Shown here: piece by piece, positions 1 to 62,152 of the stretch
Numbering within the stretch: the first letter of the stretch is position 1
How the letters are laid out: each line of letters begins with the position of its first letter
Virus record (IMG/VR): IMGVR_UViG_3300014501_000005
Location: 1-62,152 of that record
Source of the DNA: a virus
DNA length: 62,152 bases
Strand: one strand, 5' to 3'
Position numbers and translations under genes: made by a program
The notes under the pieces: model-generated
The model's database searches: none
What the model saw: only the letters and a program-made list of their open reading frames with translations
Told to the model about the DNA's origin: nothing

Positions 1-123
1 ACTTTTTATTCGCATCCGCAGCCGTCTCAAGAATCCTACGCATAGGAACGTATTCATCGCCGCGAGCGGTGTAGGTTTGGTAAGCTTCTTTGGTAATGAT
101 ACTATTCTTACCGCCGTTGTTGG
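1..123. repeat. Left copy of 123-bp terminal direct repeat
   Basis: Bases 1-123 are identical to 62030-62152. The repeat lies inside a coding gene whose frame continues perfectly across the join. It is therefore either a circular-contig assembly overlap or a packaged terminal repeat; the sequence alone cannot separate the two. Unique length is 62,029 bp. Confidence 0.97.
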
Positions 124-3100
124 TATCGGCAATGAGATCAAGAGCCTCTCGCTGGATAGCAAAATATCGTTTTGAGTAGTCAGCGATCTTGGCGTTATCC
201 TCCGGACTATGACGTTGTTGAATAGTGCTTAGATCACGTTGGATGGTTTGTTCTGTATAGCCGCCCGGAACAATCTTGCCATTTTTAATACTATCGCCCA
301 TTTCTCTGAGCGCATCCATATTCTTTTGAACATTATCTTTGAGCTTGGCTTGTTCAAGGATATCAGAACTCATAGCCGCTTGTTGTTTGAGTTGTTGAGT
401 CTCCTGAGTCAAGGCAGCCATATGCTCACGGACAACTTCATAGGTGCGCTTATAGCCAAGTAGATTCAAAGTCTGGGTTGTATCGGTATGCAAGCCACTG
501 GCACGAGCATCAGTTTCAATCCCCGAGACCTGTTGACGAGCTATACCAACACTTCCACGAATGCCGCTGATAGCGGATCGAACGGCCACGTACGTGCTTT
601 CGTTTAGTTTAAGTTGGCCCTTGGCGTCTCTAAAGCCCTTCCCACGCGGGTCTTGACTCATGGTCCATTCTTGCAGCGGGTTAGGACGATCGGTTACAAA
701 CGCATTTGGATCAAGCTTCTTCCACATATCGCCAATAAGTGATTGTCTCCATGAGAGCTGAGCTTCTGGTGCTTTAAGGGATTGCTGTTGGTCATGAAGA
801 ATATTTGCCATCTCCGGGCTAACGGGAGCGCCATCCATCGGAGGTGCTTTGAACCAAGCGGATATTGGTATATCCAGTGTGGAGCGCATATTGCGGGTGT
901 ATTGAACCGCACGGGCAATAGCAGTTGAGCGCAGTAACATAGGCGAGGTTGCGCCCAATACACCGCCAACGAACATGCCTGGATAGCCACCAACAGCCCC
1001 GCCAATAGCCATTCCAGCGGCCATACCGCCCATGATCTCAGAACCTTTGACAGCGCCCTGTTCCGGGAATCGCAATCGACTCTTCTCCGCATCAAGAGCG
1101 TCACTTAGGTTATCGTATTTGGTGCTCCAACCAGCATCAAGTCTAAGCGCGCGAACTCGGCCAGTGGCGTCTTTGGTATCAACGATTGTTGATTGACCAT
1201 GCGTTCCATGGACAATCTGGTCCATTTCGATGGAGTTGGTTTGCTTGGAATCCAGAATATGCGCTTCATATTCGTTGTTTGTGACCTTGCGAATCCAACC
1301 GTTCTGAAGCATGGCTGTGAGTGCGTCATCATGAAGGGTGCTTTTAAGTTGGGGAAGGAGAGCTTCTGCGAGTGAACCGTGAGTGTTATCGCGACCTGAT
1401 CCAAGGGCAATGAAGGTTTTCCCATCATGGGATAGCAGACCGTACATACCGGCCATCTTTTTGTCAGTTACTTTATATGCATTAAAGCCATTAGCCTTAG
1501 CAACAGCCAACATCTTATCAGGATCGGTTTCTTCTTGAGTAGCCAGTGGCCGTTCAAGGGCCATCCCGACAGAGCCCTTCTCAGTAGCTCGGGGAACTGG
1601 CTTCAATCCAATCTTAGAGTCAATGGCAGTAGCCATCGCCCTGTGAAGTCTGGCTTGTTCGGCCAACTCTGAAGCGTGCTGAGTAAATTCACTTTGATCG
1701 GGGATTTTACGTAATGTCTTCCCAAAAATTCTATTCGCATCCGCGAGCGACATCGTTTCTAGGGGTGCTGGCTTTGCTAGCTCTCCTGTTCCTGCTGGTG
1801 TCGCTACCTTTGGTCTTCGCCCTGTGGGAGCTTCTGGATAACGTCCGAGGATGTTTTCAGTGACGGCAAGGTCCTTCATCTTCTCAAGAAGATCGGTGTC
1901 TTCAATGCGACCGCCACTATCGCGCATTATTTCAAAACCTTCATCAATCTCAGCGCGTTTGGCGGTGATTTGCTTACGAAGCTTATCTTGAAACGCGCTC
2001 CATTGCTCATCCGTTAAGTTCTTTGGAGTGGGATTAGGAATGATATCGGAAGGCTTAGATGATGGAACCTCACCCATCTTTTCGTGAAGTATATCGCGAA
2101 CAGTGCGAGCCGGACCAGTCGGTTTGAACGGTTTCGATAAACCAGTCTCGGGATCAATACCCGCCCTAACTGGACCACCAGTTGCAAGTTGCTCTCGAAC
2201 ATACTTCTGATTATCTATGTTGTTATTCCACTGCTTCACACGGTCGTTGATGTAGTCAGCGCGGTCTTGATAGGTCTTAGCAGCATTGAGAACGTTATCA
2301 CGAAGGACACCTAGTTGATCCGGATGTGTGTTGTTGATCTGCATCCGCAGGATATCTCGCGCACGCGCAACTTGGGTATCACGATCAGCTTGGATAGCAG
2401 TTCGCTGTTCATCGCTGGTTGCGTTGTCGTGATCGGTTTTAAGCTTAGTTAAACGGTTAAACGCATCTGAAAGGGAGGCTGTTACATATGGTGATAGCGA
2501 TTGTTGCTTTGCTCGCGCTTCTGCTGCTAGCTGTGATAATTGGTTGGGGGCTTGCTCGGGCTGCGGGGAAGCAAACTCCGAAGCCTTTCGCTGGAACTCG
2601 GACTGAACAAAGTCCGGGCTCATCTTATCTACAGGGCTGGCAATTGGAACCGCCGATCGGGCGCCCACTATATCAGAGGGAGCTTCATAGTGCGCCATTC
2701 CAGCCGAGTCAGTCCCATTCCACTTACCACCAGCTTCCTCAACCATACGTCGGAGGGGTTCGTCACCAGGAGTGGTTGCGGTTGCTTGATTCGCTCGTAA
2801 AGGCGCAACAGCTTGCGCAGCCTGATCCTGTTGATCCGCCGTCAACGAATCTAAACCCTTCGGCCTCTCCGGAGCCACAATAGCTTGAGCTTTGGCCGCA
2901 GCCGCCTGTTGAGCAAGCTTCGATATCTCAGCTCGACGAGCATCGGTAAGTTTAACTGAAGCATCGGGGGCAATAGGAGGAGCGGATGGTTTTTCTTGCG
3001 AAGTGGATGGCTGTTCTATTTGATCGCGTAGATCGATTGAAGCCTGGAGAGCCTTCTGCGCATAAGCCTTCTCTTCCGGAAGCGCCGTCTGGGATTGAAG

Positions 3101-3964
3101 GACTCCCCGTAACCGGGCAATCTCACCCGTTTGACTCTGAAGTTCTTGGGCCGGGATTATCGTGCGCGGCTGATCGGCCAGAGCAACGGCACTGGTCCCT
3201 TCGCCTTCTCTACGCGGTGCTAGATCGCCTGCTGCTAACGGCTTCGGAGCGACAACATCTGGCTTGTCGGGAGCGTGAGGGGCCTGTACCTGATCCGCAA
3301 AGGCCTGACCGGGGTCCTTAGTCGGAGTCGGGGCAGACGCAACAGGAACATTCGTAGCTTGCGCCCGGACTTGATTAAGTAGCGTTGAACGAACTTCACC
3401 GGGCAAATGTGCTAATCCAAGAAGTGAAAATCCTTCATTGATAGCGGCATCGGCGTAGTTACCGGCCTTAACCGCATCCAATGCGCCCTTCTGTTGCATT
3501 GCAACGAACAAAGCATTGGTTCCGGCCTTAAGGACGGGTGCAACTTCTCCAACACCACTCAACATAAACGGCCAGTTCATCGGATCAGCTATTATGCCGA
3601 TAGCTTGCTTTGTGGTATCCGCCCCAACGCCCGTTACGAAAGTCTTCGCTGCTGCTACTACTGGCGACTGCCCGATAGTTGGAGTAGCCTGCTGCTGTCT
3701 CCAGGTATCTAAAGCATTTGCTGCTGGATCAATAACATACTTATGGGAGGCTGACAAAACCGCATTCGCCGCGGACAACGCTTTTGGATAGGCTGTTCCA
3801 GTTAGATAATCAAGCGTACTAGACGGCTGGCTAGGGGACCCACTTTGAGGTGGGGCTGATTGAGCAACGGGCGCAGCTTTAACCGGAGCAATATCCGATT
3901 CGGAGTATTGGCCGATGGGCTTCGGGGGCGATATGTCTTCAAGCGAATATTGTCCAGTAGCCAT
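1..3964 (-). CDS. Giant ejection/internal virion protein, N-terminal two thirds (gene wraps the contig ends)
   Basis: This is the amino-terminal part of a minus-strand gene of about 2011 codons. It starts at 3964 (ATG fused to the upstream stop as TAATG), runs off base 1, and continues at 62029 to a stop at 59958. I read the frame from 1 to about 2520 codon by codon and found no stop; the rest fits the same frame. The first ~450 residues are rich in Pro, Ala and Gln, followed by charged helical segments. A glycine-zipper stretch (GGMAAGMAIGGAVGG, near residue 970-985) could enter a membrane. It is the third of three consecutive low-complexity genes after the tail nozzle genes, the position of T7 gp14/gp15/gp16-type ejection proteins. 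I saw no transglycosylase catalytic motif. A role in DNA ejection is inferred from position, size and composition. Repeat copies lie at 3837 here and at 4076 just upstream. Confidence 0.85.
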   Translation of the reverse strand, partial: MATGQYSLEDISPPKPIGQYSESDIAPVKAAPVAQSAPPQSGSPSQPSSTLDYLTGTAYPKALSAANAVLSASHKYVIDPAANALDTWRQQQATPTIGQSPVVAAAKTFVTGVGADTTKQAIGIIADPMNWPFMLSGVGEVAPVLKAGTNALFVAMQQKGALDAVKAGNYADAAINEGFSLLGLAHLPGEVRSTLLNQVRAQATNVPVASAPTPTKDPGQAFADQVQAPHAPDKPDVVAPKPLAAGDLAPRREGEGTSAVALADQPRTIIPAQELQSQTGEIARLRGVLQSQTALPEEKAYAQKALQASIDLRDQIEQPSTSQEKPSAPPIAPDASVKLTDARRAEISKLAQQAAAAKAQAIVAPERPKGLDSLTADQQDQAAQAVAPLRANQATATTPGDEPLRRMVEEAGGKWNGTDSAGMAHYEAPSDIVGARSAVPIASPVDKMSPDFVQSEFQRKASEFASPQPEQAPNQLSQLAAEARAKQQSLSPYVTASLSDAFNRLTKLKTDHDNATSDEQRTAIQADRDTQVARARDILRMQINNTHPDQLGVLRDNVLNAAKTYQDRADYINDRVKQWNNNIDNQKYVREQLATGGPVRAGIDPETGLSKPFKPTGPARTVRDILHEKMGEVPSSKPSDIIPNPTPKNLTDEQWSAFQDKLRKQITAKRAEIDEGFEIMRDSGGRIEDTDLLEKMKDLAVTENILGRYPEAPTGRRPKVATPAGTGELAKPAPLETMSLADANRIFGKTLRKIPDQSEFTQHASELAEQARLHRAMATAIDSKIGLKPVPRATEKGSVGMALERPLATQEETDPDKMLAVAKANGFNAYKVTDKKMAGMYGLLSHDGKTFIALGSGRDNTHGSLAEALLPQLKSTLHDDALTAMLQNGWIRKVTNNEYEAHILDSKQTNSIEMDQIVHGTHGQSTIVDTKDATGRVRALRLDAGWSTKYDNLSDALDAEKSRLRFPEQGAVKGSEIMGGMAAGMAIGGAVGGYPGMFVGGVLGATSPMLLRSTAIARAVQYTRNMRSTLDIPISAWFKAPPMDGAPVSPEMANILHDQQQSLKAPEAQLSWRQSLIGDMWKKLDPNAFVTDRPNPLQEWTMSQDPRGKGFRDAKGQLKLNESTYVAVRSAISGIRGSVGIARQQVSGIETDARASGLHTDTTQTLNLLGYKRTYEVVREHMAALTQETQQLKQQAAMSSDILEQAKLKDNVQKNMDALREMGDSIKNGKIVPGGYTEQTIQRDLSTIQQRHSPEDNAKIADYSKRYFAIQREALDLIADTNNGGKNSIITKEAYQTYTARGDEYVPMRRILETAADANKK
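3837..3853 (+). repeat. Dispersed bipartite repeat, copy 1
   Basis: GACCC, 6-base spacer, AGGTGG. Inside the giant ejection protein gene (which is on the other strand). Confidence 0.9.
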
Positions 3965-5196
3965 TATTGAGCGTCGAATGACCCATCGGGATGCATTGCC
4001 GTAATTTTAACGGTCTTGTTATTCTTTAGTTGAATCGTGTCCCCGACTTTATGGGCGGGGGCTGAGGAAGCTGGCCCACCTGAAGTGGGTCCCTTCATTG
4101 CGTGATACTGTGCCCAACTAGGAACAGTGATGCCTTTAGCTTTCATACCTTCAGCGGTTTGACGATAATCGCTAATCATGGCATCGTGCGCTTCTTTGTT
4201 AGCTTGGTTCTTTGCGTTAGTATCCGCTTGATATTGTTGATATAACTTACCGCTATTGGCAAAGTCAAACCCAGGCGTCTGCATGTTATTGTCTTCCCAC
4301 TCTTTTTGGCTATTGGTTGGTATTGGGGCAAACTCCTTTTGAGCCATTTGAACTTCGGAATCGATATCAAGTTGGGGTTGTTTAGAGGCTTGTTCTGAGC
4401 CGGACTTCTGGCCCGCGAGTCCGCCTTGCATACCCTGAAAGTTCGCCCAGTCCTTTTTGGCAGAAGGATCGCCTTCCGCCATTCTACGAAGAATGCCAGA
4501 TGGGGTATAGTTTTCGTTAAGTTGCGCCGCCTTCTGACTACCGAGGTGTTGAGCAAATGAAGGTTGGTATCCAGACGGTACCGGCTCAAGAGGTTGTTGA
4601 GTGACCTTACCACTAACCGGATCAAATACGCTTTGCCATGCATGACCTTGGTCATCGACCATTCCGGAGCCAATTGGCTTAGAGGAGTCTCGTTGGTTCT
4701 TGAGCATTTCACTCTGCCAAAGTTGATTTTGATTATCTAGTTGAATTTCTCTACGTTGTTGATATTGTTGGGCTTCCTGCCGTTGGCCAATCTGCGCCAG
4801 CTCATCCTGCATCTTAATCTGAGGTTCAGCCATCTGATAAGGCAGCATTGCAGACTGCATCATCTGATTGCGACGATCCATCTGGTTGCCTTTTAGCCCT
4901 TGCATGACGGCTTGAATGTTAGAACCAATAGACATACCGCCCTGCCCCATATCAGCAACGGTATTGAAAGCGTTATCCACTACGCCCGCTATCCCCGGAT
5001 GATTCTGAGCCAGCCAACTGTTCTGGCTCATCGTTTGATAGGGGTTCTGGATACGCTGGACGGCCTGTTGATAGGGGGCTATGAGCTGTTGGAGCTGCTG
5101 GCTCGTGCTAGCTTGATTCCAACCCGGTTGTTGAGTCTGAGCCGGTTGAGCAGGAGCAGCCATACCGTTTTGAATAAATTGATCGAATTCTGACAT
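3964..5196 (-). CDS. Gln-rich internal virion (ejection) protein
   Basis: A 410-residue protein, strongly rich in Gln, Met, Asn and Ala, with long predicted helices (QMDRRNQMMQSAMLPYQMAE and following region) and no recognisable enzyme motif. It lies between a 241-residue Gln/Asn-rich protein and the 2011-residue protein, and its stop overlaps the start of the latter (TAATG). The trio resembles the T7-like ejection protein set by position and composition. The functional call is inference; no homology can be read directly. Confidence 0.7.
   Translation of the reverse strand: MSEFDQFIQNGMAAPAQPAQTQQPGWNQASTSQQLQQLIAPYQQAVQRIQNPYQTMSQNSWLAQNHPGIAGVVDNAFNTVADMGQGGMSIGSNIQAVMQGLKGNQMDRRNQMMQSAMLPYQMAEPQIKMQDELAQIGQRQEAQQYQQRREIQLDNQNQLWQSEMLKNQRDSSKPIGSGMVDDQGHAWQSVFDPVSGKVTQQPLEPVPSGYQPSFAQHLGSQKAAQLNENYTPSGILRRMAEGDPSAKKDWANFQGMQGGLAGQKSGSEQASKQPQLDIDSEVQMAQKEFAPIPTNSQKEWEDNNMQTPGFDFANSGKLYQQYQADTNAKNQANKEAHDAMISDYRQTAEGMKAKGITVPSWAQYHAMKGPTSGGPASSAPAHKVGDTIQLKNNKTVKITAMHPDGSFDAQ
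4076..4091 (-). repeat. Dispersed bipartite repeat, copy 2
   Basis: Reverse orientation, 5-base spacer. In the C-terminal linker (GPTSGGPA) of the Gln-rich virion protein, 240 bp from copy 1 and facing it. Confidence 0.9.
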
Positions 5197-5198
5197 TT

Positions 5199-5924
5199 TT
5201 ATCCCTGATAAGGCGATTGAGGCTGTGAATTTTGAGTGTTAAGGAAGGCGTTCAGATTAGAACCCATTCCGTTACTTGCGTCATATCCAATACTAGGAGC
5301 AGCCATTCCGGAACCCGATTGCTGCATATTGTTGCTGAAATAACCACTAGGTCCGCCGCTGGACTGAGCTTGGGGTTGTCCAAGGGGTCCATAGTTACTG
5401 GATTGACCACTACCGCCAGCAAGATTAGCCATGCTGCCCATGCCCGCGCTAGCCCCGCCAGTTGCGATGGCCCCAGCCGCGCCAAGAGCCGCCCCCGCAA
5501 CCTGTGGAAGCCACGTTCCAAGGCCGCTTTGACTTTGAGTCTGACCCGTCTGTTGCGGCTGAAACGACATCGCACTGTTGATTGCGCTTTGACGAGTGTT
5601 AGCTCCCTGAAGCAAGAGGTTGTTATACCCCTGCGATTGAGAAGCTTGGTTCTGCATGGAAAGCTGTGTCATCTGCTGTTGAGCCATCGGGGAGTTAGAC
5701 GATATTCCACCCTGTTGCAACCGTTGCCCAAGTGATTGCTGTGCTTGACCATACTGATTAGCATTGGTCAAGTTCTGCATCTGCTGTTGCTGTTGGAACG
5801 CAGAGTTAGAATAGGGATTATTAATCTCGCCCAATAGCGCACTTGATCCAGCGCCAACCTGAGCGTTATATGCGCCCTCGGCAGTGGAATTGTATTGATT
5901 AGTTGATACGGTTTTCTTTGACAT
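5199..5924 (-). CDS. Gln/Asn/Ser-rich virion protein with glycine-rich hydrophobic segment
   Basis: A 241-residue protein dominated by Gln, Asn, Ser and Gly. The hydrophobic glycine/alanine run WLPQVAGAALGAAGAIATGG near residue 140-160 is of the kind found in small ejection proteins (T7 gp14 type) that enter the host envelope. It is first of the three tandem internal-virion-type genes. Its start overlaps the stop of the upstream gene at 5924 (TAATG). Ejection role is inferred from composition and synteny. Confidence 0.65.
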   Translation of the reverse strand: MSKKTVSTNQYNSTAEGAYNAQVGAGSSALLGEINNPYSNSAFQQQQQMQNLTNANQYGQAQQSLGQRLQQGGISSNSPMAQQQMTQLSMQNQASQSQGYNNLLLQGANTRQSAINSAMSFQPQQTGQTQSQSGLGTWLPQVAGAALGAAGAIATGGASAGMGSMANLAGGSGQSSNYGPLGQPQAQSSGGPSGYFSNNMQQSGSGMAAPSIGYDASNGMGSNLNAFLNTQNSQPQSPYQG

Positions 5925-6277
5925 TATAGGACCTTTTTATACCTAATCTCCGGTTCAGTTGAAATTTCTTTCGCACCCCAAGTTGTGGATACGTCACGCC
6001 ACGGCTTCATGGAGTCATTAGCATGAATATTGAAATAGTAGGCACCGATGCCCTTGGCCATCAAGTACGTTTCGATATCGCGCATGAAGATCACTTTAAG
6101 CTTATCTGGGAAGCTCTCGGGGAAATTTACTGGGTCTACCTCTATCACCGGGCGAATAACCGCTATAGGAGTGCCTGCTTGAGTATCGAGTGCAAGCATG
6201 ATACTGTCATTAGTAATATCGGATTGCTCACGGATTGATTCAACTTCATCCTGTCGAGCTAATCGAATCTTATTCAT
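5924..6277 (-). CDS. Conserved small virion-region protein, possibly GNAT-like
   Basis: About 117 residues from the ATG at 6277 (MNKIRLARQDE). The open frame continues upstream, but this start sits 8 bases after the previous gene's stop and gives a clean domain. It contains MLALDTQAGTPIAVIRP, then FMRDIETYLMAKGIGAYYF and a C-terminal TWGAKEISTEPEIRYKK. The pattern of an N-terminal strand, a central helix and a final 'YGA...P..R..K' strand resembles GNAT-type acyltransferase-like phage proteins, but the fold is not certain. It is located between tail and ejection genes. Confidence 0.55.
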   Translation of the reverse strand: MNKIRLARQDEVESIREQSDITNDSIMLALDTQAGTPIAVIRPVIEVDPVNFPESFPDKLKVIFMRDIETYLMAKGIGAYYFNIHANDSMKPWRDVSTTWGAKEISTEPEIRYKKVL

Positions 6278-6285
6278 AATCCCTC

Positions 6286-6486
6286 TCAATGTTTCGATAC
6301 AAAATGATTCAGCAATGCCATGATCGGCATCACGCCAATAACCTTGATGTTCTCCCACATCTTCGCATCTTTAATACCACTTTTGATATTGATGATCTCA
6401 ACTTCAGTGCGGCCTTTGTGTTCCCGAAAGTCGCCGTGGAGTTCATCCAGTTTCAACATCAATGCTGCCCATTGTTCTTCTGTCAA
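6286..6486 (-). CDS. Small coiled/transmembrane protein
   Basis: 66 residues with a TTG start (6486), 2 bases after the upstream stop. It has an amphipathic charged helix (DELHGDFREHKGRTEVEI) followed by one C-terminal membrane segment (IKVIGVMPIMALLNHFV). This layout is shared by XhlA-like haemolysins, some holin accessory proteins and inner-membrane spanins. It is away from the endolysin, so a lysis role is only a guess. Confidence 0.6.
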   Translation of the reverse strand: MTEEQWAALMLKLDELHGDFREHKGRTEVEIINIKSGIKDAKMWENIKVIGVMPIMALLNHFVSKH

Positions 6487-6487
6487 G

Positions 6488-6976
6488 TTAGCTTCCTGTG
6501 ATAGCCGTTATGAGGCCGTTTGTAACTGTAATACTTGTGATAACAGTATAAGGTCCAGCCGATACCCCGGCTGTCGGGAGTTGGCTTAGAGCTAGATTGC
6601 CAGAGATATCCGTAAAGGCCGGTTGACTAAGATGGGGCTTACCTGTTCCATCGATTTCATATATCCATTCATGTGCAACTGGGTTAATCGCTTCCACCCC
6701 GCCAAGGGTAGTGGTTGTTGGATCGGGAAGGTCCGCGCCAACGAGCGGCCTAACTGATAACTCTCCGCCAGAGCCATTTGGAGTTGCATAAACTTCATTA
6801 GCGGGGAACGGTCCTGTTGCTGAGGCCGTTACAACCGCCGCTATACCGGCACTCGTTTGCGCAGTTTTAACTCCCTTATTCTGCGCTTCAATAGCTATAT
6901 TAACGTTATCCGCCCAAGCGTTGAGAGTTGCGACTTGACCGTCATCTTTGAAACTTCGCATCTTTAATCGTTGCAT
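6488..6976 (-). CDS. Tail fibre-type protein
   Basis: 162 residues. After a short N-terminal helical part (NAWADNVNIAIEAQNKG) comes a fibre-like beta-rich region, with PLVGADLPDPTTTTLGGV and an FTDISGNLALSQLPT repeat of the type seen in phage tail fibres and collar proteins. Its start overlaps the upstream stop (TAATG at 6976). It is probably an attachment or fibre protein joined to the nozzle. Confidence 0.6.
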   Translation of the reverse strand: MQRLKMRSFKDDGQVATLNAWADNVNIAIEAQNKGVKTAQTSAGIAAVVTASATGPFPANEVYATPNGSGGELSVRPLVGADLPDPTTTTLGGVEAINPVAHEWIYEIDGTGKPHLSQPAFTDISGNLALSQLPTAGVSAGPYTVITSITVTNGLITAITGS

Positions 6977-8742
6977 TAGATTCGATCCAAGGGCCAGACT
7001 TCAATACTCAAGCCCCCAAGGATAGTATCGGTGATTGCGCTGGAAGGAACGGACGTTGACGAGAGCGTAAAGCGATAGAACTTATCTTTCGCTAGCATGC
7101 CAGCTAGATAAACTTTGTATTCGTTAAACTGGGATAGCGTTAAAGGCGCAAGGGTGACAAGGTTGTTTGGAGTATTGAACGTATTAAACGTCGAAGCCCC
7201 ATCAACCGTCACAAGCATATTTGCATCTTCAGTTACAACTTCCATCTCATTGACTGTCTTGCGAACAGTCGCATCCCCAAGATCAAGCCATGTGGTTTGG
7301 ATCGTGGAGACAATACCTTCCTCGAATGTCTCGCCTTGTCGATCAAGCCATAGATCAGCTTCAAACACGCGCGTGATCCCCGCATTGTCACAGACTAAGA
7401 AGCGTGGAATACCGGCTAGGTTACAATAGTAAACTCCAGCGCTGAACAAATCTGCACACTTCCAAATGAACCATTTTCGGACATGCATATCGTATACGCA
7501 AACCGTGTCTGGAATCGTGTTGATGCCAGTGGGAATAAACAAGCAATACAGATTATACGGTCCGCTGCGAACCGAGATTGCCCATGAGTTCTTAGCGGCA
7601 GCGGCATTGATGTTGTTTAGGGTAGATTGAATAGTGGTCCCTACGTTCTGGAACGTGGTGAAGTCGCTGCCCAGAACTCGAAAGTCCGGTGTCATCCACA
7701 TGGTCCCAACCGGCGTTCCCTCAAGATAAACAACTTGCCACACATCCTGACATGCTAGCCCAGTGTCATTAAACACAATCTGCGGCAAAACGAAATTGGT
7801 TGGCCCATTACCTTGGAGCTGATAGATGTGAAGCTCAGTGCCGATGTACAGCGAGATGCCATCAGTCAACAGTCCACTGATAACTTCCGGCCCCGGCGCA
7901 ACCTCAAGGGCATTGGCCGCTGGCCAATCTTCTTCATAGCGCCCGGTGATGTTACCAGTAGAGGTGGTTGTCTCGGCTAAACTCTTACTGAATACTATCT
8001 GGCTTCCAAGAGCCATATAAATCCGCCCTTGGTTCGCAATAGGGAAGGACCCATTTGGAGGTGGAGTATTGAATAGCAATCCATGCGCCACGCCGCTAGT
8101 ATCGGTTTCTTGATATATGTTGTTGGTTAAAAGAGTTGCTTCGGGGGTGTTGTCTGTATAGGTGGTGGTCCCATTCGATACATCAGCAATGTGATATAGA
8201 ATAGTCGGATCACCACCATCTGCGGTTGCAAGGATAGCAACCATCGTTACTTGAGGATCGCTTGAGACTGGGATGTTTGTAAGTGGTTGATCGTTATTGG
8301 TAAGCGGACCTGTAGTTACCGAAGCTGGGCTTAGGTCGCTATAATTACCCGCTGCATCGAAGAACGCGGTATAGTAAATGCGGCCTGAGTTTAGGGTGAT
8401 GTTGCCAGCCCCCGGAGAGCCCAAGGTAACAGCGGTTGTCGGCGCAACAATGCCCCAGTTACTTAATCCAGTATCAAGGGTCCACTTCTTAAGATCAGCC
8501 GAAACCCCATCCTCGAAATACATATAATCCCGCGAGCAAACAGCGTATGGGCGGGTTGCTCCAGAGGATGGAGTAAAGATGGAGACTGGGTTGCCGCCAA
8601 GGTCCCAATAGAGAATGTTATTGGTCTCGGACATCACACCCGTTCCGTCAGCCGCCATCGCTATCGGCGTCCGCTCTTTATCATGGAGATCGAGATACAT
8701 ATCGATCTGTTGGGCTTTAATGAATGAGACTGGGGTTATCAT
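6976..8742 (-). CDS. Tail nozzle / beta-propeller-like protein, C-terminal portion
   Basis: 588 residues with repeated beta-strand blades: ATADGG, GRIYMALGSQIVFSKS, DGISLYIGTELHIYQLQG, GTMWMTPDF, NLAGIPRFLVCD. The N-terminus has IAMAADGTG and YAVCSRDYMYFEDGV, as in the large podovirus nozzle proteins (P22 gp10-like position). The upstream 352-residue gene ends where this one begins (TAATG). It carries the RRFGYRFFNP-type N-terminus that I would expect at the front of the same protein, so the two may be halves of one ancestral gene. Repeat copy at 8048. Confidence 0.6.
   Translation of the reverse strand: MITPVSFIKAQQIDMYLDLHDKERTPIAMAADGTGVMSETNNILYWDLGGNPVSIFTPSSGATRPYAVCSRDYMYFEDGVSADLKKWTLDTGLSNWGIVAPTTAVTLGSPGAGNITLNSGRIYYTAFFDAAGNYSDLSPASVTTGPLTNNDQPLTNIPVSSDPQVTMVAILATADGGDPTILYHIADVSNGTTTYTDNTPEATLLTNNIYQETDTSGVAHGLLFNTPPPNGSFPIANQGRIYMALGSQIVFSKSLAETTTSTGNITGRYEEDWPAANALEVAPGPEVISGLLTDGISLYIGTELHIYQLQGNGPTNFVLPQIVFNDTGLACQDVWQVVYLEGTPVGTMWMTPDFRVLGSDFTTFQNVGTTIQSTLNNINAAAAKNSWAISVRSGPYNLYCLFIPTGINTIPDTVCVYDMHVRKWFIWKCADLFSAGVYYCNLAGIPRFLVCDNAGITRVFEADLWLDRQGETFEEGIVSTIQTTWLDLGDATVRKTVNEMEVVTEDANMLVTVDGASTFNTFNTPNNLVTLAPLTLSQFNEYKVYLAGMLAKDKFYRFTLSSTSVPSSAITDTILGGLSIEVWPLDRI
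8048..8064 (+). repeat. Dispersed bipartite repeat, copy 3
   Basis: GACCC, 6-base spacer, AGGTGG, inside the nozzle-like gene on the opposite strand, coding for a PPPNGS loop. Confidence 0.9.
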
Positions 8743-9800
8743 TAGATCGCTTGGAATGGATACGCAAAGAGATTAGAGAACCACGGGGTTGATCCGGCGT
8801 TAGAGTTCCAGCTATCTGAGAACGTGCCACCTGTACCGGGAATATAGTATGCGAACATGGTTTCTTGTCCGGTCCATGGTGCATTTGGTGTTTGTGCGTT
8901 TCCATCCAATGAAGCGGAGAACAGAGCAGTACTTGCCGGAACTGATATACTCCCACTTGACCACGTAGCGGCGGTTCCATTTGCTTGAACGGACGGGAGG
9001 GTTTTAATCCCCAAATTGCTCCATTGAATGATATTCAATTGATTGCCGCTAAATGTAACGGCACTAAAGTTAAGGGTAATGGAGAGCGGGGTACCGTATG
9101 GCACATTCGCGCTGACGCGTGTCGCCCAAACTTGGAAGCTTCCACTGGAACCAATAGACTGTAAAGCAGTTATAGACCCCCAAGTATCGCCTGCACTATC
9201 CGTGATGGTAGTAACGTGCGGTACTGAACCGGCGTTGAGATTGATAGGGATAAAAATAGTATCACCGATTGATATTGCGTATATCTTAGCGTTCCAAGTA
9301 ACGCCGCCATCGATTGTATGAGCGCCAACAGTTACTCCCCAAGTGGGCGTTATACCTCCGGACGTTCCACCAACAACGACTTGCTGAACGTTACCATTAG
9401 AATCAACGATCGAAGTACCGGCTTGATAGACGTGATTTCCTTGCCAAGTACCAAAGGTCGGTTGGAAATTGGTAGTTAACGAGAGAAGGCTGTTACCGAA
9501 AAGAACCGTTTGGCTATAACTAAACAGCGGAGTCATGAACGTTGGAATTGGCCCATTCAGGACTTCATCGCTATCGATATTCGCGCCATTGTCTAAGGCT
9601 GGATTGAAGAATCGATAACCAAATCGCCTTAGCAACACTCCAGTAGCTGGCGGTAGGATGTTCGTAAGCTGCAAGAACGCATCCGGGTTTTGCGCAGGCG
9701 CAACGGTAAAGTCATCGATCCCGGCCTGCAACCAACTGTTGCGGTCGTAGCGATAGAGGTTGCCTTGGACTTCATAGGGGATGACTTTAGCTTCGGGCAT
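8742..9800 (-). CDS. Tail nozzle N-terminal-type protein with carbohydrate-binding-like insert
   Basis: 352 residues. Residues 1-65 (VQGNLYRYDRNSWLQAGIDD ... LRRFGYRFFNP) match the typical start of large podovirus nozzle proteins. A central segment (HVYQAGTSIVD ... GTSGGITPTWG ... TIDGGVTWNAK) matches the small chitin-binding/CBM-like repeat common in phage tail proteins. The C-terminal ~170 residues form a Ser/Thr/Gly-rich beta domain. Stop is fused to the next start (TAATG). A plus-strand endonuclease VII gene sits directly upstream. Confidence 0.6.
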   Translation of the reverse strand: MPEAKVIPYEVQGNLYRYDRNSWLQAGIDDFTVAPAQNPDAFLQLTNILPPATGVLLRRFGYRFFNPALDNGANIDSDEVLNGPIPTFMTPLFSYSQTVLFGNSLLSLTTNFQPTFGTWQGNHVYQAGTSIVDSNGNVQQVVVGGTSGGITPTWGVTVGAHTIDGGVTWNAKIYAISIGDTIFIPINLNAGSVPHVTTITDSAGDTWGSITALQSIGSSGSFQVWATRVSANVPYGTPLSITLNFSAVTFSGNQLNIIQWSNLGIKTLPSVQANGTAATWSSGSISVPASTALFSASLDGNAQTPNAPWTGQETMFAYYIPGTGGTFSDSWNSNAGSTPWFSNLFAYPFQAI

Positions 9801-9814
9801 GGTTAAGGAGATGT

Positions 9815-10252
9815 ATGAGAAAGTGTTCTAACTGTAGAATTGAAAAAGATGAATCATTCTTCTATCCCGTTCCAGTTGGGGATGGTATATCGCGTCAATG
9901 TAAGGAATGCAAAAAGCTATATGAACGAGTTCGGCGTAAAGAACATCCTGAAATTTATCGGGAATACGAATTACGTTCCCATTTTAATCTTTCAGTAGAA
10001 CAATACAATACCATGTTTACGGAACAAAACGGGCTATGTTTTATTTGTCACAAGCCTGAAACAGTATTTCGTAAAGGGTCTACTTTGCCATTAACCGTAG
10101 ATCATAACCATAGCTGTTGCCCAAGTTCTACATCATGTGGTAAATGTGTTCGCCATCTACTTTGTTTTCGATGTAACTCAGGCTTGGGTTATTTTATGGA
10201 CAATCCCGAGTTACTTATTGCCGCTGCAAGCTACATAAAAGCCTGCAACTAA
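9815..10252 (+). CDS. Recombination endonuclease VII-like (HNH/ββα-metal) nuclease
   Basis: 145 residues. N-terminal zinc knuckle (CSNC ... QCKECKK). Then FNLSVEQYNTMFTEQNGLCFIC, the endonuclease VII signature, and the catalytic block LTVDHNH ... VRHLLCFRCNSGLGYF with the paired Cys ligands. It is the only plus-strand gene inside the late minus-strand block. It fits the gap between two tail genes with only 14-15 bases on each side, as expected for a recent free-standing homing-type insertion. A role in resolving branched DNA is possible but less likely given this location. Confidence 0.88.
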   Translation: MRKCSNCRIEKDESFFYPVPVGDGISRQCKECKKLYERVRRKEHPEIYREYELRSHFNLSVEQYNTMFTEQNGLCFICHKPETVFRKGSTLPLTVDHNHSCCPSSTSCGKCVRHLLCFRCNSGLGYFMDNPELLIAAASYIKACN

Positions 10253-10267
10253 TTGAATACAAAGGAC

Positions 10268-11431
10268 TTAGAAGAATGGTGGGAGGTATCCAAGTATCTG
10301 TTGGTTACAATGAGTCCCGCCATCAGGCCGGATGAAGTCATTATCAGGAAACAAGTTCTTATCCCAAACCATTTCAGTCAGTCCTGATCGATATGCCTGT
10401 TGAGAGGCTTGGGCTTCGGCACTCTTACCTAGAAGCTTCCACGCAAGATACTGAACGCCTTGGACGATGATATCATCATAGTCTTCAGGAACTTGGAGAA
10501 CATCGGTTAGCTGGCTGAGAGACAGCCGTGTCTTGTAATATTTAAAGCCAATAATGTATCCGCCCATCGGTGCGATGGTCGATTGGGTTGGCGGCATGGG
10601 GCCAGTCGTGGTTAGTCCGCTTGTGGGTTCAATCCAATTGGTGCCGATGAGAACTGGAGCCGAGTTCTGAAGAGTTTCAAAGCCCTCTGCATTAGAGCTG
10701 AGGGTCGATGCCTGAGCCGCATAGACATTGTAGCTTTGATATATTACGCCGCTGGATGTTTCACTAAACGGTAAATGGGGCGATACAACCGTCAATAACT
10801 TCCCAGCCGGAATGGTTATGAACGTCGAGACTGAGCTATGAACAGACTCTCCGCCGATGCTATCGACGAAGGTAACGGTAACATAATATGTTCTTTGAGC
10901 CAAGGCCCCGCCGTTTAGAACGTTCTGGAGAATGGGCGGTTCAGGTGATGGCTTATATGGATTCTGGTTATCTGACCCCGGCCAGATGTGCATGATGTTG
11001 GGGTCGTTGTTGTCCTGATAGAACACCGCTGGCTGGTTCGGACGTGTCTGACCAGAGCGATAATTCAGGTTTGGACCAAGCGGCTGTGCACCGAGTGGTT
11101 TGAGAGTCCGGTCGTTGCTAAAGTCCCGAACCTCATCCTTCTTGAGCTTGTCAATATCAAACAGATGCAAACCAGTATCAACCATATACTCCGGCAACGA
11201 TTGAACCGGCCCAAGCCAATAATCAGTCTGACCATATGCCATCATGAAGTATTGGACCTCAGAAAGCAAAAATCCCCATCGACTAAACCGCAGCACTTGC
11301 TTGTGCGTGCGGTTTACATAGTCAATGAGGATTGATTGGCCGGGGTTGCCCGAGGCTGCGAGTTGGAGTCTAATATCCTGAGAGACCTTACTGATGATCG
11401 TGTTAACCGTCGAGAACGTTGTATAACTCAC
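10268..11431 (-). CDS. Podovirus tail/head-connector-type protein
   Basis: 387 residues with a GTG start at 11431 fused to the upstream lipoprotein stop (TAGTG). The N-terminal helical part (IISKVSQDIRLQL ... ILIDYVNRTHKQVLRFSRWG) and the following IMHIWPG region resemble the stopper/tail-adaptor family found just before nozzle genes in podoviruses. The middle carries an Ig/FN-like segment (YYVTVTFVDSIGGES), and the C-terminus is helical (DDIIVQGVQYLAWKLLG). Assignment rests on position and this architecture. Confidence 0.6.
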   Translation of the reverse strand: MSYTTFSTVNTIISKVSQDIRLQLAASGNPGQSILIDYVNRTHKQVLRFSRWGFLLSEVQYFMMAYGQTDYWLGPVQSLPEYMVDTGLHLFDIDKLKKDEVRDFSNDRTLKPLGAQPLGPNLNYRSGQTRPNQPAVFYQDNNDPNIMHIWPGSDNQNPYKPSPEPPILQNVLNGGALAQRTYYVTVTFVDSIGGESVHSSVSTFITIPAGKLLTVVSPHLPFSETSSGVIYQSYNVYAAQASTLSSNAEGFETLQNSAPVLIGTNWIEPTSGLTTTGPMPPTQSTIAPMGGYIIGFKYYKTRLSLSQLTDVLQVPEDYDDIIVQGVQYLAWKLLGKSAEAQASQQAYRSGLTEMVWDKNLFPDNDFIRPDGGTHCNQQILGYLPPFF

Positions 11432-11601
11432 TAAGGTCTCCGTCTAGACATCCCATATACCGGGTTGCACCATTGAGGCGGTTGATCGGGCGCTAAACGG
11501 CACGGGGGTGTAGGCAATATTTGTATTGGCAGATTGCGGATGGCACAACCGCTTACTTGGATGACAAGGGCGATTGCGAGTAGTAAGCGGCAAGAATACA
11601 T
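11431..11601 (-). CDS. Rz1-like outer-membrane spanin lipoprotein (56 aa)
   Basis: Start ATG at 11601, stop TAG at 11431 overlapping the GTG of the tail gene. The N-terminus MYSCRLLLAIALVIQVSGC is a textbook lipoprotein signal with lipobox VSGC. The mature peptide is short and proline-rich (LPTPPCRLAPDQPPQW). It overlaps the holin-candidate gene by 49 bases in another frame. Together with endolysin and holin candidate this makes a lysis cassette for a two-membrane host. The partner inner-membrane spanin is not clearly identified. Confidence 0.75.
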   Translation of the reverse strand: MYSCRLLLAIALVIQVSGCAIRNLPIQILPTPPCRLAPDQPPQWCNPVYGMSRRRP

Positions 11602-11729
11602 GATACGAGTACCCCCACCGCCGTTTTCGGTTCAGCGGAAACAACGTGTTGCAACGACGGAAGCAAAAACGTGACGATTGCGCCAGTAGCGGCAAATATA
11701 GCTGGGCCGTGTGCCTTTAAAAAGTTCAT
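11553..11729 (-). CDS. Holin candidate, two membrane segments
   Basis: 58 residues from the ATG at 11729, preceded by GAGGAA at good spacing; a longer frame opens with TTG at 11777 but lacks a ribosome site. Two hydrophobic segments (AIFAATGAIVTFLLPSL and AVGVLVSCILAAYY) are joined by a short polar loop, ending in a small polar tail, as in class II holins. It lies between the endolysin-proximal genes and the Rz1-like lipoprotein. Confidence 0.6.
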   Translation of the reverse strand: MNFLKAHGPAIFAATGAIVTFLLPSLQHVVSAEPKTAVGVLVSCILAAYYSQSPLSSK

Positions 11730-11763
11730 AGCGTATTTCCTCACAATGATTCGTTCGATTGGA

Positions 11764-12063
11764 TTAAGATTGTCCAAGTGACTTTTCCTCGATCTTTTCC
11801 ACTACTACAGCTCGTTCTATGTCAGCGGCTTGGGCCTTTTGACCATGATCGCTTTCAAGTTTATCGAGCCACCAACACATTGCCTTACCGAGTAAATCAC
11901 CGCGTTGGGCTGCTCGTTGGCTTCGAGAAGAGATAGTTTCATCCGGATCGCCGCCAAGTACAACATTCGCAAATTGATCGAAGCCAACGAGGGTACGATG
12001 AACGTACCCTTCTTTAGCCGCTAATACTTCCTGTTGGGCGATTTGACTAGGGGTCAACGGCAT
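11764..12063 (-). CDS. Conserved lysis-region protein of unknown function
   Basis: 99 residues, helical, with FDQFANVVLGGDPDETISSR, a phrase seen in small proteins of many phages and prophages next to lysis genes. No membrane segment. Start ATG 12063, one base after the upstream stop. Function unknown. Confidence 0.7.
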   Translation of the reverse strand: MPLTPSQIAQQEVLAAKEGYVHRTLVGFDQFANVVLGGDPDETISSRSQRAAQRGDLLGKAMCWWLDKLESDHGQKAQAADIERAVVVEKIEEKSLGQS

Positions 12064-12064
12064 A

Positions 12065-12445
12065 TTAAGCCACCGGGGAAGTCTGGACGTTCAACACGGC
12101 CACGACCGCATTAACAATACCATTAAGCTGTGTGCTGTTTATCGCCACACCTTCCTGAGTCAGCAACGTGGTGACGGTCGGGCCGACAATCGACGTGACC
12201 TGCGCGAGCTTCTGAAGGCTAGTACCAGCCGGTGAACCCGCAGCCGCGAACTTCTGCTCGACGGTCGCAACGGCTTGCTGGATGAGACTGACGCTATTGA
12301 CGACAGCCGCTGTGGTGCCAGCCGCTCCCGGGAACAGCAGGGTCGCGAGGGCTGAGGCTTCTGGTAGATACTTAACAACATCTTCCCACCCGACGAGGAT
12401 ATCCTTACCGATTCTTTCCATGATTGTAATAAACTTACTTGTCAT
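12065..12445 (-). CDS. Hypothetical protein in the lysis cassette
   Basis: 126 residues from ATG 12445, preceded by CGGAGA. A moderately hydrophobic N-terminal half (YLPEASALATLLFPGAAGTTAAVVN) is followed by helices, with a hydrophobic C-terminus. It could associate with the membrane. The location directly after endolysin suggests a holin-like or lysis-control role, but this is inference. Repeat copy at 12463 lies just upstream of its start. Confidence 0.6.
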   Translation of the reverse strand: MTSKFITIMERIGKDILVGWEDVVKYLPEASALATLLFPGAAGTTAAVVNSVSLIQQAVATVEQKFAAAGSPAGTSLQKLAQVTSIVGPTVTTLLTQEGVAINSTQLNGIVNAVVAVLNVQTSPVA

Positions 12446-12462
12446 TTGATCTCCGTTTGATC

Positions 12463-12478
12463 CCACCTGAAATGGGTC
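12463..12478 (-). repeat. Dispersed bipartite repeat, copy 4
   Basis: Reverse orientation, 5-base spacer, at the joint between the endolysin stop and the next gene. Confidence 0.9.
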
Positions 12479-12996
12479 TATGCACTATCCCGACGAAGCC
12501 AGCCTTTGAGGAAGATTGCATCCTGAGGATGGCTTTCAACAATTGCTTTGTGATACTCTTCTGCCGCTGATATGATCTTAGGAAGCAGGGACCCACTTGA
12601 GGTGGAGTTAATGGCGATTATAGTCTGTGGGCCGAAGAACCCATCCGGATCGACATCAACCGCGATTTGAGCTATCTTATTTGCGTGAACCTTCCCGACG
12701 TTAACAGCCAGATCAAAAATCTTATTTGCAATAACCTGAGCATCGATCTCACCATATACCCAAAAGTTGGTTTGATAGAAACTAACAACCATACCCTGAA
12801 GGATAGAGTTAGTGTCAAGTGACTTAGGGAAGTTAGCGAGGCACTTTGCTAAGTCAATCCGCATCCAACCTTCCCACGCGCCCCAGTTGTTTCGGCTGAT
12901 ACCGCGATAGGTTTCACCGCCGCTGTCGAGGGGGTTGTTAACATAACCACCCTCCCAAAGCTCAGTGTTCGCAATCGCCGGTGGAAATAATGCCAT
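12478..12996 (-). CDS. Endolysin, glycoside hydrolase family 108-like
   Basis: 172 residues. The N-terminus ELWEGGYVNNPLDSGGETYR carries the EGGY(V)N...D.GG.T.GI signature of GH108 muramidases, with Glu-14 region as catalytic acid. The C-terminal VDVDPDGFFGPQTIIAIN matches the small peptidoglycan-binding segment of this family. Length is normal. No signal peptide, so it needs a holin for release. Stop-start fusion (TAATG) with the upstream gene. Confidence 0.9.
   Translation of the reverse strand: MALFPPAIANTELWEGGYVNNPLDSGGETYRGISRNNWGAWEGWMRIDLAKCLANFPKSLDTNSILQGMVVSFYQTNFWVYGEIDAQVIANKIFDLAVNVGKVHANKIAQIAVDVDPDGFFGPQTIIAINSTSSGSLLPKIISAAEEYHKAIVESHPQDAIFLKGWLRRDSA
12590..12605 (+). repeat. 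Dispersed bipartite repeat, copy 5
   Basis: GACCC, 5-base spacer, AGGTGG, in the endolysin C-terminal linker (STSSGS), 111 bp from copy 4 and pointing the other way. Confidence 0.9.
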
Positions 12997-13355
12997 TAGA
13001 TCATCTGCCCGCCGCGATTGGCACCGTTGCGGTTCATGATATCAATGGCAACCTTATCCCGAGTTGGCTGAAGGATTCGCATATCTCCGCGCATCTTGTT
13101 GGCTAGCAATCGCCTAATCTCGCCAGCAGCTTCCGGGCTGACGAAGTACTTCCCAACCTTTCCGGTATAATTGCCATCAACTACTTCCGGTTCATACCGT
13201 TCAAAGTTAATGCTCACTCCGCAATGCCGTTGGTCGAAGATATCCGTTGCGGGAATTTCAACCCATTCCCAATTATCTTTGTCTTCATTCTTGAGTAGAA
13301 TTTCTTCCCTCTGAGTTAGTTTCTTCGGTGCGATGGACGTGATTGTGTCAGCCAT
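12996..13355 (-). CDS. Hypothetical virion-region protein
   Basis: 119 residues. Contains DNWEWVEIPATDIFDQRHCG, YFVSPEAAGEIRRLLA and a charged C-terminus. No motif recognised. It was presumably the gene next to the capsid gene before the HNH gene came between them. Confidence 0.65.
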   Translation of the reverse strand: MADTITSIAPKKLTQREEILLKNEDKDNWEWVEIPATDIFDQRHCGVSINFERYEPEVVDGNYTGKVGKYFVSPEAAGEIRRLLANKMRGDMRILQPTRDKVAIDIMNRNGANRGGQMI

Positions 13356-13356
13356 T

Positions 13357-13740
13357 TTATTCTCCTGTCCCTTGTGGGGATTTTAATTGGTGGCTACATA
13401 TACCACCGTTAATGCGTTTGCTTTGATTGCAATTATAACATAGGACTTGGAAGCCGAGGGGGAACTGGTTCTTTACCAACCAAAGGTAAATTGCAATTCC
13501 ACCTCGACTGCCCACTATCTTTCGGTGTTCATATCCATCGTTGTCTACGTGGTCTATACAGAGCATTGAGGGCTCTGTGACCCCGCAGCAATTACAGATA
13601 TAACCGCCGTACGCGGCATAGCATGCGTCTTTAATGCGCCGACGATACGCTGTCTGTTGCGCCATGAGCTTCTCTCGATTGCGATGATAATGCGCTCGAT
13701 TAGTTGCTCGACGTTTATCGATGTCCGTGTAGTTACCCAT
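13357..13740 (-). CDS. HNH endonuclease-like protein
   Basis: 127 residues. A basic N-terminus (RATNRAHYHRNREKLMAQQ) is followed by CNCC ... LCIDHVDNDG and VLCYNCNQSKR, i.e. two Cys pairs around an H-containing catalytic strand as in HNH nucleases. It lies between the capsid gene (5 bases away) and a small virion gene, the usual position of a free-standing homing endonuclease. Confidence 0.85.
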   Translation of the reverse strand: MGNYTDIDKRRATNRAHYHRNREKLMAQQTAYRRRIKDACYAAYGGYICNCCGVTEPSMLCIDHVDNDGYEHRKIVGSRGGIAIYLWLVKNQFPLGFQVLCYNCNQSKRINGGICSHQLKSPQGTGE

Positions 13741-13745
13741 TCAAA

Positions 13746-14768
13746 TCAATTGTTAATCGAGTTCTGCCCTGCGGACACGGCAGCCCAAATCCACGCTTGA
13801 TTCGTAATTATCGCTTTGAAAGCAAACTTATAACCAAGCTTTCTGGACTGTTGCAACGTATCTATCTGTCCGCCAGGAGCCGCCGCATACACACGGAGGT
13901 TCTGGAGATCAGAAATCTGATACGCATTGCGGGCAATCGCGAACGACGTATACAGCTTATTCGCAGCTCCCGTGACGGTCTGAGCGGTAAAGGCAAACCC
14001 CGGAGCGTTTGTTTTCACAACGCGCCAGCCGGTTAGCTCTTGCACTTCTCCGCGCCAGATTCTCTCAGGCTTCTGGTACTGGTTAGAAGCTTTGAAGTCT
14101 GGGTCTTGGAGCAAAGACGCATTGACCTGGGGCGCGAGAACAAACACGTAATCCCCATCGTCAAACGGGCGTCCGCCCTGGTCCATCAGATTCGCATGGA
14201 GAGCGGTAAGATCAACATAGCCGATCTTGTCGCTGGCCAGCGTGGTTGCGTTAGAGATGCGCCCATTCGGACGATAAACGTTCGTCGCCGTCTGGAGCAC
14301 GTTGAAGATAAGGATGTCATACGTTTCAGCCGCGTGCAGACCGAGCACATACAGAGCCCGTCCCACAACGTCATGCTTGGAAGTCAGTTCAGCGAGATCA
14401 GACAGTCTGAGCAAGAGCCCGTACTGTTCTGCAACCGCTGTGTACTGAGACATCTGAAGACCAGTCGCATCCGGGCTAACCCCTTCAGTCAACTGCGTCG
14501 GAGAGGTCGTGGTAGCCAGCTTCTCCAACCGGTTGAACTGAATAGTCTTAGAACTGTTCGACGGGATTGGGTCTTTGTCTCCGAACTGATCGAGCACGGT
14601 CATCAACACCGCAACCTCAAGCAGTTTAGCGGAGAAATACGTTTGCTGATCGGATGCTAGCGAACCAGCCGGTCCAGGAGTACCCGTTGAGCCAGTGACA
14701 ACGCTAATGACATCATCACCAAGACCCAGGATCATCCCGACGAGGGATACAAATTTAGACAAGAACAT
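13746..14768 (-). CDS. Major capsid protein, N4-gp56 family-like
   Basis: 340 residues. LLEVAVLMTVLDQFGDKDPI, the PSNSSKTIQF segment, TQLTEGVSPD, the region VAEQYGLLLRLSDLAELT and AAETYDILIFNVLQ follow the order and spacing of the N4-gp56 capsid family (HK97 fold). Preceded by AAAGGAA. It follows the scaffold-like gene, as usual. The first ~40 residues form an extra hydrophobic/Gly-rich arm. Confidence 0.88.
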   Translation of the reverse strand: MFLSKFVSLVGMILGLGDDVISVVTGSTGTPGPAGSLASDQQTYFSAKLLEVAVLMTVLDQFGDKDPIPSNSSKTIQFNRLEKLATTTSPTQLTEGVSPDATGLQMSQYTAVAEQYGLLLRLSDLAELTSKHDVVGRALYVLGLHAAETYDILIFNVLQTATNVYRPNGRISNATTLASDKIGYVDLTALHANLMDQGGRPFDDGDYVFVLAPQVNASLLQDPDFKASNQYQKPERIWRGEVQELTGWRVVKTNAPGFAFTAQTVTGAANKLYTSFAIARNAYQISDLQNLRVYAAAPGGQIDTLQQSRKLGYKFAFKAIITNQAWIWAAVSAGQNSINN

Positions 14769-14793
14769 AGTGTTTCCTTTTTGGTTCCCGACC

Positions 14794-15717
14794 CTAGAAG
14801 TCTAACTTAGCTCCACGGGCTTCTGCATCCGCGATATAGGCTTTGATACCCTCAGCAGTCTTGAATGAAGGTCTCACAGCCTGTTGTGTCGGCGGTGCGG
14901 GAGTTGGCGTTTGAGCGGTTGGCCTCGGCGGTGCCGGGGGATTTTTTGTTTGATTTTGAGCCTGTGCTGCTAGCAACTCGGGAAGCTGACGACCTTGACC
15001 GGCTCGATAAGCAATTTCATACAAGCCAGGAAGTCGATCATGAAAGCGATAATCGCGTTCAGACGATTGGATAGCATCTCTAAGCTGAGGCATTGAATCA
15101 AGGGTTTGCTGATATTGCGGCGTCCCAATAAACGTCCCCGCTTCTGGAATGACCTTCGATACCGTTTCCACAGCTTGTTCCCTCGCGGCCCTCTGAAGAA
15201 TGGGCTGTAGGGGTTTTAGGGTATCGAGCATGAACTTGGCCTGAACGTCGCGATAGGCGTTTGGATCACCGGCTTTCGCGGCACTGTAGAGCGAGTCCAT
15301 GTATTTGTCAGGGCTGTTGAAGTAATCAACACCCTGTTGAACTTGGGGTTGGGAGGCGGCAACGGGCTGACCTGTGATTGGATCAATGCCGGTCGTAAGA
15401 GCGTATCGTTGTCGTAGATTCTCGATAAGGGCATCCTTTTGATTGATGCCTTCAACAGCGGCTTCGGGGGAGTTATAGATGGAAGTCGTGCCTTTCAGAA
15501 ACGGAGCAGTTGTATGCTGAGTGGTCTGAGAGGGGTTCCCAGTCGAAGCGGGTGCAGGTTCCTGCGCGGGAGCTATTGCTACTGACGTTGGTTCGGCAGG
15601 AAACAATGAATCAAACGTCGAGTCGTCGAGACTAGCCGGAGCATCGGAGAGATTGATGGTGCCTCCCGGTGCTACTTGGTCTAGTGCTGCGTGATTTGTT
15701 GGTGCTGGTGCGGGCAT
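14794..15717 (-). CDS. Scaffolding-like protein
   Basis: 307 residues. Proline/alanine-rich disordered N-terminus, central charged helices (EAAVEGINQKDALIENLRQR; YMDSLYSAAKAGD; LQRAAREQAVETVSK), then a Pro-rich linker and a short C-terminal helix with KAYIADAEARGAKLDF. Position immediately upstream of the capsid gene and this disordered/helical profile suit an internal scaffold. No sequence family recognised. Confidence 0.65.
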   Translation of the reverse strand: MPAPAPTNHAALDQVAPGGTINLSDAPASLDDSTFDSLFPAEPTSVAIAPAQEPAPASTGNPSQTTQHTTAPFLKGTTSIYNSPEAAVEGINQKDALIENLRQRYALTTGIDPITGQPVAASQPQVQQGVDYFNSPDKYMDSLYSAAKAGDPNAYRDVQAKFMLDTLKPLQPILQRAAREQAVETVSKVIPEAGTFIGTPQYQQTLDSMPQLRDAIQSSERDYRFHDRLPGLYEIAYRAGQGRQLPELLAAQAQNQTKNPPAPPRPTAQTPTPAPPTQQAVRPSFKTAEGIKAYIADAEARGAKLDF

Positions 15718-15744
15718 CTTATCCTCTACTTGTGGTGTTGGATT

Positions 15745-15909
15745 TTACTGCGATTTCAACAGTTGTCTGTTGATAATATCGTGTACTACTTGAGCATCGC
15801 CAAATGGCATTCCATAAAAAGGGTCTGTGAGAACCTTGCTAGCTAAGGGATCATCCCATGTAGCTCCACATTCTTTTTGAAGTAAAAGGAATCGCTCTTG
15901 AAGAGTCAT
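15745..15909 (-). CDS. Small hypothetical protein (54 aa)
   Basis: Starts at 15909 with ATG fused to the upstream stop (TAATG). MTLQERFLLLQKECGATWDD, then FYGMPFGDAQVVHDIINRQ. Fills the gap between two virion-block genes exactly, which supports it as real. Function unknown. Confidence 0.7.
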   Translation of the reverse strand: MTLQERFLLLQKECGATWDDPLASKVLTDPFYGMPFGDAQVVHDIINRQLLKSQ

Positions 15910-16271
15910 TATCCTACTCTTTCTATTTGCGCGTCGATCTCTTTGAAAGCCGCTAATTCCTCATCAAACGGGTCTACGGCTCGCTCCGGGGCCTTAGTTG
16001 TCGCTCGCTGAATCTCAAGCTTGAGCCAGTTGGACCAATATATACCAGCCTGTAAGAAGGTCACGGCATCCATATTGGTATGCTTTTCAAAGACCAACTT
16101 AGCCTTGAGAGCAGCGTTTTGGGTGTCGAGTCGTTGAGTCAGATAAACAAAGCCTGGATGGGCGCTTAGAGTAGCCACACTTTCTGCGACTTCCTTATCT
16201 GCTTTGACACTTAGACGCTTGTCTAGTTCAACAACCTTGTAGGTTGTCTTTGGCTTAAATGATTCAAACAT
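15909..16271 (-). CDS. Helical virion-block protein
   Basis: 120 residues, mostly helical and charged. Starts at ATG 16271 after an AGGAGG run. Contains HPGFVYLTQRLDTQNAALKA and a C-terminal acidic helix. No motif recognised; probably a minor head or packaging-related protein by location. Confidence 0.6.
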   Translation of the reverse strand: MFESFKPKTTYKVVELDKRLSVKADKEVAESVATLSAHPGFVYLTQRLDTQNAALKAKLVFEKHTNMDAVTFLQAGIYWSNWLKLEIQRATTKAPERAVDPFDEELAAFKEIDAQIERVG

Positions 16272-16287
16272 ATCCCTCCTCCTTTAG

Positions 16288-16503
16288 CTACGGCTTCCCG
16301 TGCGTTATACCGTATGGGTTCTTAGCCATCGTATCTTGCTGGCGATCAACCTCATACATATCACGTTCGGCCTTTTCGCCTTCAACCGGGAGTTGTTCTT
16401 TCACATTCCCGAATTGAGAAGCGATATGATGCGCGGGCCAGCTTGACTTGCCAACACCGCTGACGGGCTTATAACCGCGTTGAAACGGGGGTTGTTGGGC
16501 CAT
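16288..16503 (-). CDS. Small hypothetical virion-block protein
   Basis: 71 residues, polar, with basic and Pro/Gly-rich ends, no membrane segment. TAATG fusion with the upstream gene. Unknown. Confidence 0.65.
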   Translation of the reverse strand: MAQQPPFQRGYKPVSGVGKSSWPAHHIASQFGNVKEQLPVEGEKAERDMYEVDRQQDTMAKNPYGITHGKP

Positions 16504-16865
16504 TATTTACCTCGATGCCGGGAAGCGGGGCGCTCAACCGGAAGCTGGAAGCCTGAGTGACCAACAACCTGCTGCGGAGGATAGTTCGGCAGCCGGTCGT
16601 AGTTAACCTCAACTTCAGTCTTCTCATCCATCTTATCTTCACGTGCTTCAGGCGGCATATTCGGCGCATCCTGATGAACGTGGCCATTATTAGGCTGGAC
16701 CTTCGCGCCGCCGGTATAATCAAAACCCATCACACTACCCGGCCAAAACTCCGGATGCATATGATCGGGCTGATACCAATCAGATCGTTCAGAGCCCGGT
16801 TCATTGACCATCTCGTATGTATCGGGAGCTAAGTCCCAAGCTGCGCCTTCAGTTCGTGGTTTCAT
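16503..16865 (-). CDS. Hypothetical virion-block protein, disordered
   Basis: 120 residues, rich in Pro, Asp, His and Trp (HPEFWPGSVMGFDYTGG), likely unstructured. TAATG on both sides. Unknown. Confidence 0.65.
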   Translation of the reverse strand: MKPRTEGAAWDLAPDTYEMVNEPGSERSDWYQPDHMHPEFWPGSVMGFDYTGGAKVQPNNGHVHQDAPNMPPEAREDKMDEKTEVEVNYDRLPNYPPQQVVGHSGFQLPVERPASRHRGK

Positions 16866-17068
16866 TAGCTATGACTCACTTCGATGTCAGGATATTTACG
16901 GTGTACTTTAGCGCGGACTGTGGCCTTCTCGCTGGATGAACCGTGCTGGGAGACGCGAGCCAGAGCATTACGCGCATGACTCTCATCGTTAATCGGATAC
17001 GCCTTATCTGGCAGCGCGTATTCAGACTGAGGCATTTTATGTCGTTCGGCAGCAGTTAGCTTTGCCAT
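16865..17068 (-). CDS. Small conserved protein, DUF6582-like
   Basis: 67 residues from ATG 17068 (TAATG). MAKLTAAERHKMPQSEYALP, then DKAYPINDESHARNALARVS and a basic C-terminus. This phrase is widespread in phage proteins beside portal and head genes. Function unknown. Confidence 0.75.
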   Translation of the reverse strand: MAKLTAAERHKMPQSEYALPDKAYPINDESHARNALARVSQHGSSSEKATVRAKVHRKYPDIEVSHS

Positions 17069-17460
17069 TAGCGTTGATCTCCACCAGGGCCAGTCCAAGG
17101 AGAGCCCTCAGAACCACTGGTTACATGGGCGATGTCGCTAGCTCCCATTGTCTGTCCACCAGGAGCATCGGGATATAGATAAGCTGCACAAACCCCCGAA
17201 GGCGGACGGCTAACCATCGTCAACTCGCCAGGGGTATAGGAGTGCTCAGAAGTCGTACCCGGAAACATCGGGCTATTGCCAAGATGCCCAGGGGTCGTCG
17301 GGCCAGTGTACATTCCCCATTCATCGAAACTTGATCCACGCGAGGCTGAATGCGCATCGCTGAACGGACCTGTACTGATCGGTTCAGTTTCACTAACCGG
17401 ACCCTTCGCGCCAGCGGTCTTATCGGTATATTGCGGTTTCTCGTTATATCGTTCACTCAT
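17068..17460 (-). CDS. Hypothetical Gly/Pro/Ser-rich virion-block protein
   Basis: 130 residues of low complexity (Thr, Gly, Pro, Ser), likely disordered. Stop fused to the next start (TAATG). Unknown. Confidence 0.6.
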   Translation of the reverse strand: MSERYNEKPQYTDKTAGAKGPVSETEPISTGPFSDAHSASRGSSFDEWGMYTGPTTPGHLGNSPMFPGTTSEHSYTPGELTMVSRPPSGVCAAYLYPDAPGGQTMGASDIAHVTSGSEGSPWTGPGGDQR

Positions 17461-17470
17461 GATTTTTCCT

Positions 17471-17725
17471 TTATTGAGGGTTCAGATCGTGTATTGCTTT
17501 CATGCGAGCTTTGAGGCCAGAAGAGTCGCTAACAGCTTGATTAAGAGTTCCAGTTATCGTTGAGCCTTGAGGATCGGCGCTATGAGATTGCGCAAAGGCA
17601 ACCCCAGCATCGTGACCGCCCATGGACCCACTAGAGGTGGCCATAGAGGGGCCAATGGTCTTGGCATGGGCTAGAGCGGCTTTAGCGGCAGCCAGCTTTG
17701 AAGCTACATCGTTCGGATCGGGCAT
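17471..17725 (-). CDS. Small Ala/Ser-rich virion-block protein
   Basis: 84 residues from ATG 17725, just after the portal stop. An N-terminal alanine-rich helix (VASKLAAAKAALAHAK) is followed by a Ser/Gly linker that carries repeat copy 6 (TSSGSMGG), then a C-terminal helix. Unknown. Confidence 0.65.
   Translation of the reverse strand: MPDPNDVASKLAAAKAALAHAKTIGPSMATSSGSMGGHDAGVAFAQSHSADPQGSTITGTLNQAVSDSSGLKARMKAIHDLNPQ
17625..17640 (+). repeat. Dispersed bipartite repeat, copy 6
   Basis: GACCC, 5-base spacer, AGGTGG, in a linker of the post-portal gene (opposite strand). Confidence 0.9.
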
Positions 17726-17726
17726 G

Positions 17727-19943
17727 TTATCCTGCTCCCATCGTGTTGCCGCCGTTTTGCTGACTAAAACCACGCAGATGATCGGCCATGTCCCCACCGG
17801 GAGTTTCCACATTCCCGGAGTGGTTCTGGTTACCTTCTTTACGCCCCGGAGCCTGAGCCAAAGTCTCAACCGGCACACCGGCTTGCGTCTGAAGGAATTC
17901 TTCTATTTCCTGTTGGACGGCCAGAGCGTGATCGGTAACCGAGTTAGGTTCCTTCTTCTTGAGGCCTTCAACAACCGCCTTGGACTCGAACTTCATCAGC
18001 TCTCGCAACACTTCTTGCTGGATCGCTGTCTGAGACTGTTGCATCACCTCTTGCTGGACCTGTTGATCGGACTTGAGCAAACGGTTCGCAAATGGAATCT
18101 CCATGCACTTTGCGATCTCGCGCAGGAATTCACCCTGAACTATATATGGTGATTGGCTGGCAATGTTGTAGAAAGCCATCATGTTGCGCTGCTTAACGAC
18201 CTTGCCGGTTGCATAGTTAGCAGCCACAAAGTCAAAGCTGTAATTGCCGATGATGTCTGAGAGCTTGATCTGCCCGTACTTCGGAATACCTGGAGGCGCG
18301 TTGGTGATGGAGTATTCCATCTCGTCTGTACCGAATTGCTGGATCATGCTTGCAACCATCTCACACATAGGCTGCAAAACTTCAAGTTCATAATCCCGGA
18401 TGAACAGCTTGAAAACGTATCCGCTTTCGTTGATAACTTGGGAGATACCGCTAGCAGTTCCGGATGCTTGGCCTTGACCAGCAGCCAGCTCACTAATCCC
18501 CGAAGACATCTCTATCATTCCGCGATAGAGATCGATGATTTGATAAGACTGCTGTGGCGGGACGAAGTTTGGTAGTGGATAGATGGCTTTGGAGGGATCA
18601 CCAACCACTCCAACCTTTCCACCCGGACAGTTCCCCATATCTAGTTGATCGTGATCTATATCTACCTGCACATCATACGCAAACCGTTGGTTGATGCCTA
18701 TGTTCCAATTGTCGGTTATCATGTTCGTAAACACGTTAACCGCTTCATTGAGATCGCTGATTTTTTCGATCAGCCCGATCCCATACACATCGCCCTTTAC
18801 CTTGATGTATGGACAGTCAAGGATCGGTATGCGTTTGTGAGCAAACGGATTAGGCCCCGTGTAAAGTAGAACAGGTGGTCCGTTATACACCCTACGCTTA
18901 TAAGCAGAATAAGAAGCGTTGCGATATTGATATCTCCTATCCTTCCATCCAATTGCATCCGCATCCTCCCCGAAGGTGCAAAGAGTTACTGTCTTGTCCG
19001 TATCATTCCAAAGCTCTGCCATACGGATGATGATGCCATCGCGATCAAGATCACGATACTGGCTTAGGCGACGAGTGAGTTCAGCAAGTGCTTCTGGGTA
19101 GTAAAGATCAGGATTCGATTCAGCCGCCCTGCGCATCTCGCCCCATGACGTTTCCATCACATGAGCTTTGATCTTTTCGTCAGGATCAATAAGCAAGTCA
19201 TATATGTCAATAGCTATAAACTTCGGGCAATTCCTCGGCACCCGCTTAGAGACCATCTTCTGCCCGAGAACAATGTTGTTTCCGTCCTGATCCTTCTGCG
19301 GAACCATTACTGGCTGACCCTTGCCGTCTTTCTTTGGCCCACCTGTAGAGGGGTCCATCACCGGCATCATCGCGAAAACTGGCTCCGGACCGTTTACAAC
19401 ATCATAATCCCAATCCCAATCGACCTTGATCCCAGCGTGTCCGTAGATTGCGATATCCCGAATCTGCATCTCAAGGAAGCGTGTCCAGCGTGCGCGTTTA
19501 AGGCAATCAAGAATCACGCACTGCATCTTCATTGCCGCGTCTTCGGAACCGCCCTTTGCTCTTACTTCGATCGGCGGATCGAGAGAGAAAAATGCATCAT
19601 GCACGCGCGAGACCACTGTTTCAGTGTTCGAAGAAGCATAGGGAACGAAAGTATTAGAGCGAGGGGTAAGATTATCAGGATACATACGGCGATCACGTTG
19701 GCCAATATACTGACGATAAAAGTATGCACGTCGTTGGTCATATGGCCTCCGGAAGTTCCGCAAGCGTTGAAGTTGGTCTAGCGTCCACTGTGTAAGCTGG
19801 CCTTTGTTAATATACGTAAGAGCCGCATCTGGATTGCGCCCAGTCTCTCCACCGCCCATTGCATCAATGGTCGATCCAGTACCTACACTTGTAGGTTGGG
19901 TATATTGAGCAACCGCCGCTTCACCTGTGATATCGTTGGCCAT
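17727..19943 (-). CDS. Portal protein
   Basis: 738 residues, the size of P22-type portals. The N-terminal RNFRRPYDQRRAYFYRQYIG and NTFVPYASSNTETVVSRVHD lead into helical clip/stem regions. SDLNEAVNVFTNMITDNWNI and YRGMIEMSSGISELAAGQGQ (the 'G...A.G' part) match the dodecameric portal core. The C-terminus is a long Gln-rich helical barrel-type tail (QQVQQEVMQQSQTAIQQEV). Forms the DNA gate at the capsid vertex and contacts TerL. A repeat copy lies at 19339 (in a DPSTGGPKK loop). Confidence 0.88.
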   Translation of the reverse strand: MANDITGEAAVAQYTQPTSVGTGSTIDAMGGGETGRNPDAALTYINKGQLTQWTLDQLQRLRNFRRPYDQRRAYFYRQYIGQRDRRMYPDNLTPRSNTFVPYASSNTETVVSRVHDAFFSLDPPIEVRAKGGSEDAAMKMQCVILDCLKRARWTRFLEMQIRDIAIYGHAGIKVDWDWDYDVVNGPEPVFAMMPVMDPSTGGPKKDGKGQPVMVPQKDQDGNNIVLGQKMVSKRVPRNCPKFIAIDIYDLLIDPDEKIKAHVMETSWGEMRRAAESNPDLYYPEALAELTRRLSQYRDLDRDGIIIRMAELWNDTDKTVTLCTFGEDADAIGWKDRRYQYRNASYSAYKRRVYNGPPVLLYTGPNPFAHKRIPILDCPYIKVKGDVYGIGLIEKISDLNEAVNVFTNMITDNWNIGINQRFAYDVQVDIDHDQLDMGNCPGGKVGVVGDPSKAIYPLPNFVPPQQSYQIIDLYRGMIEMSSGISELAAGQGQASGTASGISQVINESGYVFKLFIRDYELEVLQPMCEMVASMIQQFGTDEMEYSITNAPPGIPKYGQIKLSDIIGNYSFDFVAANYATGKVVKQRNMMAFYNIASQSPYIVQGEFLREIAKCMEIPFANRLLKSDQQVQQEVMQQSQTAIQQEVLRELMKFESKAVVEGLKKKEPNSVTDHALAVQQEIEEFLQTQAGVPVETLAQAPGRKEGNQNHSGNVETPGGDMADHLRGFSQQNGGNTMGAG
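19339..19355 (-). repeat. Dispersed bipartite repeat, copy 7
   Basis: Reverse orientation, 6-base spacer, inside the portal gene in a Gly/Pro loop. Confidence 0.88.
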
Positions 19944-19955
19944 GGTCTTTTTAGT

Positions 19956-20273
19956 TTACAGCTTGTTCAGATATGCCCACCAATATGTAACAGTTAAGCC
20001 AGAGCCATTATAAAGCGAGAAATAACTATTCTCTTGCCCTGTATCGAAAGTAAAGGTCTGGTTCTGCGGTATACGGAAGTCTGTTGCAATCGCAGCTACC
20101 GAGCTATTCCCAAAGCGAATGTTAACATCCTGATTCGCGTTGATAGCTATGATGCGTCTCTGGGTCGGTGCGCCCGGATTAACAGAGATTGCCGCAGTCG
20201 CTCCTCCGGTTGTTTGTGATCCGCTATTAGCGGGATCGGTACTTAATGCTAAGATCGATGCGAATGTAGCCAC
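19956..20273 (-). CDS. Small beta-rich structural protein
   Basis: 105 residues, all-beta profile, ending FSLYNGSGLTVTYWWAYLNK. It resembles small capsid decoration or head-fibre proteins in composition. Position between portal and a large adhesin gene supports a virion role. Inference only. Confidence 0.6.
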   Translation of the reverse strand: MATFASILALSTDPANSGSQTTGGATAAISVNPGAPTQRRIIAINANQDVNIRFGNSSVAAIATDFRIPQNQTFTFDTGQENSYFSLYNGSGLTVTYWWAYLNKL

Positions 20274-20282
20274 AAAATCTCC

Positions 20283-21926
20283 TTAAAGCTGCGAAATCCA
20301 ATTGGTTTCTCTATTGATATGCCAAAGTTGAGTAGGATAGTTAGCTGTTCCACTAGCAGGCGGTGCGGGCTGTGAAGTCGCGGACCCTGCTATGAAGTGA
20401 GAGACTTGAGCATCACTTATATTTAAGCCGCCGAGTGAAATGCAACCTGTGCCGGATGTTACGGCTGAATCTGAATAGTTACCGATAACGTTTCCATTGT
20501 GTAACATGTATAAAATGGTGCCAATAGCCGCGAGGGTGATAGTGTCTCCCGCCGCCCATGGCTTTGTAAGCTGCCACGTAAAATGGTATTGCGTACCAGA
20601 CGGGGATAAAAATGGAAGAGAAAATGGTATCGGAACACCGCCAATCGAAAAGGTCGCGGTTCCATCCCCATTATTGCTTACACTAAAGTCATAAGATGAC
20701 GCATCAAGTGCCCCGGTTCGGACTTGAACAGTCGCTCCTCCGGTTATCGCGAGGACATCGGTTTTAAATTGAGCAAATTGATCGGCGGGAAAACTAGCCC
20801 CAGTTAAAATACTAATACCATCGCCTGTCCACGGCCCGGCATAGTTTGCTATGATACTTGCGTTAGACATAACGCATTCATTGCTGAGAAGTTGACAGGG
20901 ATAATCACCCGGCGGGAACTCACTGCTATCGGCGGTCCAATTGCCACCATCACTTAGCGGGTTCTCGTTCGCCCGTATCATCGTGTCGCTGAATGTTTGG
21001 GTGAGCACGACAATGGGATTGCAAGCGGTAGGAGTGAAATTAACCCCAGTTATATTGCTTCCATTAACGGTCTCTTCAGCCTGCGCAGGAGAGAATAAAG
21101 CGCCCACTAATTCGGGTATAACTACATATGTATCATTTGGCAAAGCGGGACTAGTATAGTTACCGGCACCATTGGCAGTTGTAGTAAACACCGTTGCAAG
21201 ATTAGTCGAAACAAAAACAACGGTTGCACCGGCCCCCAAGACTCCTAGACTGCCGCTAATGGTATAATCAGGAAAGCTGTTATCAAGGAAGCCTAGTGCA
21301 AGGCAACCCCACGCACTTGATGGAGCCGTGATGAAAGTTGGTGTGTAGGTTCCAGCCGTGGCCTCGATATTATAGATGGCCGAGTTATTAGTCCCGGCTG
21401 CGTTAATCCAACCGGCCGCATTGGTAATAGACGAACCCCCCGCAGGAATCGCAATCCCCACGATTAAGGTAGGCGATGCCGCGACAGTGACACTAGATGC
21501 AGGTGCTGTACTTGACCCTGTTGTATAATTAAACGCAAGGAGGGGATTGCCGTAGTTACCTGAAAATTGTAGGACTTGCGCGATGGGAAAACTTAAATTC
21601 ATTCGCGATGCTTGCAAAATCCCGGTGCCGGGAATAACGCCCGCAGTGGAATACGCGAAAAAATCAAGCGTTAGCGTTGCAGTGCGCGTGGCGACAGCAA
21701 CCCAAGCGATAAGATAGCCATAGCCTCCAGCCTTCGGTATTTCAACTGGCTTATACGTATTTTGGCTATCGTACAGAGTGTATCCGTAGCTCCCCCCTGT
21801 TGGGTCGGGACCAGCCGATTCAAGCCACGCCACTATTAAGTTACCCTTAGTAACGCTCAAGGTTAATGAAGGCTGCGATGCACCGAAGGAGAAGTCATGG
21901 GCTTCATTGACAAACGCGTATGCCAT
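20283..21926 (-). CDS. Multidomain adhesin/tail protein with carboxypeptidase-regulatory-like domain
   Basis: 547 residues. Residues 1-215 form a beta domain. Residues ~220-300 (YTISGSLGVLGAGATVVFVS, then TTANGAGNYTSPALPNDTY) match the carboxypeptidase regulatory-like/SpaA-type beta sandwich. Residues ~310-520 look like a concanavalin/LamG-type sheet domain (QTFSDTMIRANENPLSDGGN; GDGTATFSIGG). Such arrays occur in host-recognition proteins. Start fused to the collagen-like gene stop (TAATG). Confidence 0.6.
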   Translation of the reverse strand: MAYAFVNEAHDFSFGASQPSLTLSVTKGNLIVAWLESAGPDPTGGSYGYTLYDSQNTYKPVEIPKAGGYGYLIAWVAVATRTATLTLDFFAYSTAGVIPGTGILQASRMNLSFPIAQVLQFSGNYGNPLLAFNYTTGSSTAPASSVTVAASPTLIVGIAIPAGGSSITNAAGWINAAGTNNSAIYNIEATAGTYTPTFITAPSSAWGCLALGFLDNSFPDYTISGSLGVLGAGATVVFVSTNLATVFTTTANGAGNYTSPALPNDTYVVIPELVGALFSPAQAEETVNGSNITGVNFTPTACNPIVVLTQTFSDTMIRANENPLSDGGNWTADSSEFPPGDYPCQLLSNECVMSNASIIANYAGPWTGDGISILTGASFPADQFAQFKTDVLAITGGATVQVRTGALDASSYDFSVSNNGDGTATFSIGGVPIPFSLPFLSPSGTQYHFTWQLTKPWAAGDTITLAAIGTILYMLHNGNVIGNYSDSAVTSGTGCISLGGLNISDAQVSHFIAGSATSQPAPPASGTANYPTQLWHINRETNWISQL

Positions 21927-22255
21927 TATGGTTTACAATTCGCGCAAACAGCGCCAGTTTCGGTGGCGTGAAACCGTGCTACGTGCTTATTGCATTCAAC
22001 ACAAATCGCGGTGTTTCCTATCGGAGCAACGAACTTTTCCACAATTCCTGGAATGCCTTGAGGGCCTGCTACACCTTCAGGACCAGTTTTACCAATCGGA
22101 CCTGGAGCACCATCTAAACCTTTCGGACCCATAGGACCTTGGATACCTTGTTTACCGTCTGATCCCCTTCGACCTTGAGCACGAGTCCCGCTACGAGAGA
22201 TAACCCATCCAAAGGTTGATATACTTATCGCAAGACTTACCAATTCGATTATCAT
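21926..22255 (-). CDS. Membrane-anchored collagen-like protein with C-terminal zinc ribbon
   Basis: 109 residues in three parts. An N-terminal membrane segment (IIELVSLAISISTFGWVI) is followed by about 14 uninterrupted Gly-X-Y triplets (GRRGSDGKQGIQG and on to GPQGIPG), then a zinc ribbon (CVEC ... CANC). Gly-X-Y repeats trimerise in many phage fibres, but a membrane anchor plus zinc ribbon is not the usual fibre design. It overlaps its upstream 31-residue gene (ATGA) and its downstream neighbour (TAATG). Function unknown; it could be a fibre stalk, an oligomerisation module or a superinfection-type membrane protein. Confidence 0.8.
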   Translation of the reverse strand: MIIELVSLAISISTFGWVISRSGTRAQGRRGSDGKQGIQGPMGPKGLDGAPGPIGKTGPEGVAGPQGIPGIVEKFVAPIGNTAICVECNKHVARFHATETGAVCANCKP

Positions 22256-22347
22256 TGCGAAAAGCTCCCTATTGCAGAGACGACAATTGGCGAGGTGGCT
22301 TGGTCGCCTAGTACGACAATGGCTGTGATGACGTAGTTGTTTGCCAT
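22252..22347 (-). CDS. Very small ORF (31 aa)
   Basis: MANNYVITAIVVLGDQATS and a short tail, ATG at 22347, stop TGA overlapping the next start (ATGA). It fits the gap between two genes exactly, but is too short for composition evidence. Low-moderate confidence. Confidence 0.4.
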   Translation of the reverse strand: MANNYVITAIVVLGDQATSPIVVSAIGSFSQ

Positions 22348-22348
22348 T

Positions 22349-22726
22349 TTAGACGTACCATATTAAAACATCTGGCGCAACGGCAGGAATACCTGAGCCA
22401 ATTGCACTAGTCGCAGCACCGATTCCTATACCCGTTGAAAAGCTGCCCATAGCAAAAATAGTCGGAGGTACTGCAAGGGTAGCGCCTACGGCAATAGGCA
22501 CCCACCACACAACCCCAGTTCCCAAGGTTGGCGTCCCGGCGGTGTTGTAAAATTGCAAATAAATTATGGTAGACGCCTTGTTCGCGACCAGGAGACCATA
22601 CACACTTCCCGGCGAGGCTTTGATATTTTTTACACCCAGCGCTACAGCAGTACCGACCAAACAAGTTGCCGTGACTGGAGCGCTAGCGTTGATTAGCAAA
22701 TTTCCGTTATTGTCGTATACCGGCAT
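22349..22726 (-). CDS. Small beta-rich virion protein
   Basis: 125 residues. Contains YGLLVANKASTIIYLQFYN and GTPTLGTGVVWWVPIAVGAT, a pattern frequent in small phage capsid/tail decoration proteins. One base after the upstream stop. Structural role inferred. Confidence 0.6.
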   Translation of the reverse strand: MPVYDNNGNLLINASAPVTATCLVGTAVALGVKNIKASPGSVYGLLVANKASTIIYLQFYNTAGTPTLGTGVVWWVPIAVGATLAVPPTIFAMGSFSTGIGIGAATSAIGSGIPAVAPDVLIWYV

Positions 22727-22727
22727 T

Positions 22728-23924
22728 TTATTCCTCCGTCCCCATGGCTATAACCCGTACGTTTCCGGTCGCGAGGGCAGCGGACAGGTTGACGTTGAGA
22801 ACATTATTGGCCGCAGCGGAAAGAATCCCAACATTGCCTAAGTCTAGTTCTTGCTCAAGGCCATCACCAATTACGGTTGTTACAGCGGTTGTTGGCACGA
22901 AGACATCAAAAGAGATATTTATAGATGTGGTTGCGTCTTGAAAGTTCAGTGTCAGAACGGCCCCGGCAGCCAATGATGAATTATCCGTAACCTCGACGAA
23001 AAGCTTAAGTAGCCTAAATTTCTTTCCCGATGTCGGCGTCCAAACTGCCGTGTTGCCAGAAGCGGTGGCTTGCGCCGTACGAAAAATATGCGGGGCACGT
23101 TGGCGGTCCCAAGTTGACCCATTATATAAAAAGGGATAATTAAAAGAAAATAATTGTGTGTTCTGCGCGTTACTAGGAAGAGTTTGACTATTAGAAAATC
23201 CATCGTTGGCGGCACCGCTTACACCAAAAGCGGCCACTCGCAGCATCCCTGCCAAATTCTCGGATAGAAGAACCTGGTCACCTTCGGTCCACGTCGGGGC
23301 GGATGCGTTAGCAAGCGCCGGTAACACACCTAAGTTGTTTCCGTCCGGTGCTGCGTTGTTATTGGTTTTAGCCCCCGCAACAGTTACAGAGCCTGTGATC
23401 GTTGTAGATGCTAGTGTAACTGCGGGGGTGTTGGTAATATAAGCATTGACACCAGGTACGGTAACAGCACCGGGAGAGGTTCCATAAGCTGAGGGTGCCC
23501 CGAGAACCGTGCTATCCCATTCGGTGATATTCGTAGAAGCATTTGCAGGCGGGGCAGTAGTAACTGTCCCACTAACGGGTTGAACCGTTGTACCAGTAGG
23601 ATCAACTCGAACAGGGTTTGTTGGAGTACCGAGGATATTGGTTCCATTAGTAATCTCAACAGGCCACGCATTAGCAACTGTATTTGGAGAGCCTTGGTTG
23701 CTAGTAACGGTTCCAGAAATAGGAATAACAGTCCCGCCAACTATACCTTGAACAGTCAATACATCCGCATTCGGACTACCAGCAGTTCCCAATATCGATT
23801 GGCCAGCGGTATCAACTAATGCAACTGCTTCCGCTTCAACGACGTTGCCGCCAATAGTGTTCTCGAATGTCTGGACCTTCTTGCCTGTTGAATCCGGCGG
23901 AACTTGGATATATCCGTTTGACAT
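22728..23924 (-). CDS. Beta-rich structural protein (fibre/adhesin)
   Basis: 398 residues, rich in Thr, Val, Asn and Gly with many short strands. The N-terminal ~200 residues contain repeated VTVQGIVGG/VQPVSGTVTT-type turns. The C-terminal ~170 residues form a beta sandwich (TPTSGKKFRLLKLFVEVTDN). Start fused with the upstream 51-residue gene (TAATG). Probable receptor-binding or head-surface protein by neighbourhood. Confidence 0.6.
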   Translation of the reverse strand: MSNGYIQVPPDSTGKKVQTFENTIGGNVVEAEAVALVDTAGQSILGTAGSPNADVLTVQGIVGGTVIPISGTVTSNQGSPNTVANAWPVEITNGTNILGTPTNPVRVDPTGTTVQPVSGTVTTAPPANASTNITEWDSTVLGAPSAYGTSPGAVTVPGVNAYITNTPAVTLASTTITGSVTVAGAKTNNNAAPDGNNLGVLPALANASAPTWTEGDQVLLSENLAGMLRVAAFGVSGAANDGFSNSQTLPSNAQNTQLFSFNYPFLYNGSTWDRQRAPHIFRTAQATASGNTAVWTPTSGKKFRLLKLFVEVTDNSSLAAGAVLTLNFQDATTSINISFDVFVPTTAVTTVIGDGLEQELDLGNVGILSAAANNVLNVNLSAALATGNVRVIAMGTEE

Positions 23925-24079
23925 TAGAGCGATCCTATTATACTAAAGAATACACTAAAGAATGCCATTAAGTGGATAAAGCTGTTCATATGGCAACGTT
24001 GGCCTTGGATGATCGTCGGAATTAACGACGGTCCACCGGGAGCTGGCGTCAATTCATAAAATAGTAATGGTGCTAACAT
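23924..24079 (-). CDS. Small membrane protein (51 aa)
   Basis: MLAPLLFYELTPAPGGPSLI, then a C-terminal hydrophobic segment MAFFSVFFSIIGSL. Both its start (24079) and stop (23924) are fused to the neighbours as TAATG, which strongly supports that it is translated. Function unknown. Confidence 0.7.
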   Translation of the reverse strand: MLAPLLFYELTPAPGGPSLIPTIIQGQRCHMNSFIHLMAFFSVFFSIIGSL

Positions 24080-24432
24080 TATTCAGAGTCCTTATTATAT
24101 TCTATGATAGAACCATCATCATGTTCAATTGAGATATGCGGGTGTTTATAAAGTTTCATCCGGTCGATTTCCCCGCGTTGGTCGGCCTCGATGAGTTTGT
24201 GGATTGTGTATTCCAACATCTCAACAGTTTCGCGCATCTTTTCTTTGGGGGTGTTGCAAAGAAGCCCCACAAACTGAACCATCATGCATTTCTTGCAGTT
24301 GAAAGTAGGCTTGGTGGTCTTGCCATATGTATATCTATGGATGTCACAGACCAAAACAAACTTGTCTTTATCGAGCATCTCCGATGCGAACTTCTCAAGC
24401 ATCTGAGAGTTGAGTAAGCTATTAGCGTCCAT
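24079..24432 (-). CDS. Hypothetical protein with possible metal site
   Basis: 117 residues from ATG 24432, preceded by GGAGGA; a longer frame exists upstream. Contains VLVCDIHRYTYGKTTKPTFN and CKKCMMVQF, a possible C/H/CxxC zinc site, then helices and an acidic end. Overlaps the previous gene by 11 bases. Unknown. Confidence 0.65.
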   Translation of the reverse strand: MDANSLLNSQMLEKFASEMLDKDKFVLVCDIHRYTYGKTTKPTFNCKKCMMVQFVGLLCNTPKEKMRETVEMLEYTIHKLIEADQRGEIDRMKLYKHPHISIEHDDGSIIEYNKDSE

Positions 24433-24859
24433 CCCTGTCCTCCGAAGAAATAGTCCGGCCAGTCTTAGGCTCGACACTTTCGAGTGGAGCCACCGGGAGG
24501 GATCGGTGCTGGCCGGAACTTGAAGCGGCTAATATTTGCTGCCGCAGTATTTCTAGTTCTTTCTTAAAGAAAGTTTGGGTATATATAGATTCAACTTGAT
24601 TAAAGAACTGCCTAGCTCTGAAACCTACTAGCAATGCTAGGACCCATTGCAGGTGGAGTCCCAAGGCTACTAGTATCAATGCGGTTGCCGGAACCATCAC
24701 TCCTAAAATCGCACCAAGTTCCGGGCCGATCTTATTAGCGAGGTATTTGATGCTGGCGTTAAGTTCGCCGATTACTCCAAACCGTTTAATTCGGGATTGA
24801 GTAGTCCAAGCATCAAATGCACTCAACAGAAACAGGATGATTGCAAGAACAAGAGTCAT
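24422..24859 (-). CDS. Membrane protein
   Basis: 145 residues with an N-terminal membrane helix (LVLAIILFLLSAFDAW) and two adjacent hydrophobic helices (LGAILGVMVPATALILVALG, WVLALLVGF). A charged helical C-terminal half follows. Similar to small DUF5658-like membrane proteins in layout. Role unknown; a repeat copy lies at 24641. Confidence 0.6.
   Translation of the reverse strand: MTLVLAIILFLLSAFDAWTTQSRIKRFGVIGELNASIKYLANKIGPELGAILGVMVPATALILVALGLHLQWVLALLVGFRARQFFNQVESIYTQTFFKKELEILRQQILAASSSGQHRSLPVAPLESVEPKTGRTISSEDRDGR
24641..24656 (+). repeat. Dispersed bipartite repeat, copy 8
   Basis: GACCC, 5-base spacer, AGGTGG, inside the membrane protein gene on the opposite strand. This copy codes within a hydrophobic helix (LHLQWVLAL), not a linker. 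Confidence 0.9.
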
Positions 24860-24862
24860 TGT

Positions 24863-25723
24863 TTAGCTGAAGGTTACAGCGTTTTGGCTGATGACGTTCC
24901 ATTTGCCTTGGTATGCCATGAGGGTCACGCTAGCCCCAGCATTGGCCGCGAAGGTGGCGACGTTAACAGTAGCAGCTCCGGTTTGTAGCAAACCAGTTGC
25001 AGTAATCGTGTGCGCGAATGCGGTGTTGGAAGTAACGATGATTGTAACACCATCAGAGGTTCCAACGGTCGGAGCCGCAAGAGTATTCGCTTCCATGGAT
25101 GCTTTTGTAATTACATAGGTTGCAGAGGTATTAGGTGGTATTGCAAAGTTGACAGCCGCGGCGATTGGGGTATCCGTAAATCCAGAAGCCTTTACAACCC
25201 CAGTGGCTGTGATATTAGCAGCATTTACCGTGCCTGTAAAGGTCGGCGAGGCTAGCGGAGCCAGCAGACCTTCGGCGGTTGTTGCTCGGCTGGTTTCAAC
25301 TCCGACAGCCAGATCGGTATAAGCCGTTGTTGCAATGTCCGTGTTATCGGTTAATGGAGCTTTGGTTGGAGCAGTCGGAGTTCCAGTAAACGCCGGGGAC
25401 ACCAACGGCGCATATCCAGCCGCAACTCGCGCTGCTGTTTCAACAGCCACTGCGCTATCTGTATAGGCTGTGGTTGCGAGCTGGGTATTGTCAGTTAGAG
25501 CCGCAGCGGTCGGTGCTGTCGGAATTCCCGTGAAATGCGGTGAGTTAATCGGTGCGCCAGCGGCCCCAGTTTCAAGCGCCTGCCAAACGCCAAACTGTTT
25601 GATATACAACAGTTCTGTAACCACATCCCAATACATACTTCCATCGGGAGCAACGTTAGGTTGATCGGTTGCGGTCCAGGTGATGAATTTTGCGTTTACT
25701 TTATCCGATGCGAAGTTTGACAT
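24863..25723 (-). CDS. Tail fibre protein with FTGxPTAPT repeats
   Basis: 286 residues. Residues ~60-165 hold three copies of the common tail-fibre repeat: PHFTGIPTAPT ... TDNTQLATTAYTD, PAFTGTPTAPT ... TDNTDIATTAYTD, PTFTGTVNAAN. The C-terminal ~90 residues are a beta domain ending GASVTLMAYQGKWNVISQ. The same C-terminal block occurs in the middle of the neighbouring ice-binding-like protein. Probable trimeric fibre. Confidence 0.85.
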   Translation of the reverse strand: MSNFASDKVNAKFITWTATDQPNVAPDGSMYWDVVTELLYIKQFGVWQALETGAAGAPINSPHFTGIPTAPTAAALTDNTQLATTAYTDSAVAVETAARVAAGYAPLVSPAFTGTPTAPTKAPLTDNTDIATTAYTDLAVGVETSRATTAEGLLAPLASPTFTGTVNAANITATGVVKASGFTDTPIAAAVNFAIPPNTSATYVITKASMEANTLAAPTVGTSDGVTIIVTSNTAFAHTITATGLLQTGAATVNVATFAANAGASVTLMAYQGKWNVISQNAVTFS

Positions 25724-25784
25724 CAGTTCTACCTTATCCCTCTAAGAAAGTGTGGGCGGTTTTAACGTCACCGCCCTTAGACGT

Positions 25785-26879
25785 TTAACTTGGGATCGTA
25801 ACTGTATTTCCACCGGCAAACGTGAGAGCACCAGTGTTATTTCCAGCCGCGCCTGCGAAGAAGCGACCGACTGAAGTTCCAGCAGTACCGAGTGAGATCG
25901 AAACCGCCGCAAGGATGTTACCATCGAATGCGGGGCTGCCGGTTCCAGCGAAGGTCGCGGAAGAACCAACGAGCCACCAAATGTTCCGTGCAAGAGCGCC
26001 ATTGAGAAGAGTAATAGTCGTTCCAGCGCCGAAGGTTAGTGTAGTGCCGATCTGTTCAATGAATACCGCGTTCGGATTGCCTTGAGCGTCGAAATTAACG
26101 TTCGCAGCTCCCGTGGTGCCTGTTGACGAAGCAACGGTGAACACACCGGGGGTAATTGTATAGCTATTGAGCGAACCTGGCAATGCGCCATTGCTTGCTC
26201 GCGTTGTGCCGTCGTTCCAAGCGGCTAGAACCGCAGCTTCCGCAGCAAGAGCATTAGCATTGTCCACATCGGTTCGCCCGGTGATCGTCGGGGAGCCAGT
26301 TATGGATGAACCTGGGCTCAGATATGCATTTCCGTTAATTGTGGTTGAGCCGGTGTTTGAAATCGAAGCCTGAGCCCCGATTGCGTAGGTAGCGGCGAAT
26401 CCAAGTTGAAGTCCGCCTGGAGCGCCTGCACCGAAACTAACACCACCGCATCCACAAACAAGCCACATACCTTGATAGGCCATCAGCTCGACGCTAGCTC
26501 CCGCGTATGACGGGAATAGAACGTAATCAGCAGGAGTAGACGTTGCGCCGGTCAGGAGAAGCCCCGGTGCACTGATGATATGGGCATAGTTGGTATCGGA
26601 CCAGATGGTGATGATTTTACCATCACTGAGCGGTCCGTTACCAGGAGCCACGACCTTGGGGCCAAGTGAAGGCGCTCCAAGGGTAAAGGTTGTCGGCGCA
26701 GCCGCTGTGATGACGTATGTGCGCTGAAGGTTAGGGTCAATGTTATAGATTGGCGTTGCGCCCGGAGATGCAATGGGAAGGGCATATGTATCCCGCGCGA
26801 GTAGGTTATGTGAACCGCTTAACCACTCGACATCGGAAAGGTGCCCGAGATTGGGGTTCTCATTTCTGAACAAGCTCAT
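25785..26879 (-). CDS. Virion protein with DUF3494 ice-binding-like domain
   Basis: 364 residues. Residues 1-150 include a beta module ending GASVELMAYQGMWLVCG, shared with the neighbouring fibre. Residues ~160-364 match the DUF3494 (ice-binding, PF11999) layout in order: FAATYAIGAQASISNTGSTT, YLSPGSSITG, NANALAAEAAVLAAWND, the SYTITPGVFTVASS strand, DAQGNPNAVFIEQIGTTLTF, NIWWLVGSSATF, and NILAAVSISLG. In bacteria and fungi this beta-solenoid with a capping helix binds ice or acts as a surface adhesin. Here it would sit on the virion. Whether it binds ice is unknown; adhesion is the safer guess. Confidence 0.85.
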   Translation of the reverse strand: MSLFRNENPNLGHLSDVEWLSGSHNLLARDTYALPIASPGATPIYNIDPNLQRTYVITAAAPTTFTLGAPSLGPKVVAPGNGPLSDGKIITIWSDTNYAHIISAPGLLLTGATSTPADYVLFPSYAGASVELMAYQGMWLVCGCGGVSFGAGAPGGLQLGFAATYAIGAQASISNTGSTTINGNAYLSPGSSITGSPTITGRTDVDNANALAAEAAVLAAWNDGTTRASNGALPGSLNSYTITPGVFTVASSTGTTGAANVNFDAQGNPNAVFIEQIGTTLTFGAGTTITLLNGALARNIWWLVGSSATFAGTGSPAFDGNILAAVSISLGTAGTSVGRFFAGAAGNNTGALTFAGGNTVTIPS

Positions 26880-26909
26880 GTTTTTATATTCTCCATTTGC
26901 TCGTTTAGA

Positions 26910-27752
26910 TTAGATTCCCGGCATGTAAACGGAAGCCACGATGTTGAGGGTATTGGCAGCCGTTCCAGTTGCGCTGAGAACATAAGTAAAGCCAGTCTTC
27001 GTGATCGTCGAAACATCGATACCAACATAGGCCGTAGCGGGTTGAGTTCCGCCGCTAACTGACACCGCAACCGCAACCGGGGTGCCGTTCTGAACGTCAT
27101 TGAGGGTAGCCGCCGGATTAGTTTCCACAACTGACGCGAGGTTGTTGACCGTGACAGTCGAGGCTGACGTTGCGATAACCGTGAAGGTACCGTTGTTACC
27201 GGAGTTCGTGAAGCCAGCGATCGTGACCGAATCCCCAACGATGATGCTGGAATCCGCACTCGTGGAGTGATAGGCCGCTGTTCCGCCTTGAACCGCGCCT
27301 GCATGCGTTTCCGCAATGGCATTCGCATTAGCGAGCGTAACAGTCGTAGCCGTGGACGCAACCGCGATGAAAACGCCGTTGTTGCTCGCGTTCACAAAGC
27401 CCGTAACGGTAAAGTAGTATCCAACAAACGCATTAGCTGCGCCGCCGGTGATCGTGCCGGTATAAACAGCATTGCCGCCGGACGAGGCCGCAACAGCCGT
27501 GAGGGTCAATGAGCTAGTCGTGAAAAGCCCCGCATCAACGGACTGAAGCGGAAGAACGATCTGCTTGCCGAATGAAGCCGAGCCATCAATAAAGTTGACC
27601 GTTCCGGACGCCGTACCGCCATCAAGAACAATCGTTGCTAGACCAACCATCGTGCGACCGAGCGGACCGCCGTTGTTATTCGCAACGATCTGACCAGCGC
27701 CAGCCGGTTTCGGCTGACCGATATAACTGAGATTGGGAACATTATTTGCCAT
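26910..27752 (-). CDS. Beta-repeat structural protein with internal duplication
   Basis: 280 residues with a tandem duplication of about 60 residues. Unit one has FTVTGFVNASNNGVFIAVAS then TTVTLANANAIAETHAG; unit two has VTIAGFTNSGNNGTFTVIAT then STVTVNNLASVVETNPA. N-terminal region LDGGTASGTVNFIDGSASFG. Likely a virion surface or fibre protein. Confidence 0.7.
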   Translation of the reverse strand: MANNVPNLSYIGQPKPAGAGQIVANNNGGPLGRTMVGLATIVLDGGTASGTVNFIDGSASFGKQIVLPLQSVDAGLFTTSSLTLTAVAASSGGNAVYTGTITGGAANAFVGYYFTVTGFVNASNNGVFIAVASTATTVTLANANAIAETHAGAVQGGTAAYHSTSADSSIIVGDSVTIAGFTNSGNNGTFTVIATSASTVTVNNLASVVETNPAATLNDVQNGTPVAVAVSVSGGTQPATAYVGIDVSTITKTGFTYVLSATGTAANTLNIVASVYMPGI

Positions 27753-27782
27753 GTCTTTTAATTTCCTTTTTTAGTTTGAGGT

Positions 27783-27953
27783 TTACTGCCGGGAAATCGA
27801 TTTTGTGGGATCAAGTGGGATACTAATCCGCCTGACATCTCCACAACTTGTACATACTAAAATTATCCAAACAAACGTATCGCCAGTGTGGCCCTTAACC
27901 TCAGAGCAAAAGAATCTGTGATTGTTACTGCAAGTATCCCCGCTCTTCGCCAT
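27783..27953 (-). CDS. Small zinc-ribbon protein (56 aa)
   Basis: From ATG 27953: MAKSGDTCSNNHRFFCSEV, then WIILVCTSCGDVRRI. Four Cys/His ligands form a zinc ribbon. Overlaps the HNH gene end by 29 bases; an upstream extension of the frame inside the HNH gene is less likely. Unknown role. Confidence 0.65.
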   Translation of the reverse strand: MAKSGDTCSNNHRFFCSEVKGHTGDTFVWIILVCTSCGDVRRISIPLDPTKSISRQ

Positions 27954-28377
27954 TTTCAACCCTCTTAATCCAATTACAATTGGCACAAAGCAATTGATAT
28001 GTTTTTTCAATTTTTGGTAGGTCTAATAAATATCTGTAGTATACTTCTCCATGCCCTAACTTCTCAAACTCTCGCGCCCCGCCTCCATTAATATGATCTA
28101 TTTGCAAGGCACGTTCATCATCAAACCCACATCGAACACATTTACCCCCCAGCTTTTCTAATACGGACCGACGGAGTTGTATGAACCGATTATGCCTACG
28201 CCTGTTAAATTCAATGCGCTTTTCCGGGGTATGTGCGTGATATCTTAAACGGGCCCGCGCATTATATTCTTCTAAAGTTAAGCAAGAACCCCAATAGTAA
28301 GGTCGTCCTTCTGATAATCGCTTCGCTTTCCACGCTGCTACCACTTCTGGATTCCTACATTTATTGTCCGAAGCCAC
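27925..28377 (-). CDS. HNH endonuclease
   Basis: 150 residues. A basic helical N-terminus (EKRIEFNRRRHNRFIQLRRS) is followed by GGKCVRCGFDD, ALQIDHINGGG and YQLLCANCNWIK, a standard HNH core with two CxxC pairs. Overlaps the phosphatase gene end by 17 bases. Free-standing homing-type endonuclease. Confidence 0.9.
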   Translation of the reverse strand: MASDNKCRNPEVVAAWKAKRLSEGRPYYWGSCLTLEEYNARARLRYHAHTPEKRIEFNRRRHNRFIQLRRSVLEKLGGKCVRCGFDDERALQIDHINGGGAREFEKLGHGEVYYRYLLDLPKIEKTYQLLCANCNWIKRVENGEERGYLQ

Positions 28378-28978
28378 TTTTCCCCGTCCTCTTGTTTAAA
28401 AGTGCCTTAACACCAAACTTCTTCCCATCATGATGAACGGCTATGATGCCGCCCGGATCGACGTTCTCTTTGTTGTGATCGCCGGTTACTAGGCTTGAAA
28501 CTTCTTTGAGAATGCTGGAATGGGCGACTGTGAGGCTTGGGGTGCCTTTGGAAATCCCCGCTTGGATCGAGTTCAGAATCGGCTTCTTAACGCGAGCTTT
28601 GAATTGGTTCAGCGACTCGCCATTTGGAATTTGCTCGTCGGGATGACGTTGGAAGTATTCGATATCGTCTTGATGAGTAGCCTTGTCTTCGCCAGCGAGA
28701 TAACCAACGTTCCAAGATCGAAGGTTGGGGTCTGGGGTATAGTTCAGCCCCTTTGGTTCAAGAACCGCGCGAGCCGTCGTTTGAGCCCGCTGCTTATCAG
28801 AACTAAAGCCATCACTAAGTTTAACACCAGAGAAAAAATCAGCCGCTTTGTGTGCGTCATCGATACCTCGGTCATCGAGGGGCGGGTCTAGTGGACCCCT
28901 AAACTTGTTGCTCTCATTCAAATCTGTGGTTCCGTGACGAACAAAGTAAGCCACTATCGAAGGTGTTTGATCGGTCAT
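28361..28978 (-). CDS. Histidine phosphatase superfamily (phosphoglycerate mutase-like) protein
   Basis: 205 residues from ATG 28978 (MTDQTPSIVAYF); ATG 28987 also possible. VRHGTT carries the catalytic RHG, LDDRGIDDAH follows, and SSDKQRAQTTA matches the S...R..QTA region. The acid Glu region is PNGESLNQF, and the second His lies in TVAHSSIL. Complete catalytic set. Substrate unknown; in a phage it might act on nucleotides, sugars or a signalling phosphate. Repeat copy 9 covers its start region. Confidence 0.88.
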   Translation of the reverse strand: MTDQTPSIVAYFVRHGTTDLNESNKFRGPLDPPLDDRGIDDAHKAADFFSGVKLSDGFSSDKQRAQTTARAVLEPKGLNYTPDPNLRSWNVGYLAGEDKATHQDDIEYFQRHPDEQIPNGESLNQFKARVKKPILNSIQAGISKGTPSLTVAHSSILKEVSSLVTGDHNKENVDPGGIIAVHHDGKKFGVKALLNKRTGKSGFGQ

Positions 28979-28980
28979 AG

Positions 28981-28996
28981 GACCCATTTTAGGTGG
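28981..28996 (+). repeat. Dispersed bipartite repeat, copy 9
   Basis: GACCC, 5-base spacer, AGGTGG, at the overlap of the membrane protein end and the phosphatase start. Confidence 0.9.
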
Positions 28997-29330
28997 AATG
29001 ATTATCTTTCCAAACCAACGCAACGTAAGCTGCGAAAGCTGGCCATTGCAGCATCTCGCCTGTCCAGATGAAAAAGTCCCCCGGACTTGCGATTCCCACG
29101 TGCGGAATCATGATCCAGTCGGCTAGAAACTTAAGATGAACCGCCGCCGACCATACTGAATGGATATCATCCATCAATGAGCCCGGAACCAGTGTTCCAA
29201 ACTGCGGTGAGACCCAGACCGGCATAACCCCCCGATTAGCCGTAATAACAAGCATATTCAAAGCAAAACCAAAGTAAAGCGCCATCGTGGGGCCGAACAG
29301 CCATTGCCAGTGGGGGAATTTGATTTTCAT
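28989..29330 (-). CDS. Membrane protein, DUF5317-like
   Basis: 113 residues. Hydrophobic segments LFGPTMALYFGFALNMLVIT and LQWPAFAAYVALVW. The middle VMPVWV ... HLKFLADWIMIPHVGIASPGD matches the 'DWI.IP...S.GD' signature of DUF5317 membrane proteins. Unusual between terminase and phosphatase. Function unknown. Confidence 0.65.
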   Translation of the reverse strand: MKIKFPHWQWLFGPTMALYFGFALNMLVITANRGVMPVWVSPQFGTLVPGSLMDDIHSVWSAAVHLKFLADWIMIPHVGIASPGDFFIWTGEMLQWPAFAAYVALVWKDNHST

Positions 29331-30914
29331 TTAAGTATAGGACGATGAGTTACGTCTAAACCTCGGAATTGGATTGTATTCGTCTGTATCTGCGAATCCT
29401 GTTACATCTATTGCTGGTGAACCACTTTGGAAGAAATCCATGTCCTTCGAGCGCTGGGTTTGCTTGCGGCCTTTGGGTCTGAGCGTCATTGCATACTGAG
29501 TTGCGTTTAACAGATGGTCGTTTCTCTTGCGCGGCTTCTCTTTGGAAAGTCCCTTTTGAGGTCCAACGGCGAAGGAATCCCAAGTATAGTGAGTAATCTC
29601 ATGCTCAAAATTAGGACAACCATCGATAAGATAGAACTTGGGATGACGACTATTAGGAGTGATTGTAGCGTTGATATACTCTCTAGAAACATTCAGTCCG
29701 TAATCTTCTCCAACATCAGGCAGTCGTACTGGGATTCCGGCCTCGCGCCAGAGCTGGGCTCCTGTTTTGTGAGTCTCAGCGTTGCGTTGGCTGCCCCATT
29801 TAGGATCAAGTAGCCAGATGTCGATTGGGTCTCCACCGCATTTGATCTTGATGCTTTTGGCATGTTCACTGACTATTTGCTCCCGCTCGTAATACTCACG
29901 GTATCCGAACAGATCGCCGTTGTCTGAAACTGCAATCCATATAGCGGCTGTGACACCTGTTGCGGCGGGATCAATACTGACAATACGTTGCCAATAACGC
30001 GGTATAACGAAAGGTCGTACCACATGTTTGGCGCGGTCCCACATGGGGTATACAAGTCCGGACCGCCTAACGAATTTTCCATAAAGCCTCGCGCCCTCTT
30101 CTGGATCACCTGCCCACATCTCTAGCAACCGAGTCTTCTCTATTTCAGGGACAAACGGGCTGTTAAGAGTACTAAGCTGGCAAAACTGCAAGTCATGATT
30201 ACCGGCCAAAAACTCTTCGTAAAGATCAAAGACCCATGGGGTGCGAACACCAGAATTAATGTCGGTAAGAGGAGTAAGAGTGAGAAGAATACGCCCGCCA
30301 CAGTCCACAGTGCGTTGATAACACTCATCATAGACATCAGATTCACATTCCTCGTCAATCCAAACTAAATCAACACTCGCGCCTTGAAACTTCTCTCTTC
30401 CCGCATCTGCTGACTTACCTGTAATGATACTGCCATTTTCAAAGAATACTTGGAAGTCGCCGTCTTTGACATCCCTAATCGAACCATCGTTCGGTAGAAA
30501 TGGCGGATGGTTCTTGCCATACCGGAGCTTTTCATGCCAGATGACATCCCTCAGAACGCTGAAGTCCAAACCCACTACCCAGATGTTTTTGGGTCCATCT
30601 GGGATTGGAAGGTCTTTGACGTATTCCCAGGCTGGTTCGTTTCTGAAGTAATCTTTTCCAAGAGCCCAGGCAACGGCAATGAACGCGCCCAAGATCGTTT
30701 TACCGCTTCGATTTCCACCGAGGAGGCCGAAAACCTTAACACCAGCATCGAACCGTACGAGTGCTTCAAGTTGTTCCTCCCAAGGCTTAAAATACTTAAT
30801 ATAACTCTTAGCCTGCCTCTTCTGGATCAGAAGGTCCAGAGCTGCTAACCTCTCGGCTTCCGGCAGTCTATTAAGCTCATTAAGAGCTTGGTCCCTCTTG
30901 CTATAGTCCACCAC
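29331..30914 (-). CDS. Terminase large subunit
   Basis: About 527 residues if started at the GTG at 30914 right after the upstream stop; the ATG at 30956 overlaps the upstream gene by 41 bases. Motor: Walker A GGNRSGKT, Walker B VDLVWIDEE, coupling LLTLTPL. Nuclease: SIDPAATG, WLLDPKWG and RNDHLLNATQYA supply the three acidic residues. Normal length. Drives and cuts DNA during packaging with the TerS-like protein and portal. Confidence 0.95.
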   Translation of the reverse strand: MVDYSKRDQALNELNRLPEAERLAALDLLIQKRQAKSYIKYFKPWEEQLEALVRFDAGVKVFGLLGGNRSGKTILGAFIAVAWALGKDYFRNEPAWEYVKDLPIPDGPKNIWVVGLDFSVLRDVIWHEKLRYGKNHPPFLPNDGSIRDVKDGDFQVFFENGSIITGKSADAGREKFQGASVDLVWIDEECESDVYDECYQRTVDCGGRILLTLTPLTDINSGVRTPWVFDLYEEFLAGNHDLQFCQLSTLNSPFVPEIEKTRLLEMWAGDPEEGARLYGKFVRRSGLVYPMWDRAKHVVRPFVIPRYWQRIVSIDPAATGVTAAIWIAVSDNGDLFGYREYYEREQIVSEHAKSIKIKCGGDPIDIWLLDPKWGSQRNAETHKTGAQLWREAGIPVRLPDVGEDYGLNVSREYINATITPNSRHPKFYLIDGCPNFEHEITHYTWDSFAVGPQKGLSKEKPRKRNDHLLNATQYAMTLRPKGRKQTQRSKDMDFFQSGSPAIDVTGFADTDEYNPIPRFRRNSSSYT

Positions 30915-30915
30915 T

Positions 30916-31299
30916 TTACCCGCCCAATACAAACTCTGCCGTGGTGCCCGCCCCACTGCCAGTCAAACTCAAAGCTGTGATACCAGCCCCGCCAGCAGCC
31001 TCAAGGAAAGTAATAGCTGATCCCGGCTCAAGCGTTACCACGGGATTCAAGCCCCCACCATTCGGCGTCCACGTAACAGATAGCGTTTGTGATGGATGCA
31101 GGTTCTTGATATAAACAAACTGAGTCGGTGAGATCGGTAAGCTAATCGAAACTGGGCTGGTGCCAATCGAAGCCGTTTGCAGCTCCGTAAAGGCGCTTCC
31201 AGTCATGGCAAGCCCCGCGAATAGCTTAGTATAGGCTACGGTGCCAGTCTGACCATCGGTTATATTAATTGACCCAACAATACTTATTGTAATTGCCAT
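30916..31299 (-). CDS. Small beta-rich structural protein
   Basis: 127 residues from ATG 31299 (TAATG with the HNH stop). MAITISIVGSINITDGQTGT and VYIKNLHPSQTLSVTWTPNG, a beta-sandwich profile like phage decoration proteins. Sits between terminase subunits rather than with capsid. Function inferred weakly. Confidence 0.6.
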   Translation of the reverse strand: MAITISIVGSINITDGQTGTVAYTKLFAGLAMTGSAFTELQTASIGTSPVSISLPISPTQFVYIKNLHPSQTLSVTWTPNGGGLNPVVTLEPGSAITFLEAAGGAGITALSLTGSGAGTTAEFVLGG

Positions 31300-31820
31300 T
31301 AAGAACAACCTCGCATATACCGGGCAACGGCTAAATGCTCTTCCGCCGTACCGTTACTTTTTATATTATTTGCCTTATGACTAATTATAGCAATATTGCC
31401 CTTTATATATCCCTCGAATGAATTGGTTCTATCAATCGAAGGACTATTATTGCTAAGTGTTCCCTTACCACGTCCGGTGATTAAAGGTATGCCCAGAATA
31501 GGACAAATGGCTGGAATATGAATATCAGAGATATCGATATTAAAATCCCATCCACATTCCTGTGCTCGATGTTTAGCCCCTACCCATATCTTCCATTCTA
31601 GTGTATTAGACTGACCGTGCGTATGCCAATGATTACGACCGATTAAAAGGCATCCACAACTACGTGTTCTACCGCTCTTTAAATTCTTCGCAGAAGTAGT
31701 CGTTATATTACCACAATCGCATTTACAAATCCAACGAGTTTCCATTTTGAAACGTCCTAATAGTCCAGAAGCTATTAAACGTCCAAATCGCCGATTTGTT
31801 AAATCCTCACAAGGTTTCAT
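31299..31820 (-). CDS. Zinc-ribbon HNH-like endonuclease
   Basis: 173 residues. LTNRRFGRLIASGLLGRF, then WICKCDCGN and RTRSCGC form the zinc ribbon common in AP2/HNH homing proteins. The second half ICPILGIPLI ... SPSIDRTNSFEGYIKGNIA matches the Cys/D/N core of related phage nucleases. It begins inside the TerS-like stop (ATGA overlap). The N-terminal half resembles the plus-strand protein at 52593. Confidence 0.8.
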   Translation of the reverse strand: MKPCEDLTNRRFGRLIASGLLGRFKMETRWICKCDCGNITTTSAKNLKSGRTRSCGCLLIGRNHWHTHGQSNTLEWKIWVGAKHRAQECGWDFNIDISDIHIPAICPILGIPLITGRGKGTLSNNSPSIDRTNSFEGYIKGNIAIISHKANNIKSNGTAEEHLAVARYMRGCS

Positions 31821-32248
31821 TGAATTGAAACCTTCTCTTTTTTGCTAATAGAGGCTCGAATAAGATCGAGGTCCTTTTGGCTGAGTTCGCCGAATATATT
31901 TACTTGCCCCTCTCCAGATGCCCAACCCTTTATTTTACATATCTTTAGGAGCACTTCAGCGCTCTTGTCATTAGCGCCTTCTTCTTCAAGCTTCTGGGCT
32001 AACACCTGCATCTTGCCAACAACGCTGTCTTGCGTGAACGAAGGGTCCCTGGCTAGCTCACTATGATATCTATGTCGTTCAAGCCAAAGGGCTTTCTGAA
32101 AACTAACCCTATTCAGTATCTTATGGCATTCCTCGCTGGTAACTTCCTCGCCGAGTTCAGTAACGGCTTGCTTCAATGAGCACCCAGTCTGTGCCATCAG
32201 CAGTATTGCTTCTTGCATCCAGTTGCTCAGTTGGAATGGTTTGCTCAT
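31817..32248 (-). CDS. Terminase small subunit-like protein
   Basis: 143 residues from ATG 32248 (MSKPFQLSNWMQEAI); an ATG at 32296 lies upstream of the predicted transcript start and is less likely. A helix-turn-helix-like part (LSNWMQEAILLMAQTGCSLK and following) precedes a long helix. It ends with the AEVLLKICKIKGWASG stretch, typical of TerS C-terminal regions. First gene of the late block, two genes before TerL. Confidence 0.75.
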   Translation of the reverse strand: MSKPFQLSNWMQEAILLMAQTGCSLKQAVTELGEEVTSEECHKILNRVSFQKALWLERHRYHSELARDPSFTQDSVVGKMQVLAQKLEEEGANDKSAEVLLKICKIKGWASGEGQVNIFGELSQKDLDLIRASISKKEKVSIQ

Positions 32249-32270
32249 AAAACGAACTACTCGCCCTTCG

Positions 32271-32289
32271 TATATCCCACTAAGGGATA
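32271..32289 (-). promoter_or_regulatory. Palindrome at the late promoter
   Basis: GTATATCCC, 5-base gap, GGGATATAC: a perfect 9-bp inverted repeat (from about 32270 to 32292) covering the -10 and start-site region of the late promoter candidate. It is placed to act as an operator. Confidence 0.6.
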
Positions 32290-32315
32290 TACACAAATGA
32301 GAGCGTTTTGTTACA
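32278..32315 (-). promoter_or_regulatory. Late promoter candidate (element A)
   Basis: On the minus strand: TGTAAC (32315-32310), 18 bases, TATATC (32291-32286), then CCTTAGTGGG. Two further copies at 49936 and 50049 share both boxes, the exact 18-base spacer, TGTAACAAAAC and GTGTATATC-N-CTTA. It fires into the TerS gene and the whole late block. Likely read by the phage ECF-like sigma factor (49210); this link is inference. Confidence 0.7.
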
Positions 32316-32804
32316 CACTATTTTGCCACTTAAGTGCTTTAGAATCAGTAAATGCTCTTTTTAGGGCTAAGTAGTCCTATTCATGGGACTTAAAGTCCTT
32401 TATAATCAGTGACCACCCTTTTGACACAAATTATTTTCATGTCCCGTCTAGATTGAAAACCAGATCAATTTTGCGCAATTATCGCTAATTTTCGCTTAAG
32501 TCCTTTATTTATCGATATATACACCATAATCGCCCTAAGCCCTTGATTCCAAACACCTTTAACTCCTTTGACCTTAATCAGTTATAGCTAGGCTATCTGT
32601 TGCATTTTCAATTTCTTAAATCTCGCTGGGGCATAACCAACACCAATCCCTTTCGCGAAATTTACAAAGCCCCAACTCCATTGGTATCGCCAATGCTTAC
32701 AACAAGATAGCTTGTAGGAAGCTGCTAATATAAAGAGCGTTTGCGAATTTTTCTGAAATGTGAAAAGTGGCAGCAAGGCAAGCGACACAAGGGAGTTATG
32801 GCTT
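32297..32804. other. Divergent intergenic region (508 bp)
   Basis: No gene of either strand fits here. It separates late minus-strand from early plus-strand genes and holds the upstream half of promoter A, four iteron-like repeats and a short AT-rich stretch (32501-32530). I found no convincing sigma-70 promoter for the early genes. Confidence 0.75.
32330..32584. repeat. Four iteron-like repeats
   Basis: Copies: TTAAGTGCTTTAGAATCAGT (32330), TTAAAGTCCTTTATAATCAG (32390), TTAAGTCCTTTATTTATCG (32496), TTAACTCCTTTGACCTTAAT (32559, followed by CAGTTA). Spacing 60, 106 and 63 bases. Such direct repeats in the divergence region could bind a replication initiator or a repressor. Confidence 0.65.
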
Positions 32805-32951
32805 ATGACACAACATGCTATGAACGTGGCTGTAGCGTTGAAGATACTGACGCCAAGGGAAGTTAGCAGCGGGCAATGGTTCTATCATGGGCAACTCAAT
32901 GGAAAGTATGTGTTGCGGAACATGAGAACTGGACAACGAAGGCTAGTCTAA
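32805..32951 (+). CDS. Small early protein (48 aa)
   Basis: MTQHAMNVAVALKILTPREV and on to a basic C-terminus (RNMRTGQRRLV). GGGAG lies 9 bases before the ATG at 32805; a longer in-frame start at 32760 has no ribosome site. First gene of the early block. Unknown; small basic early proteins often target host functions. Confidence 0.55.
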   Translation: MTQHAMNVAVALKILTPREVSSGQWFYHGQLNGKYVLRNMRTGQRRLV

Positions 32952-32964
32952 CACACTGGAGGAT

Positions 32965-33108
32965 ATGATGATCGTTATCAAAGCAAACGAGATACAGCGA
33001 ACGATACTGAAGCTTGCGACTGTGACACATCAAAAGCGAGCGATTAAACAAGGCAAGCTGAATGCTAAGAGATTCAAGCGTATGATCGGTAAACGAGTTT
33101 TCGTCTAG
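32965..33108 (+). CDS. Small basic early protein (47 aa)
   Basis: MMIVIKANEIQRTILKLATV then a Lys/Arg-rich tail (KQGKLNAKRFKRMIGKR). Strong GGAGGA site. Very basic, so nucleic-acid binding is plausible. Directly upstream of the hammerhead ribozyme. Confidence 0.6.
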   Translation: MMIVIKANEIQRTILKLATVTHQKRAIKQGKLNAKRFKRMIGKRVFV

Positions 33109-33114
33109 AAGTTA

Positions 33115-33173
33115 TGGCGAAACATGGGCTAACTGCCCATGTATGCTGGTAGATAGCCAGCACTGATGAGCCA
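33115..33173 (+). ncRNA. Type II hammerhead ribozyme
   Basis: All core parts are present. Stem II strand TGGC (33115-33118), then GAAA (33119-33122). Stem III ACATGGGC/GCCCATGT with loop TAACT (33122-33142); its closing A-U pair plus A143 gives the cleavage triplet GUA (cut after 33143). Stem I is TGCTGG/CCAGCA (33144-33162), followed by CTGATGA (33163-33169), and stem II is closed by GCCA (33170-33173). Every conserved core base matches the consensus. The open stem is stem II, hence type II. It would cut the early mRNA between two small genes. Confidence 0.9.
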
Positions 33174-33188
33174 CGAATGGAGGCTAAC

Positions 33189-33278
33189 ATGAAGATTCTA
33201 CAGTGGTTAGTTGGACGGAAACTGACGAAGAACGAGGAGTTGCGGATGTTGCTGTCGAAATTGCGACGTGCAGCATGA
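33189..33278 (+). CDS. Very small basic protein (29 aa)
   Basis: MKILQWLVGRKLTKNEELRM and a basic end; GGAGG before the ATG. First start codon after the hammerhead cleavage site, so the ribozyme would define this gene's 5' end. Stop overlaps a 15-codon ORF (33275-33322, ATGA), itself overlapping the next gene. Confidence 0.45.
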   Translation: MKILQWLVGRKLTKNEELRMLLSKLRRAA

Positions 33279-33318
33279 GCGATGAATACGTGATTATCGC
33301 GGGGAAGAGGTATTGGCT

Positions 33319-33477
33319 ATGAGAGCGGTGACCGTGTATGACAGGCGACAAGATGGTTGGCGGTATGTTAAAACCGTTGAAGTAGGAGCGGAGTCAGTTC
33401 CGTGCTGTTGCAAGCGATGTGCCAAACAGCAAAAAGTGGCAATTGTGCCGCAAAATGGCGCTGATTTGGGCAAATAG
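33319..33477 (+). CDS. Small Cys-rich protein (52 aa)
   Basis: MRAVTVYDRRQDGWRYVKTV, then CCCKRCAKQQK, a possible zinc knuckle. ATGA overlap with the preceding tiny ORF. Unknown. Confidence 0.5.
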   Translation: MRAVTVYDRRQDGWRYVKTVEVGAESVPCCCKRCAKQQKVAIVPQNGADLGK

Positions 33478-33620
33478 TGGCACAGTGATTTTGCAAGTGC
33501 TTTGTTTTCAGCAAGCCGAGTTTGGCAAGCGGGTTGCAAGATGGATTGTGCAATTCGGCAGTTCAAAATTCGATGGAATAGCCGACCATCGTCTTAACAT
33601 TGGCTAAATTGGAGGATATT

Positions 33621-33923
33621 ATGGCACTTAAAGACACGATTGTTTCATTGGCGACTGGGATTGATCCGAAGGCGTTGACGTACAAGAACGATACCAAAAA
33701 CCGTCCAATGGCAACTAGCAGAAACATTGGCGTGATTCAAGAAGGCGTTCCGGTTCCGGGATTGGCTGGCAAGGTTGGACGGATGCAAGCTACGTTTTGC
33801 GTGAATTATCTCAATATCGTTTCGGCTGAGGAATATGAAGTTAAGGCCGAATCACGGGAAGCATCGGAGCTTGAGACGCTTAAGGCGTTGCTGGCGAAGT
33901 ACGGGAATCCGGATCAGGAATAA
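33621..33923 (+). CDS. Hypothetical early protein (100 aa)
   Basis: From ATG 33621 with an excellent GGAGGAT site: MALKDTIVSLATGIDPKALT and a C-terminal charged helix (SELETLKALLAKYG). No motif recognised. Confidence 0.6.
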   Translation: MALKDTIVSLATGIDPKALTYKNDTKNRPMATSRNIGVIQEGVPVPGLAGKVGRMQATFCVNYLNIVSAEEYEVKAESREASELETLKALLAKYGNPDQE

Positions 33924-33932
33924 CCGAATAAA

Positions 33933-33990
33933 GTAAATTGCCTGTGGATGCTATAACCCATGAGGACTAGCATCCATCGGGGGAGTTTAC
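33933..33990 (+). ncRNA. Structured leader hairpin
   Basis: Outer arms GTAAA (33933) and TTTAC (33986), inner 8-bp stem TGGATGCT/AGCATCCA (33945-33952, 33969-33976). Lies just before the GGAGG of the next gene, so it may control its translation or protect the mRNA end. Confidence 0.55.
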
Positions 33991-34010
33991 TTTGATTGGA
34001 GGACGCTAAA

Positions 34011-34232
34011 ATGCAATGGAAGCTAAAGATTGCGCTTGGGATGAGTGCCTTGGTGTTGGGATTGCTGTTTAGTCTCACACTAGCGTACGGGCAAACGCTG
34101 GCTAAACTGTACAAAACAAGCAATTTAGGCCCGAATGTTGTTGCTGTGGCGTGTTTTTATAGCGGTGATCCGGTGGTTGATAAGCATGGGAGTTTGATAA
34201 TCGTGAGTTGTCCAAGCATAAACACGAAGTAA
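34011..34232 (+). CDS. Small secreted or membrane-anchored early protein (73 aa)
   Basis: From ATG 34011 after GGAGGA: MQWKLKIALGMSALVLGLLF then SLTLAYGQTLA, a signal peptide with a likely Ala-X-Ala-type cut or a membrane anchor. The short exported domain has two Cys (VACFYSGD ... IIVSCPS). Unknown; superinfection exclusion is one option. Confidence 0.6.
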   Translation: MQWKLKIALGMSALVLGLLFSLTLAYGQTLAKLYKTSNLGPNVVAVACFYSGDPVVDKHGSLIIVSCPSINTK

Positions 34233-34298
34233 GCTTCAATACGGGCGATTATTCCACCTAAAGAGGGTCTATAGTCGCTCGAATGAAGTTTATTTTGG
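34233..34298 (+). ncRNA. Leader hairpin containing a dispersed repeat
   Basis: Outer CTTCA/TGAAG and inner GGGCGATT/AGTCGCTC (8 pairs with two G-U) enclose repeat copy 10. Followed by TTTTGGAGGAT and the next start codon, the same design as the leader at 33933. Confidence 0.45.
34254..34269 (-). repeat. Dispersed bipartite repeat, copy 10
   Basis: Reverse orientation, 5-base spacer, intergenic, in the loop of a hairpin. Confidence 0.9.
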
Positions 34299-34304
34299 AG
34301 GATT

Positions 34305-34427
34305 ATGACAGACAAATCACTGGTTGTGTGGACCATTGTTATCTTTGGCGTAAGTACAATAGTTGCAATTTTGCTTTATGCGGCGATTGGTTATGCTATT
34401 GTTCATTTTATTACTAAACTTTGGTAA
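34305..34427 (+). CDS. Single-pass membrane peptide (40 aa)
   Basis: MTDKSLVVWTIVIFGVSTIV and on; one long membrane helix. Strong GGAGGA. Unknown. Confidence 0.6.
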   Translation: MTDKSLVVWTIVIFGVSTIVAILLYAAIGYAIVHFITKLW

Positions 34428-34440
34428 ATTGGAGGTTACA

Positions 34441-34782
34441 ATGACGCGCAGAAAGTTTTCTCAACGGGATTATGATGCAATTGATCGGATGCAAAAGCAT
34501 AATCTTGGGGGGCAGTTTCGGGATGCCGTTTCCGATGACACGCCGATTGATGAGTTTCGGCGGAGATTAGTGAAAAGGCATGTTGCGGCTAAGATGACGC
34601 TTGCTAAGGTTGCGGCTAGGAAGATTACGTGGATATTCCTCCAGCAAGGGATTAAGCGTGGGGATTTGCTGGTTGAGAGTAATGTATATTTGAATTCCAT
34701 CATTCGCAAGTACGGCATTGAGCCGTTGCTTTGGGATTTTACACGCAAGGTGATTAAAGAGAAACTGAAGGAGCAAGCATAA
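34441..34782 (+). CDS. Basic helical early protein (113 aa)
   Basis: From ATG 34441 after GGAGG; the frame opens further upstream within the previous gene. MTRRKFSQRDYDAIDRMQKH, RRRLVKRHVAAKMTLAKVAA and a C-terminal RKVIKEKLKEQA. Helical and basic, possibly DNA- or RNA-binding. Stop fused to the next start (TAATG). Confidence 0.65.
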   Translation: MTRRKFSQRDYDAIDRMQKHNLGGQFRDAVSDDTPIDEFRRRLVKRHVAAKMTLAKVAARKITWIFLQQGIKRGDLLVESNVYLNSIIRKYGIEPLLWDFTRKVIKEKLKEQA

Positions 34783-34961
34783 TGGACGAATTAAACGATG
34801 ACACGATATTTATTACAACATCCGAGGATGGATTTGAGGTTTACTATCCGAATTCTAATGTGCCAGATGTGTATTTGAGCGTGGACGATATGCTGAGGCA
34901 TGTTAGGGCGAAATTGCAATCCATGAAGTTTAAGGATGATAATATTGCTGGGGGTGTTTAA
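34782..34961 (+). CDS. Small acidic protein (59 aa)
   Basis: MDELNDDTIFITTSEDGFEV, acidic, no motif. TAATG joints at both ends support it. Confidence 0.6.
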   Translation: MDELNDDTIFITTSEDGFEVYYPNSNVPDVYLSVDDMLRHVRAKLQSMKFKDDNIAGGV

Positions 34962-35377
34962 TGGGATTGTATAATCGAAAGCTATTCGACAAGCATATGG
35001 ATGCTATTGATGCGGCATCCAGTTGTATCTCAGCTGCCATTAGTGGGGATGAGTATGCTGGTAGGATTGCGCATAGGCTGGATGATTTTGTTGAAATATC
35101 GGAGTTGTTCGTTAAGAACAAACGAGATATGAGAGATGTGGCTAGGACGTTTCATCGGTTGGTGATTGGTTGTAAGGTGAGTGGATTGGAATCGTTTAAG
35201 CTTGAAAGCATACTTGAACGATGTAGATTGAAAGTTAAGGGCCGGTTGTTTATGACACGGATGATATTGGCTGAGGGCGATGCGAAGGCTAAGTGTAATG
35301 AGCCGGATAATCATACGCAGCCATGCAAGTGTAGGCCATTGAGATTAAAACAGCTAGCAGATCAGGAGCAATCATGA
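34961..35377 (+). CDS. Hypothetical helical protein
   Basis: 138 residues, helical (LFDKHMDAIDAASSCISAAI; RDVARTFHRLVIGCKVSG), C-terminal Cys/His cluster (CNEPDNHTQPCKC) that may bind zinc. Unknown. Confidence 0.6.
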   Translation: MGLYNRKLFDKHMDAIDAASSCISAAISGDEYAGRIAHRLDDFVEISELFVKNKRDMRDVARTFHRLVIGCKVSGLESFKLESILERCRLKVKGRLFMTRMILAEGDAKAKCNEPDNHTQPCKCRPLRLKQLADQEQS

Positions 35378-35520
35378 ACCAAGACGGGATGCTGGAGTGT
35401 GAAGATTTGATAGAAGTGTTTATGCGTTTCAAGAGTGGTACCTTCGTAAACTGGCCTGCTATTACTAAGGAACTAAATCGTCGTATGTTCCCGCTAGAAA
35501 CGCCAAAGGAGAAGCCATGA
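35374..35520 (+). CDS. Small hypothetical protein (48 aa)
   Basis: MNQDGMLECEDLIEVFMRFK and WPAITKELNRRMFPLE. ATGA overlap at both ends. Unknown. Confidence 0.6.
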   Translation: MNQDGMLECEDLIEVFMRFKSGTFVNWPAITKELNRRMFPLETPKEKP

Positions 35521-35681
35521 ACGAGAAAGATAAGATAATCCAATCCCTAGGGGATGCATATCGATATTGTGATGACGCTGAACGTGCGGGGATTATGATT
35601 GCTGCGCATATGATTGCGGTAGATCAGAAGTGGAAACCGAAGAAGTTTCAGGCGGAGGTTAGAAAGGCGGGGACAAGATGA
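35517..35681 (+). CDS. Small hypothetical protein (54 aa)
   Basis: MNEKDKIIQSLGDAYRYCDD, helical, ATGA overlaps. Unknown. Confidence 0.6.
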   Translation: MNEKDKIIQSLGDAYRYCDDAERAGIMIAAHMIAVDQKWKPKKFQAEVRKAGTR

Positions 35682-35818
35682 AAGACAACGTAAATTGGAT
35701 ATTGTACGATATTGAACTCTCAATGCGCTATCTCAAGAGTATGCACATAATCGAAGCGTATGAACTTTTAATACGAGTAGTAGTGGAATTAAAAGAAATA
35801 CGAAAAGGTTTACAATGA
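35678..35818 (+). CDS. Small helical protein (46 aa)
   Basis: MKDNVNWILYDIELSMRYLK then a Leu/Val/Lys helix. ATGA overlap with both neighbours. The next 20-codon frame (35815-35877, MIFLTMFLFATFVWLCVWRP) is a membrane peptide that may also be translated. Confidence 0.55.
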   Translation: MKDNVNWILYDIELSMRYLKSMHIIEAYELLIRVVVELKEIRKGLQ

Positions 35819-35877
35819 TTTTTCTAACGATGTTTTTATTCGCAACGTTTGTTTGGTTGTGTGTTTGGAGGCCGTGA

Positions 35878-36066
35878 ATGTCAACGATAATTGAAGAATT
35901 CGCAACGCGTGAGGATCGGGACATACGTTATAAAGTATTGAGAGAAAAGCGTCAAAAGCATGTCGGTAAGTTTTCTACGTCCAAACTGCATGAATACGTG
36001 ATTCCTGAAACGGGCGAGATTAAGACCATTGGAGTGGACGTTTATTGTGTTAGCATCGGGGTTTAA
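35878..36066 (+). CDS. Small hypothetical protein (62 aa)
   Basis: MSTIIEEFATREDRDIRYKV then KHVGKFSTSKLHEYVIPETG. Basic/acidic mixed helix and short sheet. Unknown. Confidence 0.55.
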   Translation: MSTIIEEFATREDRDIRYKVLREKRQKHVGKFSTSKLHEYVIPETGEIKTIGVDVYCVSIGV

Positions 36067-36068
36067 TG

Positions 36069-36085
36069 GACCCATTAGGAGGTGG
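36069..36085 (+). repeat. Dispersed bipartite repeat, copy 11 (also a ribosome site)
   Basis: GACCC, 6-base spacer ending GG, AGGTGG. The AGGAGGTGG end lies 5 bases before ATG 36090, so this copy doubles as a Shine-Dalgarno. Confidence 0.9.
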
Positions 36086-36089
36086 ATTT

Positions 36090-36494
36090 ATGAGAGTTTT
36101 AGTTTGTGGGGATAGGAATTGGACGAATCAAGCCATTATATTACGTGAATTGCATACGGTAGAAGATGAATTTGACGAATACATCACGGTTGTAATCCAC
36201 GGCGATGCGAGGGGCGCGGATACACTAGCGGGATTGGCTGCAAGACAAATGTGTGGCTATGAACATCCCAAGGAACAGGTTGACGATAATACGCCGAAGC
36301 TTGAGGTCTATCCCGCTCAATGGGACAAGTTTGGTCGAGCGGCTGGGCCAATTCGCAATCAACAGATGTTGGACGAGGGGAAGCCGGATTTGGTGTTGGC
36401 GTTTCATGCGGATATTGAGAATTCCAAGGGCACGAAGGATATGGTTAATCGCGCGAGAAAAGCCGGGATTCCGGTTAAGGTTTTTGGAGTATAA
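36090..36494 (+). CDS. DUF2493/SLOG-family protein
   Basis: 134 residues from ATG 36090. MRVLVCGDRNW, TVVIHGDARGADTLAGLAAR and FGRAAGPIRNQQML ... PDLVLAF match the YspA-type SLOG Rossmann-like family that binds nucleotide-derived ligands. The alternative ATG 36066 (TAATG with the previous gene) adds eight non-family residues. Function in phages unknown; SLOG proteins often link to nucleotide signalling. Confidence 0.85.
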   Translation: MRVLVCGDRNWTNQAIILRELHTVEDEFDEYITVVIHGDARGADTLAGLAARQMCGYEHPKEQVDDNTPKLEVYPAQWDKFGRAAGPIRNQQMLDEGKPDLVLAFHADIENSKGTKDMVNRARKAGIPVKVFGV

Positions 36495-36495
36495 C

Positions 36496-36816
36496 GTGGA
36501 TTTGCATAGACAATATTGGCAATGTCCACAGTGTCAAGAAACACTTGGTGCGTTTACAGATACGAACTTGGAGATTATCAAACGAATGCATCTGGATGCG
36601 CATCATAAGCTTTGGATCGGACAGAATCCGTTTGATTATTTGCATTTGAACAACCATACACGGTATTTGCGGGAATCGACCGGACAATGGGAGGACTGGA
36701 GTGATGTGGAGTTTTTGACTGGATGCGGGATTGCAGTTGAGTTTGAGGACAAACGAACAACAGAACAGCTTGAGAAACGGTATAAGCCAAGAGATAACTT
36801 TGCGGGAGGGTTTTGA
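36496..36816 (+). CDS. C2H2-like zinc-finger early protein
   Basis: 106 residues with GTG start at 36496, two bases after the upstream stop. MDLHRQYWQCPQCQETLGAF and IIKRMHLDAHHKLW give CPQC plus H..DAHH, a zinc-finger-like set. The C-terminal region is polar. The frame upstream of this start lies inside the previous gene and is not used. Confidence 0.65.
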   Translation: MDLHRQYWQCPQCQETLGAFTDTNLEIIKRMHLDAHHKLWIGQNPFDYLHLNNHTRYLRESTGQWEDWSDVEFLTGCGIAVEFEDKRTTEQLEKRYKPRDNFAGGF

Positions 36817-36890
36817 TGCGCTGGATCGAGTTGGATGAGGATTATACGTGGTTTATTGATAATGGTGTAGACGATGAACGACAACCTTAA
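36816..36890 (+). CDS. Very small ORF (24 aa)
   Basis: MRWIELDEDYTWFIDNGVDD; TGATG joint with the previous gene. A 16-codon frame (36874-36924) overlaps its end and links to the next gene. Low confidence. Confidence 0.35.
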   Translation: MRWIELDEDYTWFIDNGVDDERQP

Positions 36891-36920
36891 CGATCTTTGG
36901 ATTGATGTTGGCGGTGAGGC

Positions 36921-37076
36921 GTGAGCGATAAGCAAACCGCGTTGGAGATGCTTGAGGCTCTTCCATACTATCAATACAGTTCACACTATGAACTTTGCAA
37001 GCGCATATATCAAATCGTCGCCAAGCTACGCGAGGAACAGGATACATATGAGCGAAGTCATCCAAGGCGAGATTGA
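36921..37076 (+). CDS. Small helical protein (51 aa)
   Basis: GTG start overlapping the preceding small frame's stop (GTGA). MSDKQTALEMLEALPYYQYS and YELCKRIYQIVAKLREEQDT. A 27-codon frame with CEQCAK (37048-37131) overlaps its end. Unknown. Confidence 0.45.
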   Translation: MSDKQTALEMLEALPYYQYSSHYELCKRIYQIVAKLREEQDTYERSHPRRD

Positions 37077-37155
37077 CGTTAGGTCGAGATGTGAGCAATG
37101 CGCGAAGGATATTGAGGGAAGTTACCGATAAAATCTATGAATACGGGAGCCAAGA

Positions 37156-37338
37156 ATGAATGAATCAGCGTTGAAAATCAAGTTACAGGCGATTATCGGA
37201 CTTGCGAGTGAGATTACCGTGCATAACTTTGATTTGAACGCACGCGCTATTGAGGCTTTGGCTGAGAATACGATTGAAGAAATGATGATTGAGAGCAAAA
37301 TGGCGACCAGGATTGAGAATGCGCCATTTAGAGCGTGA
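37156..37338 (+). CDS. Small helical protein (60 aa)
   Basis: MNESALKIKLQAIIGLASEI and an acidic helix (AIEALAENTIEEMMIESKM). Fits between neighbours on the early strand. Unknown. Confidence 0.5.
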   Translation: MNESALKIKLQAIIGLASEITVHNFDLNARAIEALAENTIEEMMIESKMATRIENAPFRA

Positions 37339-37339
37339 T

Positions 37340-37693
37340 ATGGGCAGCGAATGGACAAACGGTGAGGTTGATTGGAAAGAGCGTTGTGAGCAAACGATCA
37401 ATCCGACGACTAAATATCCAACTAAGTGCAATGGATTCTTAATGGTAAGTTGGTTTTCGACGCTGATTCCCGATAGATGGTGCAAGAAAACTGAGTGTAT
37501 TACTTGTCATAATCGGACGTTTAAGCATATCTCAGTTGCGTCAAAGACAGATGCTCCTTTTTACAAGGAAGGACCTAAAGCTGCGGGGATGTTAGAATGT
37601 CCAACTTGTCATGTGTTTGTTAATAAAGTCAGCCATCATCGAGGGGCTTTGATGTGTGATTATTGTATAAATGCTAATGTGGAGGTTTATTGA
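37340..37693 (+). CDS. Zinc-ribbon early protein (117 aa)
   Basis: From ATG 37340: MGSEWTNGEVDWKERCEQTI; CNGFLMVSWFSTL; WCKKTECITCHN; then LECPTCHVFV and LMCDYCIN. At least two CxxC pairs. Immediately upstream of the first amidoligase and overlapping it (TGATG). Confidence 0.65.
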   Translation: MGSEWTNGEVDWKERCEQTINPTTKYPTKCNGFLMVSWFSTLIPDRWCKKTECITCHNRTFKHISVASKTDAPFYKEGPKAAGMLECPTCHVFVNKVSHHRGALMCDYCINANVEVY

Positions 37694-38739
37694 TGTTGAA
37701 AGCAAAGAATCCAGTTGGGGATAGGTTTATTGCGAATATCGGTCAGCCAACAATCGGAACTGATCCGGAGGTGTTTGCATTGGACGGTAAAGGGAAGTTG
37801 TTTCCGGCGTTTGAGTTTTTACCGCCAAAGCACGCGCCACATATTAACAATCACAAATGGGGTACAACGAACTCGTATTGGGATGGGTTTCAAGCGGAAT
37901 ATCGGTTTAGTCGGGGATATAGTTGTTTCATAGAATTGATGATGAATGTGCAAGATGGGTTGAATCAGATAGCAACTAAAGCGAAAGAGAAGGATGCAAA
38001 CGCTAAGTTAACGCTCAAAAACGTATTTCGCATACCTGCTAAGACGCTTAAGGATGCGTTTGATCCGCATGTTGAGCTTGGATGTGAGCCGAGTTTCAAT
38101 GCTTATGGATTAAAGGCAACGACTGTTGAGAATCCAAGGGAATTGAGATATCGGTTTGCCGGTGGGCATATGCATTTTGGAACCGATTACGCAGTTCGGG
38201 ATCGTGAAATTGCGGTTAAGACATTGGATAAGATTCTTGGACTTTGGAGCATTGGAGCGGCCAAATCGATTGATAATCCAATCAGGCGACGATATTATGG
38301 GTTGCCGGGTGAGTATCGGAAGCCAAAGTATGGTGTTGAATATCGGGTTTTGAGTAACTTTTGGCTATCGCATCCAATTGTTTATCAGGCAACGTGGGAG
38401 ATTGGGCGGATGGTTGCAATGTTTGCATATAGCAAGTTCGCTGATCTTTGGGTTGCGCCGGAGGAGATGGTTATTGAGGCGATTACAAACTCCGATACGA
38501 AGATAGCTAAGAAGTTGTTAGAGTTGAATAAACCGATTTTCCTGTGGCTGTTTGGGCAACGGGGATGGAGTTTGCCAGAGCGAGAGCGGTTGTTTAATGT
38601 TGGGATTGATGGAATTGAATCCATTATTCGCGATCCAGAGGATATTGAAGGGAATTGGAAGGGAAAGATTGATCCTTGGGGCCATGATAAACAGCATACT
38701 TGGTTGGGGTTTGTAACGAGCGGAGATAAGCTAATCTAA
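37693..38739 (+). CDS. Phage amidoligase, COOH-NH2 ligase type 2-like (first)
   Basis: 348 residues from ATG 37693. IGTDPEVFALDGKGKLFPAF near the N-terminus carries the DPE metal/ATP-site motif. RFAGGHMHFGTDYA near residue 155 and YGVEYRVLSNFW near residue 215 complete the glutamine-synthetase-like fold signature of this family (PF14395 type, known from phiEco32-like phages). It would join a carboxyl to an amine using ATP, forming amide bonds in small peptides or on a macromolecule. A second paralogue lies at 41508. The island also holds amidotransferase, ATP-grasp and gamma-glutamylcyclotransferase genes. Substrate unknown. Confidence 0.85.
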   Translation: MLKAKNPVGDRFIANIGQPTIGTDPEVFALDGKGKLFPAFEFLPPKHAPHINNHKWGTTNSYWDGFQAEYRFSRGYSCFIELMMNVQDGLNQIATKAKEKDANAKLTLKNVFRIPAKTLKDAFDPHVELGCEPSFNAYGLKATTVENPRELRYRFAGGHMHFGTDYAVRDREIAVKTLDKILGLWSIGAAKSIDNPIRRRYYGLPGEYRKPKYGVEYRVLSNFWLSHPIVYQATWEIGRMVAMFAYSKFADLWVAPEEMVIEAITNSDTKIAKKLLELNKPIFLWLFGQRGWSLPERERLFNVGIDGIESIIRDPEDIEGNWKGKIDPWGHDKQHTWLGFVTSGDKLI

Positions 38740-39017
38740 TGAAAATCACATGCCCAATCTGCCGGGGACGATTTTTTCTCAATCATAAGGTTGTGAAGTC
38801 GATTGGGCGATGTCCAATGTGTGATGATAACAAGTTTGTGGATACGGAGATTGTGTGCGCATGTGGACGGCCAGTTGTGAAAATGGTTGAGGGGACGCTG
38901 GTTTGCGCCGCTAATGACTGCGCGAAACGTGCGGTTACGCTGAAGGACAAAAAGATTGATGTTGTTCAACAAGAGTTTGATGCGTTTGGGGAAGGCAGCA
39001 TTTATTGTGGACACTAA
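38739..39017 (+). CDS. Zinc-ribbon protein
   Basis: 92 residues with three or four metal sites: CPICRGRFF, GRCPMCDDNKF, CACGRP, LVCAANDCAK. Start overlaps the amidoligase stop by one base (TAATG). Tight coupling suggests a shared pathway; role unknown. Confidence 0.75.
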   Translation: MKITCPICRGRFFLNHKVVKSIGRCPMCDDNKFVDTEIVCACGRPVVKMVEGTLVCAANDCAKRAVTLKDKKIDVVQQEFDAFGEGSIYCGH

Positions 39018-39326
39018 CGCCAAAAGTTCTGCCCGTTGTAGGGATGGAAACGCGCCCCGACGGTGGCAAGACCGCAGTGGCCCTGTATGGGCCAAGGAGG
39101 GGAACCTTCGCATCTTATCACTTTGTTTCGGTTGATGCGGGAATGGTTTTGCGATTAGGTCAATACTGAACGTGGAGAAAGTGCGGCTAAGTGTAAAAGC
39201 CCTCGGCCTTGGTCGAGGTTCTTACTGCGATTTCATTGAAGCGTTTAGCATATCTATGACCGGCTATTTCGATTAACTCAAACATCGGGACAGGACACAA
39301 ACTCTAGCGAACGGGCAGAAACTCCT
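39018..39326 (+). ncRNA. Large structured non-coding element, about 295 nt
   Basis: No credible gene. TTCTGCCCGTT (39027-39037) pairs perfectly with AACGGGCAGAA (39310-39320). Inside are GGCCC/GGGCC (near 39081), CGCATC/GATGCG (near 39108 and 39138), and CCTCG/CGAGG (near 39214). This is a closed multi-branch fold of a kind seen in stable RNAs. It is not a tRNA, and I could not match it to RNase P, tmRNA, group I intron or a known riboswitch. Confidence 0.65.
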
Positions 39327-39425
39327 ATGAATGAATGCATGTATTGTAAGACAAAGGCAACGGAAAAGCAATTGAAAGACCATGAATTATGGTGCGCGGT
39401 CAAAATTCACACGGATAAACGATGA
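39327..39425 (+). CDS. Minimal zinc-knuckle peptide (32 aa)
   Basis: MNECMYCKTKATEKQLKDHE then LWCAVKIH: CxxC ... H..WC is a compact zinc-binding set. Overlaps the next gene (ATGA). Real despite its size, in my view, because the metal ligands and the joint both fit. Confidence 0.6.
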   Translation: MNECMYCKTKATEKQLKDHELWCAVKIHTDKR

Positions 39426-39868
39426 TAGAGATATATACCGATATTTGGGATCATTACAACAAGCCGAATACGACTGTGTTGTTTACATATGCGACACAGT
39501 TGAAAAAGAATGGCTTGGCGTACATGGCGCGTGGGACATCTTGTCAAGCGAAGCATCGGATCGCGGGGATTGAGAAACGGTTAGGGAGAGCAATTTCTTT
39601 AAATGGCCCTCTAATACAAGCAATTTACCCGAATCTTTGGGCGTTTCCGACAAAGCAAAGGTGGTTTGGAGAGGCGCGTTTAAATATGATTATGATAAAC
39701 ATCCTACAGCTTACTGGATTAGCTGCTAACTCACCAACGATAAGATTTTATTTTCCTCGACCCGGATGCGGGCATGGGGGGTTGGATTATAGAGCGAGCG
39801 GGATCAGGACAGCTTTAATGGTATTGCCAGATAATGTTTTTGTTTGTTGTAAAAGGGAGAAGGAATGA
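39422..39868 (+). CDS. Possible macro-like/ADP-ribose-type protein
   Basis: 148 residues. MIEIYTDIWDHYNKPNTTVL; LQLTGLAANSPTIRFYFPRP; the C-terminal PGCGHGGLDYRASGIRTALM resembles the final glycine loop of a small phage family distantly similar to macro domains ('PGCG.GGLDW..V'). Tentative. Sits between the structured RNA and the cyclotransferase. Confidence 0.5.
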   Translation: MIEIYTDIWDHYNKPNTTVLFTYATQLKKNGLAYMARGTSCQAKHRIAGIEKRLGRAISLNGPLIQAIYPNLWAFPTKQRWFGEARLNMIMINILQLTGLAANSPTIRFYFPRPGCGHGGLDYRASGIRTALMVLPDNVFVCCKREKE

Positions 39869-40296
39869 AGCCAGCTAAGTTGTTTGTTTACGGTATCTTA
39901 AAGCGCGGGTATAGCCTTGATCTTGGGCAATTCCCTGAAACTTCATTCACCGGGGAAGCGTTTCTTCAAGGCGCACAGCTTCATGCAATTGGGAGTGGGG
40001 TTGGATTGAGGTTTGTCCTAGACCCATTGGAGGTGGCTCACGGGGAGGTTTGGGCGATTCCGGATAGCATGTGGGACTATCTCGATGAGATTGAGAGCAA
40101 TGGGAGGGTTTATACGCGCAAGATTGTGGATGTGAAACAGGAGTTTGCTACTGGGCCTGATTATGGCGGTGAAACACACACAGTCAAAGTATGGGTATAT
40201 GCTCATACCATGCTTGCTACTCAAGCGGAGTATGATAAGCATTATCCGAAAATTGAAGATGGGAGGTATGTTGGCTATGAGAAAACTCAAATTTAA
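39865..40296 (+). CDS. Gamma-glutamylcyclotransferase-like (GGCT/AIG2) protein
   Basis: 143 residues. LFVYGILKRGYSLD is the YG.LKRG substrate loop; WDYLDEIESNGRVYTRKIVD contains the expected catalytic Glu before the G..Y.R motif; VWVYAH ends the barrel. GGCT proteins cyclise gamma-glutamyl groups and release an amine, the reverse type of reaction to amidoligases. The same combination is a recognised neighbourhood. Repeat copy 12 lies within the gene. Confidence 0.85.
   Translation: MKPAKLFVYGILKRGYSLDLGQFPETSFTGEAFLQGAQLHAIGSGVGLRFVLDPLEVAHGEVWAIPDSMWDYLDEIESNGRVYTRKIVDVKQEFATGPDYGGETHTVKVWVYAHTMLATQAEYDKHYPKIEDGRYVGYEKTQI
40021..40036 (+). repeat. Dispersed bipartite repeat, copy 12
   Basis: GACCC, 5-base spacer, AGGTGG inside the cyclotransferase gene, same strand (codes LDPLEVAHG). 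Confidence 0.9.
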
Positions 40297-40429
40297 AGCA
40301 ACGAGTTGTTGTTTACGTTGTTCTTTTATATTATATAAACAGTATCGGTATAAAGATGTACCGAAACAAACCTATTGCTATTTTTGCGGTGGGCTAAATG
40401 AAACACGATTAGTGAGGCACCTACGATGA
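40277..40429 (+). CDS. Small zinc-ribbon protein (50 aa)
   Basis: MRKLKFKATSCCLRCSFILY and TYCYFCGGLNE: two CxxC pairs. Starts inside the cyclotransferase end (20-base overlap) and ends overlapping the next start. Confidence 0.6.
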   Translation: MRKLKFKATSCCLRCSFILYKQYRYKDVPKQTYCYFCGGLNETRLVRHLR

Positions 40430-40680
40430 TAAAACTCGATCAGCCAGTGGGTTCTGAAGGGCTTACGATTCAAGATTTGATAGTTACGCTTTTGAAGGAG
40501 CTGGCTAAGAACAACCTTCTTTGCACGGGGATTGTGTTAGATATCGACAATCCGGGCCAGTCCCGTATATTCGGGCATGGCAATGAGCAATCGATGGCCG
40601 CGATGTTGGAGATTGGCGTTAAGGGGTTGACGAAGGGAACGATTGGGGATATGCAAAGGTTTACACAGGGCGGCAATTAA
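40426..40680 (+). CDS. Hypothetical protein (84 aa)
   Basis: MIKLDQPVGSEGLTIQDLIV, helical with a central strand (CTGIVLDIDNPGQ). Unknown. Confidence 0.6.
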   Translation: MIKLDQPVGSEGLTIQDLIVTLLKELAKNNLLCTGIVLDIDNPGQSRIFGHGNEQSMAAMLEIGVKGLTKGTIGDMQRFTQGGN

Positions 40681-40922
40681 TCCACCTGAAAAGGGTCACT
40701 TAGACATTGGCGTACTGTAACTGACACGCCAATTTCGATAGCACCTCCCAAGGGTGCGGTCGATTAGCTCGCAAGGGGAAGCCTGCATTAGTGCAGCCAG
40801 TACCTGCTTACCGGACAATCGACAACCGGAGTCGATGAGCGAAAATAAACGTCCGAAGCACAATTGGGGGCGGAGGGTAGTTGAGACTTTTTAGCCCCCT
40901 TTAAATTTCTTTGGAGGATGAT
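40681..40922 (+). ncRNA. Structured non-coding element, about 230 nt
   Basis: Helices: ATTGGCGT/ACGCCAAT (about 40708 and 40727), GCACC/GGTGC, CTGCA/TGCAG, CGGAC enclosing ATCGAC/GTCGAT closed by GTCCG, and a final GGGGGC/GCCCCC followed by TTTAAATTT that could be a terminator or attenuator. It begins with repeat copy 13 and is followed by TTGGAGGATGAT and a start codon. No known RNA family recognised. Confidence 0.6.
40682..40697 (-). repeat. Dispersed bipartite repeat, copy 13
   Basis: Reverse orientation, 5-base spacer, at the 5' end of the structured element. Confidence 0.9.
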
Positions 40923-41003
40923 ATGTTCTGGAGAGTATATCTAGCGCTTTTAGGTATGGCGCTGTTTGGGTTTGGGGCTGGATTCCTTATTGGGAGAATG
41001 TAA
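40923..41003 (+). CDS. Membrane peptide (26 aa)
   Basis: MFWRVYLALLGMALFGFGAG then FLIGRM: one membrane helix. Strong GGAGGA and exact abutment to the next gene support it. Confidence 0.5.
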   Translation: MFWRVYLALLGMALFGFGAGFLIGRM

Positions 41004-41507
41004 ATGGCACTGCCGTTTTATCTGATAGCTAAAGTTACGCTCAAGGGTGGGAGAAGGCTTGCGCTTATAAAGAAATGGGCACCTGAGCCAATGCAAGAGC
41101 GTAATTATCTGCCGAGTGCGTATCAGCAACCCAAGAAGCAAAAAGCCGATGATATTTATGACAAGGAGCTTGGGTTTATTAATTGGGAGTTTCGGTATTG
41201 GGCGATTGAACGGCATGGGAATATGCCTGCGGTTGCGGTTTGTCGGTGCTGCGGGGATTTGGAGCAATCGAAAGAGAAACGCAGGCAACATCATGATAAG
41301 CATAGTTGTACATCGAGTTTGCATTTTGCGTATAAAGAGCTTATTAAGGACAAGAAGTGTGTACTTTGCGATGCTTATACAATCAATACAGAATGGGGAG
41401 TGCCGGTTTGTAATCATATGGGGTGTATAACAAGGTGGAAGTTTGAACCTGATCCAGCGCCATTGATTGAGGCTTTGAGATTGACACAGATGCAGACGGG
41501 AGCATAA
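41004..41507 (+). CDS. Zinc-binding protein upstream of the second amidoligase
   Basis: 167 residues. VCRCCGDLEQ, HHDKHSC, KKCVLCDAY and a final C..C give several Cys/His metal sites. Directly abuts the 517-residue amidoligase. Unknown; zinc ribbons recur before each island enzyme. Confidence 0.65.
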   Translation: MALPFYLIAKVTLKGGRRLALIKKWAPEPMQERNYLPSAYQQPKKQKADDIYDKELGFINWEFRYWAIERHGNMPAVAVCRCCGDLEQSKEKRRQHHDKHSCTSSLHFAYKELIKDKKCVLCDAYTINTEWGVPVCNHMGCITRWKFEPDPAPLIEALRLTQMQTGA

Positions 41508-43061
41508 ATGGAATACCGGGATGAAAAACGGCGGCTTTATCGTAATCTAGTAGCTGAGGGTGCGAATAAAGCTGGGGTTAAGGAAGTAGCTAAGAGGAAT
41601 GCGGTTGCAGCTCCGGATGATCTTATAGACAAGTGGGAGAATCGGTTTTTCGCAAGCCCGATAGCTACGTATCCGACGGAGCCAAGGTTGGTTAATAGGT
41701 TTTGTATCGGCGCTGATCCGGAGTTTATTTTTACACAGACGTTATTGGCGAATGTCGGTAAGGTCGCCAAAGAGCGATATATCCATGCGGAACAGCTAGG
41801 CTTGAACACTATCGACGCATTTGGCTGTGATATGAGCGGACGGCAAGCTGAGTTGAGAGCATATCCATCGAGGTTTGTGCTTGAGGTGGTTGCGAGCTTG
41901 GTTGATACAGTTCGTTGGATGAATGAGTTTCATAAGCTGGATGGGTACAATTGGCTGGCTCCAGCGCGATGGAATGATGGGGTTAATAATGATGGGGTTG
42001 GTGGGCATGTACATATTGGCAGGAAGCGGCCTGATTTGGATACAGCGATCCAATCCCTTGATGCGTGTACGCAGTTGTTGTTAGCTGCGGGGGTTTTGGA
42101 CGCGAAAGGCCAAGCGGATCGGCGTGCAAACACGCATTATGGACGGTTTGGAGATTGGCGGCCACAGACTCATGGCTATGAGTATCGAACCATGCCAAGC
42201 TGGATGACTAGCCCATGGGCGGCTTATTTTACGTTGGTTGTGAGTAAGCTGGCTGTGCTTGAGGATGTTCGAGAGTTTATGAACACGAAGAGGCCGGTTG
42301 AGACGCTGGTTAATCTCTTGCGAGCTTATAAAGGCCGGGATGACGATGCAAGGATTGCGCTTTTGGCGCTGGATAAACAAGGGTTTCCGAAGTATGAAGC
42401 TGATGATTTTAAAGCGCGGTGGGGGGTTGCAGGGGTTACAGGAATAACAAAGAACGGCACATATTATGCGCCTCCGGTTATATCGCCAAGTGGGGACACA
42501 TGTAGAGGGTTATTTGATGCGTTGGTCCGTGGTACACAAATACCACGGGGTTTACCGAAAGCAACGTGGGAGCCATTCAAACTGCCAGATGGGGTTTTTA
42601 AACCAACCGCCCAATCTCATGTTTATGGAATATCGGATGTTGCGCAAGGGTTGTTGTGTCGGGGGTATCAATCGAATTTCTTTCAGCAAGCGCGAGGGTA
42701 TTTTAACATAATGGCACCAAAGCTCATTGATATTGAGCCGATTAGGATGGAGTTCAGAAAGCATCCCGAGATCGCGCATTGGAAAGTTCAATATGCGCAA
42801 AGCGATCCGGGAAAGTTAAACATCGGCATTCCAAAAGACATTTATAACGAGAACAATCATGCGACTAACAAAGACATGCGAACGGCGATTCGAACTGTGT
42901 TAACCGAGAGCGGATTGTTTCCGTTTGTGAAATATCAGGATTTTGCAAAGCCAATTGTCGAGAAAGCGGCACCAAAAAAAAATCCGCCAAAAGTCATCGG
43001 GCGGGTGGTAACGGTTGTACACGGAAGAAACGGAAACGGGATTGAGGTTGAAGAGGAGTAA
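41508..43061 (+). CDS. Phage amidoligase, COOH-NH2 ligase type 2-like (second, larger)
   Basis: 517 residues. IGADPEFIFTQ (near residue 66) is the DPE motif. FGCDMSGRQAELRAYPSRF (near 105), VGGHVHIGRKRPD (near 162) and YEYRTMPSWMTSPWAAYFT (near 223) match the family. The C-terminal ~200 residues are an extra region with no motif recognised. Paralogue of the enzyme at 37693; two copies suggest two successive amide bonds or two acceptors. Followed at once by amidotransferase and ATP-grasp genes. Confidence 0.85.
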   Translation: MEYRDEKRRLYRNLVAEGANKAGVKEVAKRNAVAAPDDLIDKWENRFFASPIATYPTEPRLVNRFCIGADPEFIFTQTLLANVGKVAKERYIHAEQLGLNTIDAFGCDMSGRQAELRAYPSRFVLEVVASLVDTVRWMNEFHKLDGYNWLAPARWNDGVNNDGVGGHVHIGRKRPDLDTAIQSLDACTQLLLAAGVLDAKGQADRRANTHYGRFGDWRPQTHGYEYRTMPSWMTSPWAAYFTLVVSKLAVLEDVREFMNTKRPVETLVNLLRAYKGRDDDARIALLALDKQGFPKYEADDFKARWGVAGVTGITKNGTYYAPPVISPSGDTCRGLFDALVRGTQIPRGLPKATWEPFKLPDGVFKPTAQSHVYGISDVAQGLLCRGYQSNFFQQARGYFNIMAPKLIDIEPIRMEFRKHPEIAHWKVQYAQSDPGKLNIGIPKDIYNENNHATNKDMRTAIRTVLTESGLFPFVKYQDFAKPIVEKAAPKKNPPKVIGRVVTVVHGRNGNGIEVEEE

Positions 43062-43064
43062 CCC

Positions 43065-43083
43065 AAAGGAGGGTAGCTATATC
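43065..43083 (+). promoter_or_regulatory. Strong ribosome site followed by AUC start
   Basis: AAAGGAGGG (43065-43073), 7-8 bases, ATC TGC GGT at 43081. No ATG, GTG or TTG occurs at usable distance in this frame. Confidence 0.7.
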
Positions 43084-44118
43084 TGCGGTCAAGCGGGAAT
43101 TGTAAGGATGGGCAAGAAGAAGATACCAGAGGATGCGATTACATTGTTGCTAACCGGCAACGAACACCGGGGTAATGATGCAAGCGGAATTGCGTTTGCA
43201 CAAGCAAACGGGGAAGTTAATGTATTCAAAGCAGATGATCCGGCGTGGAGATTCGTCACGTCCAAGTCATATGCGGAGTTTATCGAGAAGAATCTCCGCG
43301 ATGACACATGGGCGGTTATTCTCCATGCGCGAGGTGCATCACAGGGTAGTCCGAGGAAGAATGAAAATAACCATCCAATGTATATGGGGAAGTCCGCTAT
43401 TGTCCATAATGGACAGATTCATAACGATCACACACTGTTTACCAGCCGGAAGTATCCTAAATCTGCTGAGACTGATTCAGATATCATTCGAGCGTTTGTG
43501 GATGAGTTTGGAATCACTGAGAAGTGCATTGAGGAGTTGAATGTGCTTAGTGGATCAGCGGCGGGAGCGGCGATTCATCCGGAGTTTCCGAGGAAGTTGT
43601 TATTGTTTAGAAGCGGAAGCCCGATGATTCTTGGCTCTAATGAAGATTTCTTCGCATGGTCAAGTGAGAAGAACACACTTCATAAGGCTATGAGGCCATG
43701 GGTTGTTCGGTTTAAGATGTATTTTCAGCAACAGAAGCCCGATATGGGATTTGCTCCGATGGCTGACGATACCGCTTGGATCATTGGGGAAGAAGGGCTG
43801 GAGTTTCACGGGAAGTTCAAAGCGTTGTGTGGGAGTTACGTTGAGCCGTTTCGGAAAACTTATGAGAATTACGGGGAGAGACAGAAGCGATGGGATGAGG
43901 ATGCAAAGCGGAATTTGAATATCGTTCGTTCCACCGAAAATGGGTCCCATAACCATAATCGAAAGAAACGGGATCAATTTGACGATGCGTATTGCCCGGA
44001 TTGCAAGATGGAATGGATTATTCCAAAGGGCGGAATTCCGAAGGACTTTACTTGCAATAAGGAAAGGGGCGGTTGCGGAAAGACGTTGATTGCGAAACCG
44101 TTTGTGACGATCAATTGA
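43081..44118 (+). CDS. Class II glutamine amidotransferase
   Basis: About 345 residues if started at ATC 43081, which places the nucleophile Cys at position 2 (ICGQAGIV), as class II Ntn amidotransferases require. The only ATG upstream (43015) lies inside the previous gene with no ribosome site and would bury the Cys. Motifs: RGNDASGIAF, ILHARGASQG, SAIVHNGQIHN and DSDIIRAF. The C-terminus adds a zinc ribbon (YCPDCKMEW ... CNKERGGCGK). It would release ammonia from glutamine or act as an acyl transferase for the amidoligase pathway. A repeat copy is at 43931. Confidence 0.85.
   Translation: MCGQAGIVRMGKKKIPEDAITLLLTGNEHRGNDASGIAFAQANGEVNVFKADDPAWRFVTSKSYAEFIEKNLRDDTWAVILHARGASQGSPRKNENNHPMYMGKSAIVHNGQIHNDHTLFTSRKYPKSAETDSDIIRAFVDEFGITEKCIEELNVLSGSAAGAAIHPEFPRKLLLFRSGSPMILGSNEDFFAWSSEKNTLHKAMRPWVVRFKMYFQQQKPDMGFAPMADDTAWIIGEEGLEFHGKFKALCGSYVEPFRKTYENYGERQKRWDEDAKRNLNIVRSTENGSHNHNRKKRDQFDDAYCPDCKMEWIIPKGGIPKDFTCNKERGGCGKTLIAKPFVTIN
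43931..43946 (-). repeat. Dispersed bipartite repeat, copy 14 (one mismatch)
   Basis: Reverse orientation, 5-base spacer, CGGTGG in place of AGGTGG, inside the amidotransferase gene in the linker (STENGSHNH) before the zinc ribbon. Confidence 0.8.
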
Positions 44119-44125
44119 GGGAGAT

Positions 44126-44350
44126 ATGAAAAAGACGGGAATATTTCATGATAAGGCTTCATCAACATTTAAGTTTTGCCCAATGTGTGGCGCATCTCTT
44201 ATAGAAGATAGTTATGGCGGATTGATTTGTGGAGTACCTAATACTTGTTGCGATGTAACCTGGGTTGAGGAAGAAAGCGGAAAGCCCGGCGAAGGTTACT
44301 GGGGATCGTGGACTTGGACCATCAAGGGTGAAGTGTGGGGATGCGCATGA
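44126..44350 (+). CDS. Zinc-ribbon protein (74 aa)
   Basis: MKKTGIFHDKASSTFKFCPM, CGASL, then LICGVPNTCCDVTW. Small ribbon between amidotransferase and ATP-grasp; overlaps the latter (ATGA). Role unknown. Confidence 0.7.
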   Translation: MKKTGIFHDKASSTFKFCPMCGASLIEDSYGGLICGVPNTCCDVTWVEEESGKPGEGYWGSWTWTIKGEVWGCA

Positions 44351-45120
44351 ACATTGCATTGTTGGTTGCGAAAGTCAGTGCTCCAACCGGGCAGACGTTG
44401 GCGAATCTGTTGGCTGAGAAAGGCGTTAACGTTGTTAGTCTGGAGAAAGCGCAAGCGGTGGTTTGCTATGGGGTTGGGTATACTGGAGAGTTGGCCGCCC
44501 TAAACGCGAAGGCCGGAACACTCGATAACCTACAGCAAATAAAGAAGTTAGCGGAATGTGGGGTTAGAGTTCCACCGATTGTAGATGATATTGAGAAAGC
44601 CGATTGGGAACATTTACAGTTCCCGATGCTGGCAAGGGAGGCGAAACATCATGGCGGGAAAGACATACGCCCAGTTCTCCAACAGGAAGAAGCTCCGTGG
44701 CGTAAAGCCGCAGGGGCCGCGTTCTTCACGCAATATATTCCTGTGGCCGAAGAGTTTAGAGCTTGGGTTTACCGAAGACGAGTCCAAGCGGTCTACAAAA
44801 AAGAAATGAAGTATCCGGAGAAGTTCAAACGCATAGGCAGGAATTGGCAGAATGGGTTTGCGTTTTCGTTTGTTGAGAAAGATCAGCGGCATATTGCAAT
44901 GGCAGGGATTGCCGCTAAGTCAGTGTTTTCAGTTGGATTGGACTTTGGCGCAGTCGATATTATATTAGGAAAAGAGGGAAGTTTTTATGTATTGGAAGTA
45001 AACAGTGCGCCAGGGGTAAGTGAGGGCATTCGACAGGGCATAACCTCTCTAGCATCATCGATTGTTCGTTGGACTGTAAATGGATGCAAAAAGCAATCCG
45101 AAAAGTGGAGGGAGATTTGA
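44347..45120 (+). CDS. ATP-grasp ligase
   Basis: 257 residues from ATG 44347. N-terminal strand MNIALLVAKVSAP; ARNAKHHGGKDI-type loop (LAREAKHHGGKDIRPVLQQE); FFTQYIPVAEEFRAWVYRRR; and the metal site FGAVDII ... FYVLEVNSAPGVSEGI (E-x-N). Compact ATP-grasp of the RimK-like type that forms carboxylate-amine bonds. Third ligase of the island. Its stop overlaps the next gene's TTG start. Confidence 0.88.
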   Translation: MNIALLVAKVSAPTGQTLANLLAEKGVNVVSLEKAQAVVCYGVGYTGELAALNAKAGTLDNLQQIKKLAECGVRVPPIVDDIEKADWEHLQFPMLAREAKHHGGKDIRPVLQQEEAPWRKAAGAAFFTQYIPVAEEFRAWVYRRRVQAVYKKEMKYPEKFKRIGRNWQNGFAFSFVEKDQRHIAMAGIAAKSVFSVGLDFGAVDIILGKEGSFYVLEVNSAPGVSEGIRQGITSLASSIVRWTVNGCKKQSEKWREI

Positions 45121-45530
45121 GCACAAAGCTTAGGGTTCTTGTCCAAACTAAAGGTCAGAGGCCACTTTCAGGCGCTAGGGCGGTTCGATTTCTCTATAGC
45201 GCGGTCAGAACGCGATTACGAAACATCGAGATGCCGATTGGATGGAAAGAGTTTAACACGCAACAGACGCTTGAGTTTCTTGGGCAATATCTGCCAGAGA
45301 ACACAAAGCTTATTCTTATTCGAGAGCGCAAACACACGCGCCGAACAAGATCACTTTATGCAAAGATGTTGAAAATGGGGAAGCCGAAAGTGGATGAAGA
45401 GTATATGGTAGAGATCGCGGACATTCCAGTTGCGCGGCCAATGAACCCTAATGTGCAATACCCGTGGATTGGCGGCGATGCAATATTTAATGCTGGTAAT
45501 CCACCGGATAATCCGGCAAGGGGGATATAA
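45117..45530 (+). CDS. Hypothetical protein
   Basis: 137 residues with TTG start at 45117 (TTGA overlap; GGAGGGA 7 bases upstream). MSTKLRVLVQTKGQRPLSGA; basic middle (IRERKHTRRTRSLYAKMLKM). C-terminus MNPNVQYPWIGGD. No motif. Close coupling to ATP-grasp suggests the same pathway. Confidence 0.6.
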   Translation: MSTKLRVLVQTKGQRPLSGARAVRFLYSAVRTRLRNIEMPIGWKEFNTQQTLEFLGQYLPENTKLILIRERKHTRRTRSLYAKMLKMGKPKVDEEYMVEIADIPVARPMNPNVQYPWIGGDAIFNAGNPPDNPARGI

Positions 45531-46298
45531 ATGTACGACAATTACTACTACGTCACTCAAGCCCCGGATATCACAGAGATAACCTGTTGTGGGCTTGAAA
45601 GCGTATTGACGCAAGAAAAGTTGATGGATATTGTTCATACTGAGTTTGCATGGGTAACGATATCGCCAAGGACGCATAAGCGGGGATTGGATGCGCTTGA
45701 AAGATTGGGGTTTAAGCGATTGACTTCCATGAGAAATTGGTATACCGGACATAATGCTGAATGGCGAAGGTTGGATTTTTATTGGAAAAGGTTACGAGAG
45801 GTTTCTACGGATAAAGTAAACGCGATACCCCGAACTTGGCGTGGTGGTTGTAAACCCAATCTATCTGCAAGTGGTTGTGGGTTTGCATTTGATACACCCC
45901 CGATTTTAGATCAGTTTAAAAAGTTCTTTACGCTTGTTCGAGTGCCGTTGATCGAGCATCAAGAAAAGAAACATCTTGTTACACTAGAGAAGTTCAACTA
46001 TCGATTAGTTGATGTTGGCAGTCAAGCGGCGTTCTTTATCAATGGTTGGGATTCGGATAAGTGGAGTCGAGAGGTTGAGTTAGAGTTCTTTGGAGGTGTG
46101 GATGAGAAGGAGCTTACTAAAAAGGTTGTCGAGTTTGAAAATAACGTCGATCGTGGAGGTAACGTGGCTGGACAGCGCGTTGACGGAGGGATGGCGGTAC
46201 AACCACAAGTCGCCGGGGGAATTGCCAATAATAACAACCATTGGGTACGTCCTCGGGATGAACACGGACGTTTTAGAGCTGGCCTCGACAATCAATAG
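45531..46298 (+). CDS. Hypothetical protein with Gly/Asn/Gln-rich tail
   Basis: 255 residues. MYDNYYYVTQAPDITEITCC; a central mixed alpha/beta region; C-terminal ~55 residues of low complexity (GGNVAGQRVDGGMAVQPQVA) where the next gene overlaps in another frame. Unknown. Confidence 0.6.
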   Translation: MYDNYYYVTQAPDITEITCCGLESVLTQEKLMDIVHTEFAWVTISPRTHKRGLDALERLGFKRLTSMRNWYTGHNAEWRRLDFYWKRLREVSTDKVNAIPRTWRGGCKPNLSASGCGFAFDTPPILDQFKKFFTLVRVPLIEHQEKKHLVTLEKFNYRLVDVGSQAAFFINGWDSDKWSREVELEFFGGVDEKELTKKVVEFENNVDRGGNVAGQRVDGGMAVQPQVAGGIANNNNHWVRPRDEHGRFRAGLDNQ

Positions 46299-46365
46299 CG
46301 AGGGGGCGGTTTTGGGCGTTATTGGGATTCCGATTGGATGTATTGTGGATGTTAAGAGACTATAG
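46153..46365 (+). CDS. Small conserved phage protein (VxWxDS-type)
   Basis: 70 residues if started at GTG 46153. EVTWLDSALTEGW, then LPIITTIGYVLGMNTDVLEL and a final GIPIGCIVDVKRL. This matches a small, widespread phage family of unknown function ('W.DS...GW ... P..AI'). GGAGGT (46155-46160) would also suit CTG at 46168. It overlaps the previous gene by about 145 bases in another frame, within that protein's low-complexity tail. Confidence 0.65.
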   Translation: MEVTWLDSALTEGWRYNHKSPGELPIITTIGYVLGMNTDVLELASTINSEGAVLGVIGIPIGCIVDVKRL

Positions 46366-46380
46366 ACCCTTTGGAGGTGG
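46365..46380 (+). repeat. Dispersed bipartite repeat, copy 15 (also a ribosome site)
   Basis: GACCC, 5-base spacer, AGGTGG; GGAGGTGGG lies just before ATG 46385. Confidence 0.9.
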
Positions 46381-46384
46381 GCGA

Positions 46385-47326
46385 ATGCAGATAGATAATT
46401 CAGCCGCTAACATGTTTAGAATGTGTCCTTGGGCGTATTATGAGGCGTATCTGAGGAATGGGAATGGGGTTCAACCCATCCCAATCAAGGGCGAAAGCTA
46501 TGGGCCGTTGGAGCTTGGGGGAAGGGTGCATGAGCTTCAAGAGTTTCACTATAAGGGGCTTGGGATTCTACAAGGAAAGCCGTGGGAGCTTCCGAAGTAT
46601 AACCTCCCGGAGAATGAGAAGCTAGAAGATGAAGCGCGCTGGATGATGGATGCTTATATAGCTGCTCATCCAAACGACAACTGGGAAATCATCGATGTTG
46701 AGAGGACGTTTAGGGTTCAGCTTCCCTCTAACTGTCCTAAGTGCGGCGGTGAAGGTCATGAGAAGATGTCTTCGTACAGAAAGTTAGTCTGCGATAACTG
46801 TGGGGAAATGTTCGTTACACATATTTATTGCGGCAAAATTGACCTGTTTATTCGAGACAGAGCGGATGGTAAGTATTGGATCATAGATCATAAAACAGAG
46901 AAGCGAGGCTCTAAGTCCCATATTCCACAGAAGTTAGCTGTTTCCGATCAGGGAAGTTTGTATCTGTGGGCCGCTAAGAAGGTCTATCCCCAAGTGGATG
47001 GAATGAAGTACAACATACTTACCCGGCCATCTACAGCGGGCAGGGAGGGGCCAAGCTTTCCAGAGAGGTATCAAATTGAAAGGGGGGAGCATGAGATTGA
47101 TGTCGCGGTTCGAGATATTACGATCATTGCGGATCATATCACTGATTATACAGCGCGTTTTCATGATGGAGAATGGCCCGCAAATAGAGAAGAATGTTAT
47201 GGATGGGGCTATTGCGATTACTATCTCCTTCACCGTTATGGCGAGGACCCAACAGAAATCTTGAAGCACAAGTTCCAAGCGCGGGAAGAATATCTAGCCT
47301 TAGATGGCGTGGAGGTCATAAAATGA
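46385..47326 (+). CDS. PD-(D/E)XK nuclease, RecB/Cas4-like
   Basis: 313 residues from ATG 46385. MQIDNSAANMFRMCPWAYYE is the S....CP..Y start; LGGRVHELQEF gives the GxxxHE motif. CGKIDLFIRD and YWIIDHKTEK supply the D...(D/E)xK catalytic residues; SDQGSLYLWAA is the QxxxY motif. A zinc ribbon insert (CPKCGGEGHEK ... VCDNCGEMF) sits before the catalytic strand. Likely acts in recombination or end-processing of phage DNA. Confidence 0.88.
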   Translation: MQIDNSAANMFRMCPWAYYEAYLRNGNGVQPIPIKGESYGPLELGGRVHELQEFHYKGLGILQGKPWELPKYNLPENEKLEDEARWMMDAYIAAHPNDNWEIIDVERTFRVQLPSNCPKCGGEGHEKMSSYRKLVCDNCGEMFVTHIYCGKIDLFIRDRADGKYWIIDHKTEKRGSKSHIPQKLAVSDQGSLYLWAAKKVYPQVDGMKYNILTRPSTAGREGPSFPERYQIERGEHEIDVAVRDITIIADHITDYTARFHDGEWPANREECYGWGYCDYYLLHRYGEDPTEILKHKFQAREEYLALDGVEVIK

Positions 47327-47529
47327 GCATGGAAGACGCGTTTGAATATCTAAGGCTGGTCATTAACGATATGTATAAAGATGAGCCTGACATTGAGTCA
47401 AGAATGGCGGCTCCATGTTGCCAAGGTTTAGGACGACATGATATAACTTGCGGTAGTTATCCCGCGCTAAAAGTGGGCGCAAAATTGCCTGATAAGAAGG
47501 ATGCAGCGGAAAATGGCGCAAAAGACTGA
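47323..47529 (+). CDS. Small hypothetical protein (68 aa)
   Basis: From ATG 47323 (ATGA with the nuclease stop). MSMEDAFEYLRLVINDMYKD; CCQGLGRHDITC. Possible metal site. Unknown. Confidence 0.6.
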   Translation: MSMEDAFEYLRLVINDMYKDEPDIESRMAAPCCQGLGRHDITCGSYPALKVGAKLPDKKDAAENGAKD

Positions 47530-47589
47530 AAAGAAATGGTTTAGCGTTGTGCCCGCTGGCTGCAATGTTATCGACACAAAGGAGGCTAT

Positions 47590-47925
47590 ATCTTATACGA
47601 ACTCTTACGACCCACACAAACCAATGACAAGGAGGAAATTTCTGCGGATTATCATCTTGTTTGGGAAGAGACTGTGCGGAAGGTTGCAGGGGGATTAACA
47701 GTCCTACCGGATGCAAAGGGAAGTTGGACTGATCCGGACGGCCAACGGACATATGAGAATATGACGCCAGTTCTGATCCGTTGTAATGAGGATCAGTTTG
47801 AGATTATTTTGGACTTCACTCTCAAATACTATCAGCAACGGGAAGTGTTTGCTTTTAGGCTGGCCCATGAGAAGAATGTTATCACTTGGAAAGCGCCGGA
47901 TAATGTGGTGGAGTTTAAAAAATGA
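47590..47925 (+). CDS. Hypothetical protein, start apparently AUC
   Basis: About 111 residues: LYELLRPTQTNDKEEISADY, HLVWEETVRKVAGGLTVLPD and on to HEKNVITWKAPDNVVEFKK. The frame is clearly coding well upstream of the first GTG (47674). The only ribosome site is AAAGGAGG (47578-47585), followed by CTAT-ATC-TTA. The same CTATATCT context occurs at the amidotransferase start. Alternative: a frameshift from the overlapping frame that begins MAQKTEKKWF at 47513. Function unknown. Confidence 0.55.
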   Translation: MLYELLRPTQTNDKEEISADYHLVWEETVRKVAGGLTVLPDAKGSWTDPDGQRTYENMTPVLIRCNEDQFEIILDFTLKYYQQREVFAFRLAHEKNVITWKAPDNVVEFKK

Positions 47926-48479
47926 CGGTCTTACTCTATTCAGATAGCCACTTAAACCACGCTCAAATTGCGACATATTGCGATAGACCAAAAGGGTTTA
48001 CGGACACCATCATCAAACGTTGGAATGAACGAGTTACAGATATGGATACCGTTATACATCTCGGCGATGTGGCTATTGGGCCAAGGCCATTAGTCGAGGC
48101 CCAAATCCGGCATCTACGCGGCAAGAAAATTCTTGTTCGCGGGAACCATGACAAGTCAAGTTGTAGTTGGTGGATGGATCATGGGTTTGATTTTGCGTGT
48201 GATAGCATTCTTTATAATCGATGCTTGCTAACACATCATCCATATACTCACAAGTGCGCTGAGTGGGATTTGAACATTCACGGTCATCTACATAACATAT
48301 GGGATAAGCCCACGCCCGCTGAGAACCAAAAGGAGTTTGTTTTACATAACAAGCTTCATAATAATTGGCAGAGGTTGTTTGCCTGTGAATATACAAACTA
48401 CTATCCCATTGAGTTTCAAGAGTTTATAGAACACCCAGACAAGTACCAGTCTATGGGACCCATTAGAGGTGGGCAATGA
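47922..48479 (+). CDS. Calcineurin-like metallophosphoesterase
   Basis: 185 residues. LLYSDSHLNHAQ (DxH), VIHLGDVAIG (GD), LVRGNHDKS (GNHD), LLTHHPY and LNIHGHLHNI (GHxH) give the full two-metal site. Similar to small phage/bacterial phosphoesterases that act on nucleotides or phosphodiesters. Substrate unknown. Repeat copy 16 forms its last codons. Confidence 0.9.
   Translation: MTVLLYSDSHLNHAQIATYCDRPKGFTDTIIKRWNERVTDMDTVIHLGDVAIGPRPLVEAQIRHLRGKKILVRGNHDKSSCSWWMDHGFDFACDSILYNRCLLTHHPYTHKCAEWDLNIHGHLHNIWDKPTPAENQKEFVLHNKLHNNWQRLFACEYTNYYPIEFQEFIEHPDKYQSMGPIRGGQ
48457..48472 (+). repeat. Dispersed bipartite repeat, copy 16
   Basis: GACCC, 5-base spacer, AGGTGG, at the C-terminus (GPIRGG) of the phosphoesterase and just before ATG 48476, where it may act as a ribosome site. 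Confidence 0.9.
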
Positions 48480-48637
48480 GGCGAATATTGAGGTTCATTC
48501 TCTTAAAGGTTATTGCTTTTCTTTACTGGTTAGATAGTAAAATGCCAAATCCCGGCAATCTAGGAAGCGATATCTATAGTTGGCTCGAAAGGCATCACAT
48601 GTGTTGCTCAATACATGGATGGAAAGGAAAAGACTAA
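48476..48637 (+). CDS. Small membrane-associated protein (53 aa)
   Basis: MRRILRFILLKVIAFLYWLD (basic then hydrophobic), C-terminal HHMCCSIHGWKG. ATGA and TAATG joints. Unknown. Confidence 0.55.
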   Translation: MRRILRFILLKVIAFLYWLDSKMPNPGNLGSDIYSWLERHHMCCSIHGWKGKD

Positions 48638-48807
48638 TGATCGAATATCCGAAGGAGTTTTTGGAGGATTTGAATGTGGCGCTATTGCAATACCGGGCAG
48701 ACTATAATATGAGTCCTATGCCCATCCTCGACGTTATTCACAACTTTGTAAACGGGAAGTATGGGCCAGTTAACAAAAACGATATGTATGCACGTAAAGG
48801 AGAATAG
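48637..48807 (+). CDS. Small hypothetical protein (56 aa)
   Basis: MIEYPKEFLEDLNVALLQYR and PILDVIHNFVNGKYGPV. TAATG joint with the previous gene. Unknown. Confidence 0.6.
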   Translation: MIEYPKEFLEDLNVALLQYRADYNMSPMPILDVIHNFVNGKYGPVNKNDMYARKGE

Positions 48808-48809
48808 CA

Positions 48810-48995
48810 ATGCAAATAGTAGCAATACCGGCAGCGAAGTACCATGTATTGAATGACAGCGGGGAATTGGTTGGGGTAATCAAACAAAAGACACATGAGC
48901 ATATCTGCATCCCGCGTAAAGTATTGAATGCAACCGAAGCTTACTTCATTGCTAAAAATCTATGGAGACTAGATAAGACGTTTGACCTTAGATAA
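48810..48995 (+). CDS. Small hypothetical protein (61 aa)
   Basis: MQIVAIPAAKYHVLNDSGEL, beta-rich, no motif. Good AAAGGAG site. Unknown. Confidence 0.6.
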   Translation: MQIVAIPAAKYHVLNDSGELVGVIKQKTHEHICIPRKVLNATEAYFIAKNLWRLDKTFDLR

Positions 48996-48998
48996 TTC

Positions 48999-49015
48999 CC
49001 ACCTAACAATGGGTC
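48999..49015 (-). repeat. Dispersed bipartite repeat, copy 17
   Basis: Reverse orientation, 6-base spacer, intergenic. Confidence 0.9.
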
Positions 49016-49043
49016 CCTCCAAATCTAACCTAAGGAAATATCA

Positions 49044-49217
49044 ATGTATACTAAATGTCACCACGGCATCTATGATGCCTCAGTATGTTATTATTGCTCT
49101 CCCCCCTCACAAAAGGCAAAGGAGTTCGCAGACAAGCGCCATCAACAGGAAATCGAAGAGGTGTTTCTCTACCCATCGGAAGGGGGCGTAAATGATGATG
49201 GGGGCTATTATGAATAA
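49044..49217 (+). CDS. Small zinc-finger protein (57 aa)
   Basis: MYTKCHHGIYDASVCYYCSP, then a charged helix (KAKEFADKRHQQEIEEVF). CHH ... CYYC is a compact zinc site. Overlaps the sigma factor start. Confidence 0.6.
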   Translation: MYTKCHHGIYDASVCYYCSPPSQKAKEFADKRHQQEIEEVFLYPSEGGVNDDGGYYE

Positions 49218-49908
49218 GTGTATCCACAGTGTATTCATTCCAGAGCGGTTTGGCGATGTTAACTATAGCGATGGATGTTCAATCTGCCAAACCCTATTCC
49301 CCAAACTGGATTATCATTATGGTTTGGTAATCGATGTTACAGCCTCCCCGCGAACAATGATGGGAGCATATGAACTTTGGAAATCCAATAAGTCAACTTT
49401 CACATATGAGAAGCTATTCTTTGTTGTTAGAAGGTTTGTGCGGTTGATAGCTCGATCCAGATTGGGTTTGATTGGCGGTATTCCCAGTTGGGATGATCTT
49501 GTTGAAGATATAGCTTCTGATTGTCTTATCAAGATTAACAGCTATGATATCAATAAAAGCGCCTTTTCAACTTGGCTTAAAGAATGCACTAATCATGCGA
49601 TAACGAACTGGTTGGACCGTGAGGTAGGCTGGGATGAAGATTCTATTGATGATCCTGAACATCCAGTTGATGTGATTGATCGTCGATCCGGATTAGATGA
49701 GAAGATATTTTCAAGAGAAGTTCGCTCAAAGCTCGATGAAAATGAACTTAAACTCTTTGAAATGATGGCCGAGGATCGTAGTTGGCGTGAGATTGGGGAT
49801 GTACTTGAAGTAAGCCATGTGACGGCGTATAGACTTGGAATGGCGCTTAAAGCGAAGATATATGAAATGGGAGAGACCACTGGCCGATCCCTTAACCATC
49901 CCACTTAA
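49210..49908 (+). CDS. ECF-like RNA polymerase sigma factor
   Basis: 232 residues from ATG 49210 (the frame opens at 49192). N-terminal Cys/His part (CIHSVF ... DGCSICQTLF). Sigma region 2-like helices: WDDLVEDIASDCLIKINSYD, FSTWLKECTNHAITNWLDRE. Region 4-like HTH: LDENELKLFEMMAEDRSWRE, IGDVLEVSHVTAYRLGMALK. No region 1.1 or 3, as in ECF sigmas. Phages of the phiEco32 type use such a factor for middle/late transcription. Promoter-like elements B and C lie right after this gene and element A at the late block. Confidence 0.8.
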   Translation: MNKCIHSVFIPERFGDVNYSDGCSICQTLFPKLDYHYGLVIDVTASPRTMMGAYELWKSNKSTFTYEKLFFVVRRFVRLIARSRLGLIGGIPSWDDLVEDIASDCLIKINSYDINKSAFSTWLKECTNHAITNWLDREVGWDEDSIDDPEHPVDVIDRRSGLDEKIFSREVRSKLDENELKLFEMMAEDRSWREIGDVLEVSHVTAYRLGMALKAKIYEMGETTGRSLNHPT

Positions 49909-49935
49909 CCGTCCCTTTGGGGGACAAGTATAAGG

Positions 49936-49965
49936 GATATACACGGTAGAACGGGTTTTGTTACA
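49936..49965 (-). promoter_or_regulatory. Promoter-like element B (leftward)
   Basis: Minus strand: TGTAAC (49965-49960), 18 bases, TATATC (49941-49936), followed by CCTTATACTTG. Same boxes and spacer as A and C. Transcription would run antisense to the sigma factor gene and early block. The TATATC side also lies in a short GTATA/TATAC palindrome. Confidence 0.55.
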
Positions 49966-50048
49966 AAATAAATCTCCTTTAGATTGAACCACTTAGCAAA
50001 AGTGAAGGTCTGTTTTTGTATGTGGTTACAAACAAACGAGATAAAAAA

Positions 50049-50085
50049 TGTAACAAAACATCATTTCCTGTGTATATCTCTTATG
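50049..50085 (+). promoter_or_regulatory. Promoter-like element C (rightward, replication block)
   Basis: TGTAAC (50049-50054), 18 bases, TATATC (50073-50078), then TCTTATGGG with a likely start at the GGG near 50085. The structured leader begins exactly there. It drives the ATPase, ssDNA-binding and polymerase genes. Confidence 0.7.
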
Positions 50086-50206
50086 GGAAGGCGGAGAGCA
50101 ACGAGCGAGTTAGATTGAATGTAGCTCATAGAAGCGACCGGGCAGACCATCTATTAGGATGCCGCCCCCGGCAATCTCGTTTAGTATGGCGATGATCCGC
50201 CTTCCC
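50085..50206 (+). ncRNA. Structured leader RNA of the replication block
   Basis: GGGAAGGCGGA (50085-50095) pairs perfectly with TCCGCCTTCCC (50196-50206). Inside: AACGAG/CTCGTT, GGGC/GCCC with inner CATC/GATG. It starts at the predicted transcription start of element C. It could be a 5' stabiliser, riboswitch-like control or processed RNA. Confidence 0.65.
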
Positions 50207-50249
50207 AATAAGATAGGAGACTGCCATCCGCGCATATATTCCCGGCACT

Positions 50250-50393
50250 ATGAGTACAAAGTACTTAGAGGCTCTGAGACAGCACCAATCCACATTCTTG
50301 GACTCTATTACTGAAGCTCCAGAGGAAACAGCCTATAGAAAGCTGTGTTTTCAGAAATGGCTAGCTAGCACGTTTAAGAGAGAGGGGGAATAG
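50250..50393 (+). CDS. Small hypothetical protein (47 aa)
   Basis: MSTKYLEALRQHQSTFLDSI and a basic C-terminal helix; stop directly abuts the next ATG. First gene after promoter C. Unknown. Confidence 0.6.
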   Translation: MSTKYLEALRQHQSTFLDSITEAPEETAYRKLCFQKWLASTFKREGE

Positions 50394-51218
50394 ATGGCGC
50401 TTGTTGTTCAAAACTCTACAGTTCTTGTTGATCCAGCGAACCTAAAGCTTAAGATACTGTTGGTTGCAATGCCGGGGTTTGGCAAGACTTCCTTCATTGC
50501 TGATGCGCCTAACGTTGGACTTGGCGTTAGCGAGACTGGTCATGGGAAGGGACTGTTGGCTGTAGCTTCAAAGGGGATAGAGTTCTGTGAGATTAACAGC
50601 TTTGATGATTTTGCCGCATTTTGTAGCGGCGCTGTATTCAAAGATAAGGATACCCTTGGCTGTGATTCTCTTAGTGATATGGCTAAGAGCTTTATCAAAG
50701 ACAAGGCGTTGAGTATACCGAGAAGTAAGGGAGAGTCTCTCAAGAGAAACTTAGGCGTACCGGAGATGGACGATTATGGCGTCATGGCGGAACTTACTCG
50801 CAAGTATGCGAAGAAGCTTATTGACCAGCCTAAGCATGTGGTTGTCTCGGCTGGACTTAGGATTGATAAGCCTGACCCAGAGAATCTTCAAGCGGACACG
50901 TTGGTGGGACCCGACTTCCCAGGGCAGATGTTCTTGGGCAGTACGGCCATGTTTGATATTGTTTTGGTTGGTAGAACGCGCGGTATGTTACGTGACCCGA
51001 AAAACGCTTCAACCCGATATACCCAACGCTATTGGATGACGGAGGGAAGTGGTGGTTATCTTGCTAAAAATCGCCTCAGTGTTGATGCGAAGTTGGGTAG
51101 TTTTTTGCCTGCTGAACTTGTCTTTGATTTCGGGACAAACAGTGGGACGTTTGGTGATATTCTTAATCGCGCACAAGAAGCATATACGAAGTTTTTGGCA
51201 GCCAAGGTAGCTGTCTAA
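50394..51218 (+). CDS. AAA/RecA-like phage ATPase (AAA_24 type)
   Basis: 274 residues. Walker A in LLVAMPGFGKTSFIADAP; KGIEFCEINSFDDF; TLGCDSLSDMAKSF as the Walker B region; HVVVSAGLRIDKPD and GTSAMFDIVLVGRTRG-type sensor strand. The AAA_24 family is found with phage ssDNA-binding and recombination proteins, as here (next gene). Likely single-strand annealing/recombination or replication ATPase. Confidence 0.82.
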   Translation: MALVVQNSTVLVDPANLKLKILLVAMPGFGKTSFIADAPNVGLGVSETGHGKGLLAVASKGIEFCEINSFDDFAAFCSGAVFKDKDTLGCDSLSDMAKSFIKDKALSIPRSKGESLKRNLGVPEMDDYGVMAELTRKYAKKLIDQPKHVVVSAGLRIDKPDPENLQADTLVGPDFPGQMFLGSTAMFDIVLVGRTRGMLRDPKNASTRYTQRYWMTEGSGGYLAKNRLSVDAKLGSFLPAELVFDFGTNSGTFGDILNRAQEAYTKFLAAKVAV

Positions 51219-51221
51219 CAA

Positions 51222-51324
51222 GTTTGGGGAACGAAGCCGTGTAGTTAAATGCTAGCTCTGTCTTGACCCTGACAACTAGCTAGGTGGAGCTTCTGGATAG
51301 AAGCTACGGGCAGTTCCCCAAAGT
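51222..51324 (+). ncRNA. Structured non-coding element before the ssDNA-binding gene
   Basis: TTTGGGGAAC pairs perfectly with GTTCCCCAAA (about 51225 and 51313). Inside: GCTAG/CTAGC with inner TGTC/GACA, and AGCTTC/GAAGCT. Followed by 40 bases and GGAGGA before the next ATG. No family recognised. Confidence 0.6.
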
Positions 51325-51364
51325 AGTACCAGCGGGTCCAAACTAAAACGGAGGAATAACTGAA

Positions 51365-51829
51365 ATGGGTTTTAACGAGGTAATTTTAGCTGATATCCAA
51401 CTAGAAGAGAAGGGCGTATATGCCCCTATTCCAACTGGCACATACACGTTTCAACTCGATCCGGGCGCGAAGATTAGGACCAATGAGAAGTCCGGTATTG
51501 AGTCTTTGAACCTGAGTTTCACGATTGCGGAGGGGGAATTTGCGGGCCGTAAGGAGTGGGTTAGCTTCCCTGATCCGGCAACTATCACGCAAAAGGAAGG
51601 TAAGAATCAAGGTAAGCCCATGACTTGGAGTAAGCAGGCTCAGAAGAAGCTCTCAGTGAGCCTAGGTCATGATGCGAATCCCGGTGAGACATCTGTTGAT
51701 TACTTTAATCGTGTTGCGCTGACTGGCAATGCGCGGGTAACCGGCGTGATTCAAGCTGATCCTTATGTCAAGGACGGTCAGCAACCTGGAACTCGTTTGT
51801 CGCTGTTCGACTTCGGACCGGCGGCTTAA
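51365..51829 (+). CDS. ssDNA-binding protein, DUF669-like
   Basis: 154 residues. N-terminal [20 protein letters not shown], central [20 protein letters not shown], and a C-terminal [20 protein letters not shown] strand. This OB-like pattern is typical of phage DUF669/SSB-like proteins next to AAA_24 ATPases. Stop fused to the next start (TAATG). Confidence 0.75.
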
Positions 51830-51954
51830 TGAGTCCACTGAAGAAAGGATCGTCTAAGAAGACGATCAGCAAGAATATAGCTACGGAGATGCATGCTGGC
51901 AAACCTCAGAAACAAGCAATTGCCATCGCTTATTCGGTAGCTAAAAAGAAGTAG
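51829..51954 (+). CDS. Small conserved basic protein (41 aa)
   Basis: [20 protein letters not shown] then [20 protein letters not shown]. This small basic protein is common in phages of many hosts; function unknown. TAATG joint. Confidence 0.75.
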
Positions 51955-51964
51955 CTTATAAGGA

Positions 51965-51998
51965 TGGGGGAGTGGGCCGGGCTTGTCTCGCACTCCCC
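51965..51998 (+). terminator. Hairpin, possible terminator or leader
   Basis: GGGGAGTG/CACTCCCC 8-bp stem followed by TATAATTT. The tail is only partly U-rich, so termination may be incomplete; the next gene's GGAGGA follows within 20 bases. Confidence 0.5.
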
Positions 51999-52019
51999 TA
52001 TAATTTCGTCTGGAGGATT

Positions 52020-52136
52020 ATGTTAAAATATAAAATATTGATTCCAACATTGCGGCCTAAAGAGGCACCGCCGCTTACAAAACAACAAGTTCGGGCAATA
52101 TTGAAAAGCGTATTGAGGGAGAGTTATGAGCGTTAA
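52020..52136 (+). CDS. Small basic protein (38 aa)
   Basis: MLKYKILIPTLRPKEAPPLT and a basic helix (QQVRAILKSVLRESYER). GGAGGA before ATG. Overlaps the next gene by 11 bases. Unknown. Confidence 0.5.
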   Translation: MLKYKILIPTLRPKEAPPLTKQQVRAILKSVLRESYER

Positions 52137-52260
52137 GTTAACTTGTCCGAAGCATCCACGATACAACGCAAAGATCAGCCCCAGAGCTAATTGCGATGAG
52201 TGTTTAGCTATCTATACCATGGCCCTCAACGCAGCGGCTTTGAGGATTAAGGTGAGCTGA
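52126..52260 (+). CDS. Small zinc-ribbon protein (44 aa)
   Basis: MSVKLTCPKHPRYNAKISPR then NCDECLAIYT: C..H ... C..C site, a common phage mini-ribbon. Unknown. Confidence 0.65.
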   Translation: MSVKLTCPKHPRYNAKISPRANCDECLAIYTMALNAAALRIKVS

Positions 52261-52391
52261 TGTTTGATAGATTGCTATTTAGCATCTACGAGTATGTTGT
52301 CTGGAAAAAGCGGATGCTGGATTTTTGGTTCGATAACTCGATCCGATCAAGATACTATAGACAATACTATAAGGTGATGAAAAATGTTTGA
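52260..52391 (+). CDS. Small basic aromatic protein (43 aa)
   Basis: MFDRLLFSIYEYVVWKKRML and RSRYYRQYYK. TGATG joint upstream, 8-base overlap downstream. Unknown. Confidence 0.5.
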   Translation: MFDRLLFSIYEYVVWKKRMLDFWFDNSIRSRYYRQYYKVMKNV

Positions 52392-52596
52392 CTATCACAG
52401 TTGTGGAAAGCACCTTGGCGTTGTTTGGTATGAGAATGTGATGTGTCCTGATTGCCTGTTAGAGCACGCACAGAACCTTGTCATAGCGTACCAAGAGGGG
52501 CTAAAAGATGGCCATTGGGAAGAGATACAGTTTCAGCAACGGAAGCTAAACCCCGGCAAGCCCTTGACTGAACATCAAATAAATTCTTTAGAATGA
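52384..52596 (+). CDS. Zinc-binding small protein (70 aa)
   Basis: MFDYHSCGKHLGVVWYENVM then CPDCLLEHAQ: H/C/C..C metal site. Overlaps the HNH-like gene start (ATGA). Unknown. Confidence 0.6.
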   Translation: MFDYHSCGKHLGVVWYENVMCPDCLLEHAQNLVIAYQEGLKDGHWEEIQFQQRKLNPGKPLTEHQINSLE

Positions 52597-53090
52597 AGAA
52601 CCTAATAGGACGGGTTTTTACTAGACTTACGGTAGTGGCACGGACTGAAACCAATAAACACGGTCAGTCTATGTGGCTGTGTTCCTGCACATGCGGCAAT
52701 ACCAAAATCATTAGCGGCGGAAACTTAAGTAGTAGGCATACAAGAAGTTGCGGTTGCCTTTTATTAGAGAATAAAGGTAGCAAGCCAAAACACGGACACT
52801 CATCGAAAACGTATATTTCTCCTACTTACTATTCATGGACGAGTATGTTGAATCGTTGTACAAATCCAAATGGGGTAGATTGGGAGCACTATGGAGGAGC
52901 CAATCCTCCCGTTTTGGTATATGAACCATGGTATGATTTCATAAACTTTTTAGCTGCCATGGGTGAACGTCCGCCAAAGACGACAATCGGTAGATTTGCA
53001 GATACAGGGAATTACGAGCCAGGAAACGTTGCGTGGCAGACATGGAAAGAACAACGAGAAGCCCAGAAACTAAAGCGACTAGCGAAATGA
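52593..53090 (+). CDS. Zinc-ribbon AP2/HNH-like homing protein
   Basis: 165 residues. LIGRVFTRLTVVARTETN, then MWLCSCTCGNTK and RHTRSCGCLL, the same ribbon as the minus-strand protein at 31299. The second half (SPTYYSWTSMLNRCTNPNGV, then RFADTGNYEPGNVAWQT) matches the phage AP2-like/HNH-associated family. ATGA overlaps at both ends place it cleanly inside the operon. Probable free-standing homing endonuclease. Confidence 0.8.
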   Translation: MKNLIGRVFTRLTVVARTETNKHGQSMWLCSCTCGNTKIISGGNLSSRHTRSCGCLLLENKGSKPKHGHSSKTYISPTYYSWTSMLNRCTNPNGVDWEHYGGANPPVLVYEPWYDFINFLAAMGERPPKTTIGRFADTGNYEPGNVAWQTWKEQREAQKLKRLAK

Positions 53091-53257
53091 AACAGACTCT
53101 CTACGATCCACCGTCTGGTTGGCAATATGGATTCCCAAAGCCCTATGAACCATTAGATGGCGAGTCCATCCAAGACACTTTGATTCGGGATGGATATCCT
53201 GAAACGCTAGCTAAAGAATTAAGCAAGTGGACACGATTTATCGGTCCAGCCATCTAG
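53087..53257 (+). CDS. Small hypothetical protein (56 aa)
   Basis: MKQTLYDPPSGWQYGFPKPY and DTLIRDGYPETLAKELSKWT. Ends 9 bases before the polymerase start. Unknown. Confidence 0.65.
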   Translation: MKQTLYDPPSGWQYGFPKPYEPLDGESIQDTLIRDGYPETLAKELSKWTRFIGPAI

Positions 53258-53266
53258 GAGACTCCC

Positions 53267-55690
53267 CTGAAAGTCATCGAATGCGATGCTTGTTCTGGAT
53301 GCCGGATGCGGGAGCTTTATCCGGATAACACTTTTATTCCACCTGCAAAGGGTCCCTCATTACGTTTGATTGTCGGGGAGGCCCCAGGTGAAGATGAAGC
53401 TCGCGAAGGTAAACCCTTCGTCGGTTCAAGTGGGAGGGTTCTTGATTCACTATTCCGGAAAGCGGGAGTTCAACGTGACCAACTTACTGTTACAAACACT
53501 CTTAGCTGCCGTCCTCCTAACAATATATACCCGACAGATGAAAAGGCCCGTGCGTATTGTACTGCCAGTGAAGGACAAGCTATACAGAAGCACTGCTATA
53601 AGAATCATGTTCTACCGCTCCTTGCTTCCAGACCTTGGGAACGAATTGATGCGATAGGAGCGCATGCTCTTGAGGTATTGACGGACAAATCGGGGATTAT
53701 GAAGTGGCGCGGATGCCCCTTACCATTGAAAGATGAAGATCGTCCACGTGTAATGCCAACACTCCATCCGTCATACCTCATGCGCGACCAAAGCATGATC
53801 CCGGCAGTCATCAGTGACTTGCAAAAGGGCATCCAAGTTCCACCTCAGCATTATAATCTTCAACCAACTCTTGAGGAGCTAGAAGCTTTTGATCCAACGT
53901 TCTTGTGCATGGATATCGAAACGAATCGATTTACCAACCAGATTACTATGGTCGGTATTGCTAATCGGCCCTACCACGTCTTGGTGGTCCCATTTCGTGG
54001 TGCTTATATCGGGCAACTCAAGCGGATATTTAGTGGTGCCAAAGAAATCGTTGGTCAAAATCTCATTCAGTTTGATCTCAGAGTTCTCGAAGAAAACTCG
54101 ATCATCATAAATAAGGATGTACAGATATGGGATATAATGCTTATCCACCATTTACTGCATCCAGACGAGGCCCATGACCTTGAATACATTGCTTCAATCT
54201 ATACGCAGATGGTTGCTTGGAAGCATCTTAAACATCAGGATATGGCATGGTACAATGCCTGCGATGTGGACGCCACCATTCAAATCTTCCGAGCGATGCT
54301 ACCTGTCCTTCGGCAACAAAAGCTTTTGGATTTGTATAAGCTCGTACAGGTCCCTTTAGCGAAAATATGCGCTCTTATGGCCGACACGGGCCTGAAGGTT
54401 GATCCCAACCGCATCCACCTCGCACGTAAACAGTTCGAGGGAGAGTTAACAGAGTTAGAGGCAACACTTCCGAAGGAGTTGAGACCGTATGATAAAGTTA
54501 TCCGTGTCCGAGAGAAGGCACCTGAAGGCACTTTGGGAAAAGCTGGAAAGCCAATCAAGTTCATTCATGTACCCGGCATCGAACGAGTCGTTCCTTGGGA
54601 TTCCCCTAAGCAAGTTGAACGATACCTTTACGAGACTCTTGGGCTCACAAAACAGCTTCATGCCAAAACGAAGAAAATCACGAGCGACAAAACCGCGTTA
54701 GAGAAACTTTATCGTCAAACAAAGAATCCAGCTATCGACGCTATTAGGAGGGTCAGACAACTTGGAGAACTTATTGGAACTTTTCTCAAGGATGAAACTG
54801 AAGACAAACAGGTTGCTGTGGGACGAATACATTCTAACTTCTTGGTACATGGCACGAACACCGGAAGACTGTCTAGCAGTGGCCCCAATCTACAAAACAT
54901 CCCTCCGAAAGCACGTTATATATACGTCCCATCCCATTCTGACTGGTGTTTTGTGGAAGCTGATTTTAGTTCTTTGGAAAATCGCCTTGCTATGTGGTAT
55001 GCAAATGACACTGAAAGAATGGAGCGACTCTCCGATCCCAACTTCGACGAGCACAGATGGTTTACTGCTCAAGTTTACAACATCCCGGAATCAGAAGTAA
55101 CAAGCGAACTCCGAAAGAAAGGCAAGATCGCAAACCATGGATGCGATGGAGGGTTAGGTCCACGTAAGCTAGCAACCACCCATTCCATCCCAGAAAAGGA
55201 AGCCCGTGAACTTATCCTCAAGTGGAGGCAGATCAATCACAAAAGCGCGAAGTGGCAAGAGGAAATTGGCAATCAAGCGCAGAACAAAGGCATTCTTACC
55301 AACGCCTTTGGCCGTAAACGTTGGTTCTGGTCGCACTCAGCGTATACTGAAGGCATTAGGTTCCTTCCTCAATCAACTGGAGCAGACATATGTTTCCGGG
55401 CAATGGTAGGTTTGTTTTATGAACGGATAGGTTGGCCGCTTGAATTAGCATTACAAGCATCACCAATATGTAAACCAATCCCGCGACCGGCTAGATTAGT
55501 ATTGCAAGTGCATGATAGCATTCTTATTGAATGTCCTCAAGCACAAGTCCCCGAAGTGGCAACCTGCCTTAAAACTGTAATGGAACAACCATGGGCCGAG
55601 TTAGCTGGGTTCTCAATTCCTGCTGAGGTTAAAGTAGGCGAACCATCCGCGAGCTGGGCCGAACTTCAATCCTACAAAGAGGGAAAATGA
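53267..55690 (+). CDS. Fusion of family 4 uracil-DNA glycosylase-like domain, 3'-5' exonuclease and family A DNA polymerase
   Basis: 807 residues if started at CTG 53267 (GGAG 6 bases upstream; a stop at 53255 in frame leaves no ATG/GTG/TTG before 53306). The extra 13 residues supply CDACSGC, the first Fe-S Cys pair of family 4 UDGs. The second pair is in SCRPPNN ... KARAYC, and IVGEAPGEDEAREGKPFVGS is the active site. Then the exonuclease: FLCMDIETNRF (DxE), VGQNLIQFDLR, YNACDVDATI. Polymerase: motif A DFSSLENRLAM, O-helix RKKGKIANHGCDGGLG, motif C LQVHDSILIE. SPO1-type phage polymerases share this fusion. ATG 53306 would lose the Fe-S pair. Confidence 0.93.
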   Translation: MKVIECDACSGCRMRELYPDNTFIPPAKGPSLRLIVGEAPGEDEAREGKPFVGSSGRVLDSLFRKAGVQRDQLTVTNTLSCRPPNNIYPTDEKARAYCTASEGQAIQKHCYKNHVLPLLASRPWERIDAIGAHALEVLTDKSGIMKWRGCPLPLKDEDRPRVMPTLHPSYLMRDQSMIPAVISDLQKGIQVPPQHYNLQPTLEELEAFDPTFLCMDIETNRFTNQITMVGIANRPYHVLVVPFRGAYIGQLKRIFSGAKEIVGQNLIQFDLRVLEENSIIINKDVQIWDIMLIHHLLHPDEAHDLEYIASIYTQMVAWKHLKHQDMAWYNACDVDATIQIFRAMLPVLRQQKLLDLYKLVQVPLAKICALMADTGLKVDPNRIHLARKQFEGELTELEATLPKELRPYDKVIRVREKAPEGTLGKAGKPIKFIHVPGIERVVPWDSPKQVERYLYETLGLTKQLHAKTKKITSDKTALEKLYRQTKNPAIDAIRRVRQLGELIGTFLKDETEDKQVAVGRIHSNFLVHGTNTGRLSSSGPNLQNIPPKARYIYVPSHSDWCFVEADFSSLENRLAMWYANDTERMERLSDPNFDEHRWFTAQVYNIPESEVTSELRKKGKIANHGCDGGLGPRKLATTHSIPEKEARELILKWRQINHKSAKWQEEIGNQAQNKGILTNAFGRKRWFWSHSAYTEGIRFLPQSTGADICFRAMVGLFYERIGWPLELALQASPICKPIPRPARLVLQVHDSILIECPQAQVPEVATCLKTVMEQPWAELAGFSIPAEVKVGEPSASWAELQSYKEGK
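53339..53354 (-). repeat. Dispersed bipartite repeat, copy 18
   Basis: Reverse orientation, 5-base spacer, in the polymerase gene between the Fe-S loop and the glycosylase motif (PPAKGPS). Confidence 0.9.
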
Positions 55691-56004
55691 AACTTCACGA
55701 TATAATATGCATCAAAACCACCGGCGAAAAGGTCTTCCTTCTCGCTGAGACTGAACGCAAGACTTGGAAGGTTCGTCGGCCAGTCATTGCTGAGAACGGT
55801 TCTATCGGCCATGAGGTTGAAGAGTTCTTTGAGGCTGAGCTGGAATCAGTCGAAGACTTCACAAAGCGATTGGTATCTGAAATGATCCTCAAAGCTAATT
55901 CTCAACGTAAGTTACTCTCAGTTGAGCGAGCGATTGTCGAGGAAGTCGAGAACGAAGCCGCAATTGCGGATGACCAAGCGGATGGAATTAAGTCGGTCAA
56001 CTAA
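55687..56004 (+). CDS. Hypothetical protein
   Basis: 105 residues. MKLHDIICIKTTGEKVFLLA, then acidic helices (EVEEFFEAELESVEDFTKRL). ATGA with the polymerase stop. Beta barrel-like N-terminus plus acidic tail; unknown. Confidence 0.6.
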   Translation: MKLHDIICIKTTGEKVFLLAETERKTWKVRRPVIAENGSIGHEVEEFFEAELESVEDFTKRLVSEMILKANSQRKLLSVERAIVEEVENEAAIADDQADGIKSVN

Positions 56005-56016
56005 AAAGGAGCAAGT

Positions 56017-56760
56017 GTGGCTAGCACGCTCGAACATTTGCTTGCTTCCCCAATTCCGCCTACCAAGTATCATGCTTATCCAGTGATTCCAGTTAAAGGA
56101 ATAGTTATCATTGGAGCACAATCCAAATCCTATAAGTCGTTTCTTGCTATGAACATAGCATACGATCTTGCGGATGGTAAGTCAGTACTTGGTGCGTGGG
56201 CAGTAGAGAAGCCAAAATCAGTTCTGATGATCGAACAAGAGCTAGGGGAATATAGGCTTCGGGATCGGCTGGCGGGGATTCATGGATATAGAGCAAGCGC
56301 AATAGCGGCCATGAACTTCTTCTATGCAAGCAAAGACCTTATTTGTAAGTTTGATAACCCTCCCGGTCTTCAACGCATAGAAGAACATATCCAAAGTTGT
56401 AAGCCTGATGTTGTGATTTACGATCCGCTGGTTTGGTTCCACAGCAAAGACGAGAACGATAACTCACAGATGCAACGGGTTATGGAGAAGATCATTGGAC
56501 TACAAGAACAATACGGACATTCAAGTATCATCGTGCATCATATGTCAAAGCCAGGAGAAACTAGAGCCGGTGATGATGCCAATTCTTTGCGAGGAGCATC
56601 GTCCGTATTTGGAGCTGTTGATTCAGTCATTACGATACAGAAACCCGTTCCAGCCGACGAAACAATCATAAGGCTTAAGTTTGTTCTTCGTAACACAGAA
56701 AATCCTCCGCCTATGACGCTTCAGCTAGACAGTAAAACCCTGACCTTTAATCGGAGATAA
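56017..56760 (+). CDS. RepA/AAA_25-like replicative ATPase
   Basis: 247 residues, GTG start after AAGGAG. GIVIIGAQSKSYKSFLAMNI is the Walker A region; PKSVLMIEQELGEYRLRDRL; PDVVIYDPLVWFHS is Walker B; SSIIVHHMSKPG is the sensor; NSLRGASSVFGAVDSVITIQ follows. RecA-fold hexameric helicase-like ATPase of the RepA type, likely helicase or loader for the polymerase. Confidence 0.85.
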   Translation: MASTLEHLLASPIPPTKYHAYPVIPVKGIVIIGAQSKSYKSFLAMNIAYDLADGKSVLGAWAVEKPKSVLMIEQELGEYRLRDRLAGIHGYRASAIAAMNFFYASKDLICKFDNPPGLQRIEEHIQSCKPDVVIYDPLVWFHSKDENDNSQMQRVMEKIIGLQEQYGHSSIIVHHMSKPGETRAGDDANSLRGASSVFGAVDSVITIQKPVPADETIIRLKFVLRNTENPPPMTLQLDSKTLTFNRR

Positions 56761-56762
56761 AA

Positions 56763-57536
56763 TTGGCAATTAAACAGGCAGTGGCAGTATATGACACGCA
56801 CTATCCAGAATGGCACAAACCCACATGGGGGGTGATCTTTGACTATTTGCGAAAGAATAAGCCGGATATTTTCATCTTTGGGGGCGATCAGTTTCATTTC
56901 GACTGCATCTCCCACCACACTCGCGATTTACCGTTGTATCGAGTGCGGCGCGGATACCGAAACGATATTGAGGGATTTCGACGGGACATCCTCGATCCCC
57001 TTGAAAGACTGCTGCCTAAAGGTTGTACAAAAATCTGGATTATTGGCAACCATGAACGGTTTGAGCGTGATCTCATCGAGCGAAACCCTGAACTCGAAGG
57101 AGCCATTGACCACGTTGAGCTTCTCGCGTTGGCAGATCGGGGATGGACAATTATTCCATTGGGTCACTGTTATAAACTCGGCAAACTCAACATCATCCAC
57201 GGAGAAACTCTCTCTGGAATTGGAAATCAGGCTGGCATGTACCCATCCAGAAAGGCCGTGGAATTATATGCAGGCAATGTTCTTGCAGGACATACTCACG
57301 CCCCTCAAACGTTTACCAAGGTCAGCCCAGTTGAACATACAAATAAATGGCAGGGCCATATCGCTCCAATTGCTGGAAGCGTCAATCCAAGTTATCTTAG
57401 GAACAGAGCAACAGCGTGGTTAAATGGTATGGTGTTGATCGATGTATTTCCGAATGGACAATTCAATCTCTATCCGGTAATTGTGATTAACGGAACCGCA
57501 TCGTATGGAGGCAAGCAGTATGGCAAAAAGATATAG
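56763..57536 (+). CDS. Mre11/calcineurin-like phosphoesterase
   Basis: 257 residues, TTG start two bases after the upstream stop. YDTHYPEW (DxH), FIFGGDQFHFD (GD), WIIGNHERFE (GNHE), NIIHGETLSG and VLAGHTHAPQ (GHTH) complete the metal site. Position with replication genes suggests a DNA-processing nuclease or phosphodiesterase. Distinct from the smaller enzyme at 47922. Confidence 0.9.
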   Translation: MAIKQAVAVYDTHYPEWHKPTWGVIFDYLRKNKPDIFIFGGDQFHFDCISHHTRDLPLYRVRRGYRNDIEGFRRDILDPLERLLPKGCTKIWIIGNHERFERDLIERNPELEGAIDHVELLALADRGWTIIPLGHCYKLGKLNIIHGETLSGIGNQAGMYPSRKAVELYAGNVLAGHTHAPQTFTKVSPVEHTNKWQGHIAPIAGSVNPSYLRNRATAWLNGMVLIDVFPNGQFNLYPVIVINGTASYGGKQYGKKI

Positions 57537-58101
57537 CGTTGGGATTGATGTGGACGGCGTTTTGGCCGCATTCACCCACGCCGCTCGGCAGACCATGAAG
57601 AAACTCTTCGCCGGTCGCCCGGATGATTTACTTGTTCAGACTACATGGGCGTTTGAATCGCTTGGCATCACCGCTGAGGAAGAGCGTATATTCTGGCGTC
57701 ATGTGGATAACGAACCGAATTGGTGGTTGACGTTGAAAGCGTTGCCATTCACTTTTACACTTCCCGAGCTAGTTGCCAACCATCGATGTGTGTTCATTAC
57801 TAATCGCAAGGATGGAGCTGGCTTACCAATCGAGCAACAGACATCCAGTTGGCTCCGGGCGCACTTCGGGCTTCGGGAACCGACGGTTGTAATTAGCAAC
57901 AACAAGGGACCTGTTGCAGTTGGATTGAAGCTAGATTACTTCATTGATGATCGCCCAAAGAATGTGTCGGAAGTTATAAACTGTTCAAGTACCCGCGTTT
58001 TTCTCTGTGACGCCACCTATAATGCGTCCTATGACGACGCTCAACGAGTAGCTAACTTCGACCAATTCGCAAAGATCATTATAAGGAGAGCTAATGGCTG
58101 A
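57520..58101 (+). CDS. HAD-family 5'(3')-deoxyribonucleotidase-like protein
   Basis: 193 residues from ATG 57520 (TGGAGG upstream). VGIDVDGVLAAF is the DxD nucleophile loop; HRCVFITNRKDGAG is motif II; LDYFIDDRPKN is the acidic motif.  Fits NT5C-type nucleotidases that dephosphorylate dNMPs. Works in nucleotide-pool control with the downstream diphosphohydrolase-like gene. Confidence 0.85.
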   Translation: MAKRYSVGIDVDGVLAAFTHAARQTMKKLFAGRPDDLLVQTTWAFESLGITAEEERIFWRHVDNEPNWWLTLKALPFTFTLPELVANHRCVFITNRKDGAGLPIEQQTSSWLRAHFGLREPTVVISNNKGPVAVGLKLDYFIDDRPKNVSEVINCSSTRVFLCDATYNASYDDAQRVANFDQFAKIIIRRANG

Positions 58102-58468
58102 GGAAATTGATCCGGGACACTTGTATGCACTCCAAGTCCTTGATAGCCAAGAAGATAGGACCGTACTCCGGTTCGTCAAACGTGAAGGCCCAAACTATCC
58201 TAGAAACGTTGGACACTATCCAGGAACTACAATGCAAGAAGTCTTGCGTGCGGTAGTTCAACGGGCCGATTATGTTGACAAGCAAATCTTCGACTACGAC
58301 ACACAAATAGCTCGGGACCTTTGCAAACAAGCTATATTTCATTTAGAAGCAAGAGCAGCTCGAAGGCATGGACGACCTGTAGACTTTGGAATTGAAGAAG
58401 CGGTAACTGGAATTACCTGCCCTACTTGCGGGCACATACATTGTGGAGGACATGATGCTGCCAAGTGA
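58094..58468 (+). CDS. Conserved phage protein with C-terminal zinc motif
   Basis: 124 residues. RTVLRFVKREGPNYPRNVGH then PGTTMQEVLRAVVQRADYVD and the C-terminal CPTCGHIHCGGH. 'FVKREGP.YP.N.G.Y.GT..QEVLRA' is a familiar phage family of unknown function beside nucleotide-metabolism genes. Confidence 0.75.
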   Translation: MAEEIDPGHLYALQVLDSQEDRTVLRFVKREGPNYPRNVGHYPGTTMQEVLRAVVQRADYVDKQIFDYDTQIARDLCKQAIFHLEARAARRHGRPVDFGIEEAVTGITCPTCGHIHCGGHDAAK

Positions 58469-58919
58469 TCCGAAAGACCGTAAGGGACTGCCGATTGTGA
58501 CAGGAGTTCTTGACTACTTTCCACTTGCATTAGCTGAGGTTGCCAAGGTCTCAGTCATCGGCAACAACCAACACAATCCAGGACAGCCCTTACACTGGGC
58601 AAAAGAGAAGTCAACCGATCATGCGGATTGCATTGGTCGGCATCTGGTTCAGCGCGGGACCATTGACACTGATGGCGCACGGCACTCGGCTAAACTTGCG
58701 TGGCGGGCGTTAGCTAATCTTGAGATCGAGCTGGAGCAAGTGGAAAAACAAGAGCCACAATCCGATAAGGACTGTGGCAAGATCGATCACTATAAGTTTA
58801 AGGACCCCTGTCCTCAATGTGAGGAGGGACCCTCTGCAGGTGGAGGTGCATACAATGACCCAGCTAACTTATATTCACCGGACATCATTATCACCGCTAA
58901 GAAAGCACTTGGCTATTAA
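58455..58919 (+). CDS. dATP/dGTP diphosphohydrolase-like (DUF5664/MazZ-type) protein
   Basis: 154 residues from ATG 58455 (GGAGG 6 bases upstream; in-frame GTG/ATG lie at 58443/58452). KDRKGLPIVTGVLDYFPLAL, AEVAKVSVIGNNQHNPGQPL, DHADCIGRHLVQRG and HSAKLAWRALANLEIELEQ match the MazG-like all-alpha domain called dATP/dGTP diphosphohydrolase N-terminal. It may hydrolyse dNTPs. In Z-genome phages it pairs with PurZ, but I see no PurZ here. The C-terminus has a CPQCEEG metal site and repeat copy 19. Confidence 0.82.
   Translation: MLPSDPKDRKGLPIVTGVLDYFPLALAEVAKVSVIGNNQHNPGQPLHWAKEKSTDHADCIGRHLVQRGTIDTDGARHSAKLAWRALANLEIELEQVEKQEPQSDKDCGKIDHYKFKDPCPQCEEGPSAGGGAYNDPANLYSPDIIITAKKALGY
58828..58843 (+). 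repeat. Dispersed bipartite repeat, copy 19
   Basis: GACCC, 5-base spacer, AGGTGG, in the C-terminal linker (GPSAGGGA) of the diphosphohydrolase-like gene. Confidence 0.9.
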
Positions 58920-59574
58920 ATGCTTCTGATTCCGCTAGCAGCGCTTCTTCTAATTGTTCTGCTGTTAGCACTGGCGCTTCATCCGTAAAGGCAGCCTTGA
59001 GTTCTGGATAAGCCTTCTCAATGATCTTCCACCAGAGCCCTTGCATTGCTTGGCGAAAGACCGAGACATCCACAAGCCATTCGAGGTTAGCGGCTAATGC
59101 AGCTTCCCTCAGCGTCGCATACAGCCAACGTCCATGAAGTGTACCGTCATGGGGTTCGCCGGATATTTCTTCGAGTATCCACTTTCTAAAGCGCACGTCA
59201 GCCACTTCAAGAAGCCGTTTGAGATCATCAAGTCTCAGGCGGCTTTTTGTTGTATGGAGAACAACATGACCATCTGGCTTAACGGGGTTAAACAGTGGAA
59301 GTTCACAGTCTTCTATCATCCACTTAAAGAAGTTTCTAACACATCGAAGCTCTATCTCTATTGTAGACCTATTGACACCCGCGCGTATCCGACTGATACG
59401 GTAATCGGCTATGTCTGTGATAGTGAAGGATTCGATGCCAAGGTTATTTGGAAAGAAGGACAGGAACCGTTCGAGATGCGTATCAACAAAGTAAAAGCGT
59501 TCCCGCCCATAGAGCTTGAGAACGAAGCTCTCGTAGCGACCGAGCCAAACTCGAATGTTGTATTTGATAGCCAC
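58897..59574 (-). CDS. Integrase-like protein lacking the catalytic domain
   Basis: 225 residues. Residues 1-95 (FYFVDTHLERFLSFFPNNLG; DIADYRISRIRAGVNRSTIE; RCVRNFFKWMIEDCELPLFN) match the SAM-like core-binding domain of tyrosine recombinases. After KSRLRLDDLKRLLEV the catalytic R...HxxR...Y domain is missing; a different helical C-terminus ends the protein. Last gene of the late block, convergent with the early block (23-base overlap). Could be a DNA-binding regulator or a remnant. Confidence 0.65.
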   Translation of the reverse strand: MAIKYNIRVWLGRYESFVLKLYGRERFYFVDTHLERFLSFFPNNLGIESFTITDIADYRISRIRAGVNRSTIEIELRCVRNFFKWMIEDCELPLFNPVKPDGHVVLHTTKSRLRLDDLKRLLEVADVRFRKWILEEISGEPHDGTLHGRWLYATLREAALAANLEWLVDVSVFRQAMQGLWWKIIEKAYPELKAAFTDEAPVLTAEQLEEALLAESEAFNSQVLS

Positions 59575-59587
59575 CTTGAAATGGGTC
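59571..59587 (-). repeat. Dispersed bipartite repeat, copy 20
   Basis: Reverse orientation, 6-base spacer, between the 122-residue gene stop and the integrase-like gene start; on the minus strand AGGTGG lies directly next to the start codon. Confidence 0.9.
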
Positions 59588-59589
59588 CC

Positions 59590-59958
59590 TTATGACTGAG
59601 AAGAAGCCTTCTTCATTCGAATATCGTTGTCCACAAACGCGCAACAGCCAAACTGAATATCAACGATTGCTGGCTGCGGCTGGTCAACTTCACCACCAGT
59701 CCCGGCAACTGATTGAGGCTTCTCTTCATGCTCGACTGCGGGGTCTGCCATCATCACAGGATGATTACACCGACCTCTACCGACTTGATCGCGAAACACT
59801 TGACCTTCTGTGCGCCCACGTAGCCACTTGCAATCTTTGCAATGGTACGGACCTGAAGCGGCATATCCGGCGAGCTTCGTTCCGATCCATTTGATAGGGG
59901 GAACGGCGGAATCTACGAACGTCTGGAGTTTGATTAGTGATACTTCTTGTTTTGTCAT
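59590..59958 (-). CDS. Hypothetical protein with Cys-rich site
   Basis: 122 residues. Start fused with the giant gene stop (TAATG). MTKQEVSLIKLQTFVDSAVP; YHCKDCKWLR ... GRCNHPVMM gives CxxC ... C..H, a rubredoxin/zinc-like set; a later CCAF. Found in the late block but unlike structural proteins. Unknown. Confidence 0.65.
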   Translation of the reverse strand: MTKQEVSLIKLQTFVDSAVPPIKWIGTKLAGYAASGPYHCKDCKWLRGRTEGQVFRDQVGRGRCNHPVMMADPAVEHEEKPQSVAGTGGEVDQPQPAIVDIQFGCCAFVDNDIRMKKASSQS

Positions 59959-62152
59959 TAGCGACCTGTCGTTCCTTGGCTCAAGGCGTTCCCAGTTCCG
60001 TATCCACTAGATGTCTTTTGCGTAGTACGATCCAATAGCCCCTGAAATGCATTCATCATTTGTTGCTTGTATTCACGAATATTCTCAAGTTGCTTTTGTT
60101 GCGCTTGGGGATCGCTGGAGGGATTCGCCATTATTTTCTTTTGCATAGTATTCAAAGCTCCAAGCCGTTGCTGCATAGTCGTGGCTAATCCGCCCTTCCA
60201 AATCTCCTCCGCATGAGCTTGATGATATTGCTCGGCTTTCACGGAGTCAATTTGCTTTAACTGATTGTAGTTATTGAGGGCTTGCGTGACCTGTCCAATG
60301 GAATTGTAGAACTTCTGTTGAGCATTGATATCCGCTTGATTGATTGGAGTACCGGAGAAGGGACCAGCGGGCTTGGTTGCACCCTGAGTCGCGGGATAGT
60401 TCTTCGCGAAAAACGGATCAGTCAATGCCTCCATATTACGTGCGCCAGCCCCTAATATCCCGCGAGAGATATGTTCAAGGCGTTGTGGGGATGTGCCAGT
60501 CGCTCCCCCAAGTGCCATCATAGTTGGGCTAACGTTCTTTGCACCAAGCCCTTGAAGCTCTGGGGATACCTTTGGATTAGTTACGATTGGCGCGAACCGC
60601 CCAAACTGATCTGTCTTGTTAAAGGCTTCCTCGATTGGAACCCGAATAGCCGGATTGATCTGACTGCCAACTGACATCGCGGTCTTGCCAAGCAGTTCAG
60701 CAGCAGTTGACCGGGCGCTTGTAAACGCCTGCGCATCAAAGTTCGGATGGCCAGGTATGAACCCAGAAGCTGCATTCGCGATTAGTTGTGTCACAGGACG
60801 TGGATCAGCATGGGTTTTCATTATACTGTCCATCTCTTTATACATCGCGTCTTCCATGGGTTGGAAAAAGGTTCGGACGAAATCTGGTTTACTGACTCGA
60901 TGATAGATTGGATTACCGTCAACGTCACTCTTGCCGGTTAGCCCAACCCAATATTTCATTTTATCTGAATCAGAAACCTTCGCCCAAAGCGAGTTTCCCT
61001 TATCGTCCTTCTGTTGAAGGTTGTGAGAGATGAGGGCGAGAGTTGGAATTGCAACGGCTAGTCCCGCGAGCATTAACTTACCACGATATTCATGGTCAGC
61101 CGCAAGCGCAAGGTCGCTGCGAATGTGTGCCCAATCTGCCCGTAAGAAGGTGGTCATGCTACTAAGCGCACCATCACTTGCGCCCATTTGCGCATAATCG
61201 GGAATAGGTCCACGGGTGATCGTTTTGAATGTCGCGGCTTCAGGATCGTATCCAGCTTGTCTGAGTCGATTGTAATGATATTGTTGAATGGTATTGGGGA
61301 TTAGCTCACTGAGTTGACGATAAGATTCAAGTGGACGCTTAGTAACATTCGTAAGCGGCCCCTTCGCCCCAAGTTGCATGTTGTTAAGGCGATCTTCGGG
61401 ATACATCATTGTTGTTAATGAGTTACGAGCCAGTCCTGTCTTGGCTGCCTCAACCCATTTATCGTCATGAGTCCAAGTTGACTTAACAGCATCCTTGGCT
61501 GCTGATAACATCGCTGGCGGGTCTTTCATCATCTTCTCAAATAGGTTGCTATACTTTGGACCTTCGCCTGTTATCAACTCACGCCCAATAATATTCGGTA
61601 ACGCAACACCAAGTTGCCACGCGGGGTTACCAACGGTAGTTAATCCCTTGAACATGCTATTGACATATCGAAGAGCAATGTTGGTCGCGCTATGAGTTTG
61701 AAGCATGGAGGAATTATCAAGTGATTCCCCAAGCGATTGGGGAACGGCATACCGGGTTTGAATTCCATTCTCGTATTTCCCAACGACCATCTCGCCCTTA
61801 ACTGGTTGATAGTCATTATGAACGGGAGTAAAGTACTGCGCAATATCGGGAATCTTCTTAGCTGCATCGAGGAAGGTTCCAAGAGTTCGGTTACGATAAA
61901 ACTCACGGATTGACTCAGCGGCCCCATCAGCCCCAGCCTGCCAAGGATCAACGTTGGTTCTTTCGGAACCCATCAGTTGATGAATGACATTCTGTTGGCG
62001 TAGATAGAGCGGGGAGTTTTTGCCATAGAACTTTTTATTCGCATCCGCAGCCGTCTCAAGAATCCTACGCATAGGAACGTATTCATCGCCGCGAGCGGTG
62101 TAGGTTTGGTAAGCTTCTTTGGTAATGATACTATTCTTACCGCCGTTGTTGG
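59958..62152 (-). CDS. Giant ejection/internal virion protein, C-terminal third (continues from base 1)
   Basis: Carboxy part of the ~2011-residue protein whose start is at 3964. The part from 62072 downwards alone spans 704 residues. SMFKGLTTVGNPAWQLGVAL then PNIIGREL resembles the 'T..NP.FQ..N..R' segment of LPD38-type domains in large phage polyvalent proteins (tentative). A membrane-like segment (KLMLAGLAVAIPTLALISHN) follows. The C-terminal ~150 residues are Gln/Asn-rich helices. Enters the host with DNA in T7-like systems; by analogy only. Confidence 0.82.
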   Translation of the reverse strand, partial: NNGGKNSIITKEAYQTYTARGDEYVPMRRILETAADANKKFYGKNSPLYLRQQNVIHQLMGSERTNVDPWQAGADGAAESIREFYRNRTLGTFLDAAKKIPDIAQYFTPVHNDYQPVKGEMVVGKYENGIQTRYAVPQSLGESLDNSSMLQTHSATNIALRYVNSMFKGLTTVGNPAWQLGVALPNIIGRELITGEGPKYSNLFEKMMKDPPAMLSAAKDAVKSTWTHDDKWVEAAKTGLARNSLTTMMYPEDRLNNMQLGAKGPLTNVTKRPLESYRQLSELIPNTIQQYHYNRLRQAGYDPEAATFKTITRGPIPDYAQMGASDGALSSMTTFLRADWAHIRSDLALAADHEYRGKLMLAGLAVAIPTLALISHNLQQKDDKGNSLWAKVSDSDKMKYWVGLTGKSDVDGNPIYHRVSKPDFVRTFFQPMEDAMYKEMDSIMKTHADPRPVTQLIANAASGFIPGHPNFDAQAFTSARSTAAELLGKTAMSVGSQINPAIRVPIEEAFNKTDQFGRFAPIVTNPKVSPELQGLGAKNVSPTMMALGGATGTSPQRLEHISRGILGAGARNMEALTDPFFAKNYPATQGATKPAGPFSGTPINQADINAQQKFYNSIGQVTQALNNYNQLKQIDSVKAEQYHQAHAEEIWKGGLATTMQQRLGALNTMQKKIMANPSSDPQAQQKQLENIREYKQQMMNAFQGLLDRTTQKTSSGYGTGNALSQGTTGR
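62030..62152. repeat. Right copy of 123-bp terminal direct repeat
   Basis: Identical to 1-123; see the left copy. Confidence 0.97.

Follow-up and report, generated by a model that had tools for sequence, protein, structure and literature searches.

Genes around the hammerhead

The window analysed here is the whole contig, 62,152 bases long, of an uncultivated bacterial virus, in which open reading frames (ORFs) were called mechanically. A type II hammerhead motif at 33115–33173 (+) is preceded by an ORF of 47 amino acids (32965–33108, +), the stop codon of which ends 6 nt before the motif. It is followed after 5 nt by the Shine-Dalgarno (SD) sequence GGAGG (33179–33183, +) of an ORF of 29 amino acids (33189–33278, +). 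The original prediction had placed the motif between genes of 47 and 29 residues; both ORFs are there, and we infer that they are real genes. Near the head of this rightward operon is an ORF of 48–63 amino acids (32760–32951, +), a homologue of which precedes a hammerhead in related contigs L135 and L285, while an ORF of 100 amino acids further along (33621–33923, +) has a homologue flanked by two hammerheads in L123 and L125. Other genes of the rightward operon encode a family A DNA polymerase, a Sak4-like protein, a helicase-like ATPase and a protein with a weak match to sigma-70 region 2, a gene content that makes it plausible to call this operon early. The leftward operon contains the terminase, portal and capsid genes, and its terminase large subunit gene (terL, 29331–30956, −; phrog_2, E 1.7e-29) was the query in our searches for relatives.

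Elsewhere in the window an amidoligase module (37690–45120, +), like that of LUZ24-like phages, contains two phiEco32-type COOH-NH2 ligases, at 37690 and 41508, together with a gamma-glutamyl cyclotransferase (39865), a glutamine amidotransferase (43015) and an ATP-grasp-like protein (44335). HNH/endonuclease-VII-like ORFs are scattered among the phage genes at 31299–31820 (−), 9815–10252 (+), 27925–28377 (−) and 52593–53090 (+). The first of these, the only one of the four that was checked, matches a phrog HNH endonuclease, and they are possibly free-standing homing endonucleases. Near the right end of the contig an integrase-like N-terminal match (58897–59574, −; phrog_1, E 1.6e-7) hints at a temperate or recombining phage. 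A candidate phage polynucleotide kinase that could heal cut ends was rejected, as the ORF at 57505–58098 is NT5C-like by Pfam and not a kinase.

Sequence, fold and detection of the motif

Read directly, the sequence at 33115–33173 (+) is UGGC-GAA-ACAUGGGC-UAACU-GCCCAUGU-A/UGCUGGU-AGAUA-GCCAGCA-CUGAUGA-GCCA, where the slash is the predicted cleavage site, and it makes a complete type II hammerhead ribozyme with all core bases present. The stems I, II and III comprise 7, 4 and 8 bp respectively, with I and III capped and II open. All elements lie on the plus strand. The 11.x strand of stem II (UGGC, 33115–33118) pairs with the 10.x strand (GCCA, 33170–33173) and covaries in alignment A1, and the core GAA (G12AA14, 33119–33121), together with A15.1 (33122), is invariant in the same alignment. 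The stem III hairpin (33122–33142, loop UAACU) is closed by A33122–U33142, the A15.1–U16.1 pair, and the stem I hairpin (33144–33162, loop AGAUA) ends with a U–G pair. The catalytic core CUGAUGA (33163–33169) matches C3UGANGA9 and leads into stem II, which is closed by C33118–G33170, the C11.1–G10.1 pair. H17 is A33143, not G, and follows U16.1 to read GUA, so that hammerhead numbering puts the predicted cleavage between 33143 and 33144. The original prediction of a type II hammerhead with a base by base fit, an A–U closing pair in stem III, a G–C closing pair in stem II and a cleavage position after 33143 is therefore confirmed at every invariant position, pairing and stem.

The minimum-energy fold of 33112–33178 is exactly the hammerhead structure (−28.5 kcal/mol, z −5.25). 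When a longer context is folded the GCCA of stem II prefers to pair with a downstream strand, so ribozyme activity may depend on co-transcriptional folding. After cleavage the core strand CUGAUGAGCCAC could also refold with GUGGUUAGUUGG, enclosing the SD and start codon and providing a switch on the 29-amino acid gene. The product 33144–33216 does fold in this way (−24 kcal/mol, z −3.2), and 33163–33216 alone gives a z of −2.3, but these z-scores are modest, 6 of 200 shuffles of 33163–33216 fold equally well and the SD falls in the weak inner part of the structure. We regard such a switch as very unlikely.

The Rfam family RF02276 (Hammerhead_II) aligned to the element over the full model (1–66/66) with 28.0 bits and E 0.0012 in a search of 501 bases. 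The Rfam type II search proposed with the original prediction thus returned a full-length alignment, but with a score below the curated gathering score of 37, and a scan at the gathering cut-off gave no match for the window hammerhead. The gathering score is a curation cut-off and no structural feature, and a scan at that cut-off is too insensitive for the short-loop phage class. The printed consensus of RF02276 pairs positions 2–3 (gG) with the Gc after CUGAUGA, apparently one base off C11.1–G10.1; this offset may be one reason why the class scores low with Rfam.

We built a covariance model, R1, from 18 phage type II elements including the window element and three relatives. The window hammerhead scores 63.6 bits (E 1.6e-17) with R1, although, as for all training sequences, this is high by construction. 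In the 18 sequences 17 of 19 pairs have double changes, which is supportive only, since some of this pairing was a requirement of the descriptor that chose the sequences. R1 found hammerheads in relatives that sensitive Rfam scans miss: L123 and L131 had no Rfam match at E 1, while their elements reach 46–65 bits with R1. A model trained on this class, which lacks the pseudoknot, finds members that the Rfam family misses.

To judge chance we used a descriptor that covers all three hammerhead topologies and asks for stems of at least 4/3/4. Applied to 212 Mb of first-order Markov sequence with the composition of the window, this loose descriptor matched 42 times, or 0.012 per window, and no type II match had 19 or more paired positions; the window element has 19. 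It is the only hammerhead that the descriptor search found in the 62 kb window. A gene junction with two strong hairpins side by side could be thought a chance arrangement or a terminator-like pair, and a terminator or promoter reading of 33115–33173 was considered. It was rejected, as there is no U-run and no terminator call, and the core is exactly the invariant one and has no comparable type II counterpart in the random sequence. We find it scarcely credible that the element is not a ribozyme. The motif is not a product of chance; by structure it is almost certainly a hammerhead, and such a sequence would very probably cleave efficiently.

Docking, gene junctions and relatives

The question of how a short loop I could dock was approached with the same descriptor matches, which are to some extent related to one another. 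Among the matches listed, type II hammerheads split by loop I into a long class (n = 93) and a short class (n = 65), which contains the window element. In the long class loop I/3′-tail complementarity of at least 4 occurs in 96%, versus 70% with shuffled tails, and a fourth stem II pair in only 25%. In the short class the complementarity shows no excess to speak of (26% versus 20%), whereas 95% have the fourth stem II pair. Short-loop elements have an A directly 5′ of stem II in 61 of 65 cases and a U at loop I position 7 in 58 of 65, and where no stop codon lies at the docking spot the A is still present in 19 of 23. The equivalent loop II base is an A in 38 of 46 type III matches.

We take the A before stem II to be the partner of loop I in a reverse Hoogsteen contact. 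Types I and III have a conserved contact of this kind between loops I and II (PMC6155905), and the pattern seen here would fit that contact with loop II opened. With its loop I U and with A33114 (+), which directly precedes the 4-bp stem II, the window hammerhead fits the class without a pseudoknot, and A33114 is probably the docking base for loop I. The classical loop I/3′-tail pseudoknot, usual in type II, was rejected for this element, the longest run being 2; a pseudoknot has been reported for about 40% of hammerheads and so does not define them. The docking class with an A before stem II offers a concrete structural prediction for type II hammerheads. A UCUA/UAGA pairing between loop I and the 5′ flank is also possible in the window.

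The GGC/GCC stem II pattern is matched by at least 120 viral stretches in IMG/VR, and several of these contigs carry arrays of four to seven hammerheads. With so many contigs carrying this one variety, and transcript processing put forward as its role in 2011, the motif is nothing unusual. One-strand arrays of at least five type II, or six type I, hammerheads were seen in the phage contigs L011, L015, L033, L098, L101 and L080.

The IMG/VR census gave 354 non-redundant matches of all types among the matches listed. In these an SD and start codon lie within 80 nt downstream in 54–65% by type (65% for type II) versus about 20% at random. In 55 of the 65 short-loop type II elements listed, an ORF of 40 or more amino acids terminates within 20 nt upstream, versus 9% of random positions, and in 24 of these 65 the docking A and the outermost base of stem II come from the stop codon UA(A/G) itself. 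The window hammerhead has both the upstream stop and the downstream SD and start.

Such packing raises the possibility that the ribosome gates cleavage: a terminating ribosome would cover stem II and the GAAA strand, so that the RNA is cut only when the upstream gene is untranslated, linking mRNA processing to translation. The closeness and sharing of stop codons among the listed matches agree with this, as does the stop of the 47-amino acid ORF, which ends within a normal ribosome footprint of stem II, and in PaP3/PaP4-type phages a type III hammerhead just ahead of the first gene contains the SD AAAGGA in its stem II and loop II. Genome compactness alone, however, predicts tight packing, 62 of the 93 listed type II elements with a long loop I and a pseudoknot likewise lie near stops, and in the window the stop and ribozyme do not overlap. 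Gating by the ribosome is therefore improbable as the explanation here.

Relatives were sought through the terminase, yielding 27 and later 80 loci, on contigs that may be fragments. R1 scores in related contigs were 65 bits in L131/L132, 63 and 46 in L123/L125, 54 and 47 in L135, 52 in L281, 37 in L290 and 34 in L133. In the last two an additional base follows A9, and these may be weak. All 13 descriptor matches near the terminase lie on the divergent strand, upstream of terL and 1.35–5.8 kb away (2.2 kb in the window), and no hammerhead was found on the other, downstream, side of the terminase in 479 kb of related loci. The hammerhead thus recurs in the divergent operon of relatives. In L123 the homologue of window ORF 33621 stands between two hammerheads, and in L285 one hammerhead follows the homologue of ORF 32760, so what is common to relatives is the region, not the exact junction. 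Further searches gave no host among 84,980 prokaryote genomes through related terminases, no relatives in a pattern search with the neighbouring 100- and 138-amino acid ORFs, and no DNA match to phage records for 30500–36500.

One related contig, L147, has four type I hammerheads in the divergent operon instead, 2.5–5.8 kb from terL. They lie at L147:201–277, 873–944, 1166–1225 and 3461–3530 (−), each directly before an SD and ATG. The GCGGC or GUGGC that forms the 3′ strand of their stem I can in each case pair anew with a GCCGC immediately ahead of the SD, a naturally occurring arrangement similar to the engineered RiboJ insulator. A re-formed 5′ hairpin on the downstream product as a rule for type I phage hammerheads was rejected: it holds for 4/4 in L147, but overall for 42% versus 39% of shuffles.

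Hammerheads are present in 8 of 32 rows of the terminase tree, with at least seven gains or losses, six of them forced by well-supported branches, and no clustering. None is detectable in the closest terminase relative, L122/L267 (about 85%); this absence and the patchy presence mean that the hammerhead is dispensable at the site. It could then be a relic or passenger of recombining cassettes in a variable operon head, possibly cleaving but with no selected function there. The roughly seven unclustered changes on the tree would suit a passenger, as would L123 and L148, which share 99.9% identity as far as a point 40 nt short of the first hammerhead and then continue with different cassettes. 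A passenger, though, should decay into mutated cores, and only L133 and L290 carry the extra base; the window element has an intact core and three full stems, and the relatives have unrelated stem sequences yet the same strand and region, implying selection on structure. A mere passenger is accordingly a doubtful reading, less likely still than ribosome gating. Beyond the near-identical terminase side, L123:86–1683 (−) contains a hammerhead, a 100-amino acid gene, a hammerhead and an RRXRR (IscB/IsrB-like) gene, and at the same junction L148:912–3914 (−) contains two TnpB-like (OrfB_IS605) genes.

Probable processing of the phage mRNA and known systems

The simplest account of the element is that it cuts a polycistronic mRNA where two genes meet, as was proposed for prophage hammerheads in 2011 (PMC3088659). 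We consider the probable full explanation to be co-transcriptional self-cleavage of the rightward, replication-side, polycistronic phage mRNA by the type II hammerhead, and processing of this mRNA to be its likely role. Processing of the early transcript, as originally predicted, is the role best supported by the placement at a gene junction, the restriction to the divergent operon in relatives and the precedent of PMC3088659. We infer cleavage, its speed, the protection of the ends and the effect on expression. Once RNA polymerase passes 33173 the three stems would fold, the A before stem II would dock on loop I and the strand would be cut between A33143 and U33144, so that the first small genes and the remainder would be on separate mRNAs. 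The upstream product would end with stem III, one nucleotide and a 2′,3′-cyclic phosphate, and the downstream product would begin with a 5′-OH and with stem I from the very first base. It is the type II layout that would place hairpins at both new ends. In bacterial RNA decay hairpin-capped ends should resist 3′ exonucleases and the 5′-end-dependent RNase E. Such resistant ends would give the two parts of the mRNA separate lifetimes and translation. Against this processing account stand the score below the Rfam gathering value, the lack of a loop I/3′-tail pseudoknot, the longer-context pairing of the stem II GCCA, the patchy presence with absence in L122/L267, and the chance that closeness to stop and SD merely reflects compact phage genomes.

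A broader reading is that selection acts for self-cleavage at the head of the replication operon and not for any one ribozyme, with type I (L147), type II (the window and relatives) and type III (PaP3/PaP4) serving the same region and replacing one another. With the upstream stop codon incorporated into many phage type II hammerheads, translation termination and RNA cleavage would be coupled. We put this forward tentatively, as an unlikely reading.

The role of phage hammerheads has been a question since their discovery in 2010–2011. The window hammerhead is ordinary as a kind, its motif type and proposed role being already known, and informative as a case. It offers one defined junction with sharp predicted ends at 33143/33144, and a comparative frame in which the same divergent operon carries types I, II and III in relatives, one member of a near-identical pair lacks the element, and an analogous ribozyme is present in culturable Pseudomonas phage relatives. 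Since related phages carry all three types in the same part of the genome, the purpose of the hammerhead is testable.

The window element resembles the type II hammerheads of RF02276 (PMC3088659) in its core, three stems, open stem II and capped stems I and III, and differs in scoring 28 versus 37 bits, with a 4-bp stem II, a short loop I and no 3′-tail pseudoknot. Clustered hammerheads flank prophage genes, cleaving in vitro and, for Agrobacterium, also in E. coli, and Perreault et al. 2011 proposed that they cut long transcripts (PMC3088659). Like the window element, the clusters of the Agrobacterium ardA region, Azorhizobium and Clostridium scindens (PMC3088659 Fig. 3) are placed where small phage genes meet, on the strand of the operon. 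In contrast, the window has a single hammerhead and is a virus contig, not a known prophage, in which the packaging and replication operons diverge.

The best GenBank phage terminase matches are all below 30% identity, with Pseudomonas LUZ24-like phages prominent among them, and the window terminase is 26.7% identical to that of PaP4. The window and PaP4 have in common the divergent organisation and the COOH-NH2 ligase/GATase/ATP-grasp/gamma-glutamyl cyclotransferase module, although the COOH-NH2 ligase, GATase and ATP-grasp homologues are only 28–35% identical, and the window does not have the genome-wide similarity of a member of Bruynoghevirus (LUZ24/PaP3-like). Under the favoured explanation the window phage is likely to be tailed and a distant relative of the LUZ24/PaP3-like phages. 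Before the first early gene PaP4, PaP3 and others have UCGU-A-UCGGGA...UCCCGG-CUGAUGA-UUCC-AAAA-GGAU-GAA-ACGA, a type III hammerhead with an apparent U10.1–U11.1 mismatch and with the SD AAAGGA of that gene inside stem II and loop II (L331:233–288, +; also in PaP3, Delta, Ka1 and others). Its stem III covaries (G–C in PaP3, A–U in PaP4) and its stem I is changed on both strands in Ka1, and the region is matched, in some cases only in part, in 72 Pseudomonas phage records. A PaP3 hammerhead is reported among the active core variants of PMC3088659 (Fig. S6), which also mentions a natural U10.1–U11.1 mismatch; these are presumably the same molecule. The PaP3/PaP4 element differs from that of the window in being of type III, in its mismatch, in containing the SD and in its unrelated sequence, with terminases about 27% identical, but the two are alike in standing at the start of the replication-side operon of phages with homologous terminases and amidoligase modules.
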